NCBI GenBank assembly: GCA_963965975.1
Contig: OZ014415.1
Span: 4,469,001-4,533,000, forward strand
Length of the DNA stretch: 64,000 nucleotides
Direction: 5' to 3'
Source of the DNA: Xestospongia bergquistia
Lineage: Eukaryota > Porifera > Demospongiae > Haplosclerida > Petrosiidae
Shown in pieces: positions 1 to 64,000 of this stretch. Positions within the stretch are counted from its first letter, which is position 1. Every line of letters starts with the position of its first letter. Position numbers and translations under genes: made by a program. A model generated the notes under the pieces. The model was given only the letters and a program-made list of their open reading frames with translations, was not told the origin of the DNA and did no database searches.

Positions 1-274
1 CCATAGAGTCCTTTAGAATTAGCACTTTACTTTATAAAATTCACTCAATAGTCTAAACCTTTTTGTCTTTAAATTAAAGACCTTAGAGCGTTAACGCAAA
101 CTAACTTACTAAACTGTTAATAGCAGTTTATTTCTTTAGTCCCATAGAGTCCTTTATACTTAGCAGTTTACTTTACAAACTTTACTCAATAGTCTAAACC
201 TTCTAAACACTTTAATTTAAAGACTTCAGAGTGTTAATGCAAACCAACTTACTAAACTGTTAATAACAGTTTAA
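1..274 (-). repeat. Family-A satellite, minus orientation (left edge)
   Basis: About 1.9 monomers read as the reverse complement of the reference, seen in CCCATAGAGTCC in place of GGACTCTATGGG. The block continues beyond the left edge. Its last bases, AACAGTTTA, stop near base 32 of the monomer, where plus-strand units begin. Confidence 0.93.
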
Positions 275-285
275 TAGGTCTAAAG
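265..285. other. Orientation switch 1 (minus to plus)
   Basis: Minus-oriented monomer ends in AACAGTTTA and plus-oriented monomer starts with AGGTCTAAAGG, with no foreign bases between. By monomer phase, the left flank (down to about base 32) and the right flank after the plus block (from about base 27) are almost contiguous. Confidence 0.9.
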
Positions 286-990
286 GAGTCTATGGGACTA
301 ACTAAATAAACTGCTATTAACAGTTTCGTAAGTCGGTTTGCATTAACACTCTAAAGTCTTTAATTTAAACAGTTTAGAAGGTTTAAACTATTGAGTAAAG
401 TTTATAAAGTAAACTACTCAGTCTAAAGGACTCTATGGGACTAATGAAATAAACTGCTATTAACAGTGTAGTAAGTTGGTTTGCATTAACACTCTGAAGT
501 CTTTAATTTAAAGAATTTAGAAGGTTTAGACTATTGAGTAAAGTTTATAAAGTAAACTGCTCATTCTAAAGGACTCTATTTGACTAAAGAAATAAACTGC
601 TATTAACAGTTCAGTAAGTTGGTTTGCATTAACACTCCAAAGTATTTAAATTAAAGAGTTTAGAATGTTTAGACTATTTAATGTAGTTTATAAAGTAAAC
701 TTGTCAGTCTAAAGGACTCTATGTGTCTAACGAAATAAACAGTTATTATCAGTTTAGTAAGTTCGTTTGCATTAACACTCTAATGTCTTTAATTTAAAGA
801 CTTTAGAAGGTTTATAATATTGAATAAATATTATAAAGTAAACTGCTCATTCTAAAGGACTCTATGGGACTAACTAAATAAACTGCTATTAACAGTTTAG
901 TAAGTTGGTTTGCATTAACACTCTGAAGTCTTTAAATTAAAGAGTTTAGAAGGTTTAGACTATTTAGTGAAGTTTATAAAGTAAACAGCT

Positions 991-3900
991 CGGTCTAAAG
1001 GACTCTATGGGACTAACTAAATAAACTGTTATTAACAATTCAGTAAGTTAGTTTGCGATAACACTTTAAAGTCTTTAATTTAAGGAGTTTAGAAGGTTTA
1101 GACTATTGAGTAAAGTTTATGAAGTAAACTGCTCAGTCTAAAGGACTCTATGGGACTAAAGAAATAAACTGCTATTAACAGTTTAGTAAGTTGGTTTGCA
1201 TTAACACTCTAAAGTCTTTAATTTAAAGACTTTAGAAGTTTAGACTATTGAGTGAAGTTTATAAAGTAAAAAGCTCAGTCTAAAGGACTCTATGAAACTA
1301 AGTAAATAAACTGCTGTTAACAGTTTAGTAAGTTAGTTTGCGATAACACTCTAAAGTCTTTAATTTAAGGACTTTAGAATGTTTAGAATATTGAGCAAAC
1401 TTTATAAAGTAAACTGCTCAGTCTAAAGGACTCTATGGGACTAACTCTGTAAACTGCTATTAACAGTTTAGTAAGTTGTTTTGCATTAACACTTTAAAGT
1501 CTTTAATTTAATGACTTTAAAAGTTTTAGACTTTTGAGTAAAGTTTATAAAGTAAACTTATAGGTCTAAAGGACTCTATGGGACTAACTGAATAAACTGC
1601 TAGTAACAGTTTAGTAAGTTGGTTTGCAGTAACACTCTAAAGTCTTCAATTTAAAGACATTAGAAGGTTTAGACTATTGAGTAAAGTTTTTAAAGTAAAC
1701 CGCTAAGTCTAAAGAACTCTATGGGACTAACGAAATAAACTGCTATTAACAGTTTAGTAAGTTTGTTTGCATTAACACTCTAAAGTCTTCAATTTAAAGA
1801 CTTTCGAAGGTTTAGACTATTGAGTAAAGTTTATAAAGTAAACTGCTCATTCTAAAGGATTCTATGGGACTAAAGAAATGAACTGCTATTAACAGTTCAG
1901 TTAGTTGGTTTGCATTAACACTCTAAAGTCTTTAAATTGAAGAGTTTAGAATGTTTAGACTATTGACTGAAGTTTATAAAGTAAACTGCTCATTCTAATG
2001 GACTCTATGGGACTAACTAAATAAACTGCTATTAACAGTTTAGTAAGTTGGTTTGCATTAACACTCTGAAGTCTTTAAATTAAAGAGGTTAGAAGGTTTA
2101 GACTATTGAGTGAAGTTTATAAAGTAAACAGCTCGGTCTAAAGGACTCTATGGGACTAAATAAAAAAAATATTATTAACAGTTTTGTAAGTGAGTTTGTG
2201 AAAACTCTCTAAAGTCTTTAATTTAAAGACTTTAGAAGGTTTAGACTATTGAGTAAAGTTTATAAAGTAAACTGCTCAGTCTAAAGGACTCTATGGGACT
2301 AAAGAAATAAACTGCTATTAACAGTTTAGTAAGTTGGGTTGCATTAACACTCTAAAGTCTTTAATTTAAAGACTTTAGAAGGTTTAGAGTATTGAGTGAA
2401 GTTTATAAAGTAAACAGCTCGGTCTAAAGGACTCTATGAAACTAACTAAATAAACTGCTGTTAACAGTTTAGTAAATTGGTTAGCATTAACACTCAAAAG
2501 TCTTTAATTTAAAGACTTTACAAGGTTTAGACTATTGAGTGAAGTTTGTAAAGCAAACTGATTGGTCTAAAGGACTCTATGGGACTAACTAAATAAACTG
2601 CTATTAACAGTTTAGGAAGTTCGTTTGCATTAACACTCTAAAGTCTTTAATTTAAAGACTTTAGAAGGTTTAGACTATTGAGTAAATTTTATAAAGTGGA
2701 CTGCTCAGTCTAAAGGACTCTATGGGACTAACGAAAGAAAATGCTATAAAGAGTTTAGTAAGTTGGTTTACATTAACACTCTATAGTCTTTAATTTAAAG
2801 ACTTTAGAAGCTTTAGATTATTGAGTAAAGTTTATAAAGTAAACTGCTCATTCAAAAGGACTCTATTGGACAAAAGAAATAAACTGCTATTAAAAGTTCA
2901 GTAAGTTGGTTTCCATTAACACTCTAAAGTCTTTAATTTAAAGACTTTAGAAGGTTTAGACTATTGAGGAAAGTTTATAAAGTAAACTGCTCATTCTAAA
3001 GGACTCTATGGGACTAAAGAAATTAACTGCTATTAAAAGTTCAGTAAGTTGGTTTGCATTAACACTCTAAAGTCTTTAAATTGAAGAGTTTAGAATGTTT
3101 AGACTATTGAATGAAGTTTATAAAGTAAACTGCTCATTCTAAAGGACTCTACGGGACTAACTAATTAAACTGCTATTAACAGTTTAGTAAGTTGGTTTGC
3201 ATTAACACTCTGAGGTCTTTAAATTAAAGAGTTTAGAAGGTTTAGACTATTTAGTGAAGTTTATAAAGTAAACAGCTCGGTCTAAAGGACTCTATGGGAC
3301 TAACTAAATAAACTATTATTAACAGTTTTGTAAGTTAGTTTGCGATAACACTCTAAAGTCTTTAATTTAAAGACATTAGAAGGTTTAGACTATTGAGTAA
3401 AGTTTATAAAGTAAACTGCTCAGTCTAAAGGACTCTATGGGACTAAAGAAATAAACTGCTATTAACATTTTATTAAGTTGGTTTGCATTAACACTCTAAA
3501 GTCTTTAATTTAAAGACTCTAGAAGGCTTAGAGTATTGAGTGAAGTTTATAAAGTAAACAGCTCAGTCTAAATGACTCTATGAAACTAACTAAATAAACT
3601 GCTGTTAACAGTTTAGTAAATTGGTTTGCATTAACACTCAAACGTCTTTAATTTAAGGACTTTACAAGGTGTAGACTATTGAGTGAAGTTTGTAAAGTAA
3701 ACTGATAGGTCTAAAGGACTCTATGGGACTAACTAAATAAACTGCTATTAACTGTTTAGGAAGTAGGTTTGCATTAACACTCTAAAGTCTTTAATTTAAA
3801 GACTTTTGAAGGTTTAGACTATTGAGTAAAGTTTATAAAGTAGACTGCTCAGTCTAAAGGACTCTATGTGACTAACGAAATAAACTGCTATGAACAGTTT

Positions 3901-4707
3901 AGTAAGTTGGTTTGCATTAACACTCTAAAGTCTTTAATTTAAAGTCTCTAGAAGGTTTAGACTATTGAGTAAAGTTTATAAAGTAAACTGCTCATTCTAA
4001 AGGACTCTATGGAACTAAAGAAGTAAACTGCTATTAACAGTTAAGTAAGTTGGTTTGCATTAACACTCTAAAGTCTTTAATTTAATGACTTTTGAAGGTT
4101 TAGACTGTTGAGTAAAGTTTATAAAGTAAACTTATAGGTCTAAAGGACTCTATTGGACTAACTAAATGAACTGCTAGTAACAGTATAGAAAGTTGGTTTG
4201 AAGTAACACTCTAAAGTCTTTAATTTAAAGACTTTAGAAGGTTTAGACTATTGAGTAAAGTTTATGAAGTAAACGGCTAAGTCTAAAGAACTCTATGGGA
4301 CTAACAAAATAGACTGCTATTAACAGTTTAGTAAGTTGGTTTGCATTAACACTCTAAAGTCTTTAATTTAAAGACTTTAGATGGTTTAGACTATTGAGTA
4401 AAGTTTATAAAGTAAACTGCTCATTCTAAACGACTCTATGGGACTAAAGAAATGAACTGCTATTAAATGTTCAGTAAGTTGGTTTGCATTAACAGTCTAA
4501 AGCCTTTAAATTGAAGAGTTTAGAATGTTTAGACTACTGAGTGAAGTTTATAAAGTAACCTGCTCATTCTAAGGGACTATACGGGACTAACTAAATAAAC
4601 TGCTATTAACAGTTTAGTAAGTTGGTTTGCATTAACACTCTGAAGTCTTTAAATTAAAGAGTTTAGAAAGTTTAAACTATTGAGTGAAGTTTATAAAGTA
4701 AACAGCT
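991..4707 (+). repeat. Family-A 8-monomer HOR (about 1,144 bp)
   Basis: The monomer with AACAGCTCGGTC followed by a degenerate TTATTAACA and GCGATAACAC unit starts at 991, 2,134 and 3,278, spacings of 1,143 and 1,144 bp (8 x 143). The GTGAAGTTTGTAAAG subtype recurs with the same spacing (2,541 and 3,685). A further copy of the marker at 4,708 is 1,430 bp on (10 monomers), so the last unit is expanded by two. Copies differ by many substitutions, suggesting an old HOR. Confidence 0.75.
2277..2419 (+). repeat. Representative family-A monomer
   Basis: A near-consensus monomer of the 1-14.29 kb region. Family A differs from B by CTCTATGGGAC where B has CTTTATGGCAC (bases 15 and 21), CTGCTATTAAC for CAGCTATTAAC (base 37), AAGTTGGTTTG for AAGTTAGTTTG (base 60), AACACTC for AACGCTC (base 73), TTTAATTTAAA for TTTAAGTTAAA (base 89) and TTGAGTGAAG or TTGAGTAAAG for TTGAGAGAAG (base 121). 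That is seven consensus differences in 143, about 95% identity. Individual A monomers also carry many private substitutions, more than typical B monomers. This copy has AGTTGGGTT and TTTAGAGTATT as private variants. Confidence 0.9.
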
Positions 4708-5849
4708 CGGTCTAAAGGACTTATGGGACTGACTAAATAAACTATTATTAACTGATTTATAAGTTAGTTTGCGATAACACTCTAGAGTCTTTAATTTAAA
4801 GACATTAGAAGGTTTAGACTATTGAGTAAAGTTTATAAAGTAAACTGCTCAGTCTAATGGACTCTATGGGACTAAAGAAATAAACTGCTATTAACAGTTC
4901 AGTAAGTTGGTTCGCATTAACACTCTAAAGTCTTTAAATTAAAGAGTTTAGAAAGTTTAGACTATTGAGTGAAGTTTAAAAAGTAAACTGGTCAGTCTAA
5001 AGAACTCTATGAAACTAAATATATAAACTCTTATTAACAGTTTAGTAAGTTCGTTTGCATTAACACTCTAAAGTCTTTAATATAAGACTAGAAGGTTTAG
5101 ACTATTGAATAAGTTTTATAAAGTGAACTGCTCATTCTAAAAGACTCTATGGGATTAAAAAATTAAACTGCTATTAAAAGTTTAGTAAGTGGGTTAGCAT
5201 TAACACTCTGAAGACTTTAAATTAAAGAGTTTAGAAAGTTTAGACTATTGAGTGAAGTTTATAAAGTAAACAGCTCGGTCTAAAGGACTCTATGGGAATG
5301 AAGAAATAAACTGCTATTAACAGTTTAGTAAGTTGGGTTGCATTAACACTCTAAAGTCTTTAATTTAAAGACTTTAGAAGGTTTAGAGTATTGAGTGAAG
5401 TTTATAAAGTAAACAGCTCTGTCTAAAGAACTCTATGAAACTAACTAAATAAACTGCTGCTAACAGTTTAGTAAGTTGGTTTGCATTAACACTCTAAAGT
5501 CTTTAATTTAAAGACTTTAGAAGGTTTAGACTATTGAGTGAAGTTAGTAAAGTAAACTGAGAGGTCTAAAGGACTCCATGGGACTAACGAAATAAACCGC
5601 TGTTAACAGTTTATAAGTTTGTTTGCATTAACACTCTGAAGTCTTTAATTTAAAGACTTTAGAAGGTTTAGACTATTGAGTAAAGTTTATATAGTAAACT
5701 GCTCATTCTGAAGGACTCTATGGGACTAAAGAAATAAACTGCTATTAACAGTTCAGTAAGTTGGTTTGCATTAACACTCTAACGTCTTTAAATTAAAGAG
5801 TTTAGAAACTTTAGACTATTGAGTGAAGTTTATAAAGTAAACTGCTCAT

Positions 5850-5899
5850 TCTAAAGGACTCTATGGCACTAACTAATTAGTCCCATAGAGTCCTTTAGA
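5850..5899. other. Orientation switch 2: plus to minus, 23-bp-arm palindrome
   Basis: Bases 5,850-5,872 and 5,877-5,899 are reverse complements with one C:C mismatch (5,867 and 5,882), separated by the 4-base spacer CTAA. Beyond them the two blocks stay complementary at satellite level for kilobases. The arms do not mirror monomer by monomer: the CAGCTCGG subtype is 19 bp from the centre on the right but about 600 bp away on the left. It is therefore not a fresh foldback duplication. Confidence 0.92.
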
Positions 5900-7183
5900 C
5901 CGAGCTGTTTACTTTATAAACTTCCCTCAGTATTTTAAACCTTCTAAACTCTTTAATTTAAAGACTTCAGATTGTTAACGCTAACCTACTTACTGAACAG
6001 TTAATAGCAGTTTAAATATATAGTCCCATAGAGTCCTTTACAATGTGCAGTTCACTTTATAAAATTTACTCAACAGTCTAAACCTTCTAGTCTATAAATT
6101 AAAGAATTTAGAATGTTAATGCAAACGAACTTACTAAACTGTTAATAGCAGTTTATTTAGTTAGTTTCATAGAGTCCTTCAGACAGACCAGTTTACCTTA
6201 TAAACTTCACTCAATAGTCTACACTTTCTAAATTCTTTAATTTAAAGACTTTAGAGTGTTAATGCAAAACAACTTACTAAACTGTTAATAGCAGTTTATT
6301 TCTTTAGTCCCATAGCGTTCTTTAGACTGAGCAGTTTACTTTATAAGTTTAACTCAATAGTCTAAGCCTTCTAAAGTCTTTAAATTAAAGACTTTAGACT
6401 GTTAATGCAAACCAACTTACTAAACTGTTAATAGCAGTTTATTTCTTCAGTCCCATAGAGTCCCTTAGACTGAGCAGTTTACTTTATAAACTTTACTCAA
6501 TAGTCTAAACCTTCTAAAGTCTTTAAACTAAAGACTTTAGAGTGTTATCGCAAACTAACTTACAAAACTGTTAATAATAGTTTATTTAGTAAGTCCCAAA
6601 GAGTCCTTTAGACCGAGCTGTTTACTTTATAAACTTCACTCAATAGTCTAAACCTTCTAAAATCTTTAACTTAAAGACTTCAGAGTGTTAATGCAAACAA
6701 ACTTACTAAACTGTTAATAGCAGTTTATTTAGTTAGTCCCATAGAGCCCTTTAGAATGAGCAGTTTACTTTATAAAATTTACTCAATAGTCTAAACCTTC
6801 TAAAGTCATTAAATTAAAGACTTTAAAGAGTGTTAGTGTAAACCAACTTACTAAACTGTTAACAGCAGTTTATTTACTTAGTTTCATAGAGTCCTTTAGA
6901 CTGAGCTTTTTACTTTATAAACTTCAATCAATAGTCTAAACTTCTAAAGTCTTTAAATTAAAGACTTTAGAGTGTTAATGCAAACCAACTTACTAAACTG
7001 TTAATAGCAGTTTATTTCATTAGTCCCATAGAGTCCTTTAGACTGAGCAGTTAACTTTATAAACTTTACTCAATAGTCTAAACATTCTAAAGTCTTTAAA
7101 TTAAAGACTTTATAGTGTTATCACAAACAAACTTACTAAACTGTTAATAACAGTTTATTTAGTTAGTCCCTTAGAGTCCTTTA

Positions 7184-8183
7184 GACCGAGCTGTTTATTT
7201 TATAAACTTTACTCAATAGTCTAAACCTTCTAACCTCTTTAATTTAAAGACTTCAGAGAGTTAATACAAGCCAACTTACTAAACTGTTAATAGCAGGTTA
7301 CTTAGTTAGTCCCATAGAGTCCTTTAGAATGAGCAGTTTACTTTATAAAATTTACTCTATAGTCTAAACCTTCTAACGTCTTTAAATTAAAGACTTTAGT
7401 GTGTTAACGCAAACGAACTTACTAAACTGTTAATAACAGTTTATTTAGTTAGTTTCATAGAGTCCTTTAGACTGACCAGTTTACTTTATAAACTTCACTC
7501 AATATTCTAAACCTTCTAAACTCTTTAATTTAAAGACTTTAGAGTTTTAATGCAAACCAACTTACTGAACTGTTAATAGCAGTTTATTTCTTCAGTCCCA
7601 GAGAGTCCTTTAGAATGAGCAGTTTACTTTATAAACTTTACTCAATAGTCTAAACCTTCTAAAGTCTTTAAATTAAACACTTTAGAGTGTTAATGCATAC
7701 AAACTTACTAAACTGTTAATAGCAGTTTATTTAGATACTCTCATTAAGTCATTTAGACTAAGCAGTTTACTTTATAAAATTTACTCAACGGTCTAAACCT
7801 TCTAAAATACATTAAATTAAACTCTTTAGAGTGTTAATGCAAACCAATTTACTAACTGTTAATAGCAGTTTACATAGCTAGTCCCATGGAGTCCTTTAGA
7901 CTGAGCAGTTTACTTTATAAAATTTACTCAATATTCGAAACCTTCTAAAGTCGTTAAATTAAAGACCTTAGAGTGTTAACGCAAACTAACTTATTAAACT
8001 GTTAATAGCAGTTTATTTCTATAGTCCCATAGAGTCCTTTAGAATGAGCAGTTTACTCTATAAACTTTACTCAATAGTCTAAACCTTCTAAAGTCTTTAA
8101 ATTAAAGACTTAAAGTGTTATCGCAAACTAACTTACTAAACTGTTAATAACAGTTTAGTTAGTTAGTTCCTTAGATTCCTTTA
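7184..8183 (-). repeat. Family-A 7-monomer HOR unit, isolated copy
   Basis: One 1,000-bp unit bounded by the GACCGAG marker at 7,184 and 8,184. The AGTTTCATAG and CTGACCAG subtype repeats in phase at 7,471 and 8,469, 998 bp apart. It lies upstream of the regular 7-mer run and is separated from it by 8-mer and 4-mer intervals. Confidence 0.7.
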
Positions 8184-9895
8184 GACCGAGCTGTTTACTT
8201 TATAAACTTCACTCAATAGTCTAAACCTTCTAAACTCTTTAATTTAAAGACTTCAGAGTGTTAATGCAAACCAACTTACTAAACTGTTAATAGCAGTTTA
8301 TTTAGTTAGTCCCATAGAGTCCTTTAGAATGAGCAGTTCACTTTATAAAATTCACTCAATAGTCTAAGCCTTCTAGTCTTTAAATAAAAGACTTTAGAGT
8401 GTTAATGCAAACGAACTTACTAAACTGTTAATAACAGTTTATTTAGTTAGTTTCATAGAGTCCTTTAGACTGACCAGTTTACTTTATAAACTTCACTCAA
8501 TAGTCTAACGTTTCCAAACTCTTTAATTTATAGACCTTAGAGTGTTAATGCGAACCAACTTACTGCACTTTTAATAGCTGTTTCTTCCTTTAGTCCCATA
8601 GAGTCCTTTAGAATGAGCAGTTTACTTTATAAACTTTACTCAATAGTCTAAACCTTCTAAAGTCTTTAAATTAAAGACTTTAGAGTGTTAATGCAAACCA
8701 ACTTACTACATAGTTAATAGCAGTTTATTTAGTTAGTCCCATAGAGTCCTTTAGACTGAGCAGTCTACTTTATAAACTTTACTCGATAGTCTAAACCTTC
8801 TAAAGTCTTTAAATTAAAGACTTTGGAGTGTTAATTTTTAACAACTTACTAAACTGTTAATAGCAGTTTATTTAGTTAGTCCCATAGAGTCCTTTAGCCC
8901 TATTAGTTTACTTTACAAATTTCACTCAATAGTCTAACGCATCTAAAGTTTTTGAATTAAAGACTTTTGAGTGTTAATGCAAACCAACTTACTAAACTGT
9001 TAACAGCAGTTTATTTAGTTAGTTTCATAGAGTCCTTTAAACTGAGCTGTTTACTTTATAAACTTCACTCAATGCTCTAAACCTTCTAAAGTCTTTAAAT
9101 TAAAGACTTTAGAGTGTTATCGCAAGCCAACTTACTAAACTGTTAAAAGCAGTTTATTTCTTTAGTCCCATAGAGTCCTTTAGACTGAGCACTTTACTTT
9201 ATAAACTTTACTCAATTGTCTAAACCATCTAAAGTCTTTAAATTAAAGACTTTAGAGTGTTATCACAAACTAACTTACAAAACTGTTAATAATAGTTTAT
9301 TTAGTTAGTCCCATAGAGTCCTTTAGACCAAGCTGTTGACTTTATAAACTTCACTCAATAGTCTAAACCTTCTAAACTCTTTAATTTAAAGACTTCAGAG
9401 TGTTAATGCAAACCAACTTACTAAATTGTTAATAGCAGTTTAATCATTTAGTCCCATAGAGTCCTTTAGACTGAGCAGTTTACTTTATAAAATTTACTCA
9501 GTAGTATAAACCTTCTAGTCTTTAAATTAAAGACCTTAGAGTCTTAACGCAAACTAATTTACTAAACTGTTAATAACAGTTTATTTCTTTAGTCCCATAG
9601 ACTTCTTTAGACTGAGCAGTTTACTTTATAAACTTTACTCAGTAGTCTAATCCTTCTAAACTCTTTAATTTAAAGACTTCAGAGTGTTAATGCAAACCAA
9701 CTTACAAAACTGTTAATAGCAGTTTAAATATTTAGTCCCATAGAGTCCTTTAGAATGAGCAGTTTACTTTATAAAATTTACTCAGTAGTCTAAACAATCT
9801 AAAGTCTTTAAAGTAAACACTTTAGAGTGTTATCCCAAACTAACTTACTAAACTGTTAATAATAGTTTATTTAGTTAGTCCCATAGAGTCCTTTA

Positions 9896-12800
9896 GACCG
9901 AGCTGTTTACTTTGTAAACTTCACTCAATAGTCTAAACCTTCGAAACTCTTTAATTTAAAGTATTCAGAGTGTTAATACTAACAAACTTACTAAATTGTT
10001 AATAGCAGTTTATTTCTTTAGTCCCATAGAGTCCTTTAGAATGAGCAGTTTACTTTATAAAATTTACTCAATAGTCTAAACCTTCTAGTCTTTAAATTAA
10101 AGACTTCAGAGTGTTAATGCAAACGAACTTACTAAACTGTTAATAACAGTTTATTTAGTTAGTTTCATAGAGTCCTTTAGACTGACCAGTTTACTTTATA
10201 AACTTCACTCAGTAGTCTAAACTTTCTAAACTCTTTAATTTAAAGACTTTAGAGTGTTAATGCAAACCAACTTACTGAACTGTTAATAGCAGTTTATTTC
10301 TTTAGTCCCGTAGAGTCCTTTAGACTGAGCAGTCTACTTCATAAACTTTACACAATAGTCTAAACCTTCTAAAGTCTTTAAATTAAAGACTTTAGAGTGT
10401 TAATGCAAAAAAACTTACTAAACTGTTAATAGCAGTTTATTTAGTTAGTCCCATAGAGTCCTTTAGACCTATCAGTTTACTTTACAAACTTCACTCAATA
10501 GTCTAAAGCTTCTAATATCTTTAAATTAAAGACTTTTGAGTGTTAATGCAAACCAACTTACTAAACTGTTCACAGCACTTTATTTAGTTAGTTTCATAGA
10601 GTCCTTTAGACTGAGCTGTTTACTTTATAAACTTCACTCAATACTCTAAACCATCTAAAGTCTTTAAATTAAAGACTTTAGAGTGATAATGCAACCCAAC
10701 TTACTAAACTGTTAATAGCAGTTTATCTCTTTAGTCCCATAGAGTCCTTTAGACTGAGCAGTTTACTTTATAAACATTACTAAATAGTCTAAACCTTCTA
10801 AAGTCTTTAAATTAAAGACTTTAGAGTGTTATCGCAAACCAACTTACAAAACTGTTTATAATAGTTTATTTAGGTAGTCCCTTAGAGTCCTTTAGACCGA
10901 CCTGTTTTCTTTATAAACTACACTCCATAGTCTAAACATTATAAACTCTTTAATTTAAAGACTTCAGAGTGTTAATGCAAACAAAGTTACTGAACTGTTA
11001 GTAGCAGTTTCTTCCTTTAGTCCCATAAAGTCCTTTAGAATGACCAGTTTACTTTCTAAACTTCACTCAATAGTCTAAACCTTCTAAACTCTTGAATGTA
11101 AAGACTTTAGAGTGTTAATGCAAACCCACTTACTGAACTGTTAATAGCATTCATTTCTTTAGTCCCATAGAGTCCTTTAGAATGAGCAGTTTACTTTATA
11201 AACTTTACTCAATAGTCTAAACCTTCTAAAGTCTTAAAATTAAAGACTTTAGAGTGTTAATGCATACCAACTTACTAAACTGTTAATAGCAGTTTTGTTG
11301 AGTTAGTCCCATAGAGTCCTTTAAAACTATATGTTTACTTTATAAACTTTACTCAACAGTCTAAACTTTCTAAAGTCAGTAAATTAAAGACTTTAGAGTG
11401 ATAATGCAAACCAACTTACTAAACTGCTAATAGCAGTTTACATAGTTATTCCCATAGAGTCCTTTAGACTGAGCAGATTACTTTATAAAATTTATTCAAT
11501 ATTCTAAACTTTCTAAAGTCCTTAAATTAAAGACTTTAGAGTGTTAATGCAAACCAACTTACTAAACTGTTAACAGCAGTTTATTTACTTAGTTTCATAG
11601 AATCCTTTAGACTGAGCTTTTTACTTTATAAACTTCACTCAATATTCTAAACCTTCTAAAGTCTTTAAATTAAAGACTTTAGAGTGTTAACGCAAGCAAA
11701 CTTACTACACTGTTAATAGCAGTTTATTTCTTTAGTCCCATAGAGTTCTTTAGACTAAGCAGTTTACTTTATGAACTTTACTCAATAGTCTAAACCTTCT
11801 AAAGTCTTTAATTAAAGACTTTAGAGTGTTCTCGCAAACTAATTTACTAAACTGTTAATAACAGTTTATTTAGTTTGTCCCTTGGAGTCCTTTAGACCGA
11901 GCTGTTTACTTTATAAACTTCACTCAATAGTCTAAACCTTCTAAACTCTTTAATTTAAAGACTTCAGAGTGTTAATGCAAAACAACTTAGTGAACTGTTA
12001 ATAGCAGTTTATTTAGTTAGTCCCATAGAGTCCTTTAGAATGAGCAGTTTACTTTATAAAATTTACTCAAAGGTCTAAACCTTCTAAAGTCTTTAAATTA
12101 AAGACTTTAGAGTGTTAATGCAAAGGAACTTACTAAACTGTTAATAACAGTTTATCTAGTTAGTTTCATAAAGTCCTTTAGACTGACCATTTTACTTTAT
12201 AAACTTCACTCTATAGTCTAAACCTTCTAAACTCTTTAATTTAAAGACTTTAGTGTGTTCATGCAAAGCAACTTACTGAACTGTTAATAGCAGTTTATTT
12301 CTTTAGACCCATAGAGTCCTTTAGAATGAGCCGTTTACTTTCTAAACTTTACTCAATAGTCTAAACTTTCTCAATTCTTTAAATTAAAGACTTTTTGAGT
12401 GTTAATGCAAAACAACTTACTAAACTGTTAATAGCAGTTTACTTCGTTCGTCCCATAGAGTCCTTTAGACTGAGCAGTTTACTTTATAAACATTACTCAA
12501 TAGTTTAAACCTTCTAAAGTCTTTAAATTAAAGACTTTAGAATGTTAATGCAAACCAACTTACTAAACTGTTAATAGCAGTTTATATAGTTAGTCCCATA
12601 GAGTCCTTTAGACCTATCAGTTTACTTTATAAAATTCACTCAATAGTCCAAACCTTCTAAAGTCTTTAAATGCAAGACATTAGAGTGTTCATGCAATCCA
12701 ACATACTAAACTGTTAATAGCAGTTTATTTAGTTAGTCCCATAGAGTCCTTTAAACTGAGCAGTTTACTTTATAAGTTTTACTCAATAGTCTAAACCTTC

Positions 12801-13894
12801 TAAAGTCTTTATATTAAAGAATTTAGAGTGTTATCGCAAGGTAACTTACTAAAATGTTAATAACAGTTTATTTAATAAGTCCCATAGAGTCCTTTAGACC
12901 GAGGTGTTCACTTTATAAACTTCACTCAATAGTCTAAGCCTTCTAAACTCTTTAATTTAAAGACTTCGGAGTGTTAATGCAAACAAATTTACTAAACTGT
13001 TAATAGCAGTTTAATTTGTTAGTCCCATAGAGTCCTTTAGAATGAGCAGGTTACTTTATAAAACTTACTCAATAGTCTAAACCTTCTAGTCTTTAAATTA
13101 AAGACTATAGAGTGTTACTGAAACCAACTTACTAAACTGTTAATAACAGCTTATTTAGTTAGTGTCATAGAGTTCTTTAGACTGACCAGTTTACCTTATA
13201 AACTTCACTCAATACTCTAAACTTTCTAAACTCTTTAATTTAAAGACTTTAGAGTGTTAATGCAAACCAACTTACTGAACTGTTAATAGCAGTTTATTTC
13301 TTTAGTCCCATAGAGTCCTTTAGAATGACCAGTTTACTTTATAAAATTTACTCAATAGTCTAAACCATGTAAAGTCTTTAAATAAAAGACTTTACAGTGT
13401 TAATGCAAACCAACTTACTAAATAGTTAATAGCAGTTTATTTTGTTAGTCCCATAGAGTCATTTGGACTGAGCAGTTTACTTTATAAACTTTACTCAATA
13501 GTTTAAACCTTCCAATGTCTTCAAATTAAAGACTTTAGAGTGTTAATGCAAACCAACTTACTAAACTGTTAATAGCAGTTTATTTAGTTAGTCCCAAAGA
13601 GTCCTTTAGACCTATCAGTTTACTTTACAAACTTCAGTCAATAGTCTAAACTTTCTAAAGTCATTAAATTAAAGACTTTAGAGTGTTAATGCAAACCAAC
13701 TTACTAAACTGTTAATAGCAGTTTTTTTAGTTAGTCCAATAGAGTACTTTAGACTGAACAGTTTACTTTATAAACTTTACTCAATAGTCTAAACCTTCTA
13801 AAGTCTTTAAATTAAAGACTTTAGAGTGTTATCGCAAAATATCTTAGTAAACGGTTAATAACAGTTTATTTAGATAGTCCCATAGAGTCCTTTA
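9896..13894 (-). repeat. Family-A 7-monomer HOR, four tandem units
   Basis: The GACC(G)AG marker falls at 9,896, 10,895, 11,895, 12,897 and 13,895, intervals of 999, 1,000, 1,002 and 998 bp (7 x 143 = 1,001). An independent marker, ACTGACCA, falls at 10,181, 12,182 and 13,181 in the same phase. Units differ by scattered substitutions and small indels. The adjoining plus block uses an 8-mer, so the two inverted blocks have different higher-order organisation. Confidence 0.8.
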
Positions 13895-14040
13895 GACAGA
13901 GCTGTTTACTTTATAAACTTCACTCAATAGTCTAAACCTTCGAAACTCTTTAATTTAAAGACTTCAGAGAGTTAATGCAAACCAACTTACTAAACTGTTA
14001 ATAGCAGTTTATTTAGTTAGTCCCATGCAGTCCTTTAGAA

Positions 14041-14062
14041 TGAGCAGTTTACAGTAAGTTGG
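14041..14062. other. Orientation switch 3 (minus to plus)
   Basis: The minus-oriented sequence stops at GAGCAGTTTAC (about monomer base 134) and plus-oriented sequence resumes at AGTAAGTTGG (about base 52). No non-satellite base lies between, and there is at most one or two bases of microhomology. Confidence 0.9.
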
Positions 14063-14290
14063 TTTGCATTAACACTCTAAAGTCTTTAAATTAAAGAGTT
14101 TAGAAAGTTTAGACTATTGAGTGAAGTTTATAAAGTAAACTGGTCAGTCTAAAGGACTCTATGTAACTAACTAAATAAACTGTTATTAACAGTTTAGTAA
14201 GTTCGTTTGCATTAACACTCTAAAGTCTTTAGTTTAAAGACTAGAAGGTTTAGACTATTGAGTAAATTTTATAAAGTGAACTGCTCAGTC
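14052..14290 (+). repeat. Family-A plus-orientation remnant at the A/B boundary
   Basis: About 1.7 A monomers in plus orientation between the minus block and family B. They share a distinctive series of variants with 4,893-5,130: GGTCAGTCTAAAG, AAGTTCGTTTGC, the shortened dyad 3 in GACTAGAAGG (5,086 and 14,239, 9,153 bp or about 64 monomers apart) and ATAAAGTGAACTGCT. The remnant therefore represents the same HOR position as that part of the plus block, rather than random A sequence. Confidence 0.85.
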
Positions 14291-14300
14291 TAAAGGACTT
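14255..14300. other. Family A to family B boundary
   Basis: The last A-type marks are TTTAGTTTAAAG and TTGAGTAAATTTT (near 14,250). The next monomer already shows GGACTTTATGGCAC, AAACAGCC and AACGCTC. The change is complete within a single monomer and in phase, and no intermediate monomers follow. This points to a recombination or amplification edge rather than gradual drift. Confidence 0.85.
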
Positions 14301-15194
14301 TATGGCACTAACTAAATAAACAGCCATTAACAGTTGAGTAAGATTGTCTGCATTAACGCTCTAAAGTCTATAAGTTAAAGACTTTAGAAGGTTTAGACTA
14401 TTTAGAGAAGTTTATAAAGTAAACTGCTCAGTCTAAAGGACTTTATATCACTAACTAAATGAACAGCTATTAACAGTTTAGTAAGTTAGTTTGCGTTAAC
14501 GCTCTAAAGTCTTTAAGTTAAAGACTTTAAAAGGTTTCAACTATTGACAGAAGTTTATAAAGTAAACTACTCAGTCTAAAGGACTTTATGGCACTAACTA
14601 AATAAACAGCAATTAACAGTTTAGTAAGTTAATTTGCATTAACGCTCTAAAGTCTTTAAGTTAAAAACTTTAGTAGGTTTAGACTATTGAGAGTAGTTTA
14701 TAAAGTAAACTGCTCAGTCTAAAGGACTTTATGGCACTAACTAAATAAACAGCTATTAACAGTTTAGTGAGTTAGTTTGCATTAACGCTCTTAAGTCTTT
14801 AAGTTAAAGACTTTGATGGTTTAGTCTCATCAGAGAATTTCATAAAGTAAACTGCTCAGTCTAAAGGACTTTATGGCACTAACTAAATAAACAGCTATTA
14901 ACAGTTTAGAAAGTTTGTTTGCATTAACGCTCTAAAGTCTTTAAGTTAAAGACTTTGGAAGGTTTAGACTATTGAAAGAAGTTTATAAAGTAAACTGCTC
15001 AGTCTAAAGGACTTTATGGCACTAACTAAATAAACAGCTATTAACAGTTTAGTAAGTTAGTTTTCATTAACGCTCTAAAGTCTTTAAGTTAAAGACTTCA
15101 GTAGGTTTAGACTATTGAGAGGAGTTTATAAAGTAAACTGCTCAGTCTAAAGGACTTTATGGCACTAACTGAATAAACAGCTATTACAGTTTAG

Positions 15195-18100
15195 TAAGTT
15201 AGTTTGCATTAACGCTCTAAAGTCTTTAAGTAAAAGACTTTAGAAGGTTTAGACTATTAAGGGAAGTTTATAAAGTAAACTGCTCAGTCTAAAAGACACT
15301 ATGGCACTAACTAAATAAACAGGTATTAACAGTTTAGTAAGTTAGTTTGCATTAACTCTCTAAAGTCTTTAAGTTAAAGACTTTAGAAGGTTTAGACTAT
15401 TGAGAGAAGTTTATAAAGTAAACTGCTCAGTCTAAAGGACTTTATGGCACTAACTAAATAAACAGCTATTAACAGTTTAGTAAGTTAATTTGCATTATCC
15501 CTGTAAAGCCTTTAAATTAAATACTTTAGTAGGTTTAGACTATAGATAGAAGTTTATAAAGTAAACTGCTCAGTCTAATGGACTTTATGGCACTAACTAA
15601 ATAACAGGTATTAACAGTTTTGTAAGTTAGTTTGCATTAACGCTCTAAAGTCTTTAAGTTAAAGACTTTAGACGGTTTAGACTATTGAGAGAAGTTTATG
15701 AAGTAAACTGCTCGTCTAATGGACTTTAAGGCACTAACTAAATAAACAGCTATTAACAGTTTAGTAAGTTAGTTTGCATTAACGCTCTAAAGTCTTTAAG
15801 ATAAAGACTTTAGAAGTTTTAGACTATTGAGATAAAGTAAACTGTTCAGTCAAAAGGACTTTATGGCACTAACTAAATAAGCAGCTATTAACAGTTTAGT
15901 AAGCTAGTTTGCATTAACGCTCTAAAGTCTTTAAGTTAAAAACTTTAGAAGGTTTAGACTATTGAGAGAAGTTTATAAAGTAAATTGCTCAGTCTAAAGG
16001 ACTTTATGGCACTAACTAAATAAACAGCTATTAACAGTTTAGTAAGTTAGTTTGCATTAATGCTCTAATATCTTTAAGATAAAGACTTTAGAAGGTTTAG
16101 ACTATTGAGAGATTATTATAAAGTAAACTGCTCAGTCTATAGGACTGTATGGCACTAACTAAATAAACAGCTATTAACAGTTTAGTAAGTTAGTTTGCAT
16201 TAACGCTCTAATGTCTTTAAGTTAAAGACTTTAGACGGTTTGGACTATTGAGAGAAGTTTATAGAGTAAACTGCTCAGTCTAAAGGACTTTATGGCACTA
16301 ACTAAATAAACAGCTATTAACAGTTTAGTAAGTTAGTTTGCATTAACGCTCTAAAGGCTTTAAGATAAAGACTTTAGAAGCTTTACACTATTGAGATAAA
16401 GTAAACTGCTCAGTCTAAAGGACTTTATGGCACTAACTAAATAAACAGCTATTAACAGTTTAGTAAGTTAGTTTGCATTAACGCTCTAAAGTCATTAAGT
16501 TAAAGACTTTAGAAGGTTTAGACTAATGAGAGAGGTTATAAAGTAAACGGCACAGTCTAAAGGACTTTATGGCACTAACTAAATAAACAGCTATTAACAG
16601 TTTAGTAAGTTAGTTTGCATGAACGCTTTAAAGTCTTTAAGTTAAAGACTTTAGAATGTTTAGACTATGGAGAGTTTTTTATAAAGTAAACTGCTCAGTC
16701 TAAAGGACTTTATGGCAAAGAGTAAATAAACAGCTATTAACAGTTTAGTAAGTTAGTTTTCATTAACGCTCTAAAGTCTTTAATATACACACTTTAGAAG
16801 GTTTAGACTATTGAGAGAATTTTATAAAGTAAACTGTTCAGTCTAAAGGACTTTATGGCACTAACTAAATAAACTGCTATTAACAGTTTAGTAAGTTAGT
16901 TTGCGTTAACGCTCTAAAGTGTTTAAGATAAAGACTTTAGAAGGTTTAGAGTATTGAGAGAAGTTTATAAAGTAAACTGCTCAGTCTAAAGGACTTTATT
17001 GAACTAACTAAATAAACAGCTATTAACAGTTTAGTCAGTTAGTTTGCATTAACGCTCTAAAGTCTTTAAGTTAAAGACTTCAGTAGGTTTAGACTATTGA
17101 GAGAAGTTTATAAATTAAACAGCTCAGTCTAAAGGACTTTATGGCACTAACTAAATAAACAGCTATTAACAGTTTAGTAAGTTAGTTTGCATTAACGCTC
17201 TAAAGTCTTTAAGTTAAAGACTTTCGAAGGTTAAGACTATTGAGAGAAGTTTATAAAGTAAACTGGTCAGTCTAATGGACTTTACATCGCAAACTAATTA
17301 AACAACTATTAAGAGCTTAGTAAGTTAGTTTGCATTAACGCTCTAAAGTCTTTAAGTTAAAGACTTTAGAAGGTTTAGAGTGTTGAGAGAAGTTTATAAA
17401 GTAAACTGCTCAGTCTAAAAGACTTTATGGCACTAACTAAATAAACAACTATCAACAGCTTAGTAAGTTAGTTTGCATTAACGCTCTAAAGCCTTTAAGT
17501 TAAAGACTTTAGAAGGTTTAGACTATTGAGAGAAGTTTATATAAAAAACTGCTCAGTCTGAAGGACTTTATGGCACTGCCTAAATAAAGAGCTATTAACA
17601 GTTTAGTAAGTTTGTTTGCATTAACGCTCTAAAGTCTTTAAGTTCAAGCATTAGTAGGTTTACACTATTGAAAGAAGTTTCTAAAGTAAACTGTTCAGTC
17701 TAAAGGACTTTATGGCGCTAACTAAATAAACTGCTATTAACAGTTTAGTAAGTTAGTTTGCATTAACGCTATAAAGTCTTTAAGTTAACATTTTAGAGAG
17801 TTTAGACTATTGACAGATTTTTGTAAAGTAAACTGCTCAGTTTATAGGACTTTATGGCACTAACTAAATAAGCAGCTACTAACAGATTAGTAAGTTAGTT
17901 GGCATTAACGCTCTAAAGTCATTAAGTTAAAGACTTTAGAAGGTTTAGACTATTGAGAGACGTTTATAAAGTAAACTGCTCAGTCTAAAGGACTTTATGG
18001 CACTAACTAAATAAACAGCTATTAACAGTTTAGTAAGTTAGTTTGCATTAACGCTCTAAAGTCTTTAAGTTAAAGACTTTAGAATTTTTAGGCTATTGAA

Positions 18101-18365
18101 AGAAGTTTATAAAGTAAACTGCTCAGTCTAAAAGACTTTATGGCACTAACTAAATAAACAGCTATTAACAGTTTAGTAAGTTAGTTTGCATTAACGCTCT
18201 AAAGTCTTTAAGTTAAAGACTTCAGAAAGATTACACTATTGAGAGAAGTTTATAAAGTAATCTGCTCAGTCTAAAGGACTTTATGGCACTAACTAAATAA
18301 ACAGCTATTAACAGTTTAGTAAGTTAGTTTGCATTAACGCTCTAAAGTCTTTAAGTTAAAGACTT
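15195..18365 (+). repeat. Segment paralogous to 60.4-63.7 kb
   Basis: This stretch and 60,440-63,765 share an ordered series of rare variants: TTTAAGTAAAAG with ATTAAGG and AAAGACACTATGG, ACAGGTATTAAC, CATTATCCCT with AAAGCCTTTAAATT, TATAGATAGAAG, ATAACAGGTATT, GCTCGTCTAATGGAC, GCTCTAATATC, GGCAAAGAGTAAAT, TATTGAACTAAC and TTTACATCGC. The two lie about 45 kb apart. The right copy has gained a 2-monomer duplication and lacks monomers present here. Confidence 0.85.
15829..15840 (+). repeat. Deletion-variant monomer lacking 8 bases of dyad 4
   Basis: TTGAGATAAAG here replaces the normal TTGAGAGAAGTTTATAAAG, removing AGAAGTTT and so the left arm of dyad 4. The same deletion is at about 16,391, 25,951 and 61,791. 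In each case it follows a dyad 3 variant TTTAAGATAAAG, so these are descendants of one ancestral monomer rather than repeated independent deletions. Confidence 0.75.
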
Positions 18366-19079
18366 TAGTAGGTTTACACCTTTGAGAGAAGTTTATAAAA
18401 TAAACTGCTCAGTCTAAAGGACTTTATGGCACTAACTAAATAAACAGGTATTAACAGTTGAGTAAGATTGTCTGCATTAATGCTCTAAAGTCTTTAAGTT
18501 AAAGACTTTAGAAGGTTTAGACTATTTAGAGAAGTTTATAAAGTAAACTGCTCAGTCTAAAGGACTTTATATCACTAACTAAATGAACAGCTATTAACAG
18601 TTTAGTAAGTTAGTTTGCATTAACGCTCTAAAGTCTTTAAGTTAAAGACTTTAGTAGGTTTCAACTATTGACAGAAGTTTATAAAGTAGACTGCTCAGTC
18701 TAAAGGACTTTATGGCACTAACTAAATAAACAGCAATTAACAGTTTAGTAAGTTAGTTTGCATTAACGCTCTAAAGTCTTTAAGTTAAAGACTTTAGTAG
18801 GTTTAGACTATTGAGAGAAGTTTATAAAGTAAACTGCTCAGTCTAAAGGACTTTATGGCACTAACTAAATAAACAGCTATTAACAGTTTAGTGAGTTAGT
18901 CTGCATTAACGCTCTAAAGTCTTTAAGTTAAAGACTTTTGAAGGTTTTGACTCATCAGAGAATATCATAAAGTAAACTGCTCCGTCTAAAGGACTTTATG
19001 GCACTAACTAAATAAACAGCTATTAACAGTTTAGAAAGTTTTTTTGCATTAACGCTCTAATGTCTCTAAGTTAAAGACT
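16937..19079 (+). repeat. 15-monomer tandem duplication, copy 1
   Basis: About 2,143 bp repeated immediately downstream. Marker TATTGAACTAAC lies 2,143 bp apart in the two copies (its GGACTTTATTG starts at 16,991 and 19,134; 15 x 143 = 2,145). Shared rare variants include TTTACATCGC, GGCACTGCC, AAGTTCAAGC, AATTTTTAGGC, TATATCAC and TTTTTTTGC. I noticed only about eight differences by eye. Confidence 0.88.
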
Positions 19080-21222
19080 TTAGAAGGTTTAGAGTATTGA
19101 GAGAAGTTTATAAAGTAAACTGCTCAGTCTAAAGGACTTTATTGAACTAACTAAATAAACAGCTATTAACAGTTTAGTCAGTTAGTTTGCATTAACGCTC
19201 TAAAGTCTTTAAGTTAAAGACTTCAGTAGGTTTAGACTATTGAGAGAAGTTTATAAATTAAACAGCTCAGTCTAAAGGACTTTATGGCACTAACTAAATA
19301 AACAGCTATTAACAGTTTAGTAAGTTAGTTTGCATTAACGCTCTAAAGTCTTTAAGTTAAAGACTTTCGAAGGTTAAGACTATTGAGAGTAGTTTATAAA
19401 GTAAACTGGTCAGTCTAATGGACTTTACATCGCAAACTAATTAAACAACTATTAAGAGCTTAGTAAGTTAGTTTGCATTAACGCTCTAAAGTCTTTAAGT
19501 TAAAGACTTTAGAAGGTTTAGAGTGTTGAGAGAAGTTTATAAAGTAAACTGCTCAGTCTAAAAGACTTTATGGCACTAACTAAATAAACAACTATCAACA
19601 GCTTAGTAAGTTAGTTTGCATTAACGCTCTAAAGCCTTTAAGTTAAAGACTTTAGAAGGTTTAGACTATTAAGAGAAGTTTATATAAAAAACTGCTCAGT
19701 CTGAAGGACTTTATGGCACTGCCTAAATAAAGAGCTATTAACAGTTTAGTAAGTTTGTTTGCATTAACGCTCTAAAGTCTTTAAGTTCAAGCATTAGTAG
19801 GTTTACACTATTGAAAGAAGTTTCTAAAGTAAACTGTTCAGTCTAAAGGACTTTATGGCGCTAACTAAATAAACTGCTATTAACAGTTTAGTAAGTTAGT
19901 TTGCATTAACGCTATAAAGTCTTTAAGTTAACATTTTAGAGAGTTTAGACTATTGACAGATTTTTGTAAAGTAAACTGCTCAGTTTATAGGACTTTATGG
20001 CACTAACTAAATAAGCAGCTACTAACAGATTAGTAAGTTAGTTGGCATTAACGCTCTAAAGTCATTAAGTTAAAGACTTTAGAAGGTTTAGACTATTGAG
20101 AGACGTTTATAAAGTAAACTGCTCAGTCTAAAGGACTTTATGGCACTAACTAAATAAACAGCTATTAACAGTTTAGTAAGTTAGTTTGCATTAACGCTCT
20201 AAAGTCTTTAAGTTAAAGACTTTAGAATTTTTAGGCTATTGAAAGAAGTTTATAAAGTAAACTGCTCAGTCTAAAAGACTTTATGGCACTAACTAAATAA
20301 ACAGCTATTAACAGTTTAGTAAGTTAGTTTGCATTAACGCTCTAAAGTCTTTAATTAAAGACTTCAGAAAGTTTACACTATTGAGAGAAGTTTATAAAGT
20401 AATCTGCTCAGTCTAAAGGACTTTATGGCACTAACTAAATAAACAGCTATTAACAGTTTAGTAAGTTAGTTTGCATTAACGCTCTAAAGTCTTTAAGTTA
20501 AAGACTTTAGTAGGTTTACACTATTGAGAGAAGTTTATAAAATAAACTGCTCAGTCTAAAGGACTTTATGGCACTAACTAAATAAACAGCTATTAACAGT
20601 TGAGTAAGATTGTCTGCATTAATGCTCTAAAGTCTTTAAGTTAAAGACTTTAGAAGGTTTAGACTATTTAGAGAAGTTTATAAAGTAAACTGCTCAGTCT
20701 AAAGGACTTTATATCACTAACTAAATGAACAGCTATTAACAGTTTAGTAAGTTAGTTTGCATTAACGCTCTAAAGTCTTTAAGTTAAAGACTTTAGTAGG
20801 TTTCAACTATTGACAGAAGTTTATAAAGTAGACTGCTCAGTCTAAAGGACTTTATGGCACTAACTAAATAAACAGCAATTAACAGTTTAGTAAGTTAGTT
20901 TGCATTAACGCTCTAATGTCTTTAAGTTAAAGACTTTAGTAGGTTTAGACTATTGAGAGAAGTTTATAAAGTAAACTGCTCAGTCTAAAGGACTTTATGG
21001 CACTAACTAAATAAACAGCTATTAACAGTTTAGTGAGTTAGTCTGCATTAACGCTCTAAAGTCTTTAAGTTAAAGACTTTTGAAGGTTTTGACTCATCAG
21101 AGAATATCATAAAGTAAACTGCTCCGTCTAAAGGACTTTATGGCACTAACTAAATAAACAGCTATTAACAGTTTAGAAAGTTTTTTTGCATTAACGCTCT
21201 AAAGTCTCTAAGTTAAAGACTT
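19080..21222 (+). repeat. 15-monomer tandem duplication, copy 2
   Basis: Near-identical to 16,937-19,079. Differences noted include GAGAGTAG for GAGAGAAG near 19,386, TATTAAGAG near 19,670, a 2-base loss giving TTTAATTAAAG near 20,350, and CTAATGTC near 20,913. The first part of the unit recurs a third time from about 62,337. The duplication ends where AAAGTCTCTAAG is followed by TAGACTATTG instead of TAGAGTATTG. Confidence 0.88.
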
Positions 21223-21779
21223 TAGAAGGTTTAGACTATTGAGAGAAGTTTATAAAGTAAACTGCTCAGTCTAAAGGACTTTATGGCACAAACTAAATAA
21301 ACAGCTATTAACACTTTAGTAAGTTAGTTTGCATTAACGCTCTAAAGCCTTTAAGTTAAAGACTTTAGAGGTTTAGACTATTGACAGAAGTTTATAAAGT
21401 AAACTGCTCAGTCTAAAGGACTTTATGGCACTAAGTAAATGAACAGCAATTAACAGGTTAGTAAGTTAGTTTGCATTAACGCTCTAAAGTCTTTAAGTTA
21501 AATACTTTAGTAGGTTTAGAGTATGGAGAGAAGTGTATAGAGTATACTGGCCAGTCTAAAGGACTTCATGGCACTAACTAAATAAACAGCTATTAACAGT
21601 TTAGTAAGTTAGTTTGCAATAGCGCATTAATGTCTTTAAGTTAAAGACTTTAGAAGGTTTAGACTATTGAGAGAAGTTTTTAAAGTAAACTGCTCAGTAT
21701 AAAGTACTTTATGGCACTATCTAAATAAACAGCTATTAACAGTTTAGTAAGTTAGTTTGCGTTAACGCTCTAAAGTCTT

Positions 21780-24700
21780 TAAGTTAAAGACTTTAGAAGG
21801 TTTAGACTATTGAGGGAAGTTTATAAAGTAAACTGCTCAGTCTAAATGACTCAATGGCACTAACTAAATAAACAGCTATTGACAGTTTAGTAAGTTAGTT
21901 TGCATTAACGCTCTAAAGTCTCTAAGTTAAAGACTTTAGAAGGTCTAGACTATTGAGAGAAGTTTATAAAGTAAGCTGCTCAGTCTAAAAGACTTTATGG
22001 CACTAAATGAATAAACAGCTATTAACAGTTTAGTCAGTTAGTTCGCATTAAAGCTCTCAAGTCTTTAAGTTAAAGGCTTTAGAAGGTTTAGACTATTGAG
22101 AGAAGTTTATAAAGTAAACTGCTCAGTCTAAAGGACTTTATGGCACTAAATAAATAAACAGATATTAACAGTTTGGTTAGTTACTTTGTATTAACGCTCT
22201 AAAGTCTTTCAGTTAAAGACTTTAGAAGGTTCAGACTATTGAGAGAAGTTTATGAAATAAACTGCTCAGTCTAAAGGACTTTATGGCACTAACTAAATAA
22301 ACAGCTATTAACAGTTTAGTAAGATTGTCTGCGTTAACGCCCTAAAGTCTTTAAGTTAAACACTTTAGAAGGTTTAGACTATTGATAGAAGTTTATAAAG
22401 TAAACTGCTCAGTCTAAAGGACTTTGTGGCACTAACTAAATGAACAGCCATAAACAGTTTAGTAAGTTAGTTTGCATTAATGCTCTAAAGTCTTTAAGTT
22501 AAAGACTTTAGAAGGTTTAGACTAATCAGAGAATTTCATAAAGTAAACTGCTCAGTCTAAAGGACTTTATGGCACTAACTAAATAAACAGCTATTAACAG
22601 TTTAGAAAGTTTGCTTGCATTAACGCTCTAAAGTCTTTAATTTAAAGACTTTAGAAGGTTTAGACTATTGACAGAAGTTTATAAAGTAAACTGCTCAGTC
22701 TAAAGGACTTTATGGCACTAACTAAATAAACAGCTATTAACAGTTTAGTAAGTTAGTTTGCATTAACGCTCTAAAGTTTTTAAGTTAAAGACTTTAGAAG
22801 GTTTAGACTATTGAGAGAAGTTTAAAAAGTAAACTGCTCAGTCTAAAGGACTTTATGGCACTAACTAAATAAACAGCTATTAACAGTTTAGTAAGTTAGT
22901 TTGCATTAACTCTCTAAAGTCTTTAAGTTAAAGACTTTAGAAGGTTTAGACTATTGAGAGTAGTTTATAAAGTAAACTGCTCAGTCTAAAGGACTTTATG
23001 GCACTAACTAAATAAACAGCTATTAACAGTTTAGTAAGTTAGTTTGCATTAACGCTCTAAAGTCTTTAAGTTTTATACTTAAAAGGTTTAGACTATTGAG
23101 AGAATTTTATAAAGTAAACTGTTCAGTCTAAAGGACTTTATGGCACTAACTAAATAAAAAGCCATTAACAGTTTAGTAAGTTAGTTTCCACCAACTCTCT
23201 AAACTCTTTAAGTTAAAGACTTTAGAAGGTTTAGACTATTGAGAGTAGTTTATAAAGTAAACTGCTCAGTCTAAAGAACTTTATGGCACTAACTAAATAA
23301 ACAGCTATTAACAGTTTAGTAAGTTAGTTTGGATTAACACTCTAAAGTCTTTAAGTTAAAGACTTCAGTAGGATTAGACTATTGAGAGGAGTTTATAAAG
23401 TAAACTGCTCAGTCTAAAGGACTTTATGGCACTAACTAAATAAACAGCTATTAACAGTTTAATAAGTTAGTTTGCATTAACGCTCTAAAGTCTTTAAGTT
23501 AAAGACTTTAGAAGGTTTAGACTACTGAGGGAAGTTTATAAAGTAAACTGCTCAGTCTAAAATACTCTATGGCACTAACTAAATAAACAGCTATTAAGAG
23601 TTTAGTAATTAGCTTGCATTAACGCTCTAAAGTCTTTAAGTTAAAGACTTTAGAAGGTCTAGACTATTGAGAGAAGTTTGTAAAGTAAACTGCTCAGTCT
23701 AAAAGACTTTATGGCACTAAATAAATAAACAGCTATTAACAGTTTAGTCAGTTAGTTTGCATTAAAGCTCTCAAGTCTTTAAGTTAAAGACTTTAGAAGG
23801 TTTAGACTTTTGAGAGAAGTTTATAAAGTAAACTGCTCAGTTTAAAGGACTTTATGGCATAACTAAATAAGCAGCTATTAACAGTTTAGTTAGTTAGTTT
23901 GCGTTAACGCTCTAAAGTCTTTCAGTTAAAGACTTTAGAAGGTTTAGACTATTGAGAGAAGTTTATGAAATAAACTGCTCAGTCTAAAGGACTTTATGGC
24001 ACTAACTAAATAAACAGCTATTAACAGTTTAGTAAGATTGTCTGCGTTAACGCCCTAAAGTCTTTAAGTTAAAGACTTTAGAAGGTTTAGACTATTGATA
24101 GAAGTTTATAAAGTGAACTGCTCAGTCTAAAGGACTTTATATCACTAACTAAATGAAAAGCTATAAACAGTTTAGTTAGTTAGTTTGTATTAACGCTCTA
24201 AAGTCTTTAAGTTAAAGACTTTAGAAGGTTTAGACTAATCAGAGAATTTCATAAAGTAAACTGCTCAGTCTAAAGGACTTTATGGCACTAACTAAATAAA
24301 CAGCTATTAACAGTTTAGAAAGTTTGCTTGCATTAACGCTCTAAAGTCTTTAAGTTAAAGACTTTAGAAGGTTTAGACTATTGAGAGAAGTTTATAGAGT
24401 AAACTGCTCAGTCTAAAGGACTTTATGGCACTAACTAAATAAACAGCTATTAACAGTTTAGTAAGTTAGTTTGCATTAACGATCTAAAGTTTTTACGTTA
24501 AAGACTTTAGAAGGTTTAGACTATTGAGAGAAGTTTAAAAAGTAAACTGCTCAGTCTAAAGGACTTTATGGCTCTAACTAAATAAACAGCTATTAACAGT
24601 TTAGTAAGTTACTTTGTGTTAACTCTCTAAAGTCTTTAAGTTAAAGACTTTAGAAGGTTTAGACTATTTAGAGTAGTTTATAAAGTAAACTGCTCAGTCT

Positions 24701-24885
24701 AAAGGACTTTATGGCACTAACTAAATAAACAGCTATTAACAGTTTAGTAAGTTAGTTTGCATTAACGCTCTAAAGTCTTTAAGTTATATACTTTAGAATG
24801 TTTAGACTATTGAGAGAATTTTATAAAGTAAACTGTTCAGTATAAAGGACTTTATGGCATCGCTAAATAAAAAGCTATTAACAGT
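21780..24885 (+). repeat. 12-monomer-spaced duplication, older
   Basis: Rare variants recur with a spacing of about 1,714 bp (12 x 143 = 1,716). AAGCTCTCAA is at 22,051 and 23,765, and TTGCTTGCAT at 22,611 and 24,324. GAGGGAAG, TTTAAAAAGTAAAC, AACTCTC with GAGTAG, and TTATAC with GAATTTTATAAAG follow in the same order. Copies differ noticeably more than in the 16.9-21.2 kb pair. Boundaries are approximate. Confidence 0.7.
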
Positions 24886-25240
24886 TTAGTAAGTTAGTTT
24901 GCATTAACGCTCTAAAGTTTTTAAGTTAAAGACTTTAGAATGTTAAGACTATTGAGAAAAGTTTAAAAAGTAAACTGCTCAGTCTAAAGGACTTTATGGC
25001 ACTAACTAAATAAACAGCTATTAACAGTTTAGTAAGTTAGTTTGCATTAACTCTCTAAAGTCATTAAGTTAAAGACTTTAGAAGGTTTAGACTATTGAGA
25101 GTAGTTTATAAAGTAAACTGCTCAGTCTAAAGGACTTTATGGCACTAACTAAATAAACAGCTATTAACAGTTTAGTAAGTTAGTTTGCATTAACGCTATA
25201 AAGTCTTTAAGTTATATACCTTAGAAGGTTTAGACTATTT
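24470..25240 (+). repeat. 3-monomer tandem repeat (about 428 bp)
   Basis: The series TCTAAAGTTTTTA with TTTAAAAAGTAAAC, AACTCTCTAAAG with GAGTAG, and GTTATATAC occurs twice, about 428 bp apart (T-tract at 24,490 and 24,918). Related monomers occur at 22.77-23.1 kb in the neighbouring 12-mer. This is a local extension of that duplication. Confidence 0.6.
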
Positions 25241-26566
25241 AGGGAAGTTTATAAAGTAAACTGCTCAGTCTAAAGGACTTTATGGCACTAACTAAATAAT
25301 CACCTATTAACGGTTTAGTAAGTTTGTTTGCATTAACGCTCTAAAGTCTTTAAGTTAAAGACTTTATAAGTTTTAGACTATTGAGAGAACTTCATAAAGT
25401 AAACTTCTCTGTCTAAAGGACTTTATGGCACTAACTAAATAAACAGCTATTAACAGTTTAGTAAATTAGTTTGCATTATTCCTCTAAAGTCTTTAAATTA
25501 AAGACTTTAGAAGGTTTAGACTATAGATAGCAGTTTATAAAGTAAACTGCTCAGTCTAATGGACTTTATGGCACTAACTAAATAAACAGGTATTAACAGT
25601 TTAGTAAGTTAGTTTGCATTAACGCTCTAAAGTCTTTAAGTTAAAGACTTTAGAATGTTTAGTCTATTGACAGAAGTTAATAAAGTAAACTGCTCAGTCT
25701 AAAGGACTTTATATCACTAACTAAATAAACAGCTATTAACAGTTTAGTAAGTTACTTTGTGTTAACTCTCTAAAGTCTTTAAGTTAAAGACTTTAGACGG
25801 TTTAGACTATTCAGAGAAGTTTATAAAGTAAACTGCTCAGTCTAAAGGACTTTATGGCACTAACGAAATAAACAGCTATTAACAGATTAGTAAGTTAGTT
25901 TGCGTTAACGCTCTAAAGTCTTTAAGATAAAGACTTTAGAACTTTTAGACTATTGAGATAAAGTAAACTGTTCTGTCTAAAGATCTTTATGGCACTAACT
26001 AAATAAACAGCTATTAACAGTTTAGTAAGTTAGTTTGCATTAATGCTCTAATGTCTTTAAGATAAAGACTTTAGAAGGTTTAGACTGTTGAGAGAAGTTT
26101 ATAAAGTAAGCTGCTCAGTCTAAAAGACTTTATGGCACTAACTACATAAACAGCTATTAACTGTTTAGTAAGTTAGTTTGCATTAACGCTTTAAAGTCTT
26201 TAAGTTAAAGACTTTAGAATGTTTAGACTATTGAGAGAAGTTTATAAAGTAAACTGCTCAGTCTAAAGGACTTTATGGCACTAACTAAATAAACAGCTAT
26301 TAACAGTTTAGTAAGTTAGTTTGATTAACGCTCTAAAGTCTTTAAGTTAAAGACTTTAGAAGGTTTACACTATTGAGAGAAGTTTATGAAATAAACTGCT
26401 CAGACTAAAGGACTTTATGGCACTAACTAAATAAACAGTTATTAACAGTTTAGTAAGTTAGTTTGCATTAACGCTCTAAAGTCTTTAAGTTAAAGACTTT
26501 AGAAGGTTTAGTCTATTGACAGAAGTTAATAAAGTAAACTGCTCAGTCTAAAGGACTTTATATCAC

Positions 26567-27566
26567 TAAATAAATAAACAGCTATTAACAGTTTAGTAAG
26601 TTAGTTTGCATAACGCTGTAAAGTCTTTAAGTTAAATTCTCAGTAGGTTTAGACTACTGAGAGAAGTTTATAAAGTAAAATGCTCAGTCTAAAGGACTTT
26701 ATGGCACAAATTAAATAAACAGCTGTTAACAGTTTAGTAAGTTAGTTTGCATTAACGCTCTAAAGTCTTTAAGTTAGACACTTTAGAAGGTTTAGACTAT
26801 TGACACAAGCTTATAAAGTAAACTGCTAAGTCTAAAGGACTTTATGGCACTAAATAATAAACAGCTATTAACAGTTTTGTAAGTTAGTTTGCATTAACGC
26901 TCTAAAGTCTTTAAGTTAAAGACATTAGAAGGTTTAGACTTTTGAGAAAAGTTTATAAAATAAACTACTCAGTCTAATAGACTTTAAGGCACTAACTAAA
27001 TAAACAGCTGTTAACATTTTAGTAAGTTAGTTTCCATTAACGCTCTAAAGTCTTTAAGTTAAAGACTTTAGAAGGTTTAGACTATTGAGAGAAGATTATA
27101 AAATAAACTGCTCAGCCTAAAGGACTTTATGGCACTAACTAAATAAACAGTTATTAACAGTTTAGTAATATTGTCTGCATTAACGCTCTAAAGTCTTTAA
27201 GTTAAAGACTTTAGAAGGTTTAGACTATTGAGAGAAGTTTATAAAGTAAACTGCTCAGTCTAATGGACTTGATATCACTAACTAAATAAACAGCTGTTAA
27301 CAGTTTAGTAAGATTGTTTGCATTAACGCTCTAAAGTCTTTAAGTTAAAGACTTTAGAAAGTTTAGACTATTGAGAGAAGTTTATGAAATAAACTGCTCA
27401 GTCTAAAGGACTTTATGGCACTAACTAAATAAACAGTTACTAACAGTTTAGTAACATTGTCTGCATTAACGCTCTAAAGTCTTTAAGTTAATGACTTTAG
27501 AAGGTTTAGACTATTGAGAGAAGTTTATAAAGTAAACTGCTTAGTCTAAAGGACTTTATAGCACTA
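26567..27566 (+). repeat. 7-monomer tandem duplication in family B, copy 1
   Basis: Rare variants GTTAAATTCTCAGTA (26,631 and 27,630), TAATGGACTTGATATC (27,261 and 28,261) and AACAGTTACTAACAG (27,431 and 28,433) are all 999-1,002 bp apart (7 x 143 = 1,001). This copy lacks one T in GCATAACGCTG. The period equals that of the family-A minus block, but the variant series is different. Confidence 0.82.
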
Positions 27567-28568
27567 AATAAATAAACAGCTATTAACAGTTTAGTAAGTT
27601 AGTTTGCATTAACGCTGTAAAGTCTTTAAGTTAAATTCTCAGTACGTTTAGACTACTGAGAGAAGTTTATAAAGTAAAATGCTCAGTCTAAAGGACTTTA
27701 TGGCACAAATTAAATAAACAGCTGTTAACAGTTTAGTAAGTTAGTTTGCATTAACGCTCTAAAGTCTTTAAGTTAGACACTTTAGAAGGTTTAGACTATT
27801 GACACAAGCTTATAAAGTAAACTGCTCAGTCTAAAGGACTTTATGGCACTAACTAAATAATCAGCTATTAACAGTTTAGTAAGTTAGTTTGCATTAACGC
27901 TCTAAAGTCTTTAAGTTAAAGACATTAGAAGGTTTAGACTTTTGAGAAAAGTTTATAAAATAAACTACTCAGTCTAATAGACTTTAAGGCACTAACTAAA
28001 TAAACAGCTGTTAACATTTTAGTAAGTTAGTTTGCATTAACGCTCTAAAGTCTTTAAGTTAAAGACTTTAGAAGGTTTAGACTATTGAGAGAAGTTTATA
28101 AAATAAACTGCTCAGCCTAAAGGACTTTATGGCACTAACTAAATAAACAGTTATTAACAGTTTAGTAATATTGTCTGCATTAACGCTCTAAAGTGTTTAA
28201 GTTAAAGACTTTAGAAGGTTTAGACTATTGAGAGAAGTTTATAAAGTAAACTGCTCAGTCTAATGGACTTGATATCACTAACTAAATAAACAGCTGTTAA
28301 CAGTTTAGTAAGTTTGTTTTTGCATTAACGCTCGAAAGTCTTTAAGTTAAAGACTTTAGAAGGTTTAGACTATTGAGAGAAGTTTATAAAATAAACTGCT
28401 CAGTCTAAAGGACTTTATGGCACTAACTAAATAAACAGTTACTAACAGTTTAGTAACATTGTCTGCATTAACGCTCTAAAGTCTTTAACTTAATGACTTT
28501 AGAAGGTTTAGACTATTGAGAGAAGTTTATAAAGTAAACTGCTTAGTCTAAAGGACTTTATAGCACTA
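27567..28568 (+). repeat. 7-monomer tandem duplication in family B, copy 2
   Basis: Downstream partner of 26,567-27,566, with the same ordered variants. It has a small insertion giving GTTTGTTTTTGC near 28,313. The next monomer reverts to a different subtype with TATATTCATCAGAG, which marks the end of the duplication. Confidence 0.82.
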
Positions 28569-29719
28569 ACTAAATAAACAGCTATTAACAGTTTAGTAAG
28601 TTAGTTTGCATTAACGCTCTAAAGTCTTTAAATTAAAGACTTTAGAAGGTTTATATTCATCAGAGAATTTCATAACGTAAACTGCTCAGTTTATAGGACT
28701 TTTTGGCACTCACTAAATAAACAGCATTTAACAGTTTAGAAAGTTTGTTTGCATTAACGCTCTAATTTCTTTAAGTTAATGACTTTAAAAGGTTTAGACT
28801 GTTGAGAGACGTTTATAAAGTAAACTGCTCAGTCTAAAGGACTTTATGCCATTAACTAAATAAACAGCTATTAACAGTTTAGTAAGTTAGTTTGCATTAA
28901 CGCTCTAAAGTCATTAAGTTAAAGAGTTTAGAAGCTTTAGACTATTGAGAGACGTTTATAGAGTATACTGGCCAGTCTAAAGGACTTTATGGCACTAACT
29001 AAAGAAACAGCTATTAACAGTTTAGTAAGTTAGTTTGCATTAACGCTCTAAAGTCTTCAGTTAAAGACTTTAGAAGGTGTAGACTATTGAGAGAAGTTTG
29101 AAAAGTAAACTGCTAAGTCTAAAGGACTTTATGGCACTAACTAAATAAACAGCTATTAACAGTTTAGTAAGTTAGTTTGCATTAACGCTCTAAAGTCTTT
29201 AAGTTAAAGACTTTAGAGAGTTTAGACTATTGAGAGATTTTTATAAAGTAAACTGCTCAGTTTATAGGACTTTTTGGCACTAACTAAATAAGCAGCTATT
29301 AACAGTTTAGTAAGTTAGTTTGCATTAACGCTCTAAAGTCTTTAAGTTAAAGACTTTAGAAGGTTTAGACTATTGAGAGACGTTTATAAAGTAAACTGCT
29401 AAGTCTAAAAGACTTTATGGCAATAACTAAATAAACTGCTATTAACAGTTTAGTAAGTTAGTTTCCATTAACGCTCTAAAGTCTTTAAGTCAAAGACTTT
29501 AGAAGGTTTAGACTATTGAGAGAAGTTTATAAAGTAAACTGCTCAGTCTAAAGGACTTTATGGCACTAACTAAATAAACAGCTATTAACCGTTTAGTAAG
29601 TTAGTTTGCATTAACGCTCTAAAGTCTTTAAGTTAAAGACTTTAGAAGGTTTAGACTATTGAGAGAAGTTTATAAAATAAACTGCTCAATCTAAAGGACT
29701 TTATGGCACTAACTAAATA

Positions 29720-29745
29720 AACAGCTATTAACTATAGGACTTTTT
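29720..29745 (+). repeat. Truncated monomer, about 102 bp missing
   Basis: GCTATTAAC (ending at monomer base 46) is followed directly by TATAGGACTTTTT (from base 6 of the next unit). Only about 41 bp of one monomer remain. The phase shifts abruptly but both sides are normal B, as expected for unequal recombination or a deletion. Confidence 0.85.
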
Positions 29746-31437
29746 GGCACTAACTAAATAAGCAGCTATTAACAGTTTAGTAAGTTAGTTTGCATTAACG
29801 CTCTAAAGTCTTTAAGTTAAAGACTTTAGAAGGTTTAGACTGTGGAGAGACGTTTATAAAGTAAACTGCTCAGTCTAAAGGACTCTATGGCACTAACTAA
29901 AAAAACAGCTATTAACTGTTTAGTAAGTTAGTTTGCATTAACGCTCTAAAGTCTTTAAGTTAAAGACTTCAGTAGGTTTAGACTATTGAGAGAAGTTTAT
30001 AAAGTAAACTGCTCAGTCTAAGGACTTGATGGCACAAACTAAATAAAAAGCTATTAACAGTTTAGTAAGTTAGTTTGCATTAACGCTCTAAAGTCTTTAA
30101 GTTAAAGACTTTAGAAGGGTTAGACTATTGAGAGAAGTTTATAAAGTAAACTGCTCAGTCTAAAAGACTTTATGGCACTAACTAAATAAACAGCTATTAA
30201 CAGTTTACTAAGTTAGTTTCCATTAACGCTCTAAAGTCTTTAAGTTAAAGACTTTAGAAGTTTTAGACTATTGAGAGATGTTTATAAAGTAAACTGCTCA
30301 GTCTAAAGGACTTTATGGCACTAACTAAATAAACAGCTATTAACAGTTTAGTAAGTTAGTTTGCATTAACGCTCTAAAGTCTTTAAGTTAAAGACTTTAG
30401 AACGTTTAGACTATTGAGAGAAGTTTATAAAATAAACTGCTCTGTCTAAAGGACTTTATGGCACTAACTAAATAAACAGCTATTAAGAGTTTAGTAAGAT
30501 TGTCTGCATTAACGCTCTAAAGTCTTTACGTTAAGGACTTTAGAAGGTTTAGACTATTGAGAGAAATTTATAAAGTAAACTGCTCAGTCTAAAGGACTTT
30601 ATATCACTAATTAAATGAACAGCTATTAACAGTTTAGTAAGTTATTTTGCATTAACGCTTTAAAGTCTTTAAGTTAAAGACTTTGAAGGTTTAGACTATT
30701 GACAGAAGTTTAAAAAGTAAACTGCTCAGTCTGAAGGACTTTATGGCACTAACTAAATAAACAGCTATTAACAGTTTAGTAAGTGAGTTTGCATTAACGC
30801 TCTAAAGTCTTTAAGTTAAAGACTTTAGACAGTTTAGACTATTGAGAGATATTTATAAAGTAAACTGCTCAGTTTATAGGACTTTTTGGCACTAACTAAA
30901 TAAGCAGCTATTAACCGTTTAGTAAGTTAGTTTGTATTAACGCTCTAAACTCTTTAACTTAAAGACTTTAGAAGGTTTAGACTATTGAGAGACGTTTATA
31001 AAGTAAACTGCTCAGTCTAAATGACTTTATGGCACTAACTAAATAAACAGCTATTAACAGTTTAGTAAGTTAGTTTGCATTAACGCTCTAAAGTCTTTAA
31101 GTTAAAGACTTTAGAAGGTTTAGACTATTGAGAGAAGTTTATAAAGTAAACTGCTCAGTCTAAAGGACTTTATCGCACTAACTAAATAAACAGCTATTAA
31201 CAGTTTAGTAAGTTAGTTTGCATTAACGCTCTAAAGTCTTTAAGTTAAAGACTTTACAAGGTTTAGACTACTGAGAGAAGTTTATAAAATAAACTGCTCT
31301 ATCTAAAGGACTTTATGGCACTAACTAAATAAACAGCTATTAACAGTTTAGTGAGATTGTCTGCATTAACGCTCTAAAGTCTTTAAGTTAAAGACTTTAG
31401 AAGGTTTAGACTATTGAGAGAATTGTATAAAGTAAAC

Positions 31438-31465
31438 TGCTCACTCTATTAGTAAGTTAGTTTGC
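31438..31465 (+). repeat. Truncated monomer, about 42 bp missing
   Basis: GCTCACTCTATT jumps to AGTAAGTTAG, removing bases from about 10 to 51, most of dyad 2. ACTTTACAAGG on either side is 244 bp apart (31,251 and 31,495) instead of 286. The monomers before and after are nearly identical copies of each other, with CTGCTCTATC and TTTAGTGAGATTGTC, so the deletion sits inside a local 2-monomer duplication. Confidence 0.85.
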
Positions 31466-34400
31466 ATTAACGCTCTAAAGTCTTTAAGTTAAAGACTTTA
31501 CAAGGTTTAGACTACTGAGAGAAGTTTATAAAATAAACTGCTCTATCTAAAGGACTTTATGGCACTAACTAAATAAACAGCTATTAACAGTTTAGTGAGA
31601 TTGTCTGCATTATCGCTCTAAAGTCTTGAAGTTAAAGACTTCAGTAGTTTTAGACTATTGAGAGAAGTTTATAAAATAAACTGCTCAGTCTAAAGGACTT
31701 TATTGCAATAACTAAATAAACAGTGATTAACAGTTTAGTAAGATTGTCTGCATTAACGCTCTAAAGTCTTTAAGTTAAAGTCTTTAGAATGTTTAGACTA
31801 TTGAGAGATGTTTATAAAGTAAACTGCTCACTCTAAAGGACTTTATATCATTAACTAAATGAACAGCTGTTAACAGTTTAGTAAGTTAGTTTGCATTAAC
31901 GCTCTAAAGTCTTTAGGTTAAAGACTTCTGTAGGTTTAGACTATTGAGAGAAGTTTATAAAGTAAACTGCTCAGTCTAAAGGACTTTATGGCACTAACTA
32001 AATAAACAGCTATTAACAGCTTAGTTAGTTAGTTTGCATTAACGCTCTAAAGTCTTTAAGTTAAAGACTTTAGAAGGTTTAGACTATTGAGAGAAGTTTA
32101 TAAAGTAAACTGCTCAGTCTAAAAGACTTTATGGCACTAACTAAATAAACAGCTATTAACAGTTTAGTAAGTTAGTTTGCATTAACCCTCTATAGTCTTT
32201 AAGTTAAAGACTTTAGAAGGTTTAGACTATCGAGAGAAGTTTATAAAGTAAACTGCTCAGTATAAAGGACGTTATGGCACTAACTAAGTAAACAGCTATT
32301 AACAGTTTAGTAAGTTAGTTTGCATTAACGCTCTAAAGTCTTTAAGTTAAAGACTTTAGAGAGTTTAGACTATTGACAGATTTTTATAAAGGAAACTGCT
32401 CAGTATATAGCACTTTTTGGCACTAACTAAACAAGCAGCTATTAACAGTTTAGTAAGTTAGTTTGCATTAACGATCTAAAGTCTTTAAGTTAAAGACTTT
32501 AGACGGTTTAGACTTTTGACAGACGTTTATAAAGTAAACTGCACAGTCTAAAGGACTTTATGGCACTAACTAAATAAACAGCTATTAACAGTTTAGTAAG
32601 TTAGTTTTCATTAACGCTCTAAAGTCTTTAAGTTAAAGACCTTAAAAGGTTTAGACTATTGAGAGAAGTTTATAAAGTAAACTGCTCAGTCTAAAGGACT
32701 TTATGGCACTAACTAAATAAACAGCTGTTAACAGTTTAGTAAGTTAGTTTGCATTAACGCTCTAAAGTCTTTAAGTTAAAGAGTTTAGTAGGTTTAGACT
32801 ATTGAGTGAAATTTATAAAGTAAACTGCTCAGTCTAAAGGACTTTATGGCACTAACTAAATAAACAGCTATTAACAGTTTAGTACGTTAGTTTGCATTAA
32901 CACTCTAAAGTCTTTAAGTTAAAGACTTTACAAGGTTTAGACTATTGAGAGAAGTTTATAAAATAAACTGCTCAGTCTAAAGGACTTTATGGCACTAACT
33001 AAATAAACAGCCATTAACAGTTTAGTAAGATTATCTGCATTAACGCTCTAAAGTCTTTAAGTTAAAGGCTTTAGAAGGTTTAGACTATTGAGAGAATTGT
33101 ATAAAGTAAACTGCTCAGTCTAAAGGACTTTATATCACTAACTAAATGAACACCTATTAACAGTTTAGTGAGTTAGTTTGCATTAACGCTCTAAAGTCTT
33201 TAAGTTAAAGAGTTTAGTAGGTTTAGACTAATCAGAGAATTTCATAAAGTAAACTGCTCAGTCTAAAGGACTTTATGGCACTAACTAAATAAACAGCTAT
33301 TAACAGTTTTGAAAGTTTGTTTGCATTAACGCTCTAAAGTCTTTAAGATAAACACTTTAGAAGGTTTAGACTATTGAGAGAAGTTTATAAAGTAAACTGC
33401 TCAGTCTAAAGGACTTTATGGCACTAACTAAATAAACAGCTATTAAAAGTTTAGTAAGTTAGTTTGCATTAACGCTCTAAAGTCTTTAAGTTAAAGACTT
33501 TAGAAGGTTTAGACTATTGAGAGAAGTTTAAAAAGTAAACTGCTCAGTCTAAAGGACTTTATGGCACGAACTAAATAAACAGCTATTAACAGTTTAGTAA
33601 GTCAGTTTGCATTAACGCTCTAAAGTCTTTAAGTTATGACTTTAGAGAGTTTAGACTATTGAGAGATTTTTATAAAGTAAACTGCTCAGTTTGTAGCACT
33701 TTTTCGCACTAACTAAACAAGCAGCTATTAACAGTTTAGTAAGTTAGTTGGCATTAACGCCCTAAAGTCTTTAAGTTAAAGACTTTAGAAGGTTTAGACT
33801 ATTAAGAGACGTTTCTAAAGTAAACTACTCAGTCTAAAGGACTTTATGGCACTAACTAAATAAGCAGCTATTAACAGTTTAGTAAGTTAGTTAGCATTAA
33901 CGCTCTAAAGTCTTTAAGTTAAAGACTTCAGTAGTTTTAGACTATTGAGAGAAGTTTATAAAGTAAACTGCTCAGTCTAAAGGACTTTATGGCACTAACT
34001 AAATAAACAGCTATTAACAGTTTAGTAAGTTAGTTTGCATTAACGCTCTAAAGTCTTTAAGTTAAAGACTTTAGAAGGTTTAGACTATTGAGAGAAGTTT
34101 ATAAAGTAAACTACTCAGTCTAAAGGACTTTATCGCACTAACAAAATAAACAGCTATTAACAGTTTAGTAAGTTAGTTTGCATTGACGCTCTAAAGTCTT
34201 TAAGTTAAAGACTTTACAAGGTTTAGACTACAGAGAGAAGATTATAAAATAAACTGCTCAGTCTAAAGGACTTTATGGCACTAACTAAATAAACAGCTAT
34301 TAACAGTTTAGTAAGATTGTCTGCAATAACGCTCTAAAGTCTTTAAGTTAAAGACTTTAGAAGGTTTAGACTATTGAGAGAATTGTATAAAGTAAACTGC

Positions 34401-36235
34401 TCAGTCTAAAGGACTTTATATCACTAAATAAATGAACAGCTATTAACAGTTTAGTAAGTTAGTTTGCATTAACGCTTTAAAGTCTTTAAGTTAAAGAGTT
34501 TAGTAGGTTTAGACTAATCAGAGAATTTCATAAAGTAAACAGCTCAGTCTAAAGGACTTTATGGCACTAACTAAATAAGCAGCTGTTAACAGTTTAGTAA
34601 GTTAGTTTGCATTATCGCTCTAAAGTCTTTAAGTTAAAGACTTCAGTAGTTTTAGACTATTGAGAGAAGTTTATAAAGTAAACTGCTCAGTCTAAAGGAC
34701 TTTATGGCACTAACTAAATAAACAGCTATTAACAGTTTAGTAAGTCAGTTTGCATTAACGCTCTAAAGTCTTTAAGTTAAAGACTTTATGGAGTTTAGAC
34801 TATGGAGAGATTTTTATAAAGTAAACTGCTCAGTCTAAAGGACTTTATGGCACTGACTAAATAAACAGCTATTAACAGTTTAGTAAATTAGTTTGCATTA
34901 ACGCTCTAAAGTCTTTAAGTTAAAGACTTCAGTAGTTTTAGACTATTGAGAGAAGTTTATAAAGTAAACTGCTCAGTCTAAAGGACTTTATGGCACTAAC
35001 TAAATAAGGAGCTATTAACAGTTTAGTAAGTTAGTTTGCATTAAAACTCTAAAGTCTTTACGTTAAAGACTTTAGAAGTATTAGACTATTGAGAGTAGTT
35101 TATAAAATAAACTGCTCAGTCTAAAGGACTTTCTTGCACTAACTAAATAAACAGTTATTAACAGTTTAGTAAGATTGTCTGCATTAACGCTCTAAAGTCT
35201 TTAAGTTAAAGTCTTTAGAATGTTTAGACTATTGAGAGAAGTTTATAAAGTCAACTGCTCAGTCTAAAGGACTTTATATCACTAACTAAATAAACACCTA
35301 TTAACAGTTTAGTAAGTTAGTTTGCATTAACGCTCTAAAGTCTTTAGGTTAAAGACTTCAGTAGGTTTAGACTATTGAGAGAAGTTTATAAAGTAAACTG
35401 CTCAGTCTAAAGGACTTTATAGCACTAACTAAATAAACAGCTATTAACAGTTTTGTAAGTTAGTTTGCATTAACGCTCTAAAGTCTTTAAGTTAAAGACT
35501 TTAGAAGGTTTAGACTATTGAGAGAAGTTTATAAAGTAAACTGCTCAGTCTAAAAGACTTTATGGCACTAACTAAATAAACAGCTATTAACAGTTTAGTA
35601 AGTTAGTTTGCATTAACCCTCTATAGTCTTTAAGTTAAAGACTTTAGAAGGTTTAGACTATCGAGAGAAGTTTATAAAGTAAACTGCTCATTCTAAAGGA
35701 CTTTATGGCACTAACTAAATAAACAGCTATTAACAGTTTAGTAAGTTACTTTGCATTAACGCTCTAAAGTCTTTAAGTTAAAGACTTTAGAAGGTTTAGA
35801 CTATTGAGAGTCGTTTATAAAGTAAACTGCATAGTCTAAAGGACTTTATGGCACTAACTAAATAAACAGCTATTAACAGTTTAGTAAGTTAGTTTGCATT
35901 AACGCTTTAAAGTCTTTAAGTTAAATACTTCAGTAGTCTTAGACTATTGAGAGAAGTTTATAAAGTAAACTGGTCAGTCTAAATGACTTTATGGCACTAA
36001 CTAAATAAACAGCTATTAACAGTTTAGTAAGTTAGCTTGCATTAACGCTCTAAAGTCTTTAAGTTGAAGACTTTACAAGGTTTAGACTATTGAGAGAAGT
36101 TTATAAAATAAACTGCTCACTCTAAAGGACTTTATGGCACTAACTAAATAAACAGCTATTAACAGTTTAGTAAGATTGTCTGCATTAACGCTCTAAAGTC
36201 TTTAAGTTAAAGACTTTAGAAGGTTTAGAGAATTG

Positions 36236-36540
36236 AGAGAATTGTATAAAGTAAACTGCTCAGTCTAAAGGACTTTATATCATTAACTAAATGAACAGCT
36301 ATTAACAGTTTAGTAAGTTAGTTTGCATTAACGCTCTAAAGTCTTTAAGTTAAAGAGTTTAGTAGGTTTAGACTAATCAGAGAATTTCATAAAGTAAACT
36401 GCTCAGTCTAAAGGACTTTATGGCACTAACTAAATAAACAGCTATTAACAGTTTAGTAAGTTAGTTTGCATTAACGCTCTAAAGTCTTTAAGTTAAACAC
36501 TTTAGAAGGTTTAGACTATTGAGAGAAGTTTATAAAGTAA
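36236..36540 (+). repeat. Linker cassette of the long HOR, first occurrence
   Basis: Most of a 3-monomer cassette marked by GAATTGTATAAAG, TATATCATTAAC with AATGAACAG, and GACTAATCAGAGAATTTC. The same cassette precedes HOR copy 4 (47,396-47,827) and follows it (about 51,540-51,970). It is missing between copies 1 and 2. Confidence 0.75.
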
Positions 36541-39500
36541 ACAGCTTAGTCTAAAGGACTTTATGGCACTAACTAAATAAACACTTATTAACAGTTTAGT
36601 GAGTTAGTTTGCATTAACACTCTAAAGTCTTTAAGTTAAAGACTTTAGAAGGTTTAGACTATTGAGAGAAGTTGATAAAGAAAACTGCTCAGTATAAAGG
36701 ACTTTATGGCACTAACTAAATAAACAGCTATTAACAGTTTAGTAAGTCAGTTTGCATTAACGCTCTAAAGTCTTTAAGTTATGACTTTAGAGAGTTTAGA
36801 CTATTGAGAGATTTTTATAAAGTAAACTGCTTAGTTTATAGCACTTTTTCGCACTAACTAAACAAGCAGCTATTAACAGTTTAGTAAGTTAGTTTGCATT
36901 AACGCCCTAAAGTCTTTAAGTTAAAGACTTTAGAAGGTTTAGACTATTGAGAGACTTTTATAAAGTAAACTGCTCAGACTAAAGGACTTTATTGCACTAA
37001 CTAAATAAGCAGCTATTAACAGTTTAGTAAGTTAGTTTGCATTAACGCTCTAAAGTCTTTAAGTTAAAGACTTCAGTAGTTTTAGACTATTGAGAGAAGT
37101 TTATAAAATAAACTGCTCAGTCTAAAGGACTGTATGGCACTAACTAAATAAACAGCTATTAACAGTTTAGTAAGTTAGTTTGCATTAACGCTCTAAAGTC
37201 TTTAAGTTAAAGACTTTAGAATGTTTAGACTATTGAGAGTAGTTTATAAAATAAACTGCTCAGTCTAAAGGAGTTTATGGCACTAAGTAAATAAACAGTT
37301 ATTAACAGTTTAGTAAGATTGTACTGCATTAACGCTCTAAAGTGTTTAAGTTAATGACTTTAGAATGTTTAGACTATTGAGAGAAGTTTATAAAGTAAAC
37401 TACTCAGTCTAAAGGACTTTATATCAGTAACTAAAAAAACAGCTATTAACAGTTTAGTAAGTTAGTTTGCATTAACGCTCTAAAGTCTTTAGGTTAAAGA
37501 CTTCAGTAGGTATAGACTATTGAGAGAAATTTATAAAGTAAACTGCTCAGTCTAAAGGACTTTATGGCACTAACTAAATAAACAGCTATTAACAGTTTAG
37601 TAAGTTAGTTTGCATTAACGCTCTAAAGTCTTTAAGTTAAAGACTTTAGAAGGTTTAGACTATTGAGAGAAGTTTATAAAGTAAACTGCTCAGTCTAAAA
37701 GACTTTATGGCACAAACTAAATAAACAGCATTAACAGTCTAGTAAGTTAGTTTACATTAACGCTCCATAGTCTTTAAGTTAGAGACTTTAAAAGGTTTAG
37801 ACTATTGAGAGAAGTTTGTAAAGTAAACTGCTCAGTCTAAAGGACTTTATGGCACTAACTAAATAAACAGCTATTAACAGTTTAGTAAGTTAGTTTGCAT
37901 TAACGCTCTAAAGTCTTTAAGTTAAAGACTTTAGAAGGTTTAGACTATTGAGAGAAGTTTATAAAGTAAACTGCTCAGTCTAAAAGACTTTATGGCACTA
38001 ACTAAATAAAAAGCTATTAACAGTTTAGTAAGTTAGTTTGCATTAACGCTCTAAAGTCTTTAAGTTAAAGACTTTAGAGAGTTTAGACTATTGAGAGAGT
38101 TTTATAAAGTAAACTGCTCAGTTTATAGCACTTTTTGGCACTAACTAAACAAGCAGCTATTAACAGTTTAGTAAGTTAGTTTGCATTAACGCTCTAAAGT
38201 CTTTAAGTTAAAGACTTTAGAAGGTTTAGACTGTTGAGAGAATTTTATAAAGTAAACTGCTCAGTCTAAAGGACTTTATGGCACTAACTAAATAAACAGC
38301 TATTAACAGTTTAGTAAGTTAGTTTGCATTAACGGTCTAAAGTCTTTAAGTTAAAAATTTTAGAAGGTTTAGACTATTGAGAGAAGTTTATACAGTAAAC
38401 TGCTCAGTCTAAAAGACTTTATGGCACTAACTAAATAAACAGCTATTAACAGTTTAGTAAGTTAGTTTGCATTAAGGCTCTAAAGTCTTTAAGTTAAAGA
38501 CTTTAGAAGGTTTAGACTATTAAGAGAAGTTTCTAAATTAAACTGCTCAGTGTAAAGGACTTTATGGCACTAACTAAATAAACAGCTATTAACAGTTTTG
38601 TAAGATTGTCTGCATTAACGCTCTAAAGTCGTTAAGTTAAAGACTTTAGAAGGTTTAGACTATTGAGAGACTTTTATAAAGTAAACTGCTCAGTCTAAAG
38701 GACTTTATGGCACTAACTAAAGAAACAGCTATTAACAGTTCAGTAAGTTAGTTTGCATTAACGCTCTAAAGTCTTTAAGTTAAAGACTTTAGAAGGTTTA
38801 GACAATTTAGAGTAGTTTAAAAAGTAAACTACTCAGTCTAAAGGACTTTATGGCACTAACTAAATAAACAGCTATTAACAATTTAGTAAGTTAGTTAGCA
38901 TTAACGCTCTAAAGTCTTTAAGTTAAAGACTTTAGAGAGTTTAGACTATTGAGAGGTTTTTATAAAAAAAACTGCTCAGTTTATAGGACTTTTGTTACTA
39001 ACTAAATAAGCAGCTATTAACAGTGTAGTAAGTTAGTTTGCATTAACGCTCTAAAGTCTTTAGGTTAATTACTTTAGAAGGTTTAGACTATTGAGAGACG
39101 TTTATAAAGTAAACTGCTCAGTATAAAGGACTTTATGGCACTAACTAAACAAACAGCTATTAACAGTTTAGTAAGTTAGTTTGCATTAACGCTCTAAAGT
39201 CTTTAAGTTAAAGACTTTAGAAGGTTTAGACTATTGAGAGAAGTTTATAAAGTTAATTGCTCAGTCTAAAAGACTTTATGGCACTAACTAAATAAACAGC
39301 TATTAACAGTTTAGTAAGTTAGTTTGCATTAACGCTCTAAAGTCTGTAAGTTAAAGACTTTAGCAGGTTTAGACTATTGAAAGAAGTTTATAAAGTAAAC
39401 TGCTCAGTCTAAAGGACTTTATGGCACTAACTAAATAAACAGCTATTAACAATTTAGTAAGTTAGTTTGCATTAACGCTCTAAAGTCTTTAAGTTAATGA

Positions 39501-40255
39501 CTTTAGAAGGTTTAGACTATTGAGAGTAGTTTCTAAAATAAACTGCTCAGTCTAAAGGACTTTATGGTACTACCTATATAAACAGCTATTAACAGTTGAG
39601 TAAGATTGTCTGCATTAACGCTCTATAGTCTTTAGGATAAAGACTTTAGTAGGTTTAGACTATTGAGAGAAGTTTATAAAGTAAACTGCTCAGACTAAAG
39701 CACTTTATATCACTAACTAAATGAACAGCTATTAACAGTTTAGTAAGTTAGTTTGCATTAACGCTCTAAAGTCTTTAAGTTAAAGACGTTAGAAGGGTTA
39801 AACTATTGAGAGAAGTTTATAAAATAAGCTGTTCTGTCTAAAGGACTTTATGGCACTACCTATATAAACAGCTATTAACAGTTGAGTAAGATTGTCTGCA
39901 TTAACGCTGTAAAGTCTTTAAGTTAAAGACTTTAGTAGGTTCAGACTATTGAGAGAAGATTATAAAGTAAACAGCTCAGTCTAAAGGACTTTATGGCACT
40001 AACTAATGAACAGCTATTAACATTTTAGTAAGTTAGTTTGCATTAACGCTCTAAAGTCTTTAAGTTAAAGACTTTAGAAGGTTTAGACTACTCAGAGAAT
40101 TTCATAAAGTAAACTGCTCAGACTAAAGGACTTTATGGCACTAACTAAATAAACAGCTATTAACTGTTTAGTAAGTTAGTTTGCATTAACGCTCTAAAGT
40201 CTTTATGTTAAAGACATTAGAAGGTTTAGACTATTGAGAGAAGATTATAAAGTAA
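36541..40255 (+). repeat. Long HOR, copy 1 (26 monomers, 3,715 bp)
   Basis: The unit starts with ACAGCTTAGTC and AACACTTATTAAC (36,541) and restarts at 40,256. Ordered marks inside include GTTATGACTTTAG, TTTTTCGCAC, CTTTAGGTTAAAG, ACAGCATTAACAGTC, TTTATACAG, GTTTCTAAATTAAAC, GACAATTTAGAG, TTTTGTTACTAAC (its TTTGTT at 38,991), GTCTGTAAG with TAGCAGG, GGTACTACC with TATATAAAC, and AATGAACAGC with AACATTTTAG. The run is a fixed sequence of about 26 distinguishable monomers, which defines a HOR rather than random variation. Confidence 0.88.
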
Positions 40256-41547
40256 ACAGCTTAGTCTAAAGGACTTTATGGCACTAACTAAATAAACACT
40301 TATTAACAGTTTAGTGAGTTAGTTTGCATTAACACTCTAAAGTCTTTAAGTTAAAGACTTTAGAAGGTTTAGACTATTGAGAGAAGTTGATAAAGAAAAC
40401 TGCTCAGTCTAAAGGACTTTATGGCACTAACTAAATAAACAGCTATTAACAGTTTAGTAAGTCAGTTTGCATTAACGCTCTAAAGTCTTTAAGTTATGAC
40501 TTTAGAGAGTTTAGACTATTGAGAGATTTTTATAAAGTAAACTGCTCAGTTTATAGCACTTTTTCGCACTAACTAAACAAGCAGCTATTAACAGTTTAGT
40601 AAGTTAGTTCGCATTAACGCCCTAAAGTCTTTAAGTTAAAGACTTTAGAAGGTTTAGACTATTGAGAGACTTTTATAAAGTAAACTGCTCAGTCTAAAGG
40701 ACTTTATTGCACTAACTAAATAAGCAGCTATTAACAGTTTAGTAAGTTAGTTTGCATTAACGCTCTAAAGTCTTTAAGTTAAAGACTTCAGTAGTTTTAG
40801 ACTATTGAGAGAAGTTTATAAAGTAAACTGCTCAGTCTAAAGGACTTTATGGCACTAACTAAATAAACAGCTATTAACAGTTTAGTAAGTTAGTTTGCAT
40901 TAACGCTCTAAAGTCTTTAAGTTAAAGCTTTAGAATGTTTAGACTATTGAGAGTAGTTTATAAAATAAACTGCTCAGTCTAAAGGAGTTTATGGCACTAA
41001 GTAAATAAACAGTTATTAACAGTTTAGTAAGATTGTACTGCATTAACGCTCTAAAGTGTTTAAGTTAATGACTTTAGAATGTTTAGACTATTGAGAGAAG
41101 TTTATAAAGTAAACTGCTCAGTCTAAAGGACTTTATATCATTAACTAAAAAAACAGCTATTAACAGTTTAGTAAGTTAGTTTGCATTAACGCTCTAAAGT
41201 CTTTAGGTTAAAGACTTCAGTAGGTATAGACTATTGAGAGAAATTTATAAAGTAAACTGCTCAGTCTAAAGGACTTTATGGCACTAACTAAATAAACAGC
41301 TATTAACAGTTTAGTAAGTTAGTTTGCATTAACTCTCTAAAGTCTTTAAGTTAAAGACTTTAGAAGGTTTAGACTATTGAGAGAAGTTTATAAAGTAAAC
41401 TGCTCAGTCTAAAAGACTTTATGGCACAAACTAAATAAACAGCATTAACAGTCTAGTAAGTTAGTTTACATTAACGCTCCATAGTCTTTAAGTTAGAGAC
41501 TTTAAAAGGTTTAGACTATTGAGAGAAGTTTATAAAGTAAACTGCTC

Positions 41548-41560
41548 AGTCTAAAGGACT
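41548..41560. repeat. Dyad 1 of the monomer (AGTC/GACT)
   Basis: Short inverted repeat AGTC-TAAAG-GACT at bases 2-14 of the reference monomer. It is shared by families A and B. Alone it is too short to matter, but it belongs to the recurring CTAAAG/GACTTTA theme of the monomer. Confidence 0.6.
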
Positions 41561-41567
41561 TTATGGC

Positions 41568-41608
41568 ACTAACTAAATAAACAGCTATTAACAGTTTAGT
41601 AAGTTAGT
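41568..41608. repeat. Dyad 2: long imperfect inverted repeat, 15-bp arms
   Basis: Bases 22-36 (ACTAACTAAATAAAC) and 48-62 (GTTTAGTAAGTTAGT) are reverse complements at 13 of 15 positions around an 11-base spacer. In family A, base 37 is T, so two further pairs (T37-A47 and G38-C46) extend the stem to 17 positions with 14 matches and a 7-base loop; B has lost the T37-A47 pair. The variant subfamily reading AAGATTGTCTGC (for example near 14,332, 18,466 and 39,602) weakens the right arm. Whether it extrudes as a cruciform or folds in a transcript is not shown by sequence. Confidence 0.8.
41570..41580 (+). other. Stops in all three frames within one monomer
   Basis: TAA occurs at bases 24, 28 and 32 of the monomer, one in each plus-strand frame. 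The minus strand is likewise stopped in three frames by the plus-strand triplets CTA at base 5, TTA at base 42 and TTA at base 58. Any open frame is therefore limited to about one monomer unless several stops have mutated. This is the main reason for calling no coding sequence anywhere in the window. Confidence 0.9.
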
Positions 41609-41620
41609 TTGCATTAACGC

Positions 41621-41649
41621 TCTAAAGTCTTTAAGTTAAAGACTTTAGA
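41621..41649. repeat. Dyad 3: perfect 29-bp palindrome
   Basis: Bases 75-88 (TCTAAAGTCTTTAA) and 90-103 (TTAAAGACTTTAGA) are exact reverse complements separated by one base, G in B and T in the common A form. This is the strongest structural signal in the monomer and recurs roughly every 143 bp throughout, intact in many copies. It breaks in particular variants: TTTAAGTAAAAG in the 52-55 kb trimer, TTTAAGATAAAG near 15.8-16.4 and 61.8 kb, and a 4-base loss giving AGACTAGAAGG in some A monomers (5,086 and 14,239). A dyad this symmetrical could be a binding site for a dimeric protein or a cruciform; that is inference. Confidence 0.9.
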
Positions 41650-41669
41650 AGGTTTAGACTATTGAGAGA

Positions 41670-41686
41670 AGTTTATAAAGTAAACT
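41670..41686. repeat. Dyad 4 (AGTTTA/TAAACT) around TTTATAAA
   Basis: Bases 124-129 (AGTTTA) and 135-140 (TAAACT) are exact reverse complements with a 5-base spacer. The self-complementary TTTATAAA lies inside at bases 126-133, so a TATAAA string is present on both strands of each intact monomer. The dyad is common to A and B. Variant monomers with AAACAGCTCGG (A) or TTTCATAAAG (B) alter one arm. Confidence 0.75.
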
Positions 41687-43965
41687 GCTCAGTCTAAAAG
41701 ACTTTATGGCACTAACTAAATAAAAAGCTATTAACAGTTTAGTAAGTTAGTTTGCATTAACGCTCTAAAGTCTTTAAGTTAAAGACTTTAGAGAGTTTAG
41801 ACTATTGAGAGAGTTTTATAAAGTAAACTGCTCAGTTTATAGCACTTTTTGGCACTAACTAAACAAGCAGCTATTAACAGTTTAGTAAGTTAGTTTGCAT
41901 TAACGCTCTAAAGTCTTTAACATAAAGACTTTATAAGGTTTAGACTGTTGAGAGAATTTTATAAAGTAAACGGCTCAGTCTAAAGGACTTTATGGCACTA
42001 ACTAAATAAACAGCTATTAACAGTTTAGTAAGTTAGTTTGCATTAACGGTCTAAAGTCTTTAAGTTAAAAATTTTAGAAGGTTTGGACTATTGAGAGAAG
42101 TTTATACAGTAAACTGCTCAGTCTAAAAGACTTTATGGCACTAACTAAATAAACAGCTATTAACAGTTTAGTAAGTTAGTTTGCATTAACGCTCTAAAGT
42201 CTTTAAGTTAAAGACTTTAGAAGGTTTAGACTATTAAGAGAAGTTTCTAAATTAAACTGCTCAGTCTAAAGGACTTTATGGCACTAACTAAATAAACAGC
42301 TATTAACAGTTTTGTAAGATTGTCTGCATTAACGCTCTAAAGTCGTTAAGTTAAAGACTTTAGAAGGTTTAGACTATTGAGAGAATTTTATAAAGTAAAC
42401 TGCTCAGTCTAAAGGACTTTATGGCACTAACTAAAGAAACAGCTATTAACAGTTCAGTAAGTTAGTTTGCATTAACGCTCTAAAGTCTTTAAGTTAAAGA
42501 CTTTAGAAGGTTTAGACAATTTAGAGTAGTTTAAAAAGTAAACTACTCGGTCTAAAGGACTTTATGGCACTAACTAAATAAACAGCTATTAACAATTTAG
42601 TAAGTTAGTTTGCATTAACGCTCTAAAGTCTTTAAGTTAAAGACTTTAGAGAGTTTAGACTATTGAGAGGTTTTTATAAAAAAAACTGCTCAGTTTATAG
42701 GACTTTTGTTACTAACTAAATAAGCAGCTATTAACAGTGTAGTAAGTTAGTTTGCATTAACGCTCTAAAGTCTTTAAGTTAATTACTTTAGAAGGTTTAG
42801 ACTATTGAGAGACGTTTATAAAGTAAACTGCTCAGTATAAAGGACTTTATGGCACTAACTAAACAAACAGCTATTAACAGTTTAGTAAGTTAGTTTGCAT
42901 TAACGCTCTAAAGTCTTTAAGTTAAAGACTTTAGAAGGTTTAGACTATTGAGAGAAGTTTATAAAGTTAATTGCTCAGTCTAAAAGACTTTATGGCACTA
43001 ACTAAATAAACAGCTATTAACAGTTTAGTAAGTTAGTTTGCATTAACGCTCTAAAGTCTGTAAGTTAAAGACTTTAGCAGGTTTAGACTATTGAAAGAAG
43101 TTTATAAAGTAAACTGCTCAGTCTAAAGGACTTTATGGCACTAACTAAATAAAAGCTATTAACAATTTAGTAAGTTAGTTTGCATTAACGCTCTAAAGTC
43201 TTTAAGTTAATGACTTTAGAAGGTTTAGACTATTGAGAGTAGTTTCTAAAATAAACTGCTCAGTCTAAAGGACTTTATGGTACTACCTATATAAACAGCT
43301 ATTAACAGTTGAGTAAGATTGTCTGCATTAACGCTCTATAGTCTTTAGGATAAAGACTTTAGTAGGTTTAGACTATTGAGAGAAGTTTACAAAGTAAACT
43401 GCTCAGACTAAAGCACTTTATATCACTAACTAAATGAACAGCTATTAACAGTTTAGTAAGTTAGTTTGCATTAACGCTCTAAAGTCTTTAAGTTAAAGAC
43501 GTTAGAAGGGTTAAACTATTGAGAGAAGTTTATAAAATAAGCTGTTCTGTCTAAAGGACTTTATGGCACTACCTATATAAACAGCTATTAACAGTTGAGT
43601 AAGATTGTCTGCATTAACGCTGTAAAGTCTTTAAGTTAAAGACTTTAGTGGGTTCAGACTATTGAGAGAAGATTATAAAGTAAACAGCTCAGTCTAAAGG
43701 ACTTTATGGCACTAACTAATGAACAGCTATTAACATTTTAGTAAGTTAGTTTGCATTAACGCTCTAAAGTCTTTAAGTTAAAGACTTTAGAAGGTTTAGA
43801 CTACTCAGAGAATTTCATAAAGTAAACTGCTCAGACTAAAGGACTTTATGGCACTAACTAAATAAACAGCTATTAACTGTTTAGTAAGTTAGTTTGCATT
43901 AACGCTCTAAAGTCTTTATGTTAAAGACATTAGAAGGTTTAGACTATTGAGAGAAGATTATAAAG

Positions 43966-45119
43966 TAAACTGCTCAGTCTAAAGGACTTTATGGCACTAA
44001 ATAAATAAACAGCTATTAACAGTTTAGTAAGTTAGTTAGCATTAACGCTCTAAAGTCTTTAAGTTAAAGACTTTAGAAGGTTTAGACTATTCAGAGAAGT
44101 TTACAAAATAAACTGCTCAGTCTAAAGGACTTTATGGCACTAACTAAATAAACAGCTATTAACAGTTTAGTAAGTTAGTTTGCATTAACGCTCTAAAGTC
44201 TTTAAGTTAAAGACTTTAGTAGGTTTAAACTATTGAGACAAGTTTAAAAAGTAAACTGTTCAATCTAAAGGACTTTATGGCACTAAATAAATAAAAAGCC
44301 ACTAACAGTTTAGTAAGTTAGTTTGCATTAACGCTCTAAAGTCTTTAAGTTAAAGACTTTAGAAGGTTTAAACTATTGAGAGAAGTTTAAAAAGAAAACT
44401 GCTCAGTCTAAAGGACTTTATGGCACTAACTAAATAAGCAGCTATTAACAGTTTAGTAAGTTAGTTTGCATTAACGCTCTAAAGTCTTTAAGTTAAAGAC
44501 TTTAGAGAGTTTAGACTATTGAGAGATTTTTATAAAGTAAACTGCTCAGTTTATAGGACTTTATGGCACTAACTGAATAAGTAGCTATTAACAGTTTAGT
44601 AAGTTAGTTTGCATTAACGCTCTAAAGTCATTAAGTTAAAGACTTTAGAAGGTTTAGACTATTGAGAGACATTTATAAAGTAAACTGCTTAGTCTAAAGG
44701 ACTTTATGGCACTAACTAAATAAACAGCTATTAACAGTTTAGTAAGTTAGTTTGCATTAACGCTCTAAAATCTTTAAGTTAAAGACTTTGGAGAGTTTAG
44801 ACTATTGAGAGATTTTTATAAAGTAAACTGCTCAGTTTATAGGACTTTATGGCACTAACTAAATAAACAGCTATTAACAGTTTAGTAAGTTAATTTGCAT
44901 TAACGCACTAAAGTTTTTAAGTTAAAGACTTTAGAAGGTTTAGACTATTGAGAGACGTTTATAAAGTAAACTGCTCAGTCTAAAGCACTTTATGGCACTA
45001 ACTAAATAAACAGCTATTAACAGTTTAGTAAGTTAGTTTGCATTAACGCTCTAAAGTCTTTAAGTTAAAGACTTTAGAAGGTTTAGACTATTGAGAGAAG
45101 TTTATAAAGTAAACTGCTC
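43966..45119 (+). repeat. 8-monomer block inserted in the long HOR
   Basis: This block separates HOR copy 2 from the truncated copy 3. From about 44,041 it matches 58,041-59,120, about 14,003 bp away (TATTGAGACA at 44,231 and 58,234). Shared marks are TTTACAAAATAAAC, TGTTCAATCTAAAG, AAAGCCACTAACAG, GTCATTAAG, AAAATCTTTAAG with TTTGGAGAG, and GCACTAAAGTTTTT. It replaces the first part of the HOR unit, so it may reflect gene conversion or unequal exchange between the two sites. Confidence 0.8.
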
Positions 45120-47395
45120 AGTCTAAAAGACTTTATGGCACTAACTAAATAAAAAGCTATTAACAGTTTAGTAAGTTAGTTTGCATTAACGCTCTAAAGT
45201 CTTTAAGTTAAAGACTTTAGAGAGTTTAGACTATTGAGAGAGTTTTATAAAGTAAACTGCTCAGTTTATAGCACTTTTTGGCACTAACTAAACAAGCAGC
45301 TATTAACAGTTTAGTAAGTTAGTTTGCATTAACGCTCTAAAGTCTTTAAGTTAAAGACTTTATAAGGTTTAGACTGTTGAGAGAATTTTATAAAGTAAAC
45401 TGCTCAGTCTAAAGGACTTTATGGCACTAACTAAATAAACAGCTATTAACAGTTTAGTAAGTTAGTTTGCATTAACGGTCTAAAGTCTTTAAGTTAAAAA
45501 TTTTAGAAGGTTTAGACTATTGAGAGAAGTTTATACAGTAAACTGCTCAGTCTAAAAGACTTTATGGCACTAACTAAATAAACAGCTATTAACAGTTTAG
45601 TAAGTTAGTTTGCATTAACGCTCTAAAGTCTTTAAGTTAAAGACTTTAGAAGGTTTAGCCTATTAAGAGAAGTTTCTAAATTAAACTGCTCAGTCTAAAG
45701 GACTTTATGGCACTAACTAAATAAACAGCTATTAACAGTTTTGTAAGATTGTCTGCATTAACGCTCTAAAGTCGTTAAGTTAAAGACTTTAGAAGGTTTA
45801 GACTATTGAGAGAATTTTATAAAGTAAACTGCTCAGTCTAAAGGACTTTATGGCACTAACTAAAGAAACAGCTATTAACAGTTCAGTAAGTTAGTTTGCA
45901 TTAACGCTCTAAAGTCTTTAAGTTAAAGACTTTAGAAGGTTTAGACAATTTAGAGTAGTTTAAAAAGTAAACTACTCAGTCTAAAGGACTTTATGGCACT
46001 AACTAAATAAACAGCTATTAACAATTTAGTAAGTTAGTTTGCATTAACGCTCTAAAGTCTTTAAGTTAAAGACTTTAGAGAGTTTAGACTATTGAGAGGT
46101 TTTTATAAAAAAAACTGCTCAGTTTATAGGACTTTTGTTACTAACTAAATAAGCAGCTATTAACAGTGTAGTAAGTTAGTTTGCATTAACGCTCTAAAGT
46201 CTTTAGGTTAATTACTTTAGAAGGTTTAGACTATTGAGAGACGTTTATAAAGTAAACTGCTCAGTATAAAGGACTTTATGGCACTAACTAAATAAACAGC
46301 TATTAACAGTTTAGTAAGTTAGTTTGCATTAACGCTCTAAAGTCTTTAAGTTAAAGACTTTAGAAGGTTTAGACTATTGAGAGAAGTTTATAAAGTTAAT
46401 TGCTCAGTCTAAAAGACTTTATGGCACTAACTAAATAAACAGCTATTAACAGTTTAGTAAGTTAGTTTGCATTAACGTTCTAAAGTCTGTAAGTTAAAGA
46501 CTTTAGCAGGTTTAGACTATTGAAAGAAGTTTATAAAGTAAACTGCTCAGTCTAAAGGACTTTATGGCACTAACTAAATAAACAGCTATTAACAATTTAG
46601 TAAGTTAGTTTGCATTAACGCTCTAAAGTCTTTAAGTTAATGACTTTAGAAGGTTTAGACTATTGAGAGTAGTTTCTAAAATAAACTGCTCAGTCTAAAG
46701 GACTTTATGGTACTACCTATATAAACAGCTATTAACAGTTGAGTAAGATTGTCTGCATTAACGCTCTATAGTCTTTAGGATAAAGACTTTAGTAGGTTTA
46801 GACTATTGAGAGAAGTTTATAAAGTAAACTGCTCAGACTAAAGCACTTTATATCACTAACTAAATGAACAGCTATTAACAGTTTAGTAAGTTAGTTTGCA
46901 TTAACGCTCTAAAGTCTTTAAGTTAAAGACGTTAGAAGGGTTAAACTATTGAGAGAAGTTTATAAAATAAGCTGTTCTGTCTAAAGGACTTTATGGCACT
47001 ACCTATATAAACAGCTATTAACAGTTGAGTAAGATTGTCTGCATTAACGCTGTAAAGTCTTTAAGTTAAAGACTTTAGTAGGTTCAGACTATTGAGAGAA
47101 GATTATAAAGTAAACAGCTCAGTCTAAAGGACTTTATGGTACTAACTAATGAACAGCTATTAACATTTTAGTAAGTTAGTTTGCATTAACGCTCTAAAGT
47201 CTTTAAGTTAAAGACTTTAGAAGGTTTAGACTACTCAGAGAATTTCATAAAGTAAACTGCTCAGACTAAAGGACTTTATGGCACTAACTAAATAAACAGC
47301 TATTAACTGTTTAGTAAGTTAGTTTGCATTAACGCTCTAAAGTCTTTATGTTAAAGACATTAGAAGGTTTAGACTATTGAGAGAAGATTATAAAG
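45120..47395 (+). repeat. Long HOR, copy 3 (5'-truncated)
   Basis: Starts at the monomer equivalent to about 41,695 of copy 2 and runs to the end of the unit. TTTGTT of the TTTTGTTACTAAC mark is at 46,134, 3,429 bp (24 monomers) after copy 2. The missing first part is replaced by the 8-monomer block upstream. Private changes include TAGCCTATTAAG near 45,657 and AACGTTCTAAAG near 46,474. Confidence 0.85.
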
Positions 47396-50300
47396 TAAAC
47401 TGCTCAGTCTAAAGGACTTTATGGCACTAACTAAATAAACAGCTATTAACAGTTTAGTAAGTTAGTTAGCATTAACGCTCTAAAGTCTTTAAGTTAAAGA
47501 CTTTAGAAGGTTTAGACAATTGAGAGAATTGTATAAAGTAAACTGCTCAGTCTAAAGGACTTTATATCATTAACTAAATGAACAGCTATTAACAGTTTAG
47601 TAAGTTAGTTTGCATTAACGCTCTAAAGTCTTTATGTTAAAGAGTTTAGTAGGTTTAGACTAATCAGAGAATTTCATAAAGTAAACTGCTCAGTCTAAAG
47701 GACTTTATGGCACTAACTAAATAAACAGCTATTAACAGTTTAGTAAGTTAGTTTGCATTAACGCTCTAAAGTCTTTAAGTTAAACACTTTAGAAGGTTTA
47801 GACTATTGAGAGAAGTTTATAAAGTAAACAGCTTAGTCTAAAGGACTTTATGGCACTAACTAAATAAACACTTATTAACAGTTTAGTGAGTTAGTTTGCA
47901 TTAACACTCTAAAGTCTTTAAGTTAAAGACTTTAGAAGGTTTAGACTATTGAGAGAAGTTGATAAAGAAAACTGCTCAGTCTAAAGGACTTTATGGCACT
48001 AACTAAATAAACAGCTATTAACAGTTTAGTAAGTCAGTTTGCATTAACGCTCTAAAGTCTTTAAGTTATGACTTTAGAGAGTTTAGACTATTGAGAGATT
48101 TTTATAAAGTAAACTGCTCAGTTTATAGCACTTTTTCGCACTAACTAAACAAGCAGCTATTAACAGTTTAGTAAGTTAGTTTGCATTAACGCCCTAAAGT
48201 CTTTAAGTTAAAGACTTTAGAAGGTTTAGACTATTGAGAGACTTTTATAAAGTAAACTGCTCAGTCTAAAGGACTTTATTGCACTAACTAAATAAGCAGC
48301 TATTAACAGTTTAGTAAGTTAGTTTGCATTAACGCTCTAAAGTCTTTAAGTTAAAGACTTCAGTAGTTTTAGACTATTGAGAGAAGTTTATAAAGTAAAC
48401 TGCTCAGTCTAAAGGACTTTATGGCACTAACTAAATAAACAGCTATTAACAGTTTAGTAAGTTAGTTTGCATTAACGCTCTAAAGTCTTTAAGTTAAAGA
48501 CTTTAGAATGTTTAGACTATTGAGAGTAGTTTATAAAATAAACTGCTCAGTCTAAAGGAGTTTATGGCACTAAGTAAATAAACAGTTATTAACAGTTTAG
48601 TAAGATTGTACTGCATAACGCTCTAAAGTGTTTAAGTTAATGACTTTAGAATGTTTAGACTATTGAGAGAAGTTTATAAAGTAAACTGCTCAGTCTAAAG
48701 GACTTTATATCATTAACTAAAAAAACAGCTATTAACAGTTTAGTAAGTTAGTTTGCATTAACGCTCTAAAGTCTTTAGGTTAAAGACTTCAGTAGGTATA
48801 GACTATTGAGAGAAATTTATAAAGTAAACTGCTCAGTCTAAAGGACTTTATGGCACTAACTAAATAAACAGCTATTAACAGTTTAGTAAGTTAGTTTGCA
48901 TTAACGCTCTAAAGTCTTTAAGTTAAAGACTTTAGAAGGTTTAGACTATTGAGAGAAGTTTATAAAGTAAACTGCTCAGTCTAAAAGACTTTATGGCACA
49001 AACTAAATAAACTGCATTAACAGTCTAGTAAGTTAGTTTACATTAACGCTCCATAGTCTTTAAGTTAGAGACTTTAAAAGGTTTAGACTATTGAGAGAAG
49101 TTTATAAAGTAAACTGCTCAGTCTAAAGGACTTTATGGCACTAACTAAATAAACAGCTACTAACAGTTTAGTAAGTTAGTTTGCATTAACGCTCTAAAGT
49201 CTTTAAGTTAAAGACTTTAGAAGGTTTAGACTATTGAGAGAAGTTTATAAAGTAAACTGCTCAGTCTAAAAGACTTTATGGCACTAACTAAATAAAAAGC
49301 TATTAACAGTTTAGTAAGTTAGTTTGCATTAACGCTCTAAAGTCTTTAAGTTAAAGACTTTAGAGAGTTTAGACTATTGAGAGAGTTTTATAAAGTAAAC
49401 TGCTCAGTTTATAGCACTTTTTGGCACTAACTAAACAAGCAGCTATTAACAGTTTAGTAAGTTAGTTTGCATTAACGCTCTAAAGTCTTTAACTTAAAGA
49501 CTTTATAAGGTTTAGACTGTTGAGAGAATTTTATAAAGTAAACTGCTCAGTCTAAAGGACTTTATGGCACTAACTAAATAAACAGCTATTAACAGTTTAG
49601 TAAGTTAGTTTGCATTAACGGTCTAAAGTCTTTAAGTTAAAAATTTTAGAAGGTTTGGACTATTGAGAGAAGTTTATACAGTAAACTGCTCAGTCTAAAA
49701 GACTTTATGGCACTAACTAAATAAACAGCTATTAACAGTTTAGTAAGTTAGTTTGCATTAACGCTCTAAAGTCTTTAAGTTAAAGACTTTAGAAGGTTTA
49801 GACTATTAAGAGAAGTTTCTAAATTAAACTGCTCAGTCTAAAGGACTTTATGGCACTAACTAAATAAACAGCTATTAACAGTTTTGTAAGATTGTCTGCA
49901 TTAACGCTCTAAAGTCGTTAAGTTAAAGACTTTAGAAGGTTTAGACTATTGAGAGAATTTTATAAAGTAAACTGCTCAGTCTAAAGGACTTTATGGCACT
50001 AACTAAAGAAACAGCTATTAACAGTTCAGTAAGTTAGTTTGCATTAACGCTCTAAAGTCTTTAAGTTATTGACTTTAGAAGGTTTAGACAATTTAGAGTA
50101 GTTTAAAAAGTAAACTACTCAGTCTAAAGGACTTTATGGCACTAACTAAATAAACAGCTATTAACAATTTAGTAAGTTAGTTTGCATTAACGCTCTAAAG
50201 TCTTTAAGTTAAAGACTTTAGAGAGTTTAGACTATTGAGAGGTTTTTATAAAAAAAACTGCTCAGTTTATAGGACTTTTGTTACTAACTAAATAAGCAGC

Positions 50301-51538
50301 TATTAACAGTGTAGTAAGTTAGTATGCATTAACGCTCTAAAGTCTTTAAGTTAATTACTTTAGAAGGTTTAGACTATTGAGAGACGTTTATAAAGTAAAC
50401 TGCTCAGTATAAAGGACTTTATGGCACTAACTAAACAAACAGCTATTAACAGTTTAGTAAGTTAGTTTGCATTAACGCTCTAAAGTCTTTAAGTTAAAGA
50501 CTTTAGAAGGTTTAGACTATTGAGAGAAGTTTATAAAGTTAATTGCTCAGTCTAAAAGACTTTATGGCACTAACTAAATAAACAGCTATTAACAGTTTAG
50601 TAAGTTAGTTTGCATTAACGCTCTAAAGTCTGTAAGTTAAAGACTTTAGCAGGTTTAGACTATTGAAAGAAGTTTATAAAGTAAACTGCTCAGTCTAAAG
50701 GACTTTATGGCACTAACTAAATAAACAGCTATTAACAATTTAGTAAGTTAGTTTGCATTAACGCTCTAAAGTCTTTAAGTTAATGACTTTAGAAGGTTTA
50801 GACTATTGAGAGTAGTTTCTAAAATAAACTGCTCAGTCTAAAGGACTTTATGGTACTACCTATATAAACAGCTATTAACAGTTGAGTAAGATTGTCTGCA
50901 TTAACGCTCTATAGTCTTTAGGATAAAGACTTTAGTAGGTTTAGACTATTGAGAGAAGTTTATAAAGTAAACTGCTCAGACTAAAGCACTTTATATCACT
51001 AACTAAATGAACAGCTATTAACAGTTTAGTAAGTTAGTTTGCATTAACGCTCTAAAGTCTTTAAGTTAAAGACGTTAGAAGGGTTAAACTATTGAGAGAA
51101 GTTTATAAAATAAGCTGTTCTGTCTAAAGGACTTTATGGCACTACCTATATAAACAGCTATTAACAGTTGAGTAAGATTGTCTGCATTAACGCTGTAAAG
51201 TCTTTAAGTTAAAGACTTTAGTAGGTTCAGACTATTGAGAGAAGATTATAAAGTAAACAGCTCAGTCTAAAGGACTTTATGGTACTAACTAATGAACAGC
51301 TATTAACATTTTAGTAAGTTAGTTTGCATTAACGCTCTAAAGTCTTTAAGTTAAAGACTTTAGAAGGTTTAGACTACTCAGAGAATTTCATAAAGTAAAC
51401 TGCTCAGACTAAAGGACTTTATGGCACTAACTAAATAAACAGCTATTAACTGTTTAGTAAGTTAGTTTGCATTAACGCTCTAAAGTCTTTATGTTAAAGA
51501 CATTAGAAGGTTTAGACTATTGAGAGAAGATTATAAAG
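47396..51538 (+). repeat. Long HOR, copy 4 (29 monomers, 4,143 bp)
   Basis: Full unit including the 3-monomer linker cassette at its start (TAATCAGAGA at 47,661; next occurrence at 51,804, exactly 4,143 bp on). The ACAGCTTAGTC start mark is at 47,828 and TTTGTT of the TTTTGTTACTAAC mark at 50,277. Monomer order matches copies 1 and 2. Private changes include a lost T in CTGCATAACGC near 48,613 and AGTATGCATT near 50,322. Confidence 0.88.
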
Positions 51539-51705
51539 TAAACTGCTCAGTCTAAAGGACTTTATGGCTCTAACTAAATAAACAGCTATTAACAGTTTAG
51601 TAAGTTAGTTAGCATTAACGCTCTAAAGTCTTTAAGTTAAAGACTTTAGAAGGTTTAGACAATTGAGAGAATTGTATAAAGTAAACTGCTCAGTCTAAAG
51701 GACTT

Positions 51706-53420
51706 TATATCATTAACTAAATGAACAGCTATTAACAGTTTAGTAAGTTAGTTTGCATTAACGCTCTAAAGTCTTTAAGTTAAAGAGTTTAGTAGGTTTA
51801 GACTAATCAGAGAATTTCATAAAGTAAACTGCTCAGTCTAAAGGACTTTATGGCACTAACTAAATAAACAGCTATTAACAGTTTAGTAAGTTAGTTTGCA
51901 TTAACGCTCTAAAGTCTTTAAGTTAAAGACTTTAGAAGGTTTAGACTATTGAGAGAAGTTTATAAAGTAAACTGCTCAGTCTAAAGCACTTTATGGCACT
52001 AACTAAATAAACAGCTATTAACAGTTTAGTGAGTTAGTTTACATTAACGCTCTAAAGTCTTTAAGTTAAAGACTTTAGAAGGTTTAGACTATTCAGAGAA
52101 GTTTACAAAATAAACTGCTCAGTCTAAAGGACTTTATGGCACTAACTAAATAAACAGCTATTAACAGTTTAGTAAGTTAGTTTGCATTAACGCTCTAAAG
52201 TCTTTAAGTAAAAGACTTTAGAAGGTTTAGACTATTAAGGGAAGTTTATAAAGTAAACTGCTCAGTCTAAAAGACACTATGGCACTAACTAAATAAACAG
52301 GTATTAACAGTTTAGTAAGTTAGTTTGCATTAACTCTCTAAAGTCTTTAAGTTAAAGACTTTAGAAGGTTTAGACTATTGAGAGGAGTTTATAAAGTAAA
52401 CTGCTCAGTCTAAAGCACTTTATGGCACTAACTAAATAAACAGCTATTAACAGTTTAGTGAGTTAGTTTACATTAACGCTCTAAAGTCTTTAAGTTAAAG
52501 ACTTTAGAAGGTTTAGACTATTCAGAGAAGTTTACAAAATAAACTGCTCAGTCTAAAGGACTTTATGGCACTAACTAAATAAACAGCTATTAACAGTTTA
52601 GTAAGTTAGTTTGCATTAACGCTCTAAAGTCTTTAAGTAAAAGACTTTAGAAGGTTTAGACTATTAAGGGAAGTTTATAAAGTAAACTGCTCACTCTAAA
52701 AGACACTATGGCACTAACTAAATAAACAGGTATTAACAGTTTAGTAAGTTAGTTTGCATTAACGCTCTAAAGTCTTTAAGTTAAAGACTTTAGAAGGTTT
52801 AGACTATTGAGAGGAGTTTGTAAAGTAAACTGCTCAGTCTAAAGGACTTTATGGCACTAACTAAATAAACAGCTATTACAGTTTAGTAAGTTAGTTTGCA
52901 TTAACGCTCTAAAGTCTTTAAGTAAAAGACTTTAGAAGGTGTAGACTATTAAGGGAAGTTTATAAAGTAAACTGCTCAGTCTAAAAGACACTATGGCACT
53001 AACTAAATAAACAGGTATTAACAGTTTAGTAAGTTAGTTTGCATTAACGCTCTAAAGTCTTTAAGTTAAAGACTTTAGAAGGTTTAGACTATTGAGAGAA
53101 CTTTATAAAGTAAACTGCTCAGTCTAAAGGACTTTATGGCACTAACTAAATAAACAGCTATTAACAGTTTAGTAAGTTAGTTTGCATTAACGCTCTAAAG
53201 TCTTTAAGTTAAAGACTTTAGAAGGTTTCGACTATTGAGAGAAGTTTATAAAATAAACTGCTCAGTCTAAAGGACTTTATGGCGCTAACTAAATAAACCG
53301 CTATTAACAGTTTAGTAAGTTAGTTTGCATTAACGCTCAAAAGTCTTTATGTTAAAGACATTAGAAGGTTTAGACTATTGAGAGAAGATTATAAAGTAAA
53401 CTGCTCAGTCTAAAGGACTT
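51706..53420 (+). repeat. 12-monomer unit with nested 3-mer HOR, copy 1
   Basis: TATATCATT recurs at 51,706 and 53,421, 1,715 bp apart (12 x 143 = 1,716). Inside are two tandem trimers of exactly 429 bp starting at 51,981 and 52,410. Each trimer has monomer 1 (TAAAGCAC, TTTAGTGAGTTAG, TTTACATTAAC, TTTACAAAATAAAC), monomer 2 (TTTAAGTAAAAG, ATTAAGGG, breaking dyad 3) and monomer 3 (AAAGACACTATGG, ACAGGTATTAAC, GAGAGGAG). A GCTATTACAG monomer with one base lost follows at 52,871. Confidence 0.85.
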
Positions 53421-55640
53421 TATATCATTAACTAAATGAACAGCTATTAACAGTTTAGTAAGTTAGTTTGCATTAACGCTCTAAAGTCTTTAAGTTAAAG
53501 AGTTTAGTAGGTTTAGACTAATCAGAGAATTTCATAAAGTAAACTGCTCAGTCTAAAGGACTTTATGGCACTAACTAAATAAACAGCTATTAACAGTTTA
53601 GTAAGTTAGTTTGCATTAACGCTCTAAAGTCTTTAAGTTAAAGACTTTAGAAGGTTTAGACTATTGAGAGAAGTTTATAAAGTAAACTGCTCAGTCTAAA
53701 GCACTTTATGGCACTAACTAAATAAACAGCTATTAACAGTTTAGTGAGTTAGTTTACATTAACGCTCTAAAGTCTTTAAGTTAAAGACTTTAGAAGGTTT
53801 AGACTATTCAGAGAAGTTTACAAAATAAACTGCTCAGTCGAAAGGACTTTATGGCACTAACTAAATAAACAGCTATTAACAGTTTAGTAAGTTAGTTTGC
53901 ATTAACGCTCTAAAGTCTTTAAGTAAAAGACTTTAGAAGGTTTAGACTATTAAGGGAAGTTTATAAAGTAAACTGCTCAGTCTAAAAGACACTATGGCAC
54001 TAACTAAATAAACAGGTATTAACAGTTTAGTAAGTTAGTTTGCATTAACGCTCTAAAGTCTTTAAGTTAAAGACTTTAGAAGGTTTAGACTATTGAGAGG
54101 AGTTTATAAAGTAAACTGCTCAGTCTAAAGCACTTTATGGCACTAACTAAATAAACAGCTATTAACAGTTTAGTGAGTTAGTTTACATTAACGCTCTAAA
54201 GTCTTTAAGTTAAAGACTTTAGAAGGTTTAGACTATTCAGAGAAGTTTACAAAATAAACTGCTCAGTCTAAAGGACTTTATGGCACTAACTAAATAAACA
54301 GCTATTAACAGTTTAGTAAGTTAGTTTGCATTAACGCTCTAAAGTCTTTAAGTAAAAGACTTTAGAAGGTTTAGACTATTAAGGGAAGTTTATAAAGTAA
54401 ACTGCTCAGTCTAAAAGACACTATGGCACTAACTAAATAAACAGGTATTAACAGTTTAGTAAGTTAGTTTGCATTAACGCTCTAAAGTCTTTAAGTTAAA
54501 GACTTTAGAAGGTTTAGACTATTGAGAGGAGTTTGTAAAGTAAACTGCTCAGTCTAAAGGACTTTATGGCACTAACTAAATAAACAGCTATTACAGTTTA
54601 GTAAGTTAGTTTGCATTAACGCTCTAAAGTCTTTAAGTAAAAGACTTTAGAAGGTTTAGACTATTGAGAGGAGTTTATAAAGTAAACTGCTCAGTCTAAA
54701 GCACTTTATGGCACTAACTAAATAAACAGCTATTAACAGTTTAGTGAGTTAGTTTACATTAACGCTCTAAAGTCTTTAAGTTAAAGACTTTAGAAGGTTT
54801 AGACTATTCAGAGAAGTTTACAAAATAAACTGCTCAGTCTAAAGGACTTTATGGCACTAACTAAATAAACAGCTATTAACAGTTTAGTAAGTTAGTTTGC
54901 ATTAACGCTCTAAAGTCTTTAAGTAAAAGACTTTAGAAGGTTTAGACTATTAAGGGAAGTTTATAAAGTAAACTGCTCAGTCTAAAAGACACTATGGCAC
55001 TAACTAAATAAACAGGTATTAACAGTTTAGTAAGTTAGTTTGCATTAACGCTCTAAAGTCTTTAAGTTAAAGACTTTAGAAGGTTTAGACTATTGAGAGG
55101 AGTTTGTAAAGTAAACTGCTCAGTCTAAAGGACTTTATGGCACTAACTAAATAAACAGCTATTACAGTTTAGTAAGTTAGTTTGCATTAACGCTCTAAAG
55201 TCTTTAAGTAAAAGACTTTAGAAGGTTTAGACTATTAAGGGAAGTTTATAAAGTAAACTGCTCAGTCTAAAAGACACTATGGCACTAACTAAATAAACAG
55301 GTATTAACAGTTTAGTAAGTTAGTTTGCATTAACGCTCTAAAGTCTTTAAGTTAAAGACTTTAGAAGGTTTAGACTATTGAGAGAACTTTATAAAGTAAA
55401 CTGCTCAGTCTAAAGGACTTTATGGCACTAACTAAATAAACAGCTATTAACAGTTTAGTAAGTTAGTTTGCATTAACGCTCTAAAGTCTTTAAGTTAAAG
55501 ACTTTAGAAGGTTTAGACTATTGAGAGAAGTTTATAAAATAAACTGCTCAGTCTAAAGGACTTTATGGCGCTAACTAAATAAACCGCTATTAACAGTTTA
55601 GTAAGTTAGTTTGCATTAACGCTCAAAAGTCTTTAAGTTA
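53421..55640 (+). repeat. 12-monomer unit copy 2, expanded by four monomers
   Basis: Repeats the preceding unit but has three trimer starts (53,696, 54,125 and 54,696) in place of two. The extra interval of 571 bp is a trimer plus one GCTATTACAG monomer. The shared GGCGCTAACT mark is at 53,281 and 55,567, 2,286 bp apart (16 monomers). The two copies therefore differ by a clean 4-monomer expansion, which shows unequal exchange in whole-monomer register. Confidence 0.82.
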
Positions 55641-56261
55641 AAGACTTCAGAAGGTTTAGACTATTGAGAGATGTTTATAAAATAAACTGCTCAGTCTAAA
55701 GGACTTTATGGCACTAACTAAATAAACAGCTATTAACAGTTGAGTAAGATTGTCTGCATTGACGCTCTAAAACCTTTAAGTTAAAGACTTTAGAGGTTTA
55801 GACTATTGACAGAAGTTTATAAAGTAAACTGCTCAGTCTAAAGGACTTTATGGCACTAACTAAATGAACAGCAATTAACAGGTTAGTAAGTTAGTTTGCA
55901 TTAACGCTCTAAAGTCTTTAAGTTAAATACTTTAGTAGGTTCAGACTATTGAGAGAAGATTATAAAGTAAACAGCTCAGTCTAAAGGACTTTATGGCACT
56001 AACTAATGAACAGCTATTAACATTTTAGTAAGTTAGTTTGCATTAACGCTCTAAAGTCTTTAAGTTAAAGACTTTAGAAGGTTTAGACAATTGAGAGAAT
56101 TGTATAAAGTAAACTGCTCAGACTAAAGGACTTTATGGCACTAACTAAATAAACAGCTATTAACTGTTTAGTAAGTTAGTTTGCATTAACGCTCTAAAGT
56201 CTTTATGTTAAAGACATTAGAAGGTTTAGACTATTGAGAGAAGATTATAAAGTAAACTGCT
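55641..56261 (+). repeat. Junction segment resembling 21.3-21.5 kb
   Basis: Monomers with CCTTTAAG, GACTTTAGAGGTTTAG and TATTGACAG, then AATGAACAGCAATTAACAGG, then AATACTTTAGTAGG, match 21,340-21,520 in the same order, about 34.4 kb away. The segment then continues with long-HOR-type monomers (AACATTTTAG, CTCAGACTAAAG, GAAGATTATAAAG). It joins the 12-mer region to the 6-mer pair. Confidence 0.7.
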
Positions 56262-57119
56262 CAGTCTAAAGGACTTTATGGCACTAACTAAATAAACAGC
56301 TATTAACAGTTTAGTAAGTTAGTTAGCATTAACGCTCTAAAGTCTTTAAGTTAAATACTTTAGAAGGTTTAGACAATTGAGAGAATTGTATAAAGTAAAC
56401 TGCTCAGTCTAAAGGACTTTATATCATTAACTAAATGAACAGCTATTAACAGTTTAGTAAGTTAGTTTGCATTAACGCTCTAAAGTCTTTAAGTTAAAGA
56501 CTTTAGAAGGTTTAGACTACTCAGAGAATTTCATAAAGTAAACTGCTCAGACTAAAGGACCTTATGGCACTAACTAAATAAACAGATATTAACTGTTTAG
56601 TAAGTTAGTTTGCATTAACGCTCTAAAGTCTTTATGTTAAAGACATTAGAAGGTTTAGACTATTGAGAGAAGATTATAAAGTAAACTGCTCAGTCTAAAG
56701 GACTTTATGGCACTAACTAAACAAACAGCTATTAACAGTTTAGTAAGTTAGTTAGCATTAACGCTCTAAAGTCTTTAAGTTAAAGACTTTAGAAGGTTTA
56801 GACAATTGAGAGAATTGTATAAAGTAAACTGCTCAGTCTAAAGGACTTTATATCATTAACTAAATGAACAGCTATTAACAGTTTAGTAAGTTAGTTTGCA
56901 TTAACGCTCTAAAGTCTTTAAGTTAAAGAGTTTAGTAGGTTTAGACTAATCAGAGAATTTCATAAAGTAAACTGCTCAGTCTAAAGGAATTTATGGCACT
57001 AACTAAATAAACAGCTATTAACAGTTTAGTAAGTTAGTTTGCATTAACGCTCTAAAGTCTTTAAGTTAAAGACTTTAGAAGGTTTAGACTATTGAGAGAA
57101 GTTTATAAAGTAAACTGCT
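56262..57119 (+). repeat. 6-monomer tandem duplication, copy 1 (858 bp)
   Basis: CTTATGGCAC of the GGACCTTATGG variant is at 56,561 and 57,419, and GGAATTTATGG at 56,986 and 57,844. Both are exactly 858 bp apart (6 x 143). The only difference I noticed in this unit is AAATACTTTAG here for AAAGACTTTAG in copy 2. Confidence 0.88.
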
Positions 57120-57977
57120 CAGTCTAAAGGACTTTATGGCACTAACTAAATAAACAGCTATTAACAGTTTAGTAAGTTAGTTAGCATTAACGCTCTAAAG
57201 TCTTTAAGTTAAAGACTTTAGAAGGTTTAGACAATTGAGAGAATTGTATAAAGTAAACTGCTCAGTCTAAAGGACTTTATATCATTAACTAAATGAACAG
57301 CTATTAACAGTTTAGTAAGTTAGTTTGCATTAACGCTCTAAAGTCTTTAAGTTAAAGACTTTAGAAGGTTTAGACTACTCAGAGAATTTCATAAAGTAAA
57401 CTGCTCAGACTAAAGGACCTTATGGCACTAACTAAATAAACAGATATTAACTGTTTAGTAAGTTAGTTTGCATTAACGCTCTAAAGTCTTTATGTTAAAG
57501 ACATTAGAAGGTTTAGACTATTGAGAGAAGATTATAAAGTAAACTGCTCAGTCTAAAGGACTTTATGGCACTAACTAAACAAACAGCTATTAACAGTTTA
57601 GTAAGTTAGTTAGCATTAACGCTCTAAAGTCTTTAAGTTAAAGACTTTAGAAGGTTTAGACAATTGAGAGAATTGTATAAAGTAAACTGCTCAGTCTAAA
57701 GGACTTTATATCATTAACTAAATGAACAGCTATTAACAGTTTAGTAAGTTAGTTTGCATTAACGCTCTAAAGTCTTTAAGTTAAAGAGTTTAGTAGGTTT
57801 AGACTAATCAGAGAATTTCATAAAGTAAACTGCTCAGTCTAAAGGAATTTATGGCACTAACTAAATAAACAGCTATTAACAGTTTAGTAAGTTAGTTTGC
57901 ATTAACGCTCTAAAGTCTTTAAGTTAAAGACTTTAGAAGGTTTAGACTATTGAGAGAAGTTTATAAAGTAAACTGCT
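57120..57977 (+). repeat. 6-monomer tandem duplication, copy 2 (858 bp)
   Basis: Essentially identical to 56,262-57,119, which suggests a very recent duplication. At its end (about 57,982) the sequence switches to the trimer-type monomer with AAAGCACTTTATGG and TTTACATTAAC, last seen at 54,756. Confidence 0.88.
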
Positions 57978-58040
57978 CAGTCTAAAGCACTTTATGGCAC
58001 TAACTAAATAAACAGCTATTAACAGTTTAGTGAGTTAGTT

Positions 58041-59120
58041 TACATTAACGCTCTAAAGTCTTTAAGTTAAAGACTTTAGAAGGTTTAGACTCTTCAGAGA
58101 AGTTTACAAAATAAACTGCTCAGTCTAAAGGACTTTATGGCACTAACTAAATAAACAGCTATTAACAGTTTAGTAAGTTAGTTTGCATTAACGCTCTAAA
58201 GTCTTTAAGTTAAAGACTTTAGTAGGTTTAAACTATTGAGACAAGTTTAAAAAGTAAACTGTTCAATCTAAAGGACTTTATGGCACTAAATAAATAAAAA
58301 GCCACTAACAGTTTAGTAAGTTAGTTTGCATTAACGCTCTAAAGTCTTTAAGTTAAAGACTTTAGAAGGTTTAAACTATTGAGAGAAGTTTAAAAAGTAA
58401 ACTGCTCAGTCTAAAGGACTTTATGGCACTAACTAAATAAGCAGCTATTAACAGTTTAGTAAGTTAGTTTGCATTAACGCTCTAAAGTCTTTAAGTTAAA
58501 CACTTTAGAGAGTTTATACTATTGAGAGATTTTTATAAAGTAAACTGCTCAGTTTATAGGACTTTATGGCACTAACTGAATAAGTAGCTATTAACAGTTT
58601 AGTAAGTTAGTTTGCATTAACGCTCTAAAGTCATTAAGTTAAAGACTTTAGAAGGTTTAGACTATTGAGACACGTTTATAAAGTAAACTGCTTAGTCTAA
58701 AGGACTTTATGGCACTAACTAAATAAACAGCTATTAACAGTTTAGTAAGTTAGTTTGCATTAACGCTCTAAAATCTTTAAGTTAAAGACTTTGGAGAGTT
58801 TAGACTATTGAGAGATTTTTATAAAGTAAACTGCTCAGTTTATAGGACTTTATGGCACTAACAAAATAAGCAGCTATTAACAGTTTAGTAAGTTAATTTG
58901 CATTAACGCACTAAAGTTTTTAAGTTAAAGACTTTAGAAGGTTTAGACTATTGAGAGACGTTTATAAAGTAAACTGCTCAGTCTAAAGCACTTTATGGCA
59001 CTAACTAAATAAACAGCTATTAACAGTTTAGTAACTTAGTTTGCATTAACGCTCTAAAGTCTTTAAGTTAAAGACTTTAGAAGGTTTAGACTATTGAGAG
59101 AAGTTTATAAAGTAAACTGC
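58041..59120 (+). repeat. Displaced copy of the 44.0-45.1 kb block
   Basis: Matches 44,041-45,119 in monomer order and rare variants (TGTTCAATCTAAAG, AAAGCCACTAACAG, TGAATAAGTAG, GTCATTAAG, TTTGGAGAG, GCACTAAAGTTTTT). Differences seen include AAAAAGTAAAC for AAAAAGAAAAC, GAGACACG for GAGAGACA, and ACAAAATAAGCAG for ACTAAATAAACAG. Confidence 0.82.
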
Positions 59121-60439
59121 TCAGTGTAAAGGACTTTATGGCACTAAATAAATAAACTCCTATTAACAGTTTAGTAAGTTAGTTTGCTTTAACGCTCAAA
59201 AGTCTTTAAGATAAAAACATTAGAAGGCCTAGACTATTGAGAGAAGTTTATAAAGTAAACTGCTCAGTTTAAAGGACTTTATGGCACTAAATAAATAAAC
59301 AGCTATTAACACTTTAGTAAGTTGGTTTGCATTAACGCTCTAAAGTCTTTAAGTTAAAGACTTCAGTAGGTTTAGACTATTGAGAGAAGTTTATAAAGTA
59401 AACTGGTCAGTATAAAGGACTTCAAGGCACTAACTAAATAAACAGCTATTAACAGTTTAGTATGTCAGTTTGCATTAACGCTCTAAAGTCTTTAAGACAA
59501 AGACTTTAGAAGGCTTAGACTATTGAGAGAAGTTGTTAAAGTAAACTGCACAGTCTCAATGACTTTATGGCACTAACTAAATAAACAGCTATTAACAGTT
59601 TAGTAAGTTAGTTTGCATTAACGCTCTAAAGTCTTTAAGTTAAAGACTTTAGAAGGTTTAGACTATTGAGAGAAGTTTATGAAGTAAACTGCTCAGTCTA
59701 AAGCACTTTATGGCACTAAGTATATAAACAGCTATTAACAGTTTAGTAAGTTTGTTTGCAATAACGCTCTAAAGTCTTTAAGTTAAAACTTTAGAAGGTT
59801 TAGACTATTGAGAGAATTTTATAAAATAAACTGCTCAGTCTAAAGGACTTAATGGCACTAACTAAATAAACAGCGATTAACAGTTTAGAAAGTTAGTTTC
59901 CATTAACGCTCTAAAGTCTTTAAGTTAAAGACTTTAGTAGGTTTAGACTATTGAGACAAATTTATAAAGCAAACTGTTCAGTCTAAAGGACTTTATGGCA
60001 CTAACAAAATAAACAGCTATTAACAATTTAGTAAGTTAGTTTGTATAGAAGTTAAAGACTTTAGAAGCTTTGGACTATTGAGAGAAGTTTATAAAGGAAA
60101 CTGCTCAGTCTAAAGGACTTTATGGCACTAAGTAAATATACAGCTTTTCACAGTTTAGTAAGTTAGTGTGCATTAACGCTCTAAAGTCTTTAAAATAAAG
60201 ACTTTAGTAGGTTTAGACTGTGGAGAGAAGTTTATAAAGTAAACAGCTCAGTCTAAAGGACTTTATGGCACTAACTAAATAAACAGATATTAACAGTTGA
60301 GTAAGTTAGTTTGCATTAACGCTCTAAAGTCTTTAAGTTAAAGACTTTAGTAGGTTTAGACTATTGAGTGAAGTTTCAAAAGTAAACTGCTCAGTCTAAA
60401 GGACTTTATGGCACTTTCTAAATAAACAGCTATTGACAG
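59121..60439 (+). repeat. Diverged family-B monomers
   Basis: About nine monomers with many private changes (AAACTCCTATT, AAGATAAAAACATTAG, GTTGTTAAAG, AGTATATAAAC, CAGCTTTTCACAG, GGCACTTTCT). No ordered match to another part of the window was noticed. One monomer lost about 16 bp at 60,046. This diverged island sits between two homogeneous paralogous blocks. Confidence 0.7.
60038..60058 (+). repeat. Internally deleted monomer, about 16 bp lost
   Basis: TTTGTATAGAAGTTAAAG replaces the left arm of dyad 3. Successive CTTTATGGCAC marks are 127 bp apart (59,991 and 60,118) instead of 143. The monomer therefore cannot form the palindrome. Confidence 0.8.
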
Positions 60440-63400
60440 ATTAGTAAGTTTGTTTGCATTAACGCTCTAAAGTCTTTAAGTAAAAGACTTTAGAAGGTTT
60501 AGACTATTAAGGTAAGTTTATAAAGTAAACTGCTCAGTCTAAAAGACACTATGGCACTAACTAAATAAACAGGTATTAACAGTTTAGTAAGTTAGTTTGC
60601 TTTAACTCTCTAAAGTCTTTAAGTTAAAGACTTTAGAAGGTTTAGACTATGAGAGAAGTTTATAAAGTAAACTGCTCAGTCTAAAGGACTTTATGGCACT
60701 AACTAAATAAACAGCTATTAACAGTTTAGTAAGTTAATTTTCATTATCCCTCTAAAGCCTTTAAATTAAATACTTTAGTAGGTTTAGACTATAGATAGAA
60801 GTTTATAAAGTAAACTGCTCAGTCTAATGGACTTTATGGCACTAACTAAATAACAGGTATTAACAGTTTTGTAAGTTAGTTTGCGTTAACGCTCTAAAGT
60901 CTTTAAGTTAAAGACTTTAGACGGTTTAGACTATTGAGAGAAGTTTATGAAGTAAACTGCTCGTCTAATGGACTTTAAGGCACTAACTAAATAAACAGCT
61001 ATTAACAGTTTAGTAAGTTAGTTTGCATTAACGCTCTAAAGTCTTTAAGTTAAAAACTTTAGAAGGTTTAGACTATTGAGAGAAGTTTATAAAGTAAATT
61101 GCTCAGTCTAAAGGACTTTATGGCACTAACTAAATAAACAGCTATTAACAGTTTAGTAAGTTAGTTTGCATTAATGCTCTAATATCTTTAAGATAAAGAC
61201 TTTAGAAGGTTTAGACTATTGAGAGATTATTATAAAGTAAACTGCTCAGTCTATAGGACTGTATGGCACTAACTAAATAAACAGCTATTAACAGTTTAGT
61301 AAGCTAGTTTGCATTAACGCTCTAAAGTCTTTAAGTTAAAAACTTTAGAAGGTTTAGACTATTGAGAGAAGTTTATAAAGTAAATTGCTCAGTCTAAAGG
61401 ACTTTATGGCACTAACTAAATAAACAGCTATTAACAGTTTAGTAAGTTAGTTTGCATTAATGCTCTAATATCTTTAAGATAAAGACTTTAGAAGGTTTAG
61501 ACTATTGAGAGATTATTATAAAGTAAACTGCTCAGTCTATAGGACTGTATGGCACTAACTAAATAAACAGCTATTAACAGTTTAGTAAGTTAGTTTGCAT
61601 TAACGCTCTAATGTCTTTAAGTTAAAGACTTTAGACGGTTTGGACTATTGAGAGAAGTTTATAGAGTAAACTGCTCAGTCTAAAGGACTTTATGGCACTA
61701 ACTAAATAAACAGCTATTAACAGTTTAGTAAGTTAGTTTGCATTAACGCTCTAAAGGCTTTAAGATAAAGACTTTAGAAGCTTTAGACTATTGAGATAAA
61801 GTAAACTGCTCAGTCTAAAGGACTTTATGGCACTAACTAAATAAACAGCTATTAACAGTTTAGTAAGTTAGTTTGCATTAATGCTCTAAAGTCATTAAGT
61901 TAAAGACTTTAGAAGGTTTAGACTAATGAGAGAGGTTATAAAGTAAACTGCACAGTCTAAAGGACTTTATGGCACTAACTAAATAAACAGCTATTAACAG
62001 TTTAGTAAGTTAGTTTGCATGAACGCTTTAAAGTCTCTAAGTTAAAGACTTTAGAATGTTTAGACTATGGAGAGTTTTTTATAAAGTAAACTGCTCAGTC
62101 TAAAGGACTTTATGGCAAAGAGTAAATAAACAGCTATTAACAGTTTAGTAAGTTAGTTTTCATTAACGCTCTAAAGTCTTTAATATACACACTTTAGAAG
62201 GTTTAGACTATTGAGAGAATTTTATAAAGTAAACTGTTCAGTCTAAAGGACTTTATGGCACTAACTAAATAAACTGCTATTAACAGTTTAGTAAGTTAGT
62301 TTGCGTTAACGCTCTAAAGTGTTTAAGATAAAGACTTTAGAAGGTTTAGAGTATTGAGAGAAGTTTATAAAGTAAACTGCTCAGTCTAAAGGACTTTATT
62401 GAACTAACTAAATAAACAGCTATTAACAGTTTAGTCAGTTAGTTTGCATTAACGCTCTAAAGTCTTTAAGTTAAAGACTTCAGTAGGTTTAGACTATTGA
62501 GAGAAGTTTATAAATTAAACAGCTCAGTCTAAAGGACTTTATGGCACTAACTAAATAAACAGCTATTAACAGTTTAGTAAGTTAGTTTGCATTAACGCTC
62601 TAAAGTCTTTAAGTTAAAGACTTTCGAAGGTTAAGACTATTGAGAGAAGTTTATAAGGTAAACTGGTCAGTCTAATGGACTTTACATCGCAAACTAATTA
62701 AACAACTATTAAGAGCTTAGTAAGTTAGTTTGCATTAACGCTCTAAAGTCTTTAAGTTAAAGACTTTAGAAGGTTTAGAGTGTTGAGAGAAGTTTATAAA
62801 GTAAACTGCTCAGTCTAAAGGACTTTATGGCACTAACTAAATAAACAACTATCAACAGTTTAGTAAGTTAGTTTGCATTAACGCTCTAAAGCCTTTAAGT
62901 TAAAGACTTTAGAAGGTTTAGACTATTGAGAGAAGTTTATATAAAAAACTGCTCAGTCTGAAGGACTTTATGGCACTGCCTAAATAAAGAGCTATTAACA
63001 GTTTAGTAAGTTTGTTTGCATTAACGCTCTAAAGTCTTTAAGTTAAAGCATTAGTAGGTTTACACTATTGAAAGAAGTTTCTAAAGTAAACTGTTCAGTC
63101 TAAAGGACTTTATGGCACTAACTAAATAAACTGCTATTAACAGTTTAGTAAGTTAGTTTGCATTAACGCTATAAAGTCTTTAAGTTAAACATTTTAGAGA
63201 GTTTAGACTATTGACAGATTTTTGTAAAGTAAACTGCTCAGTTTATAGGACTTTATGGCACTAACTAAATAAGCAGCTACTAACAGATTAGTAAGTTAGT
63301 TTGCATTAACGCTCTAAAGTCATTAAGTTAAAGACGTTAGAAGGTTTAGACTATTGAGAGACGTTTATAAAGTAAACTGCTCAGTCTAAAGGACTTTATG

Positions 63401-63765
63401 GCACTAACTAAATAAACAGCTATTAACAGTTTAGTAAGTTAGTTTGCATTAACGCTCTAAAGTCTTTAAGTTAAAGACTTTAGAATTTTTAGGCTATTGA
63501 AAGAAGTTTATAAAGTAAACTGCTCAGTCTAAAAGACTTTATGCACTAACTAAATAAACAGCTATTAACAGTTTAGTAAGTTAGTTTGCATTAACGCTCT
63601 AAAGTCTTTAAGTTAAAGACTTCAGAAGGTTTACACTATTGAGAGAAGTTTATAAAGTAAACTGCTCAGTCTAAAGGACTTTATGGCACTAACTAAATAA
63701 ACAGCTATTAACAGTTTAGTAAGTTAGTTTGCATTAACGCTCTAAAGTCTTTAAGTTAAAGACTT
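60440..63765 (+). repeat. Paralogous copy of the 15.2-18.4 kb segment
   Basis: Carries the variant series of 15,195-18,365 in order, including a third copy of the start of the 15-mer duplication (GGACTTTATTG at 62,391). A 2-monomer internal duplication is seen from GCTCTAATATC at two places 286 bp apart (61,181 and 61,467), against one place at 16,067. Monomers at 15.78-15.88 kb with the 8-base deletion have no counterpart here. Later divergence includes GGTAAG near 60,511 and ATGCACTAAC near 63,541. Confidence 0.85.
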
Positions 63766-64000
63766 TAGCAGGTTTAGACTATTGAAAGAAGTTTATAAAG
63801 TAAACTGCTCAGTCTAAAGGACTTTATGGCACTAACTAAATAAACAGCTATTAACAATTTAGTAAGTTAGTTTGCATTAACGCTCTAAAGTCTTTAAGTT
63901 AATGACTTTAGAAGGTTTAGACTATTGAGAGTAGTTTCTAAAATAAACTGCTCAGTCTAAAGGACTTTATGGTACTACCTATATAAACAGCTATTAACAG
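63766..64000 (+). repeat. Fragment of the long HOR at the right edge
   Basis: TAGCAGGTTTAGAC with ATTGAAAG, then AACAATTTAG with TTAATGAC and GAGTAGTTTCTAAAATAAAC, then GGTACTACCTATATAAAC. The same three-monomer run occurs at about 39,360, 43,080, 46,508 and 50,650 in the long HOR. A fifth HOR copy apparently begins or is joined here and leaves the window. Confidence 0.8.

Follow-up and report, generated by a model that had tools for sequence, protein, structure and literature searches.

A 29-bp palindrome conserved in the older copies of a probable centromeric satellite from the demosponge Xestospongia bergquistia

It is an open question whether the sequence of centromeric satellites is read, or their shape, or neither. 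According to the portions of PMC8997354 and PMC9070824 cited here, the dyad-rich centromeres of Kasinathan and Henikoff (2018) have dyads that are many and short (<10 bp); the CENP-B box is reported from the satellites of great apes, mouse and horse in the cited part of PMC8997354, and the TmSat1 and TmSat2 macro-dyads of Tribolium madens reuse defined inversion sites according to the cited part of PMC13081366. The satellite considered here fills a stretch of 64,000 nt of the sponge genome (the window). As far as those portions of PMC8997354 and PMC9070824 describe dyad-rich centromeres, it resembles them in being AT-rich, in lacking a CENP-B box and in having predicted hairpins above chance, but differs in that a single palindrome with 14-bp arms carries most of the effect, whereas the density of short dyads is only modestly raised. 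Like the CENP-B box as described there, a short box in the older class of sponge monomers is more conserved than the rest, and would be its functional analogue, although it is a palindrome of unrelated sequence. This satellite allows the different readings to be separated, because the palindrome resists spreading mutations in the older class of monomers, the three remaining dyads do not, and there is little sign of compensation. No paper on a sponge centromere satellite was found in the open-licence literature, and the repeat may therefore offer a starting point for the study of centromeres in an early-branching animal group.

The satellite array and its two classes

The whole window is an array of 143-bp monomers (Tandem Repeats Finder), from which 445 near-full copies were cut, close to the 447 counted in the first-pass annotation, copies with less than about 80% of the monomer length being left uncut; one monomer, identical to the majority consensus of the 445, provides the coordinates used below (Table 1). 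On one contig of the 146-Mb genome, in which a mitochondrial contig of demosponge type is also present, satellite matches extend over about 0.8 Mb, and they occur on at least 13 of the 20 non-mitochondrial contigs. Among the matches listed, on the 10 contigs of known length, all lie between 0.32 and 0.66 along the contig with the exception of one small islet on C1, and those on C4, at 4.21 and 4.68 Mb, do not form one continuous block. Exact copies of the palindrome at monomer 75–103 number 18,449, and its presence in 626 of 1,714 sampled monomers leads to an estimate of about 50,000 monomers. The internal position of the arrays points to the repeat being, probably, the centromeric satellite of this demosponge.

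The CENP-B box motif is TTCGNNNNANNCGGG. The 64 kb contain no site with fewer than three mismatches to it, and the 53 sites found with up to three allowed all have three, vs 232 expected, so that the initial statement that no CENP-B-box-like motif is present was borne out. In the satellite, no Rfam match at gathering scores, no tRNA and no ORF of at least 100 aa were found; no relative was found in plasmids or phages, and no identical palindrome among the bacterial and archaeal genomes or the viral contigs searched. PF03221, the CENP-B/pogo-type HTH family, has 53 matches in the genome and none in 14 control genomes, which proves nothing about the palindrome. A search with PF10384 (HJURP/Scm3) gave no match in the genome, but likewise none in the control genomes.

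Two classes of monomer are present, a homogeneous young core class and an older edge class, most monomers of the latter having T or A as the central base of the palindrome. The first class assignment of 1,719 monomers was based on four diagnostic columns, one of which (121) had the wrong core letter, and underlies the pairing tests, the C97G counts, the fold-placement tests and the first class-wide and per-chromosome ranks given below; reassignment by six true class differences outside the palindrome agreed for 1,691 of the 1,719, yielded 1,163 core, 540 edge and 16 ambiguous monomers, and changes no conclusion. As in T. madens (PMC13081366, in the part cited), inverted multi-kb sub-arrays occur besides the small dyads of the monomer. 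In contrast to T. madens, the six junctions mapped in the window and in array stretches L005, L010 and L035, where further switches of orientation were found, all differ in monomer coordinates, and no second satellite was seen in the window. In L005, 33 jumps were listed, most of them in the first 2.6 kb, which is largely non-satellite DNA and was ignored. Inversion mediated by the palindrome was considered and rejected, since 3 of the 12 switch ends fall inside 75–103 (at 79, 93 and 77) vs 2.4 expected from its length.

Table 1. Features of the satellite array and of the consensus-identical monomer, in window coordinates
Feature	Position	Strand	Remarks
143-bp satellite array	1..64000	.	445 near-full copies; four orientation blocks (− to 275, + to 5876, − to 14052, + to 64000); Tandem Repeats Finder, monomer cutting, orientation path
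Older edge class, inverted blocks	1..14052	.	97 monomers; 88% identity to core consensus
Homogeneous young core class	14053..64000	+	348 monomers; 95% identity to consensus; G at palindrome centre
Orientation switch	275..276	.	− at monomer 30 to + at 2; orientation path
Orientation switch, nearly a fold-back	5876..5877	.	+ at monomer 30 to − at 26; orientation path
Orientation switch, edge/core class boundary	14052..14053	.	− at monomer 134 to + at 52
Given monomer	41547..41689	+	Equals consensus; monomer cutting
D1, monomer 2–14	41548..41560	+	Imperfect, 4/6 pairs; alone not above chance; not conserved
D2, monomer 22–62	41568..41608	+	Imperfect, 16/20 pairs (core consensus); not conserved
D3, monomer 75–103	41621..41649	+	Perfect 29-bp palindrome, 14/14 pairs; free central base 41635
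Most conserved box, monomer 79–102	41625..41648	+	From a scan blind to the palindrome
D4, monomer 124–140	41670..41686	+	Imperfect, 6/8 pairs; alone not above chance; most variable of the four

Dyad content and predicted folding

The four dyads that the first-pass annotation had described as covering about 70% of the monomer are present (13 + 41 + 29 + 17 = 100 of 143 bases), as is the perfect 29-bp palindrome, whose 14-bp arms flank a single base; within D2, the pair 37/47 is formed in the edge class (T37–A47), whereas A37 is unpaired in the core class. The accompanying claim of a dyad density well above chance was not confirmed by shuffles preserving dinucleotides. The best non-overlapping set of dyads covers 118 bases vs 105.8 ± 10.5 in the shuffles (p 0.15), and a coverage of 100 of 143 bases is ordinary because shuffles reach similar spans; the four dyads taken as a unit were consequently rejected as a count, their coverage being inside the shuffle range. 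The only dyad exceeding chance by itself is 75–103, a 14-bp arm being reached in 1 of 1,000 dinucleotide shuffles of the monomer. The score of the dyad set has a p of 0.06 with the palindrome and 0.39 without it, and of 0.30 and 0.80, respectively, in the edge-class consensus. After removal of 75–103, perfect dyads with short spacers are at chance level, and those with arms of at least 7 and spacers of at most 30 are in excess (0 of 300 shuffles), in a sequence where the cut joins new neighbours. The other three dyads may result from the AT-richness of the repeat and its recurrent TAAAG/CTTTA words. Dyad density was calculated with our own script in the published style on 9 of 11 stretches (those of at least 1,500 bases), each trimmed to 6,000 bases; per base, it was 0.53–0.85 in the nine array stretches vs 0.25–0.69 in nine non-satellite stretches, and relative to each stretch's own shuffles 1.2–1.6 times vs 0.97–1.52 times in eight non-satellite stretches and 3.2 times in the ninth.

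Single strands of the monomer are predicted to fold much better than chance would give. The minimum free energy of the consensus DNA is −23.3 kcal/mol (z −4.5 vs shuffles, −4.9 in a second calculation), with a z of −2.55 (p 0.013) when 75–103 is removed, and the mean z is −2.9 for a sample of 60 of the 1,719 monomers vs 0.0 for a sample of 100 of 278 143-mers taken from non-satellite DNA of this genome. The earlier proposal that dyads form non-B DNA in a satellite lacking the CENP-B box was upheld as regards the missing box and the folding propensity, but not as regards the count of four or, as described below, the maintenance of pairing.

Variation and pairing in the palindrome

Variants were regarded as spread when together they reached at least 20% in some stretch or when they differed between stretch consensuses, groups of fewer than 30 monomers being skipped in the per-group tests. 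Spread variants occupy 4 of the 28 columns of the palindrome arms vs 56 of 114 elsewhere (p 0.0005; Mann-Whitney p 0.0004), and the palindrome is the lowest of the 143 rotations of a 29-bp window, in arrays that share ancestry, so that chromosomes and stretches are not independent in these statistics. Private alleles, on the other hand, average 16.1 per column in the arms vs 15.4 elsewhere; new mutations strike the palindrome as often as other sites, but spreading variants avoid it. A blind scan gave a p of 0.003 with the centre column neutralised, windows 80–102 and 79–102 being tied, and of 0.045 with the variable centre kept (0.048 when stratified by base, the best window then being 80–88). 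In nine further stretches (301 monomers) the depletion recurred (p 0.0018) and the lowest window by mean starts exactly at 75; by median, the palindrome window ranks 6 of 143 both in the edge class and in the new stretches, and at a cut-off of 30% the depletion has a p of 0.07 (0.27 in the new stretches).

This conservation is driven by the older class only. The edge-class palindrome ranks 1, 1, 1, 2 and 50 of 143 on C1, C5, C8, C3 and C14 (1, 2, 1, 2 and 50 after reassignment). In the core class no depletion was found in the palindrome, with ranks of 111, 137, 70, 14, 38 and 18 of 143 on the chromosomes (combined p 0.34), or, after reassignment, 111, 137, 70, 14, 34 and 14 on C10, C11, C15, C4, C5 and C7; the core stretches gave a Mann-Whitney p of 0.12, and the 28-site mean of the class ranks 64 of 143 (57 after reassignment). 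Few variants have spread in the core class, and the power is therefore low there. As in satellites with a conserved box, spread variants are scarcer in the box than in the remainder of the monomer, here in the edge class only. For D1, D2 and D4 no depletion of spread variants was detected in the first set or in the nine further stretches; of the conservation inside the arms looked for on the suggestion of the first-pass annotation, the part concerning 75–103 in the older class was recovered, and that concerning the other three dyads was not. The two half-sites do not mirror each other in conservation (Spearman −0.13, n 14), the central base is free to vary, and the arm variant C97G has spread widely, mostly breaking the pairing without repair.

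Pairing-preserving changes were counted in 968 core and 558 edge distinct monomers, numbers that omit identical copies and 5 of the 1,719 monomers, ambiguous in the first assignment, and were compared with random complementary column pairs and, for the palindrome, with slid partners. In the core class no excess was found in any of the four dyads; 75–103 has 7 such changes vs 8.7 expected (8.8 after reassignment). In the edge class, the palindrome has 20 vs 8.0 expected (7.6 after reassignment), a number reached by 0.5% of random sets, and a single exchange at columns 81/97, observed only on C1, accounts for 11 of the 20; there, the unpaired intermediate GG is found in 85 monomers vs 11 with the repaired CG. 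For edge D1, D2 and D4 the ratios of 1.43, 1.40 and 0.91 are reached by 23%, 14% and 52% of random sets, respectively. The paired changes anticipated in the arms are thus not in excess in the young class, and in the old class the excess is mostly that single exchange, for which reason compensatory evolution was rejected.

What may keep the palindrome

A single dyad seems to be important, its sequence counting for more than its pairing, and the number of four does not, because conservation is seen for 75–103 alone, in the older class, and paired changes give no general excess. The conserved palindromic box would probably be a site of protein binding, an analogue of the CENP-B box but not itself one, and 75–103 is a candidate, open to testing, for a DNA signal with a part in marking centromeres. 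The explanation tentatively preferred as a whole, at somewhat less than an even chance, is a centromeric satellite with a constrained palindrome read by a dimeric protein. The palindrome, with its core at 79–102, would be the one constrained element; mutations would enter it at the normal rate, and mutated copies would rarely spread through the array, most likely because a candidate dimeric DNA-binding protein reads the palindrome and favours the copies carrying it, through better centromeric chromatin or steered homogenisation, much as the CENP-B box does in alpha-satellite. The free central base fits a dimer, since its half-sites need not contact the centre, and the breakage of pairing by C97G without repair fits the reading of sequence and not of a stem. 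It is a rather doubtful proposition, taken further, that selection or drive keeps a sequence-specific palindromic box, unrelated to the CENP-B box, in a sponge centromere while the monomer turns over; if true, centromere boxes would have arisen on two or more occasions in animals, one of them in a lineage among the earliest to branch.

The palindrome may also be an accident of an AT-rich repeat, the scarcity of spread variants in it reflecting local homogenisation or repair, by way of conversion tracts or template switching there, or else descent from few lineages, and not function. This is somewhat unlikely, although the core class lacks depletion, subfamilies are common to different stretches, and deletions are mildly commoner in the palindrome, into which 21 of 70 and 13 of 50 distinct events fall vs 14.2 and 10.1 expected, as for a palindrome that troubles replication. 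Nevertheless, in two sets of stretches the window of least variation coincides exactly with the palindrome, and correction from arm to arm should, we infer, copy mutations to the partner arm about half of the time, which is at odds with the 7 doubles of the core class vs 8.7 expected.

Alternatively, the palindrome, aided by the other dyads, could extrude hairpins or cruciforms recognised as such, for instance by a CENP-A chaperone, so that the fold and not the letters would be selected, as proposed in publications for other centromeres, in the parts of these cited here. The folding, far above shuffles and above other DNA of the same genome, agrees with this, as does the exchange on C1, which runs GC to GG to CG. 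Edge monomers also fold 1.75 kcal/mol better than the same mutations placed randomly (p 1.5e-7, n 150), with −0.59 (p 0.003) for mutations outside the palindrome, but core mutations outside it harm the fold slightly more than randomly placed ones (+0.45, p 0.012). Variants within the palindrome sit where the fold is harmed less when the free centre is counted (−0.63, p 3e-5 in the core class; −0.72, p 3e-9 in the edge class), but with the centre excluded the mean fold cost is 2.23 vs 2.55 expected (core) and 2.49 vs 2.51 (edge). Selection on the fold is unlikely, given that pairing-preserving changes show no excess in the core dyads and no significant one in edge D1, D2 and D4, and number 4 vs 2.7 expected for the palindrome in the new stretches; moreover, D2 forms one pair less in core than in edge monomers, 85 of 563 edge monomers have a pair broken by C97G, and the palindrome is perfect in only about one-third of monomers.

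Nucleosome-core length is near 143, and a monomer of that size, together with the mention of palindromes as possible nucleosome-positioning signals in the cited part of a review, might suggest that the dyads position nucleosomes, which is very improbable, as no 10-bp WW periodicity is prominent, the strongest periods being 7.5, 8.4 and 11.9 in the core consensus and 11.9 and 7.5 in the edge consensus.

Distribution and classes of the satellite

The entire 64-kb window is a 143-bp tandem repeat, in which 445 near-full monomers, cut by the consensus, show a mean identity to it of 93.7%. In the genome (146.46 Mb, 21 contigs), satellite matches are found on at least 13 of the 20 non-mitochondrial contigs (C1, C2, C3, C4, C5, C7, C8, C9, C10, C11, C12, C14 and C15), at 0.32–0.66 along the contig in the 10 contigs measured among the matches listed. 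Contig C21 (18,997 bp) carries tRNAs Phe, Gly, Val and Arg within its first 6 kb, and its frames under code 4, which we take to be nad4L and cox1, presumably fit a demosponge mitochondrion. The exact 27-bp core of the palindrome occurs 18,449 times genome-wide, its reverse letter order 0 times; since it is exact in 626 of 1,714 sampled monomers, these counts point to about 50,000 monomers, roughly 5% of the genome. One internal region per chromosome and, on C5, a homogeneous middle between divergent flanks correspond to the usual layout of a centromere satellite, and centromere function is putative here; a literature search of open-licence papers found no sponge centromere satellites. A separate islet on C1, distant from the C1 array, may be a remnant or a seeded copy.

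Of the 1,719 monomers taken together from the window and 24 further loci (one, L022, contributing three copies and another, L024, none), 1,151 were assigned to a core class, 563 to an edge class and 5 were ambiguous; a corrected assignment gave 1,163, 540 and 16, which left the weighing of the readings below unaltered. The core class comprises the C5 middle and nearly all sampled monomers on C4, C7, C10, C11 and C15, and the edge class the C5 flanks and nearly all those on C1, C3, C8 and C14. Seven positions separate the two consensuses, of which just the unpaired centre lies inside 75–103. C1 is 28.2 Mb long, against 5–12 Mb for the other nuclear contigs measured, and its sampled array stretches are almost wholly of the edge class.

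Positions of the satellite, its dyads and associated features
Feature	Position	Observation
Window	C5:4469001–4533000	
Reference monomer	window 41547–41689	matches the consensus letter for letter
Dyad D1	monomer 2–14	5/13 spread columns
Dyad D2	monomer 22–62	19/41 spread columns
Palindrome D3	monomer 75–103	14-bp arms, one unpaired centre base
Dyad D4	monomer 124–140	10/17 spread columns
Remainder of monomer		22/43 spread columns
Recurrent core-class deletion, 8 bp	monomer 121–128	12 monomers
Recurrent palindrome deletion, 14 bp	monomer 83–96	5 monomers
Recurrent palindrome deletion, 8 bp	monomer 79–86	3 monomers
Satellite span on C5	4.44–5.26 Mb of 8.94 Mb	among the matches listed
Interrupted satellite on C4	4.21 and 4.68 Mb	among the matches listed; 0 monomers in 4.90–4.91 Mb
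Islet on C1	1.5454–1.5459 Mb (locus L022, ~4443–4900)	three diverged monomers, palindrome intact in 1/3
Array border on C10	locus L017, ~5535–5670	beyond it, short degenerate repeats of CTACTAGCAACCTCTA type
Orientation switches	window 275, 5876, 14052; loci L005 7253, L010 9096, L035 3737	6/6 differ

Dyads against chance and predicted folding

The first-pass annotation had placed the density of four dyads well above chance; what is above chance is the palindrome alone, not the total of the four. A 14-bp arm arose in 1 of 1,000 dinucleotide shuffles, whereas the best non-overlapping dyad set covers 118 bases against 105.8 ± 10.5 in shuffles (p 0.15). The palindrome is composed of two copies of TAAAG-N-CTTTA, a looser version of which recurs at monomer 6–17; repeats of the TAAAG/CTTTA word are spaced 14 bp apart, the length of the larger palindrome deletion. 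Relative to shuffles, the monomer folds with z −4.5, and with z −2.5 once the palindrome is removed; mean z is −2.9 in 60 real monomers sampled from the 1,719 versus 0.0 in 100 sampled from 278 non-satellite 143-mers. The predicted fold of the edge consensus consists of the four hairpins first annotated plus two short helices, and the core class, with A37 in place of the edge-class T37, lacks one of the D2 pairs.

Variants entering and spreading in the palindrome

Entering mutations (private alleles, occurring a single time in a stretch) were contrasted with those that had spread, a spread column being one where variants jointly reach at least 20% in some stretch or consensuses differ between stretches. 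Private alleles enter the palindrome arms and other columns alike (16.1 and 15.4 per column, 24 groups, p 0.22), whereas spread columns number 4/28 in the arms versus 56/114 elsewhere (p 0.0005), with 18 versus 98 at a 10% cut-off (p 0.011) and 3 versus 29 at 30% (p 0.07). The conservation sought in the dyad arms thus holds for 75–103 in the edge class and fails for D1, D2 and D4, which are not depleted. The depletion appears in edge stretches (p 0.0003; core p 0.12) and in both A/T (p 0.028) and G/C columns (p 0.003). A blind scan over every window length from 9 to 49 bases, with the palindrome location not supplied, returned 79–102 and 80–102 as best windows (p 0.003, column permutation, free centre neutralised); p was 0.045 with the centre kept and 0.048 when base-stratified, the best window then being 80–88. 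In nine later-fetched stretches (301 monomers, from chromosomes all sampled before) the depletion recurs (p 0.0018; at 20%, 2/28 arm versus 27/114 other columns, p 0.039), and the 29-bp window of lowest mean begins exactly at 75 (rank 6 of 143 by median). Ranked among the 143 rotations, 1 being least variable, the palindrome stands at 1 on C1, C5 and C8, 2 on C3 and 50 on C14 in the edge class (2 on C5 under the corrected assignment, the others unchanged), against 111, 137, 70, 14, 38 and 18 by chromosome in the core; the signal therefore belongs to the older, edge class. Core variants at 10% or more occupy 5/168 arm cells versus 34/684 others (summed), and because few have spread anywhere there is little power in this class, whose result is not evidence of constraint there.

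The reading preferred, tentatively and with confidence short of even, is a palindromic box read by its sequence, to which a putative dimeric protein would bind; it is weakened mainly because the half-site conservation is unmirrored and the core class is silent. The absence of a CENP-B box, reported at first pass, was borne out for the window, and 53 genomic matches to CENP-B/pogo-type DNA-binding domains show only that candidate binders exist. According to passages in PMC8997354 and PMC9070824, short dyads, for which cruciform formation has been proposed, abound in several CENP-B-box-free centromeres but not in some others, such as those of Drosophila except the Y; by a passage in PMC8122249, the conserved satellite-specific motifs identified so far are few. 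Neutral homogenisation appears unlikely, although it retains appreciable weight.

That the palindrome acts by forming a cruciform is a doubtful alternative. In its favour, edge monomers have more stable predicted folds than copies given matched mutations (−1.75 kcal/mol, p 1.5e-7), an effect to which changes beyond the palindrome contribute in part (−0.59, p 0.003); core monomers differ by −0.39 kcal/mol (p 0.11), and their outside changes go the opposite way (+0.45, p 0.012). Changes inside the palindrome sit at less fold-harmful sites if the free centre is included; with it excluded the effect is small in the core and nil in the edge. The pairing-preserving changes looked for in the arms were lacking in the core class (7 double changes against 8.7 expected) and in excess in the edge (20 against 8.0), but 11 of the 20 are one exchange, G-C to C-G at 81/97 on C1. 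Of 563 edge monomers, 85 carry the broken GG, which is present in 9 of the 10 main edge stretches, and 11 carry the repaired CG; the nine later stretches hold GG in 58 of 301 monomers and CG in 2, both on C1. With GG abundant and CG rare, pairing is therefore neither required for spread nor often restored. In the C1 array (loci L006, L007, L008 and L040/L041) the columns pass stepwise from G-C through G-G to C-G; several chromosomes commonly carry the intermediate, and within the sampled stretches the end state is confined to C1. Nucleosome placing is very improbable.

Inverted sub-arrays

Inverted sub-arrays of 5.6 and 8.2 kb lie within the window, and matches on C3 suggest others of tens of kb. 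According to a passage in a 2026 paper (PMC13081366), satellite macro-dyads, the layout of these arrays, had been documented in Tribolium alone. At window 14052 the orientation switch coincides with the transition from the older edge to the younger core class, as though the latter had spread as far as the border of an inversion.
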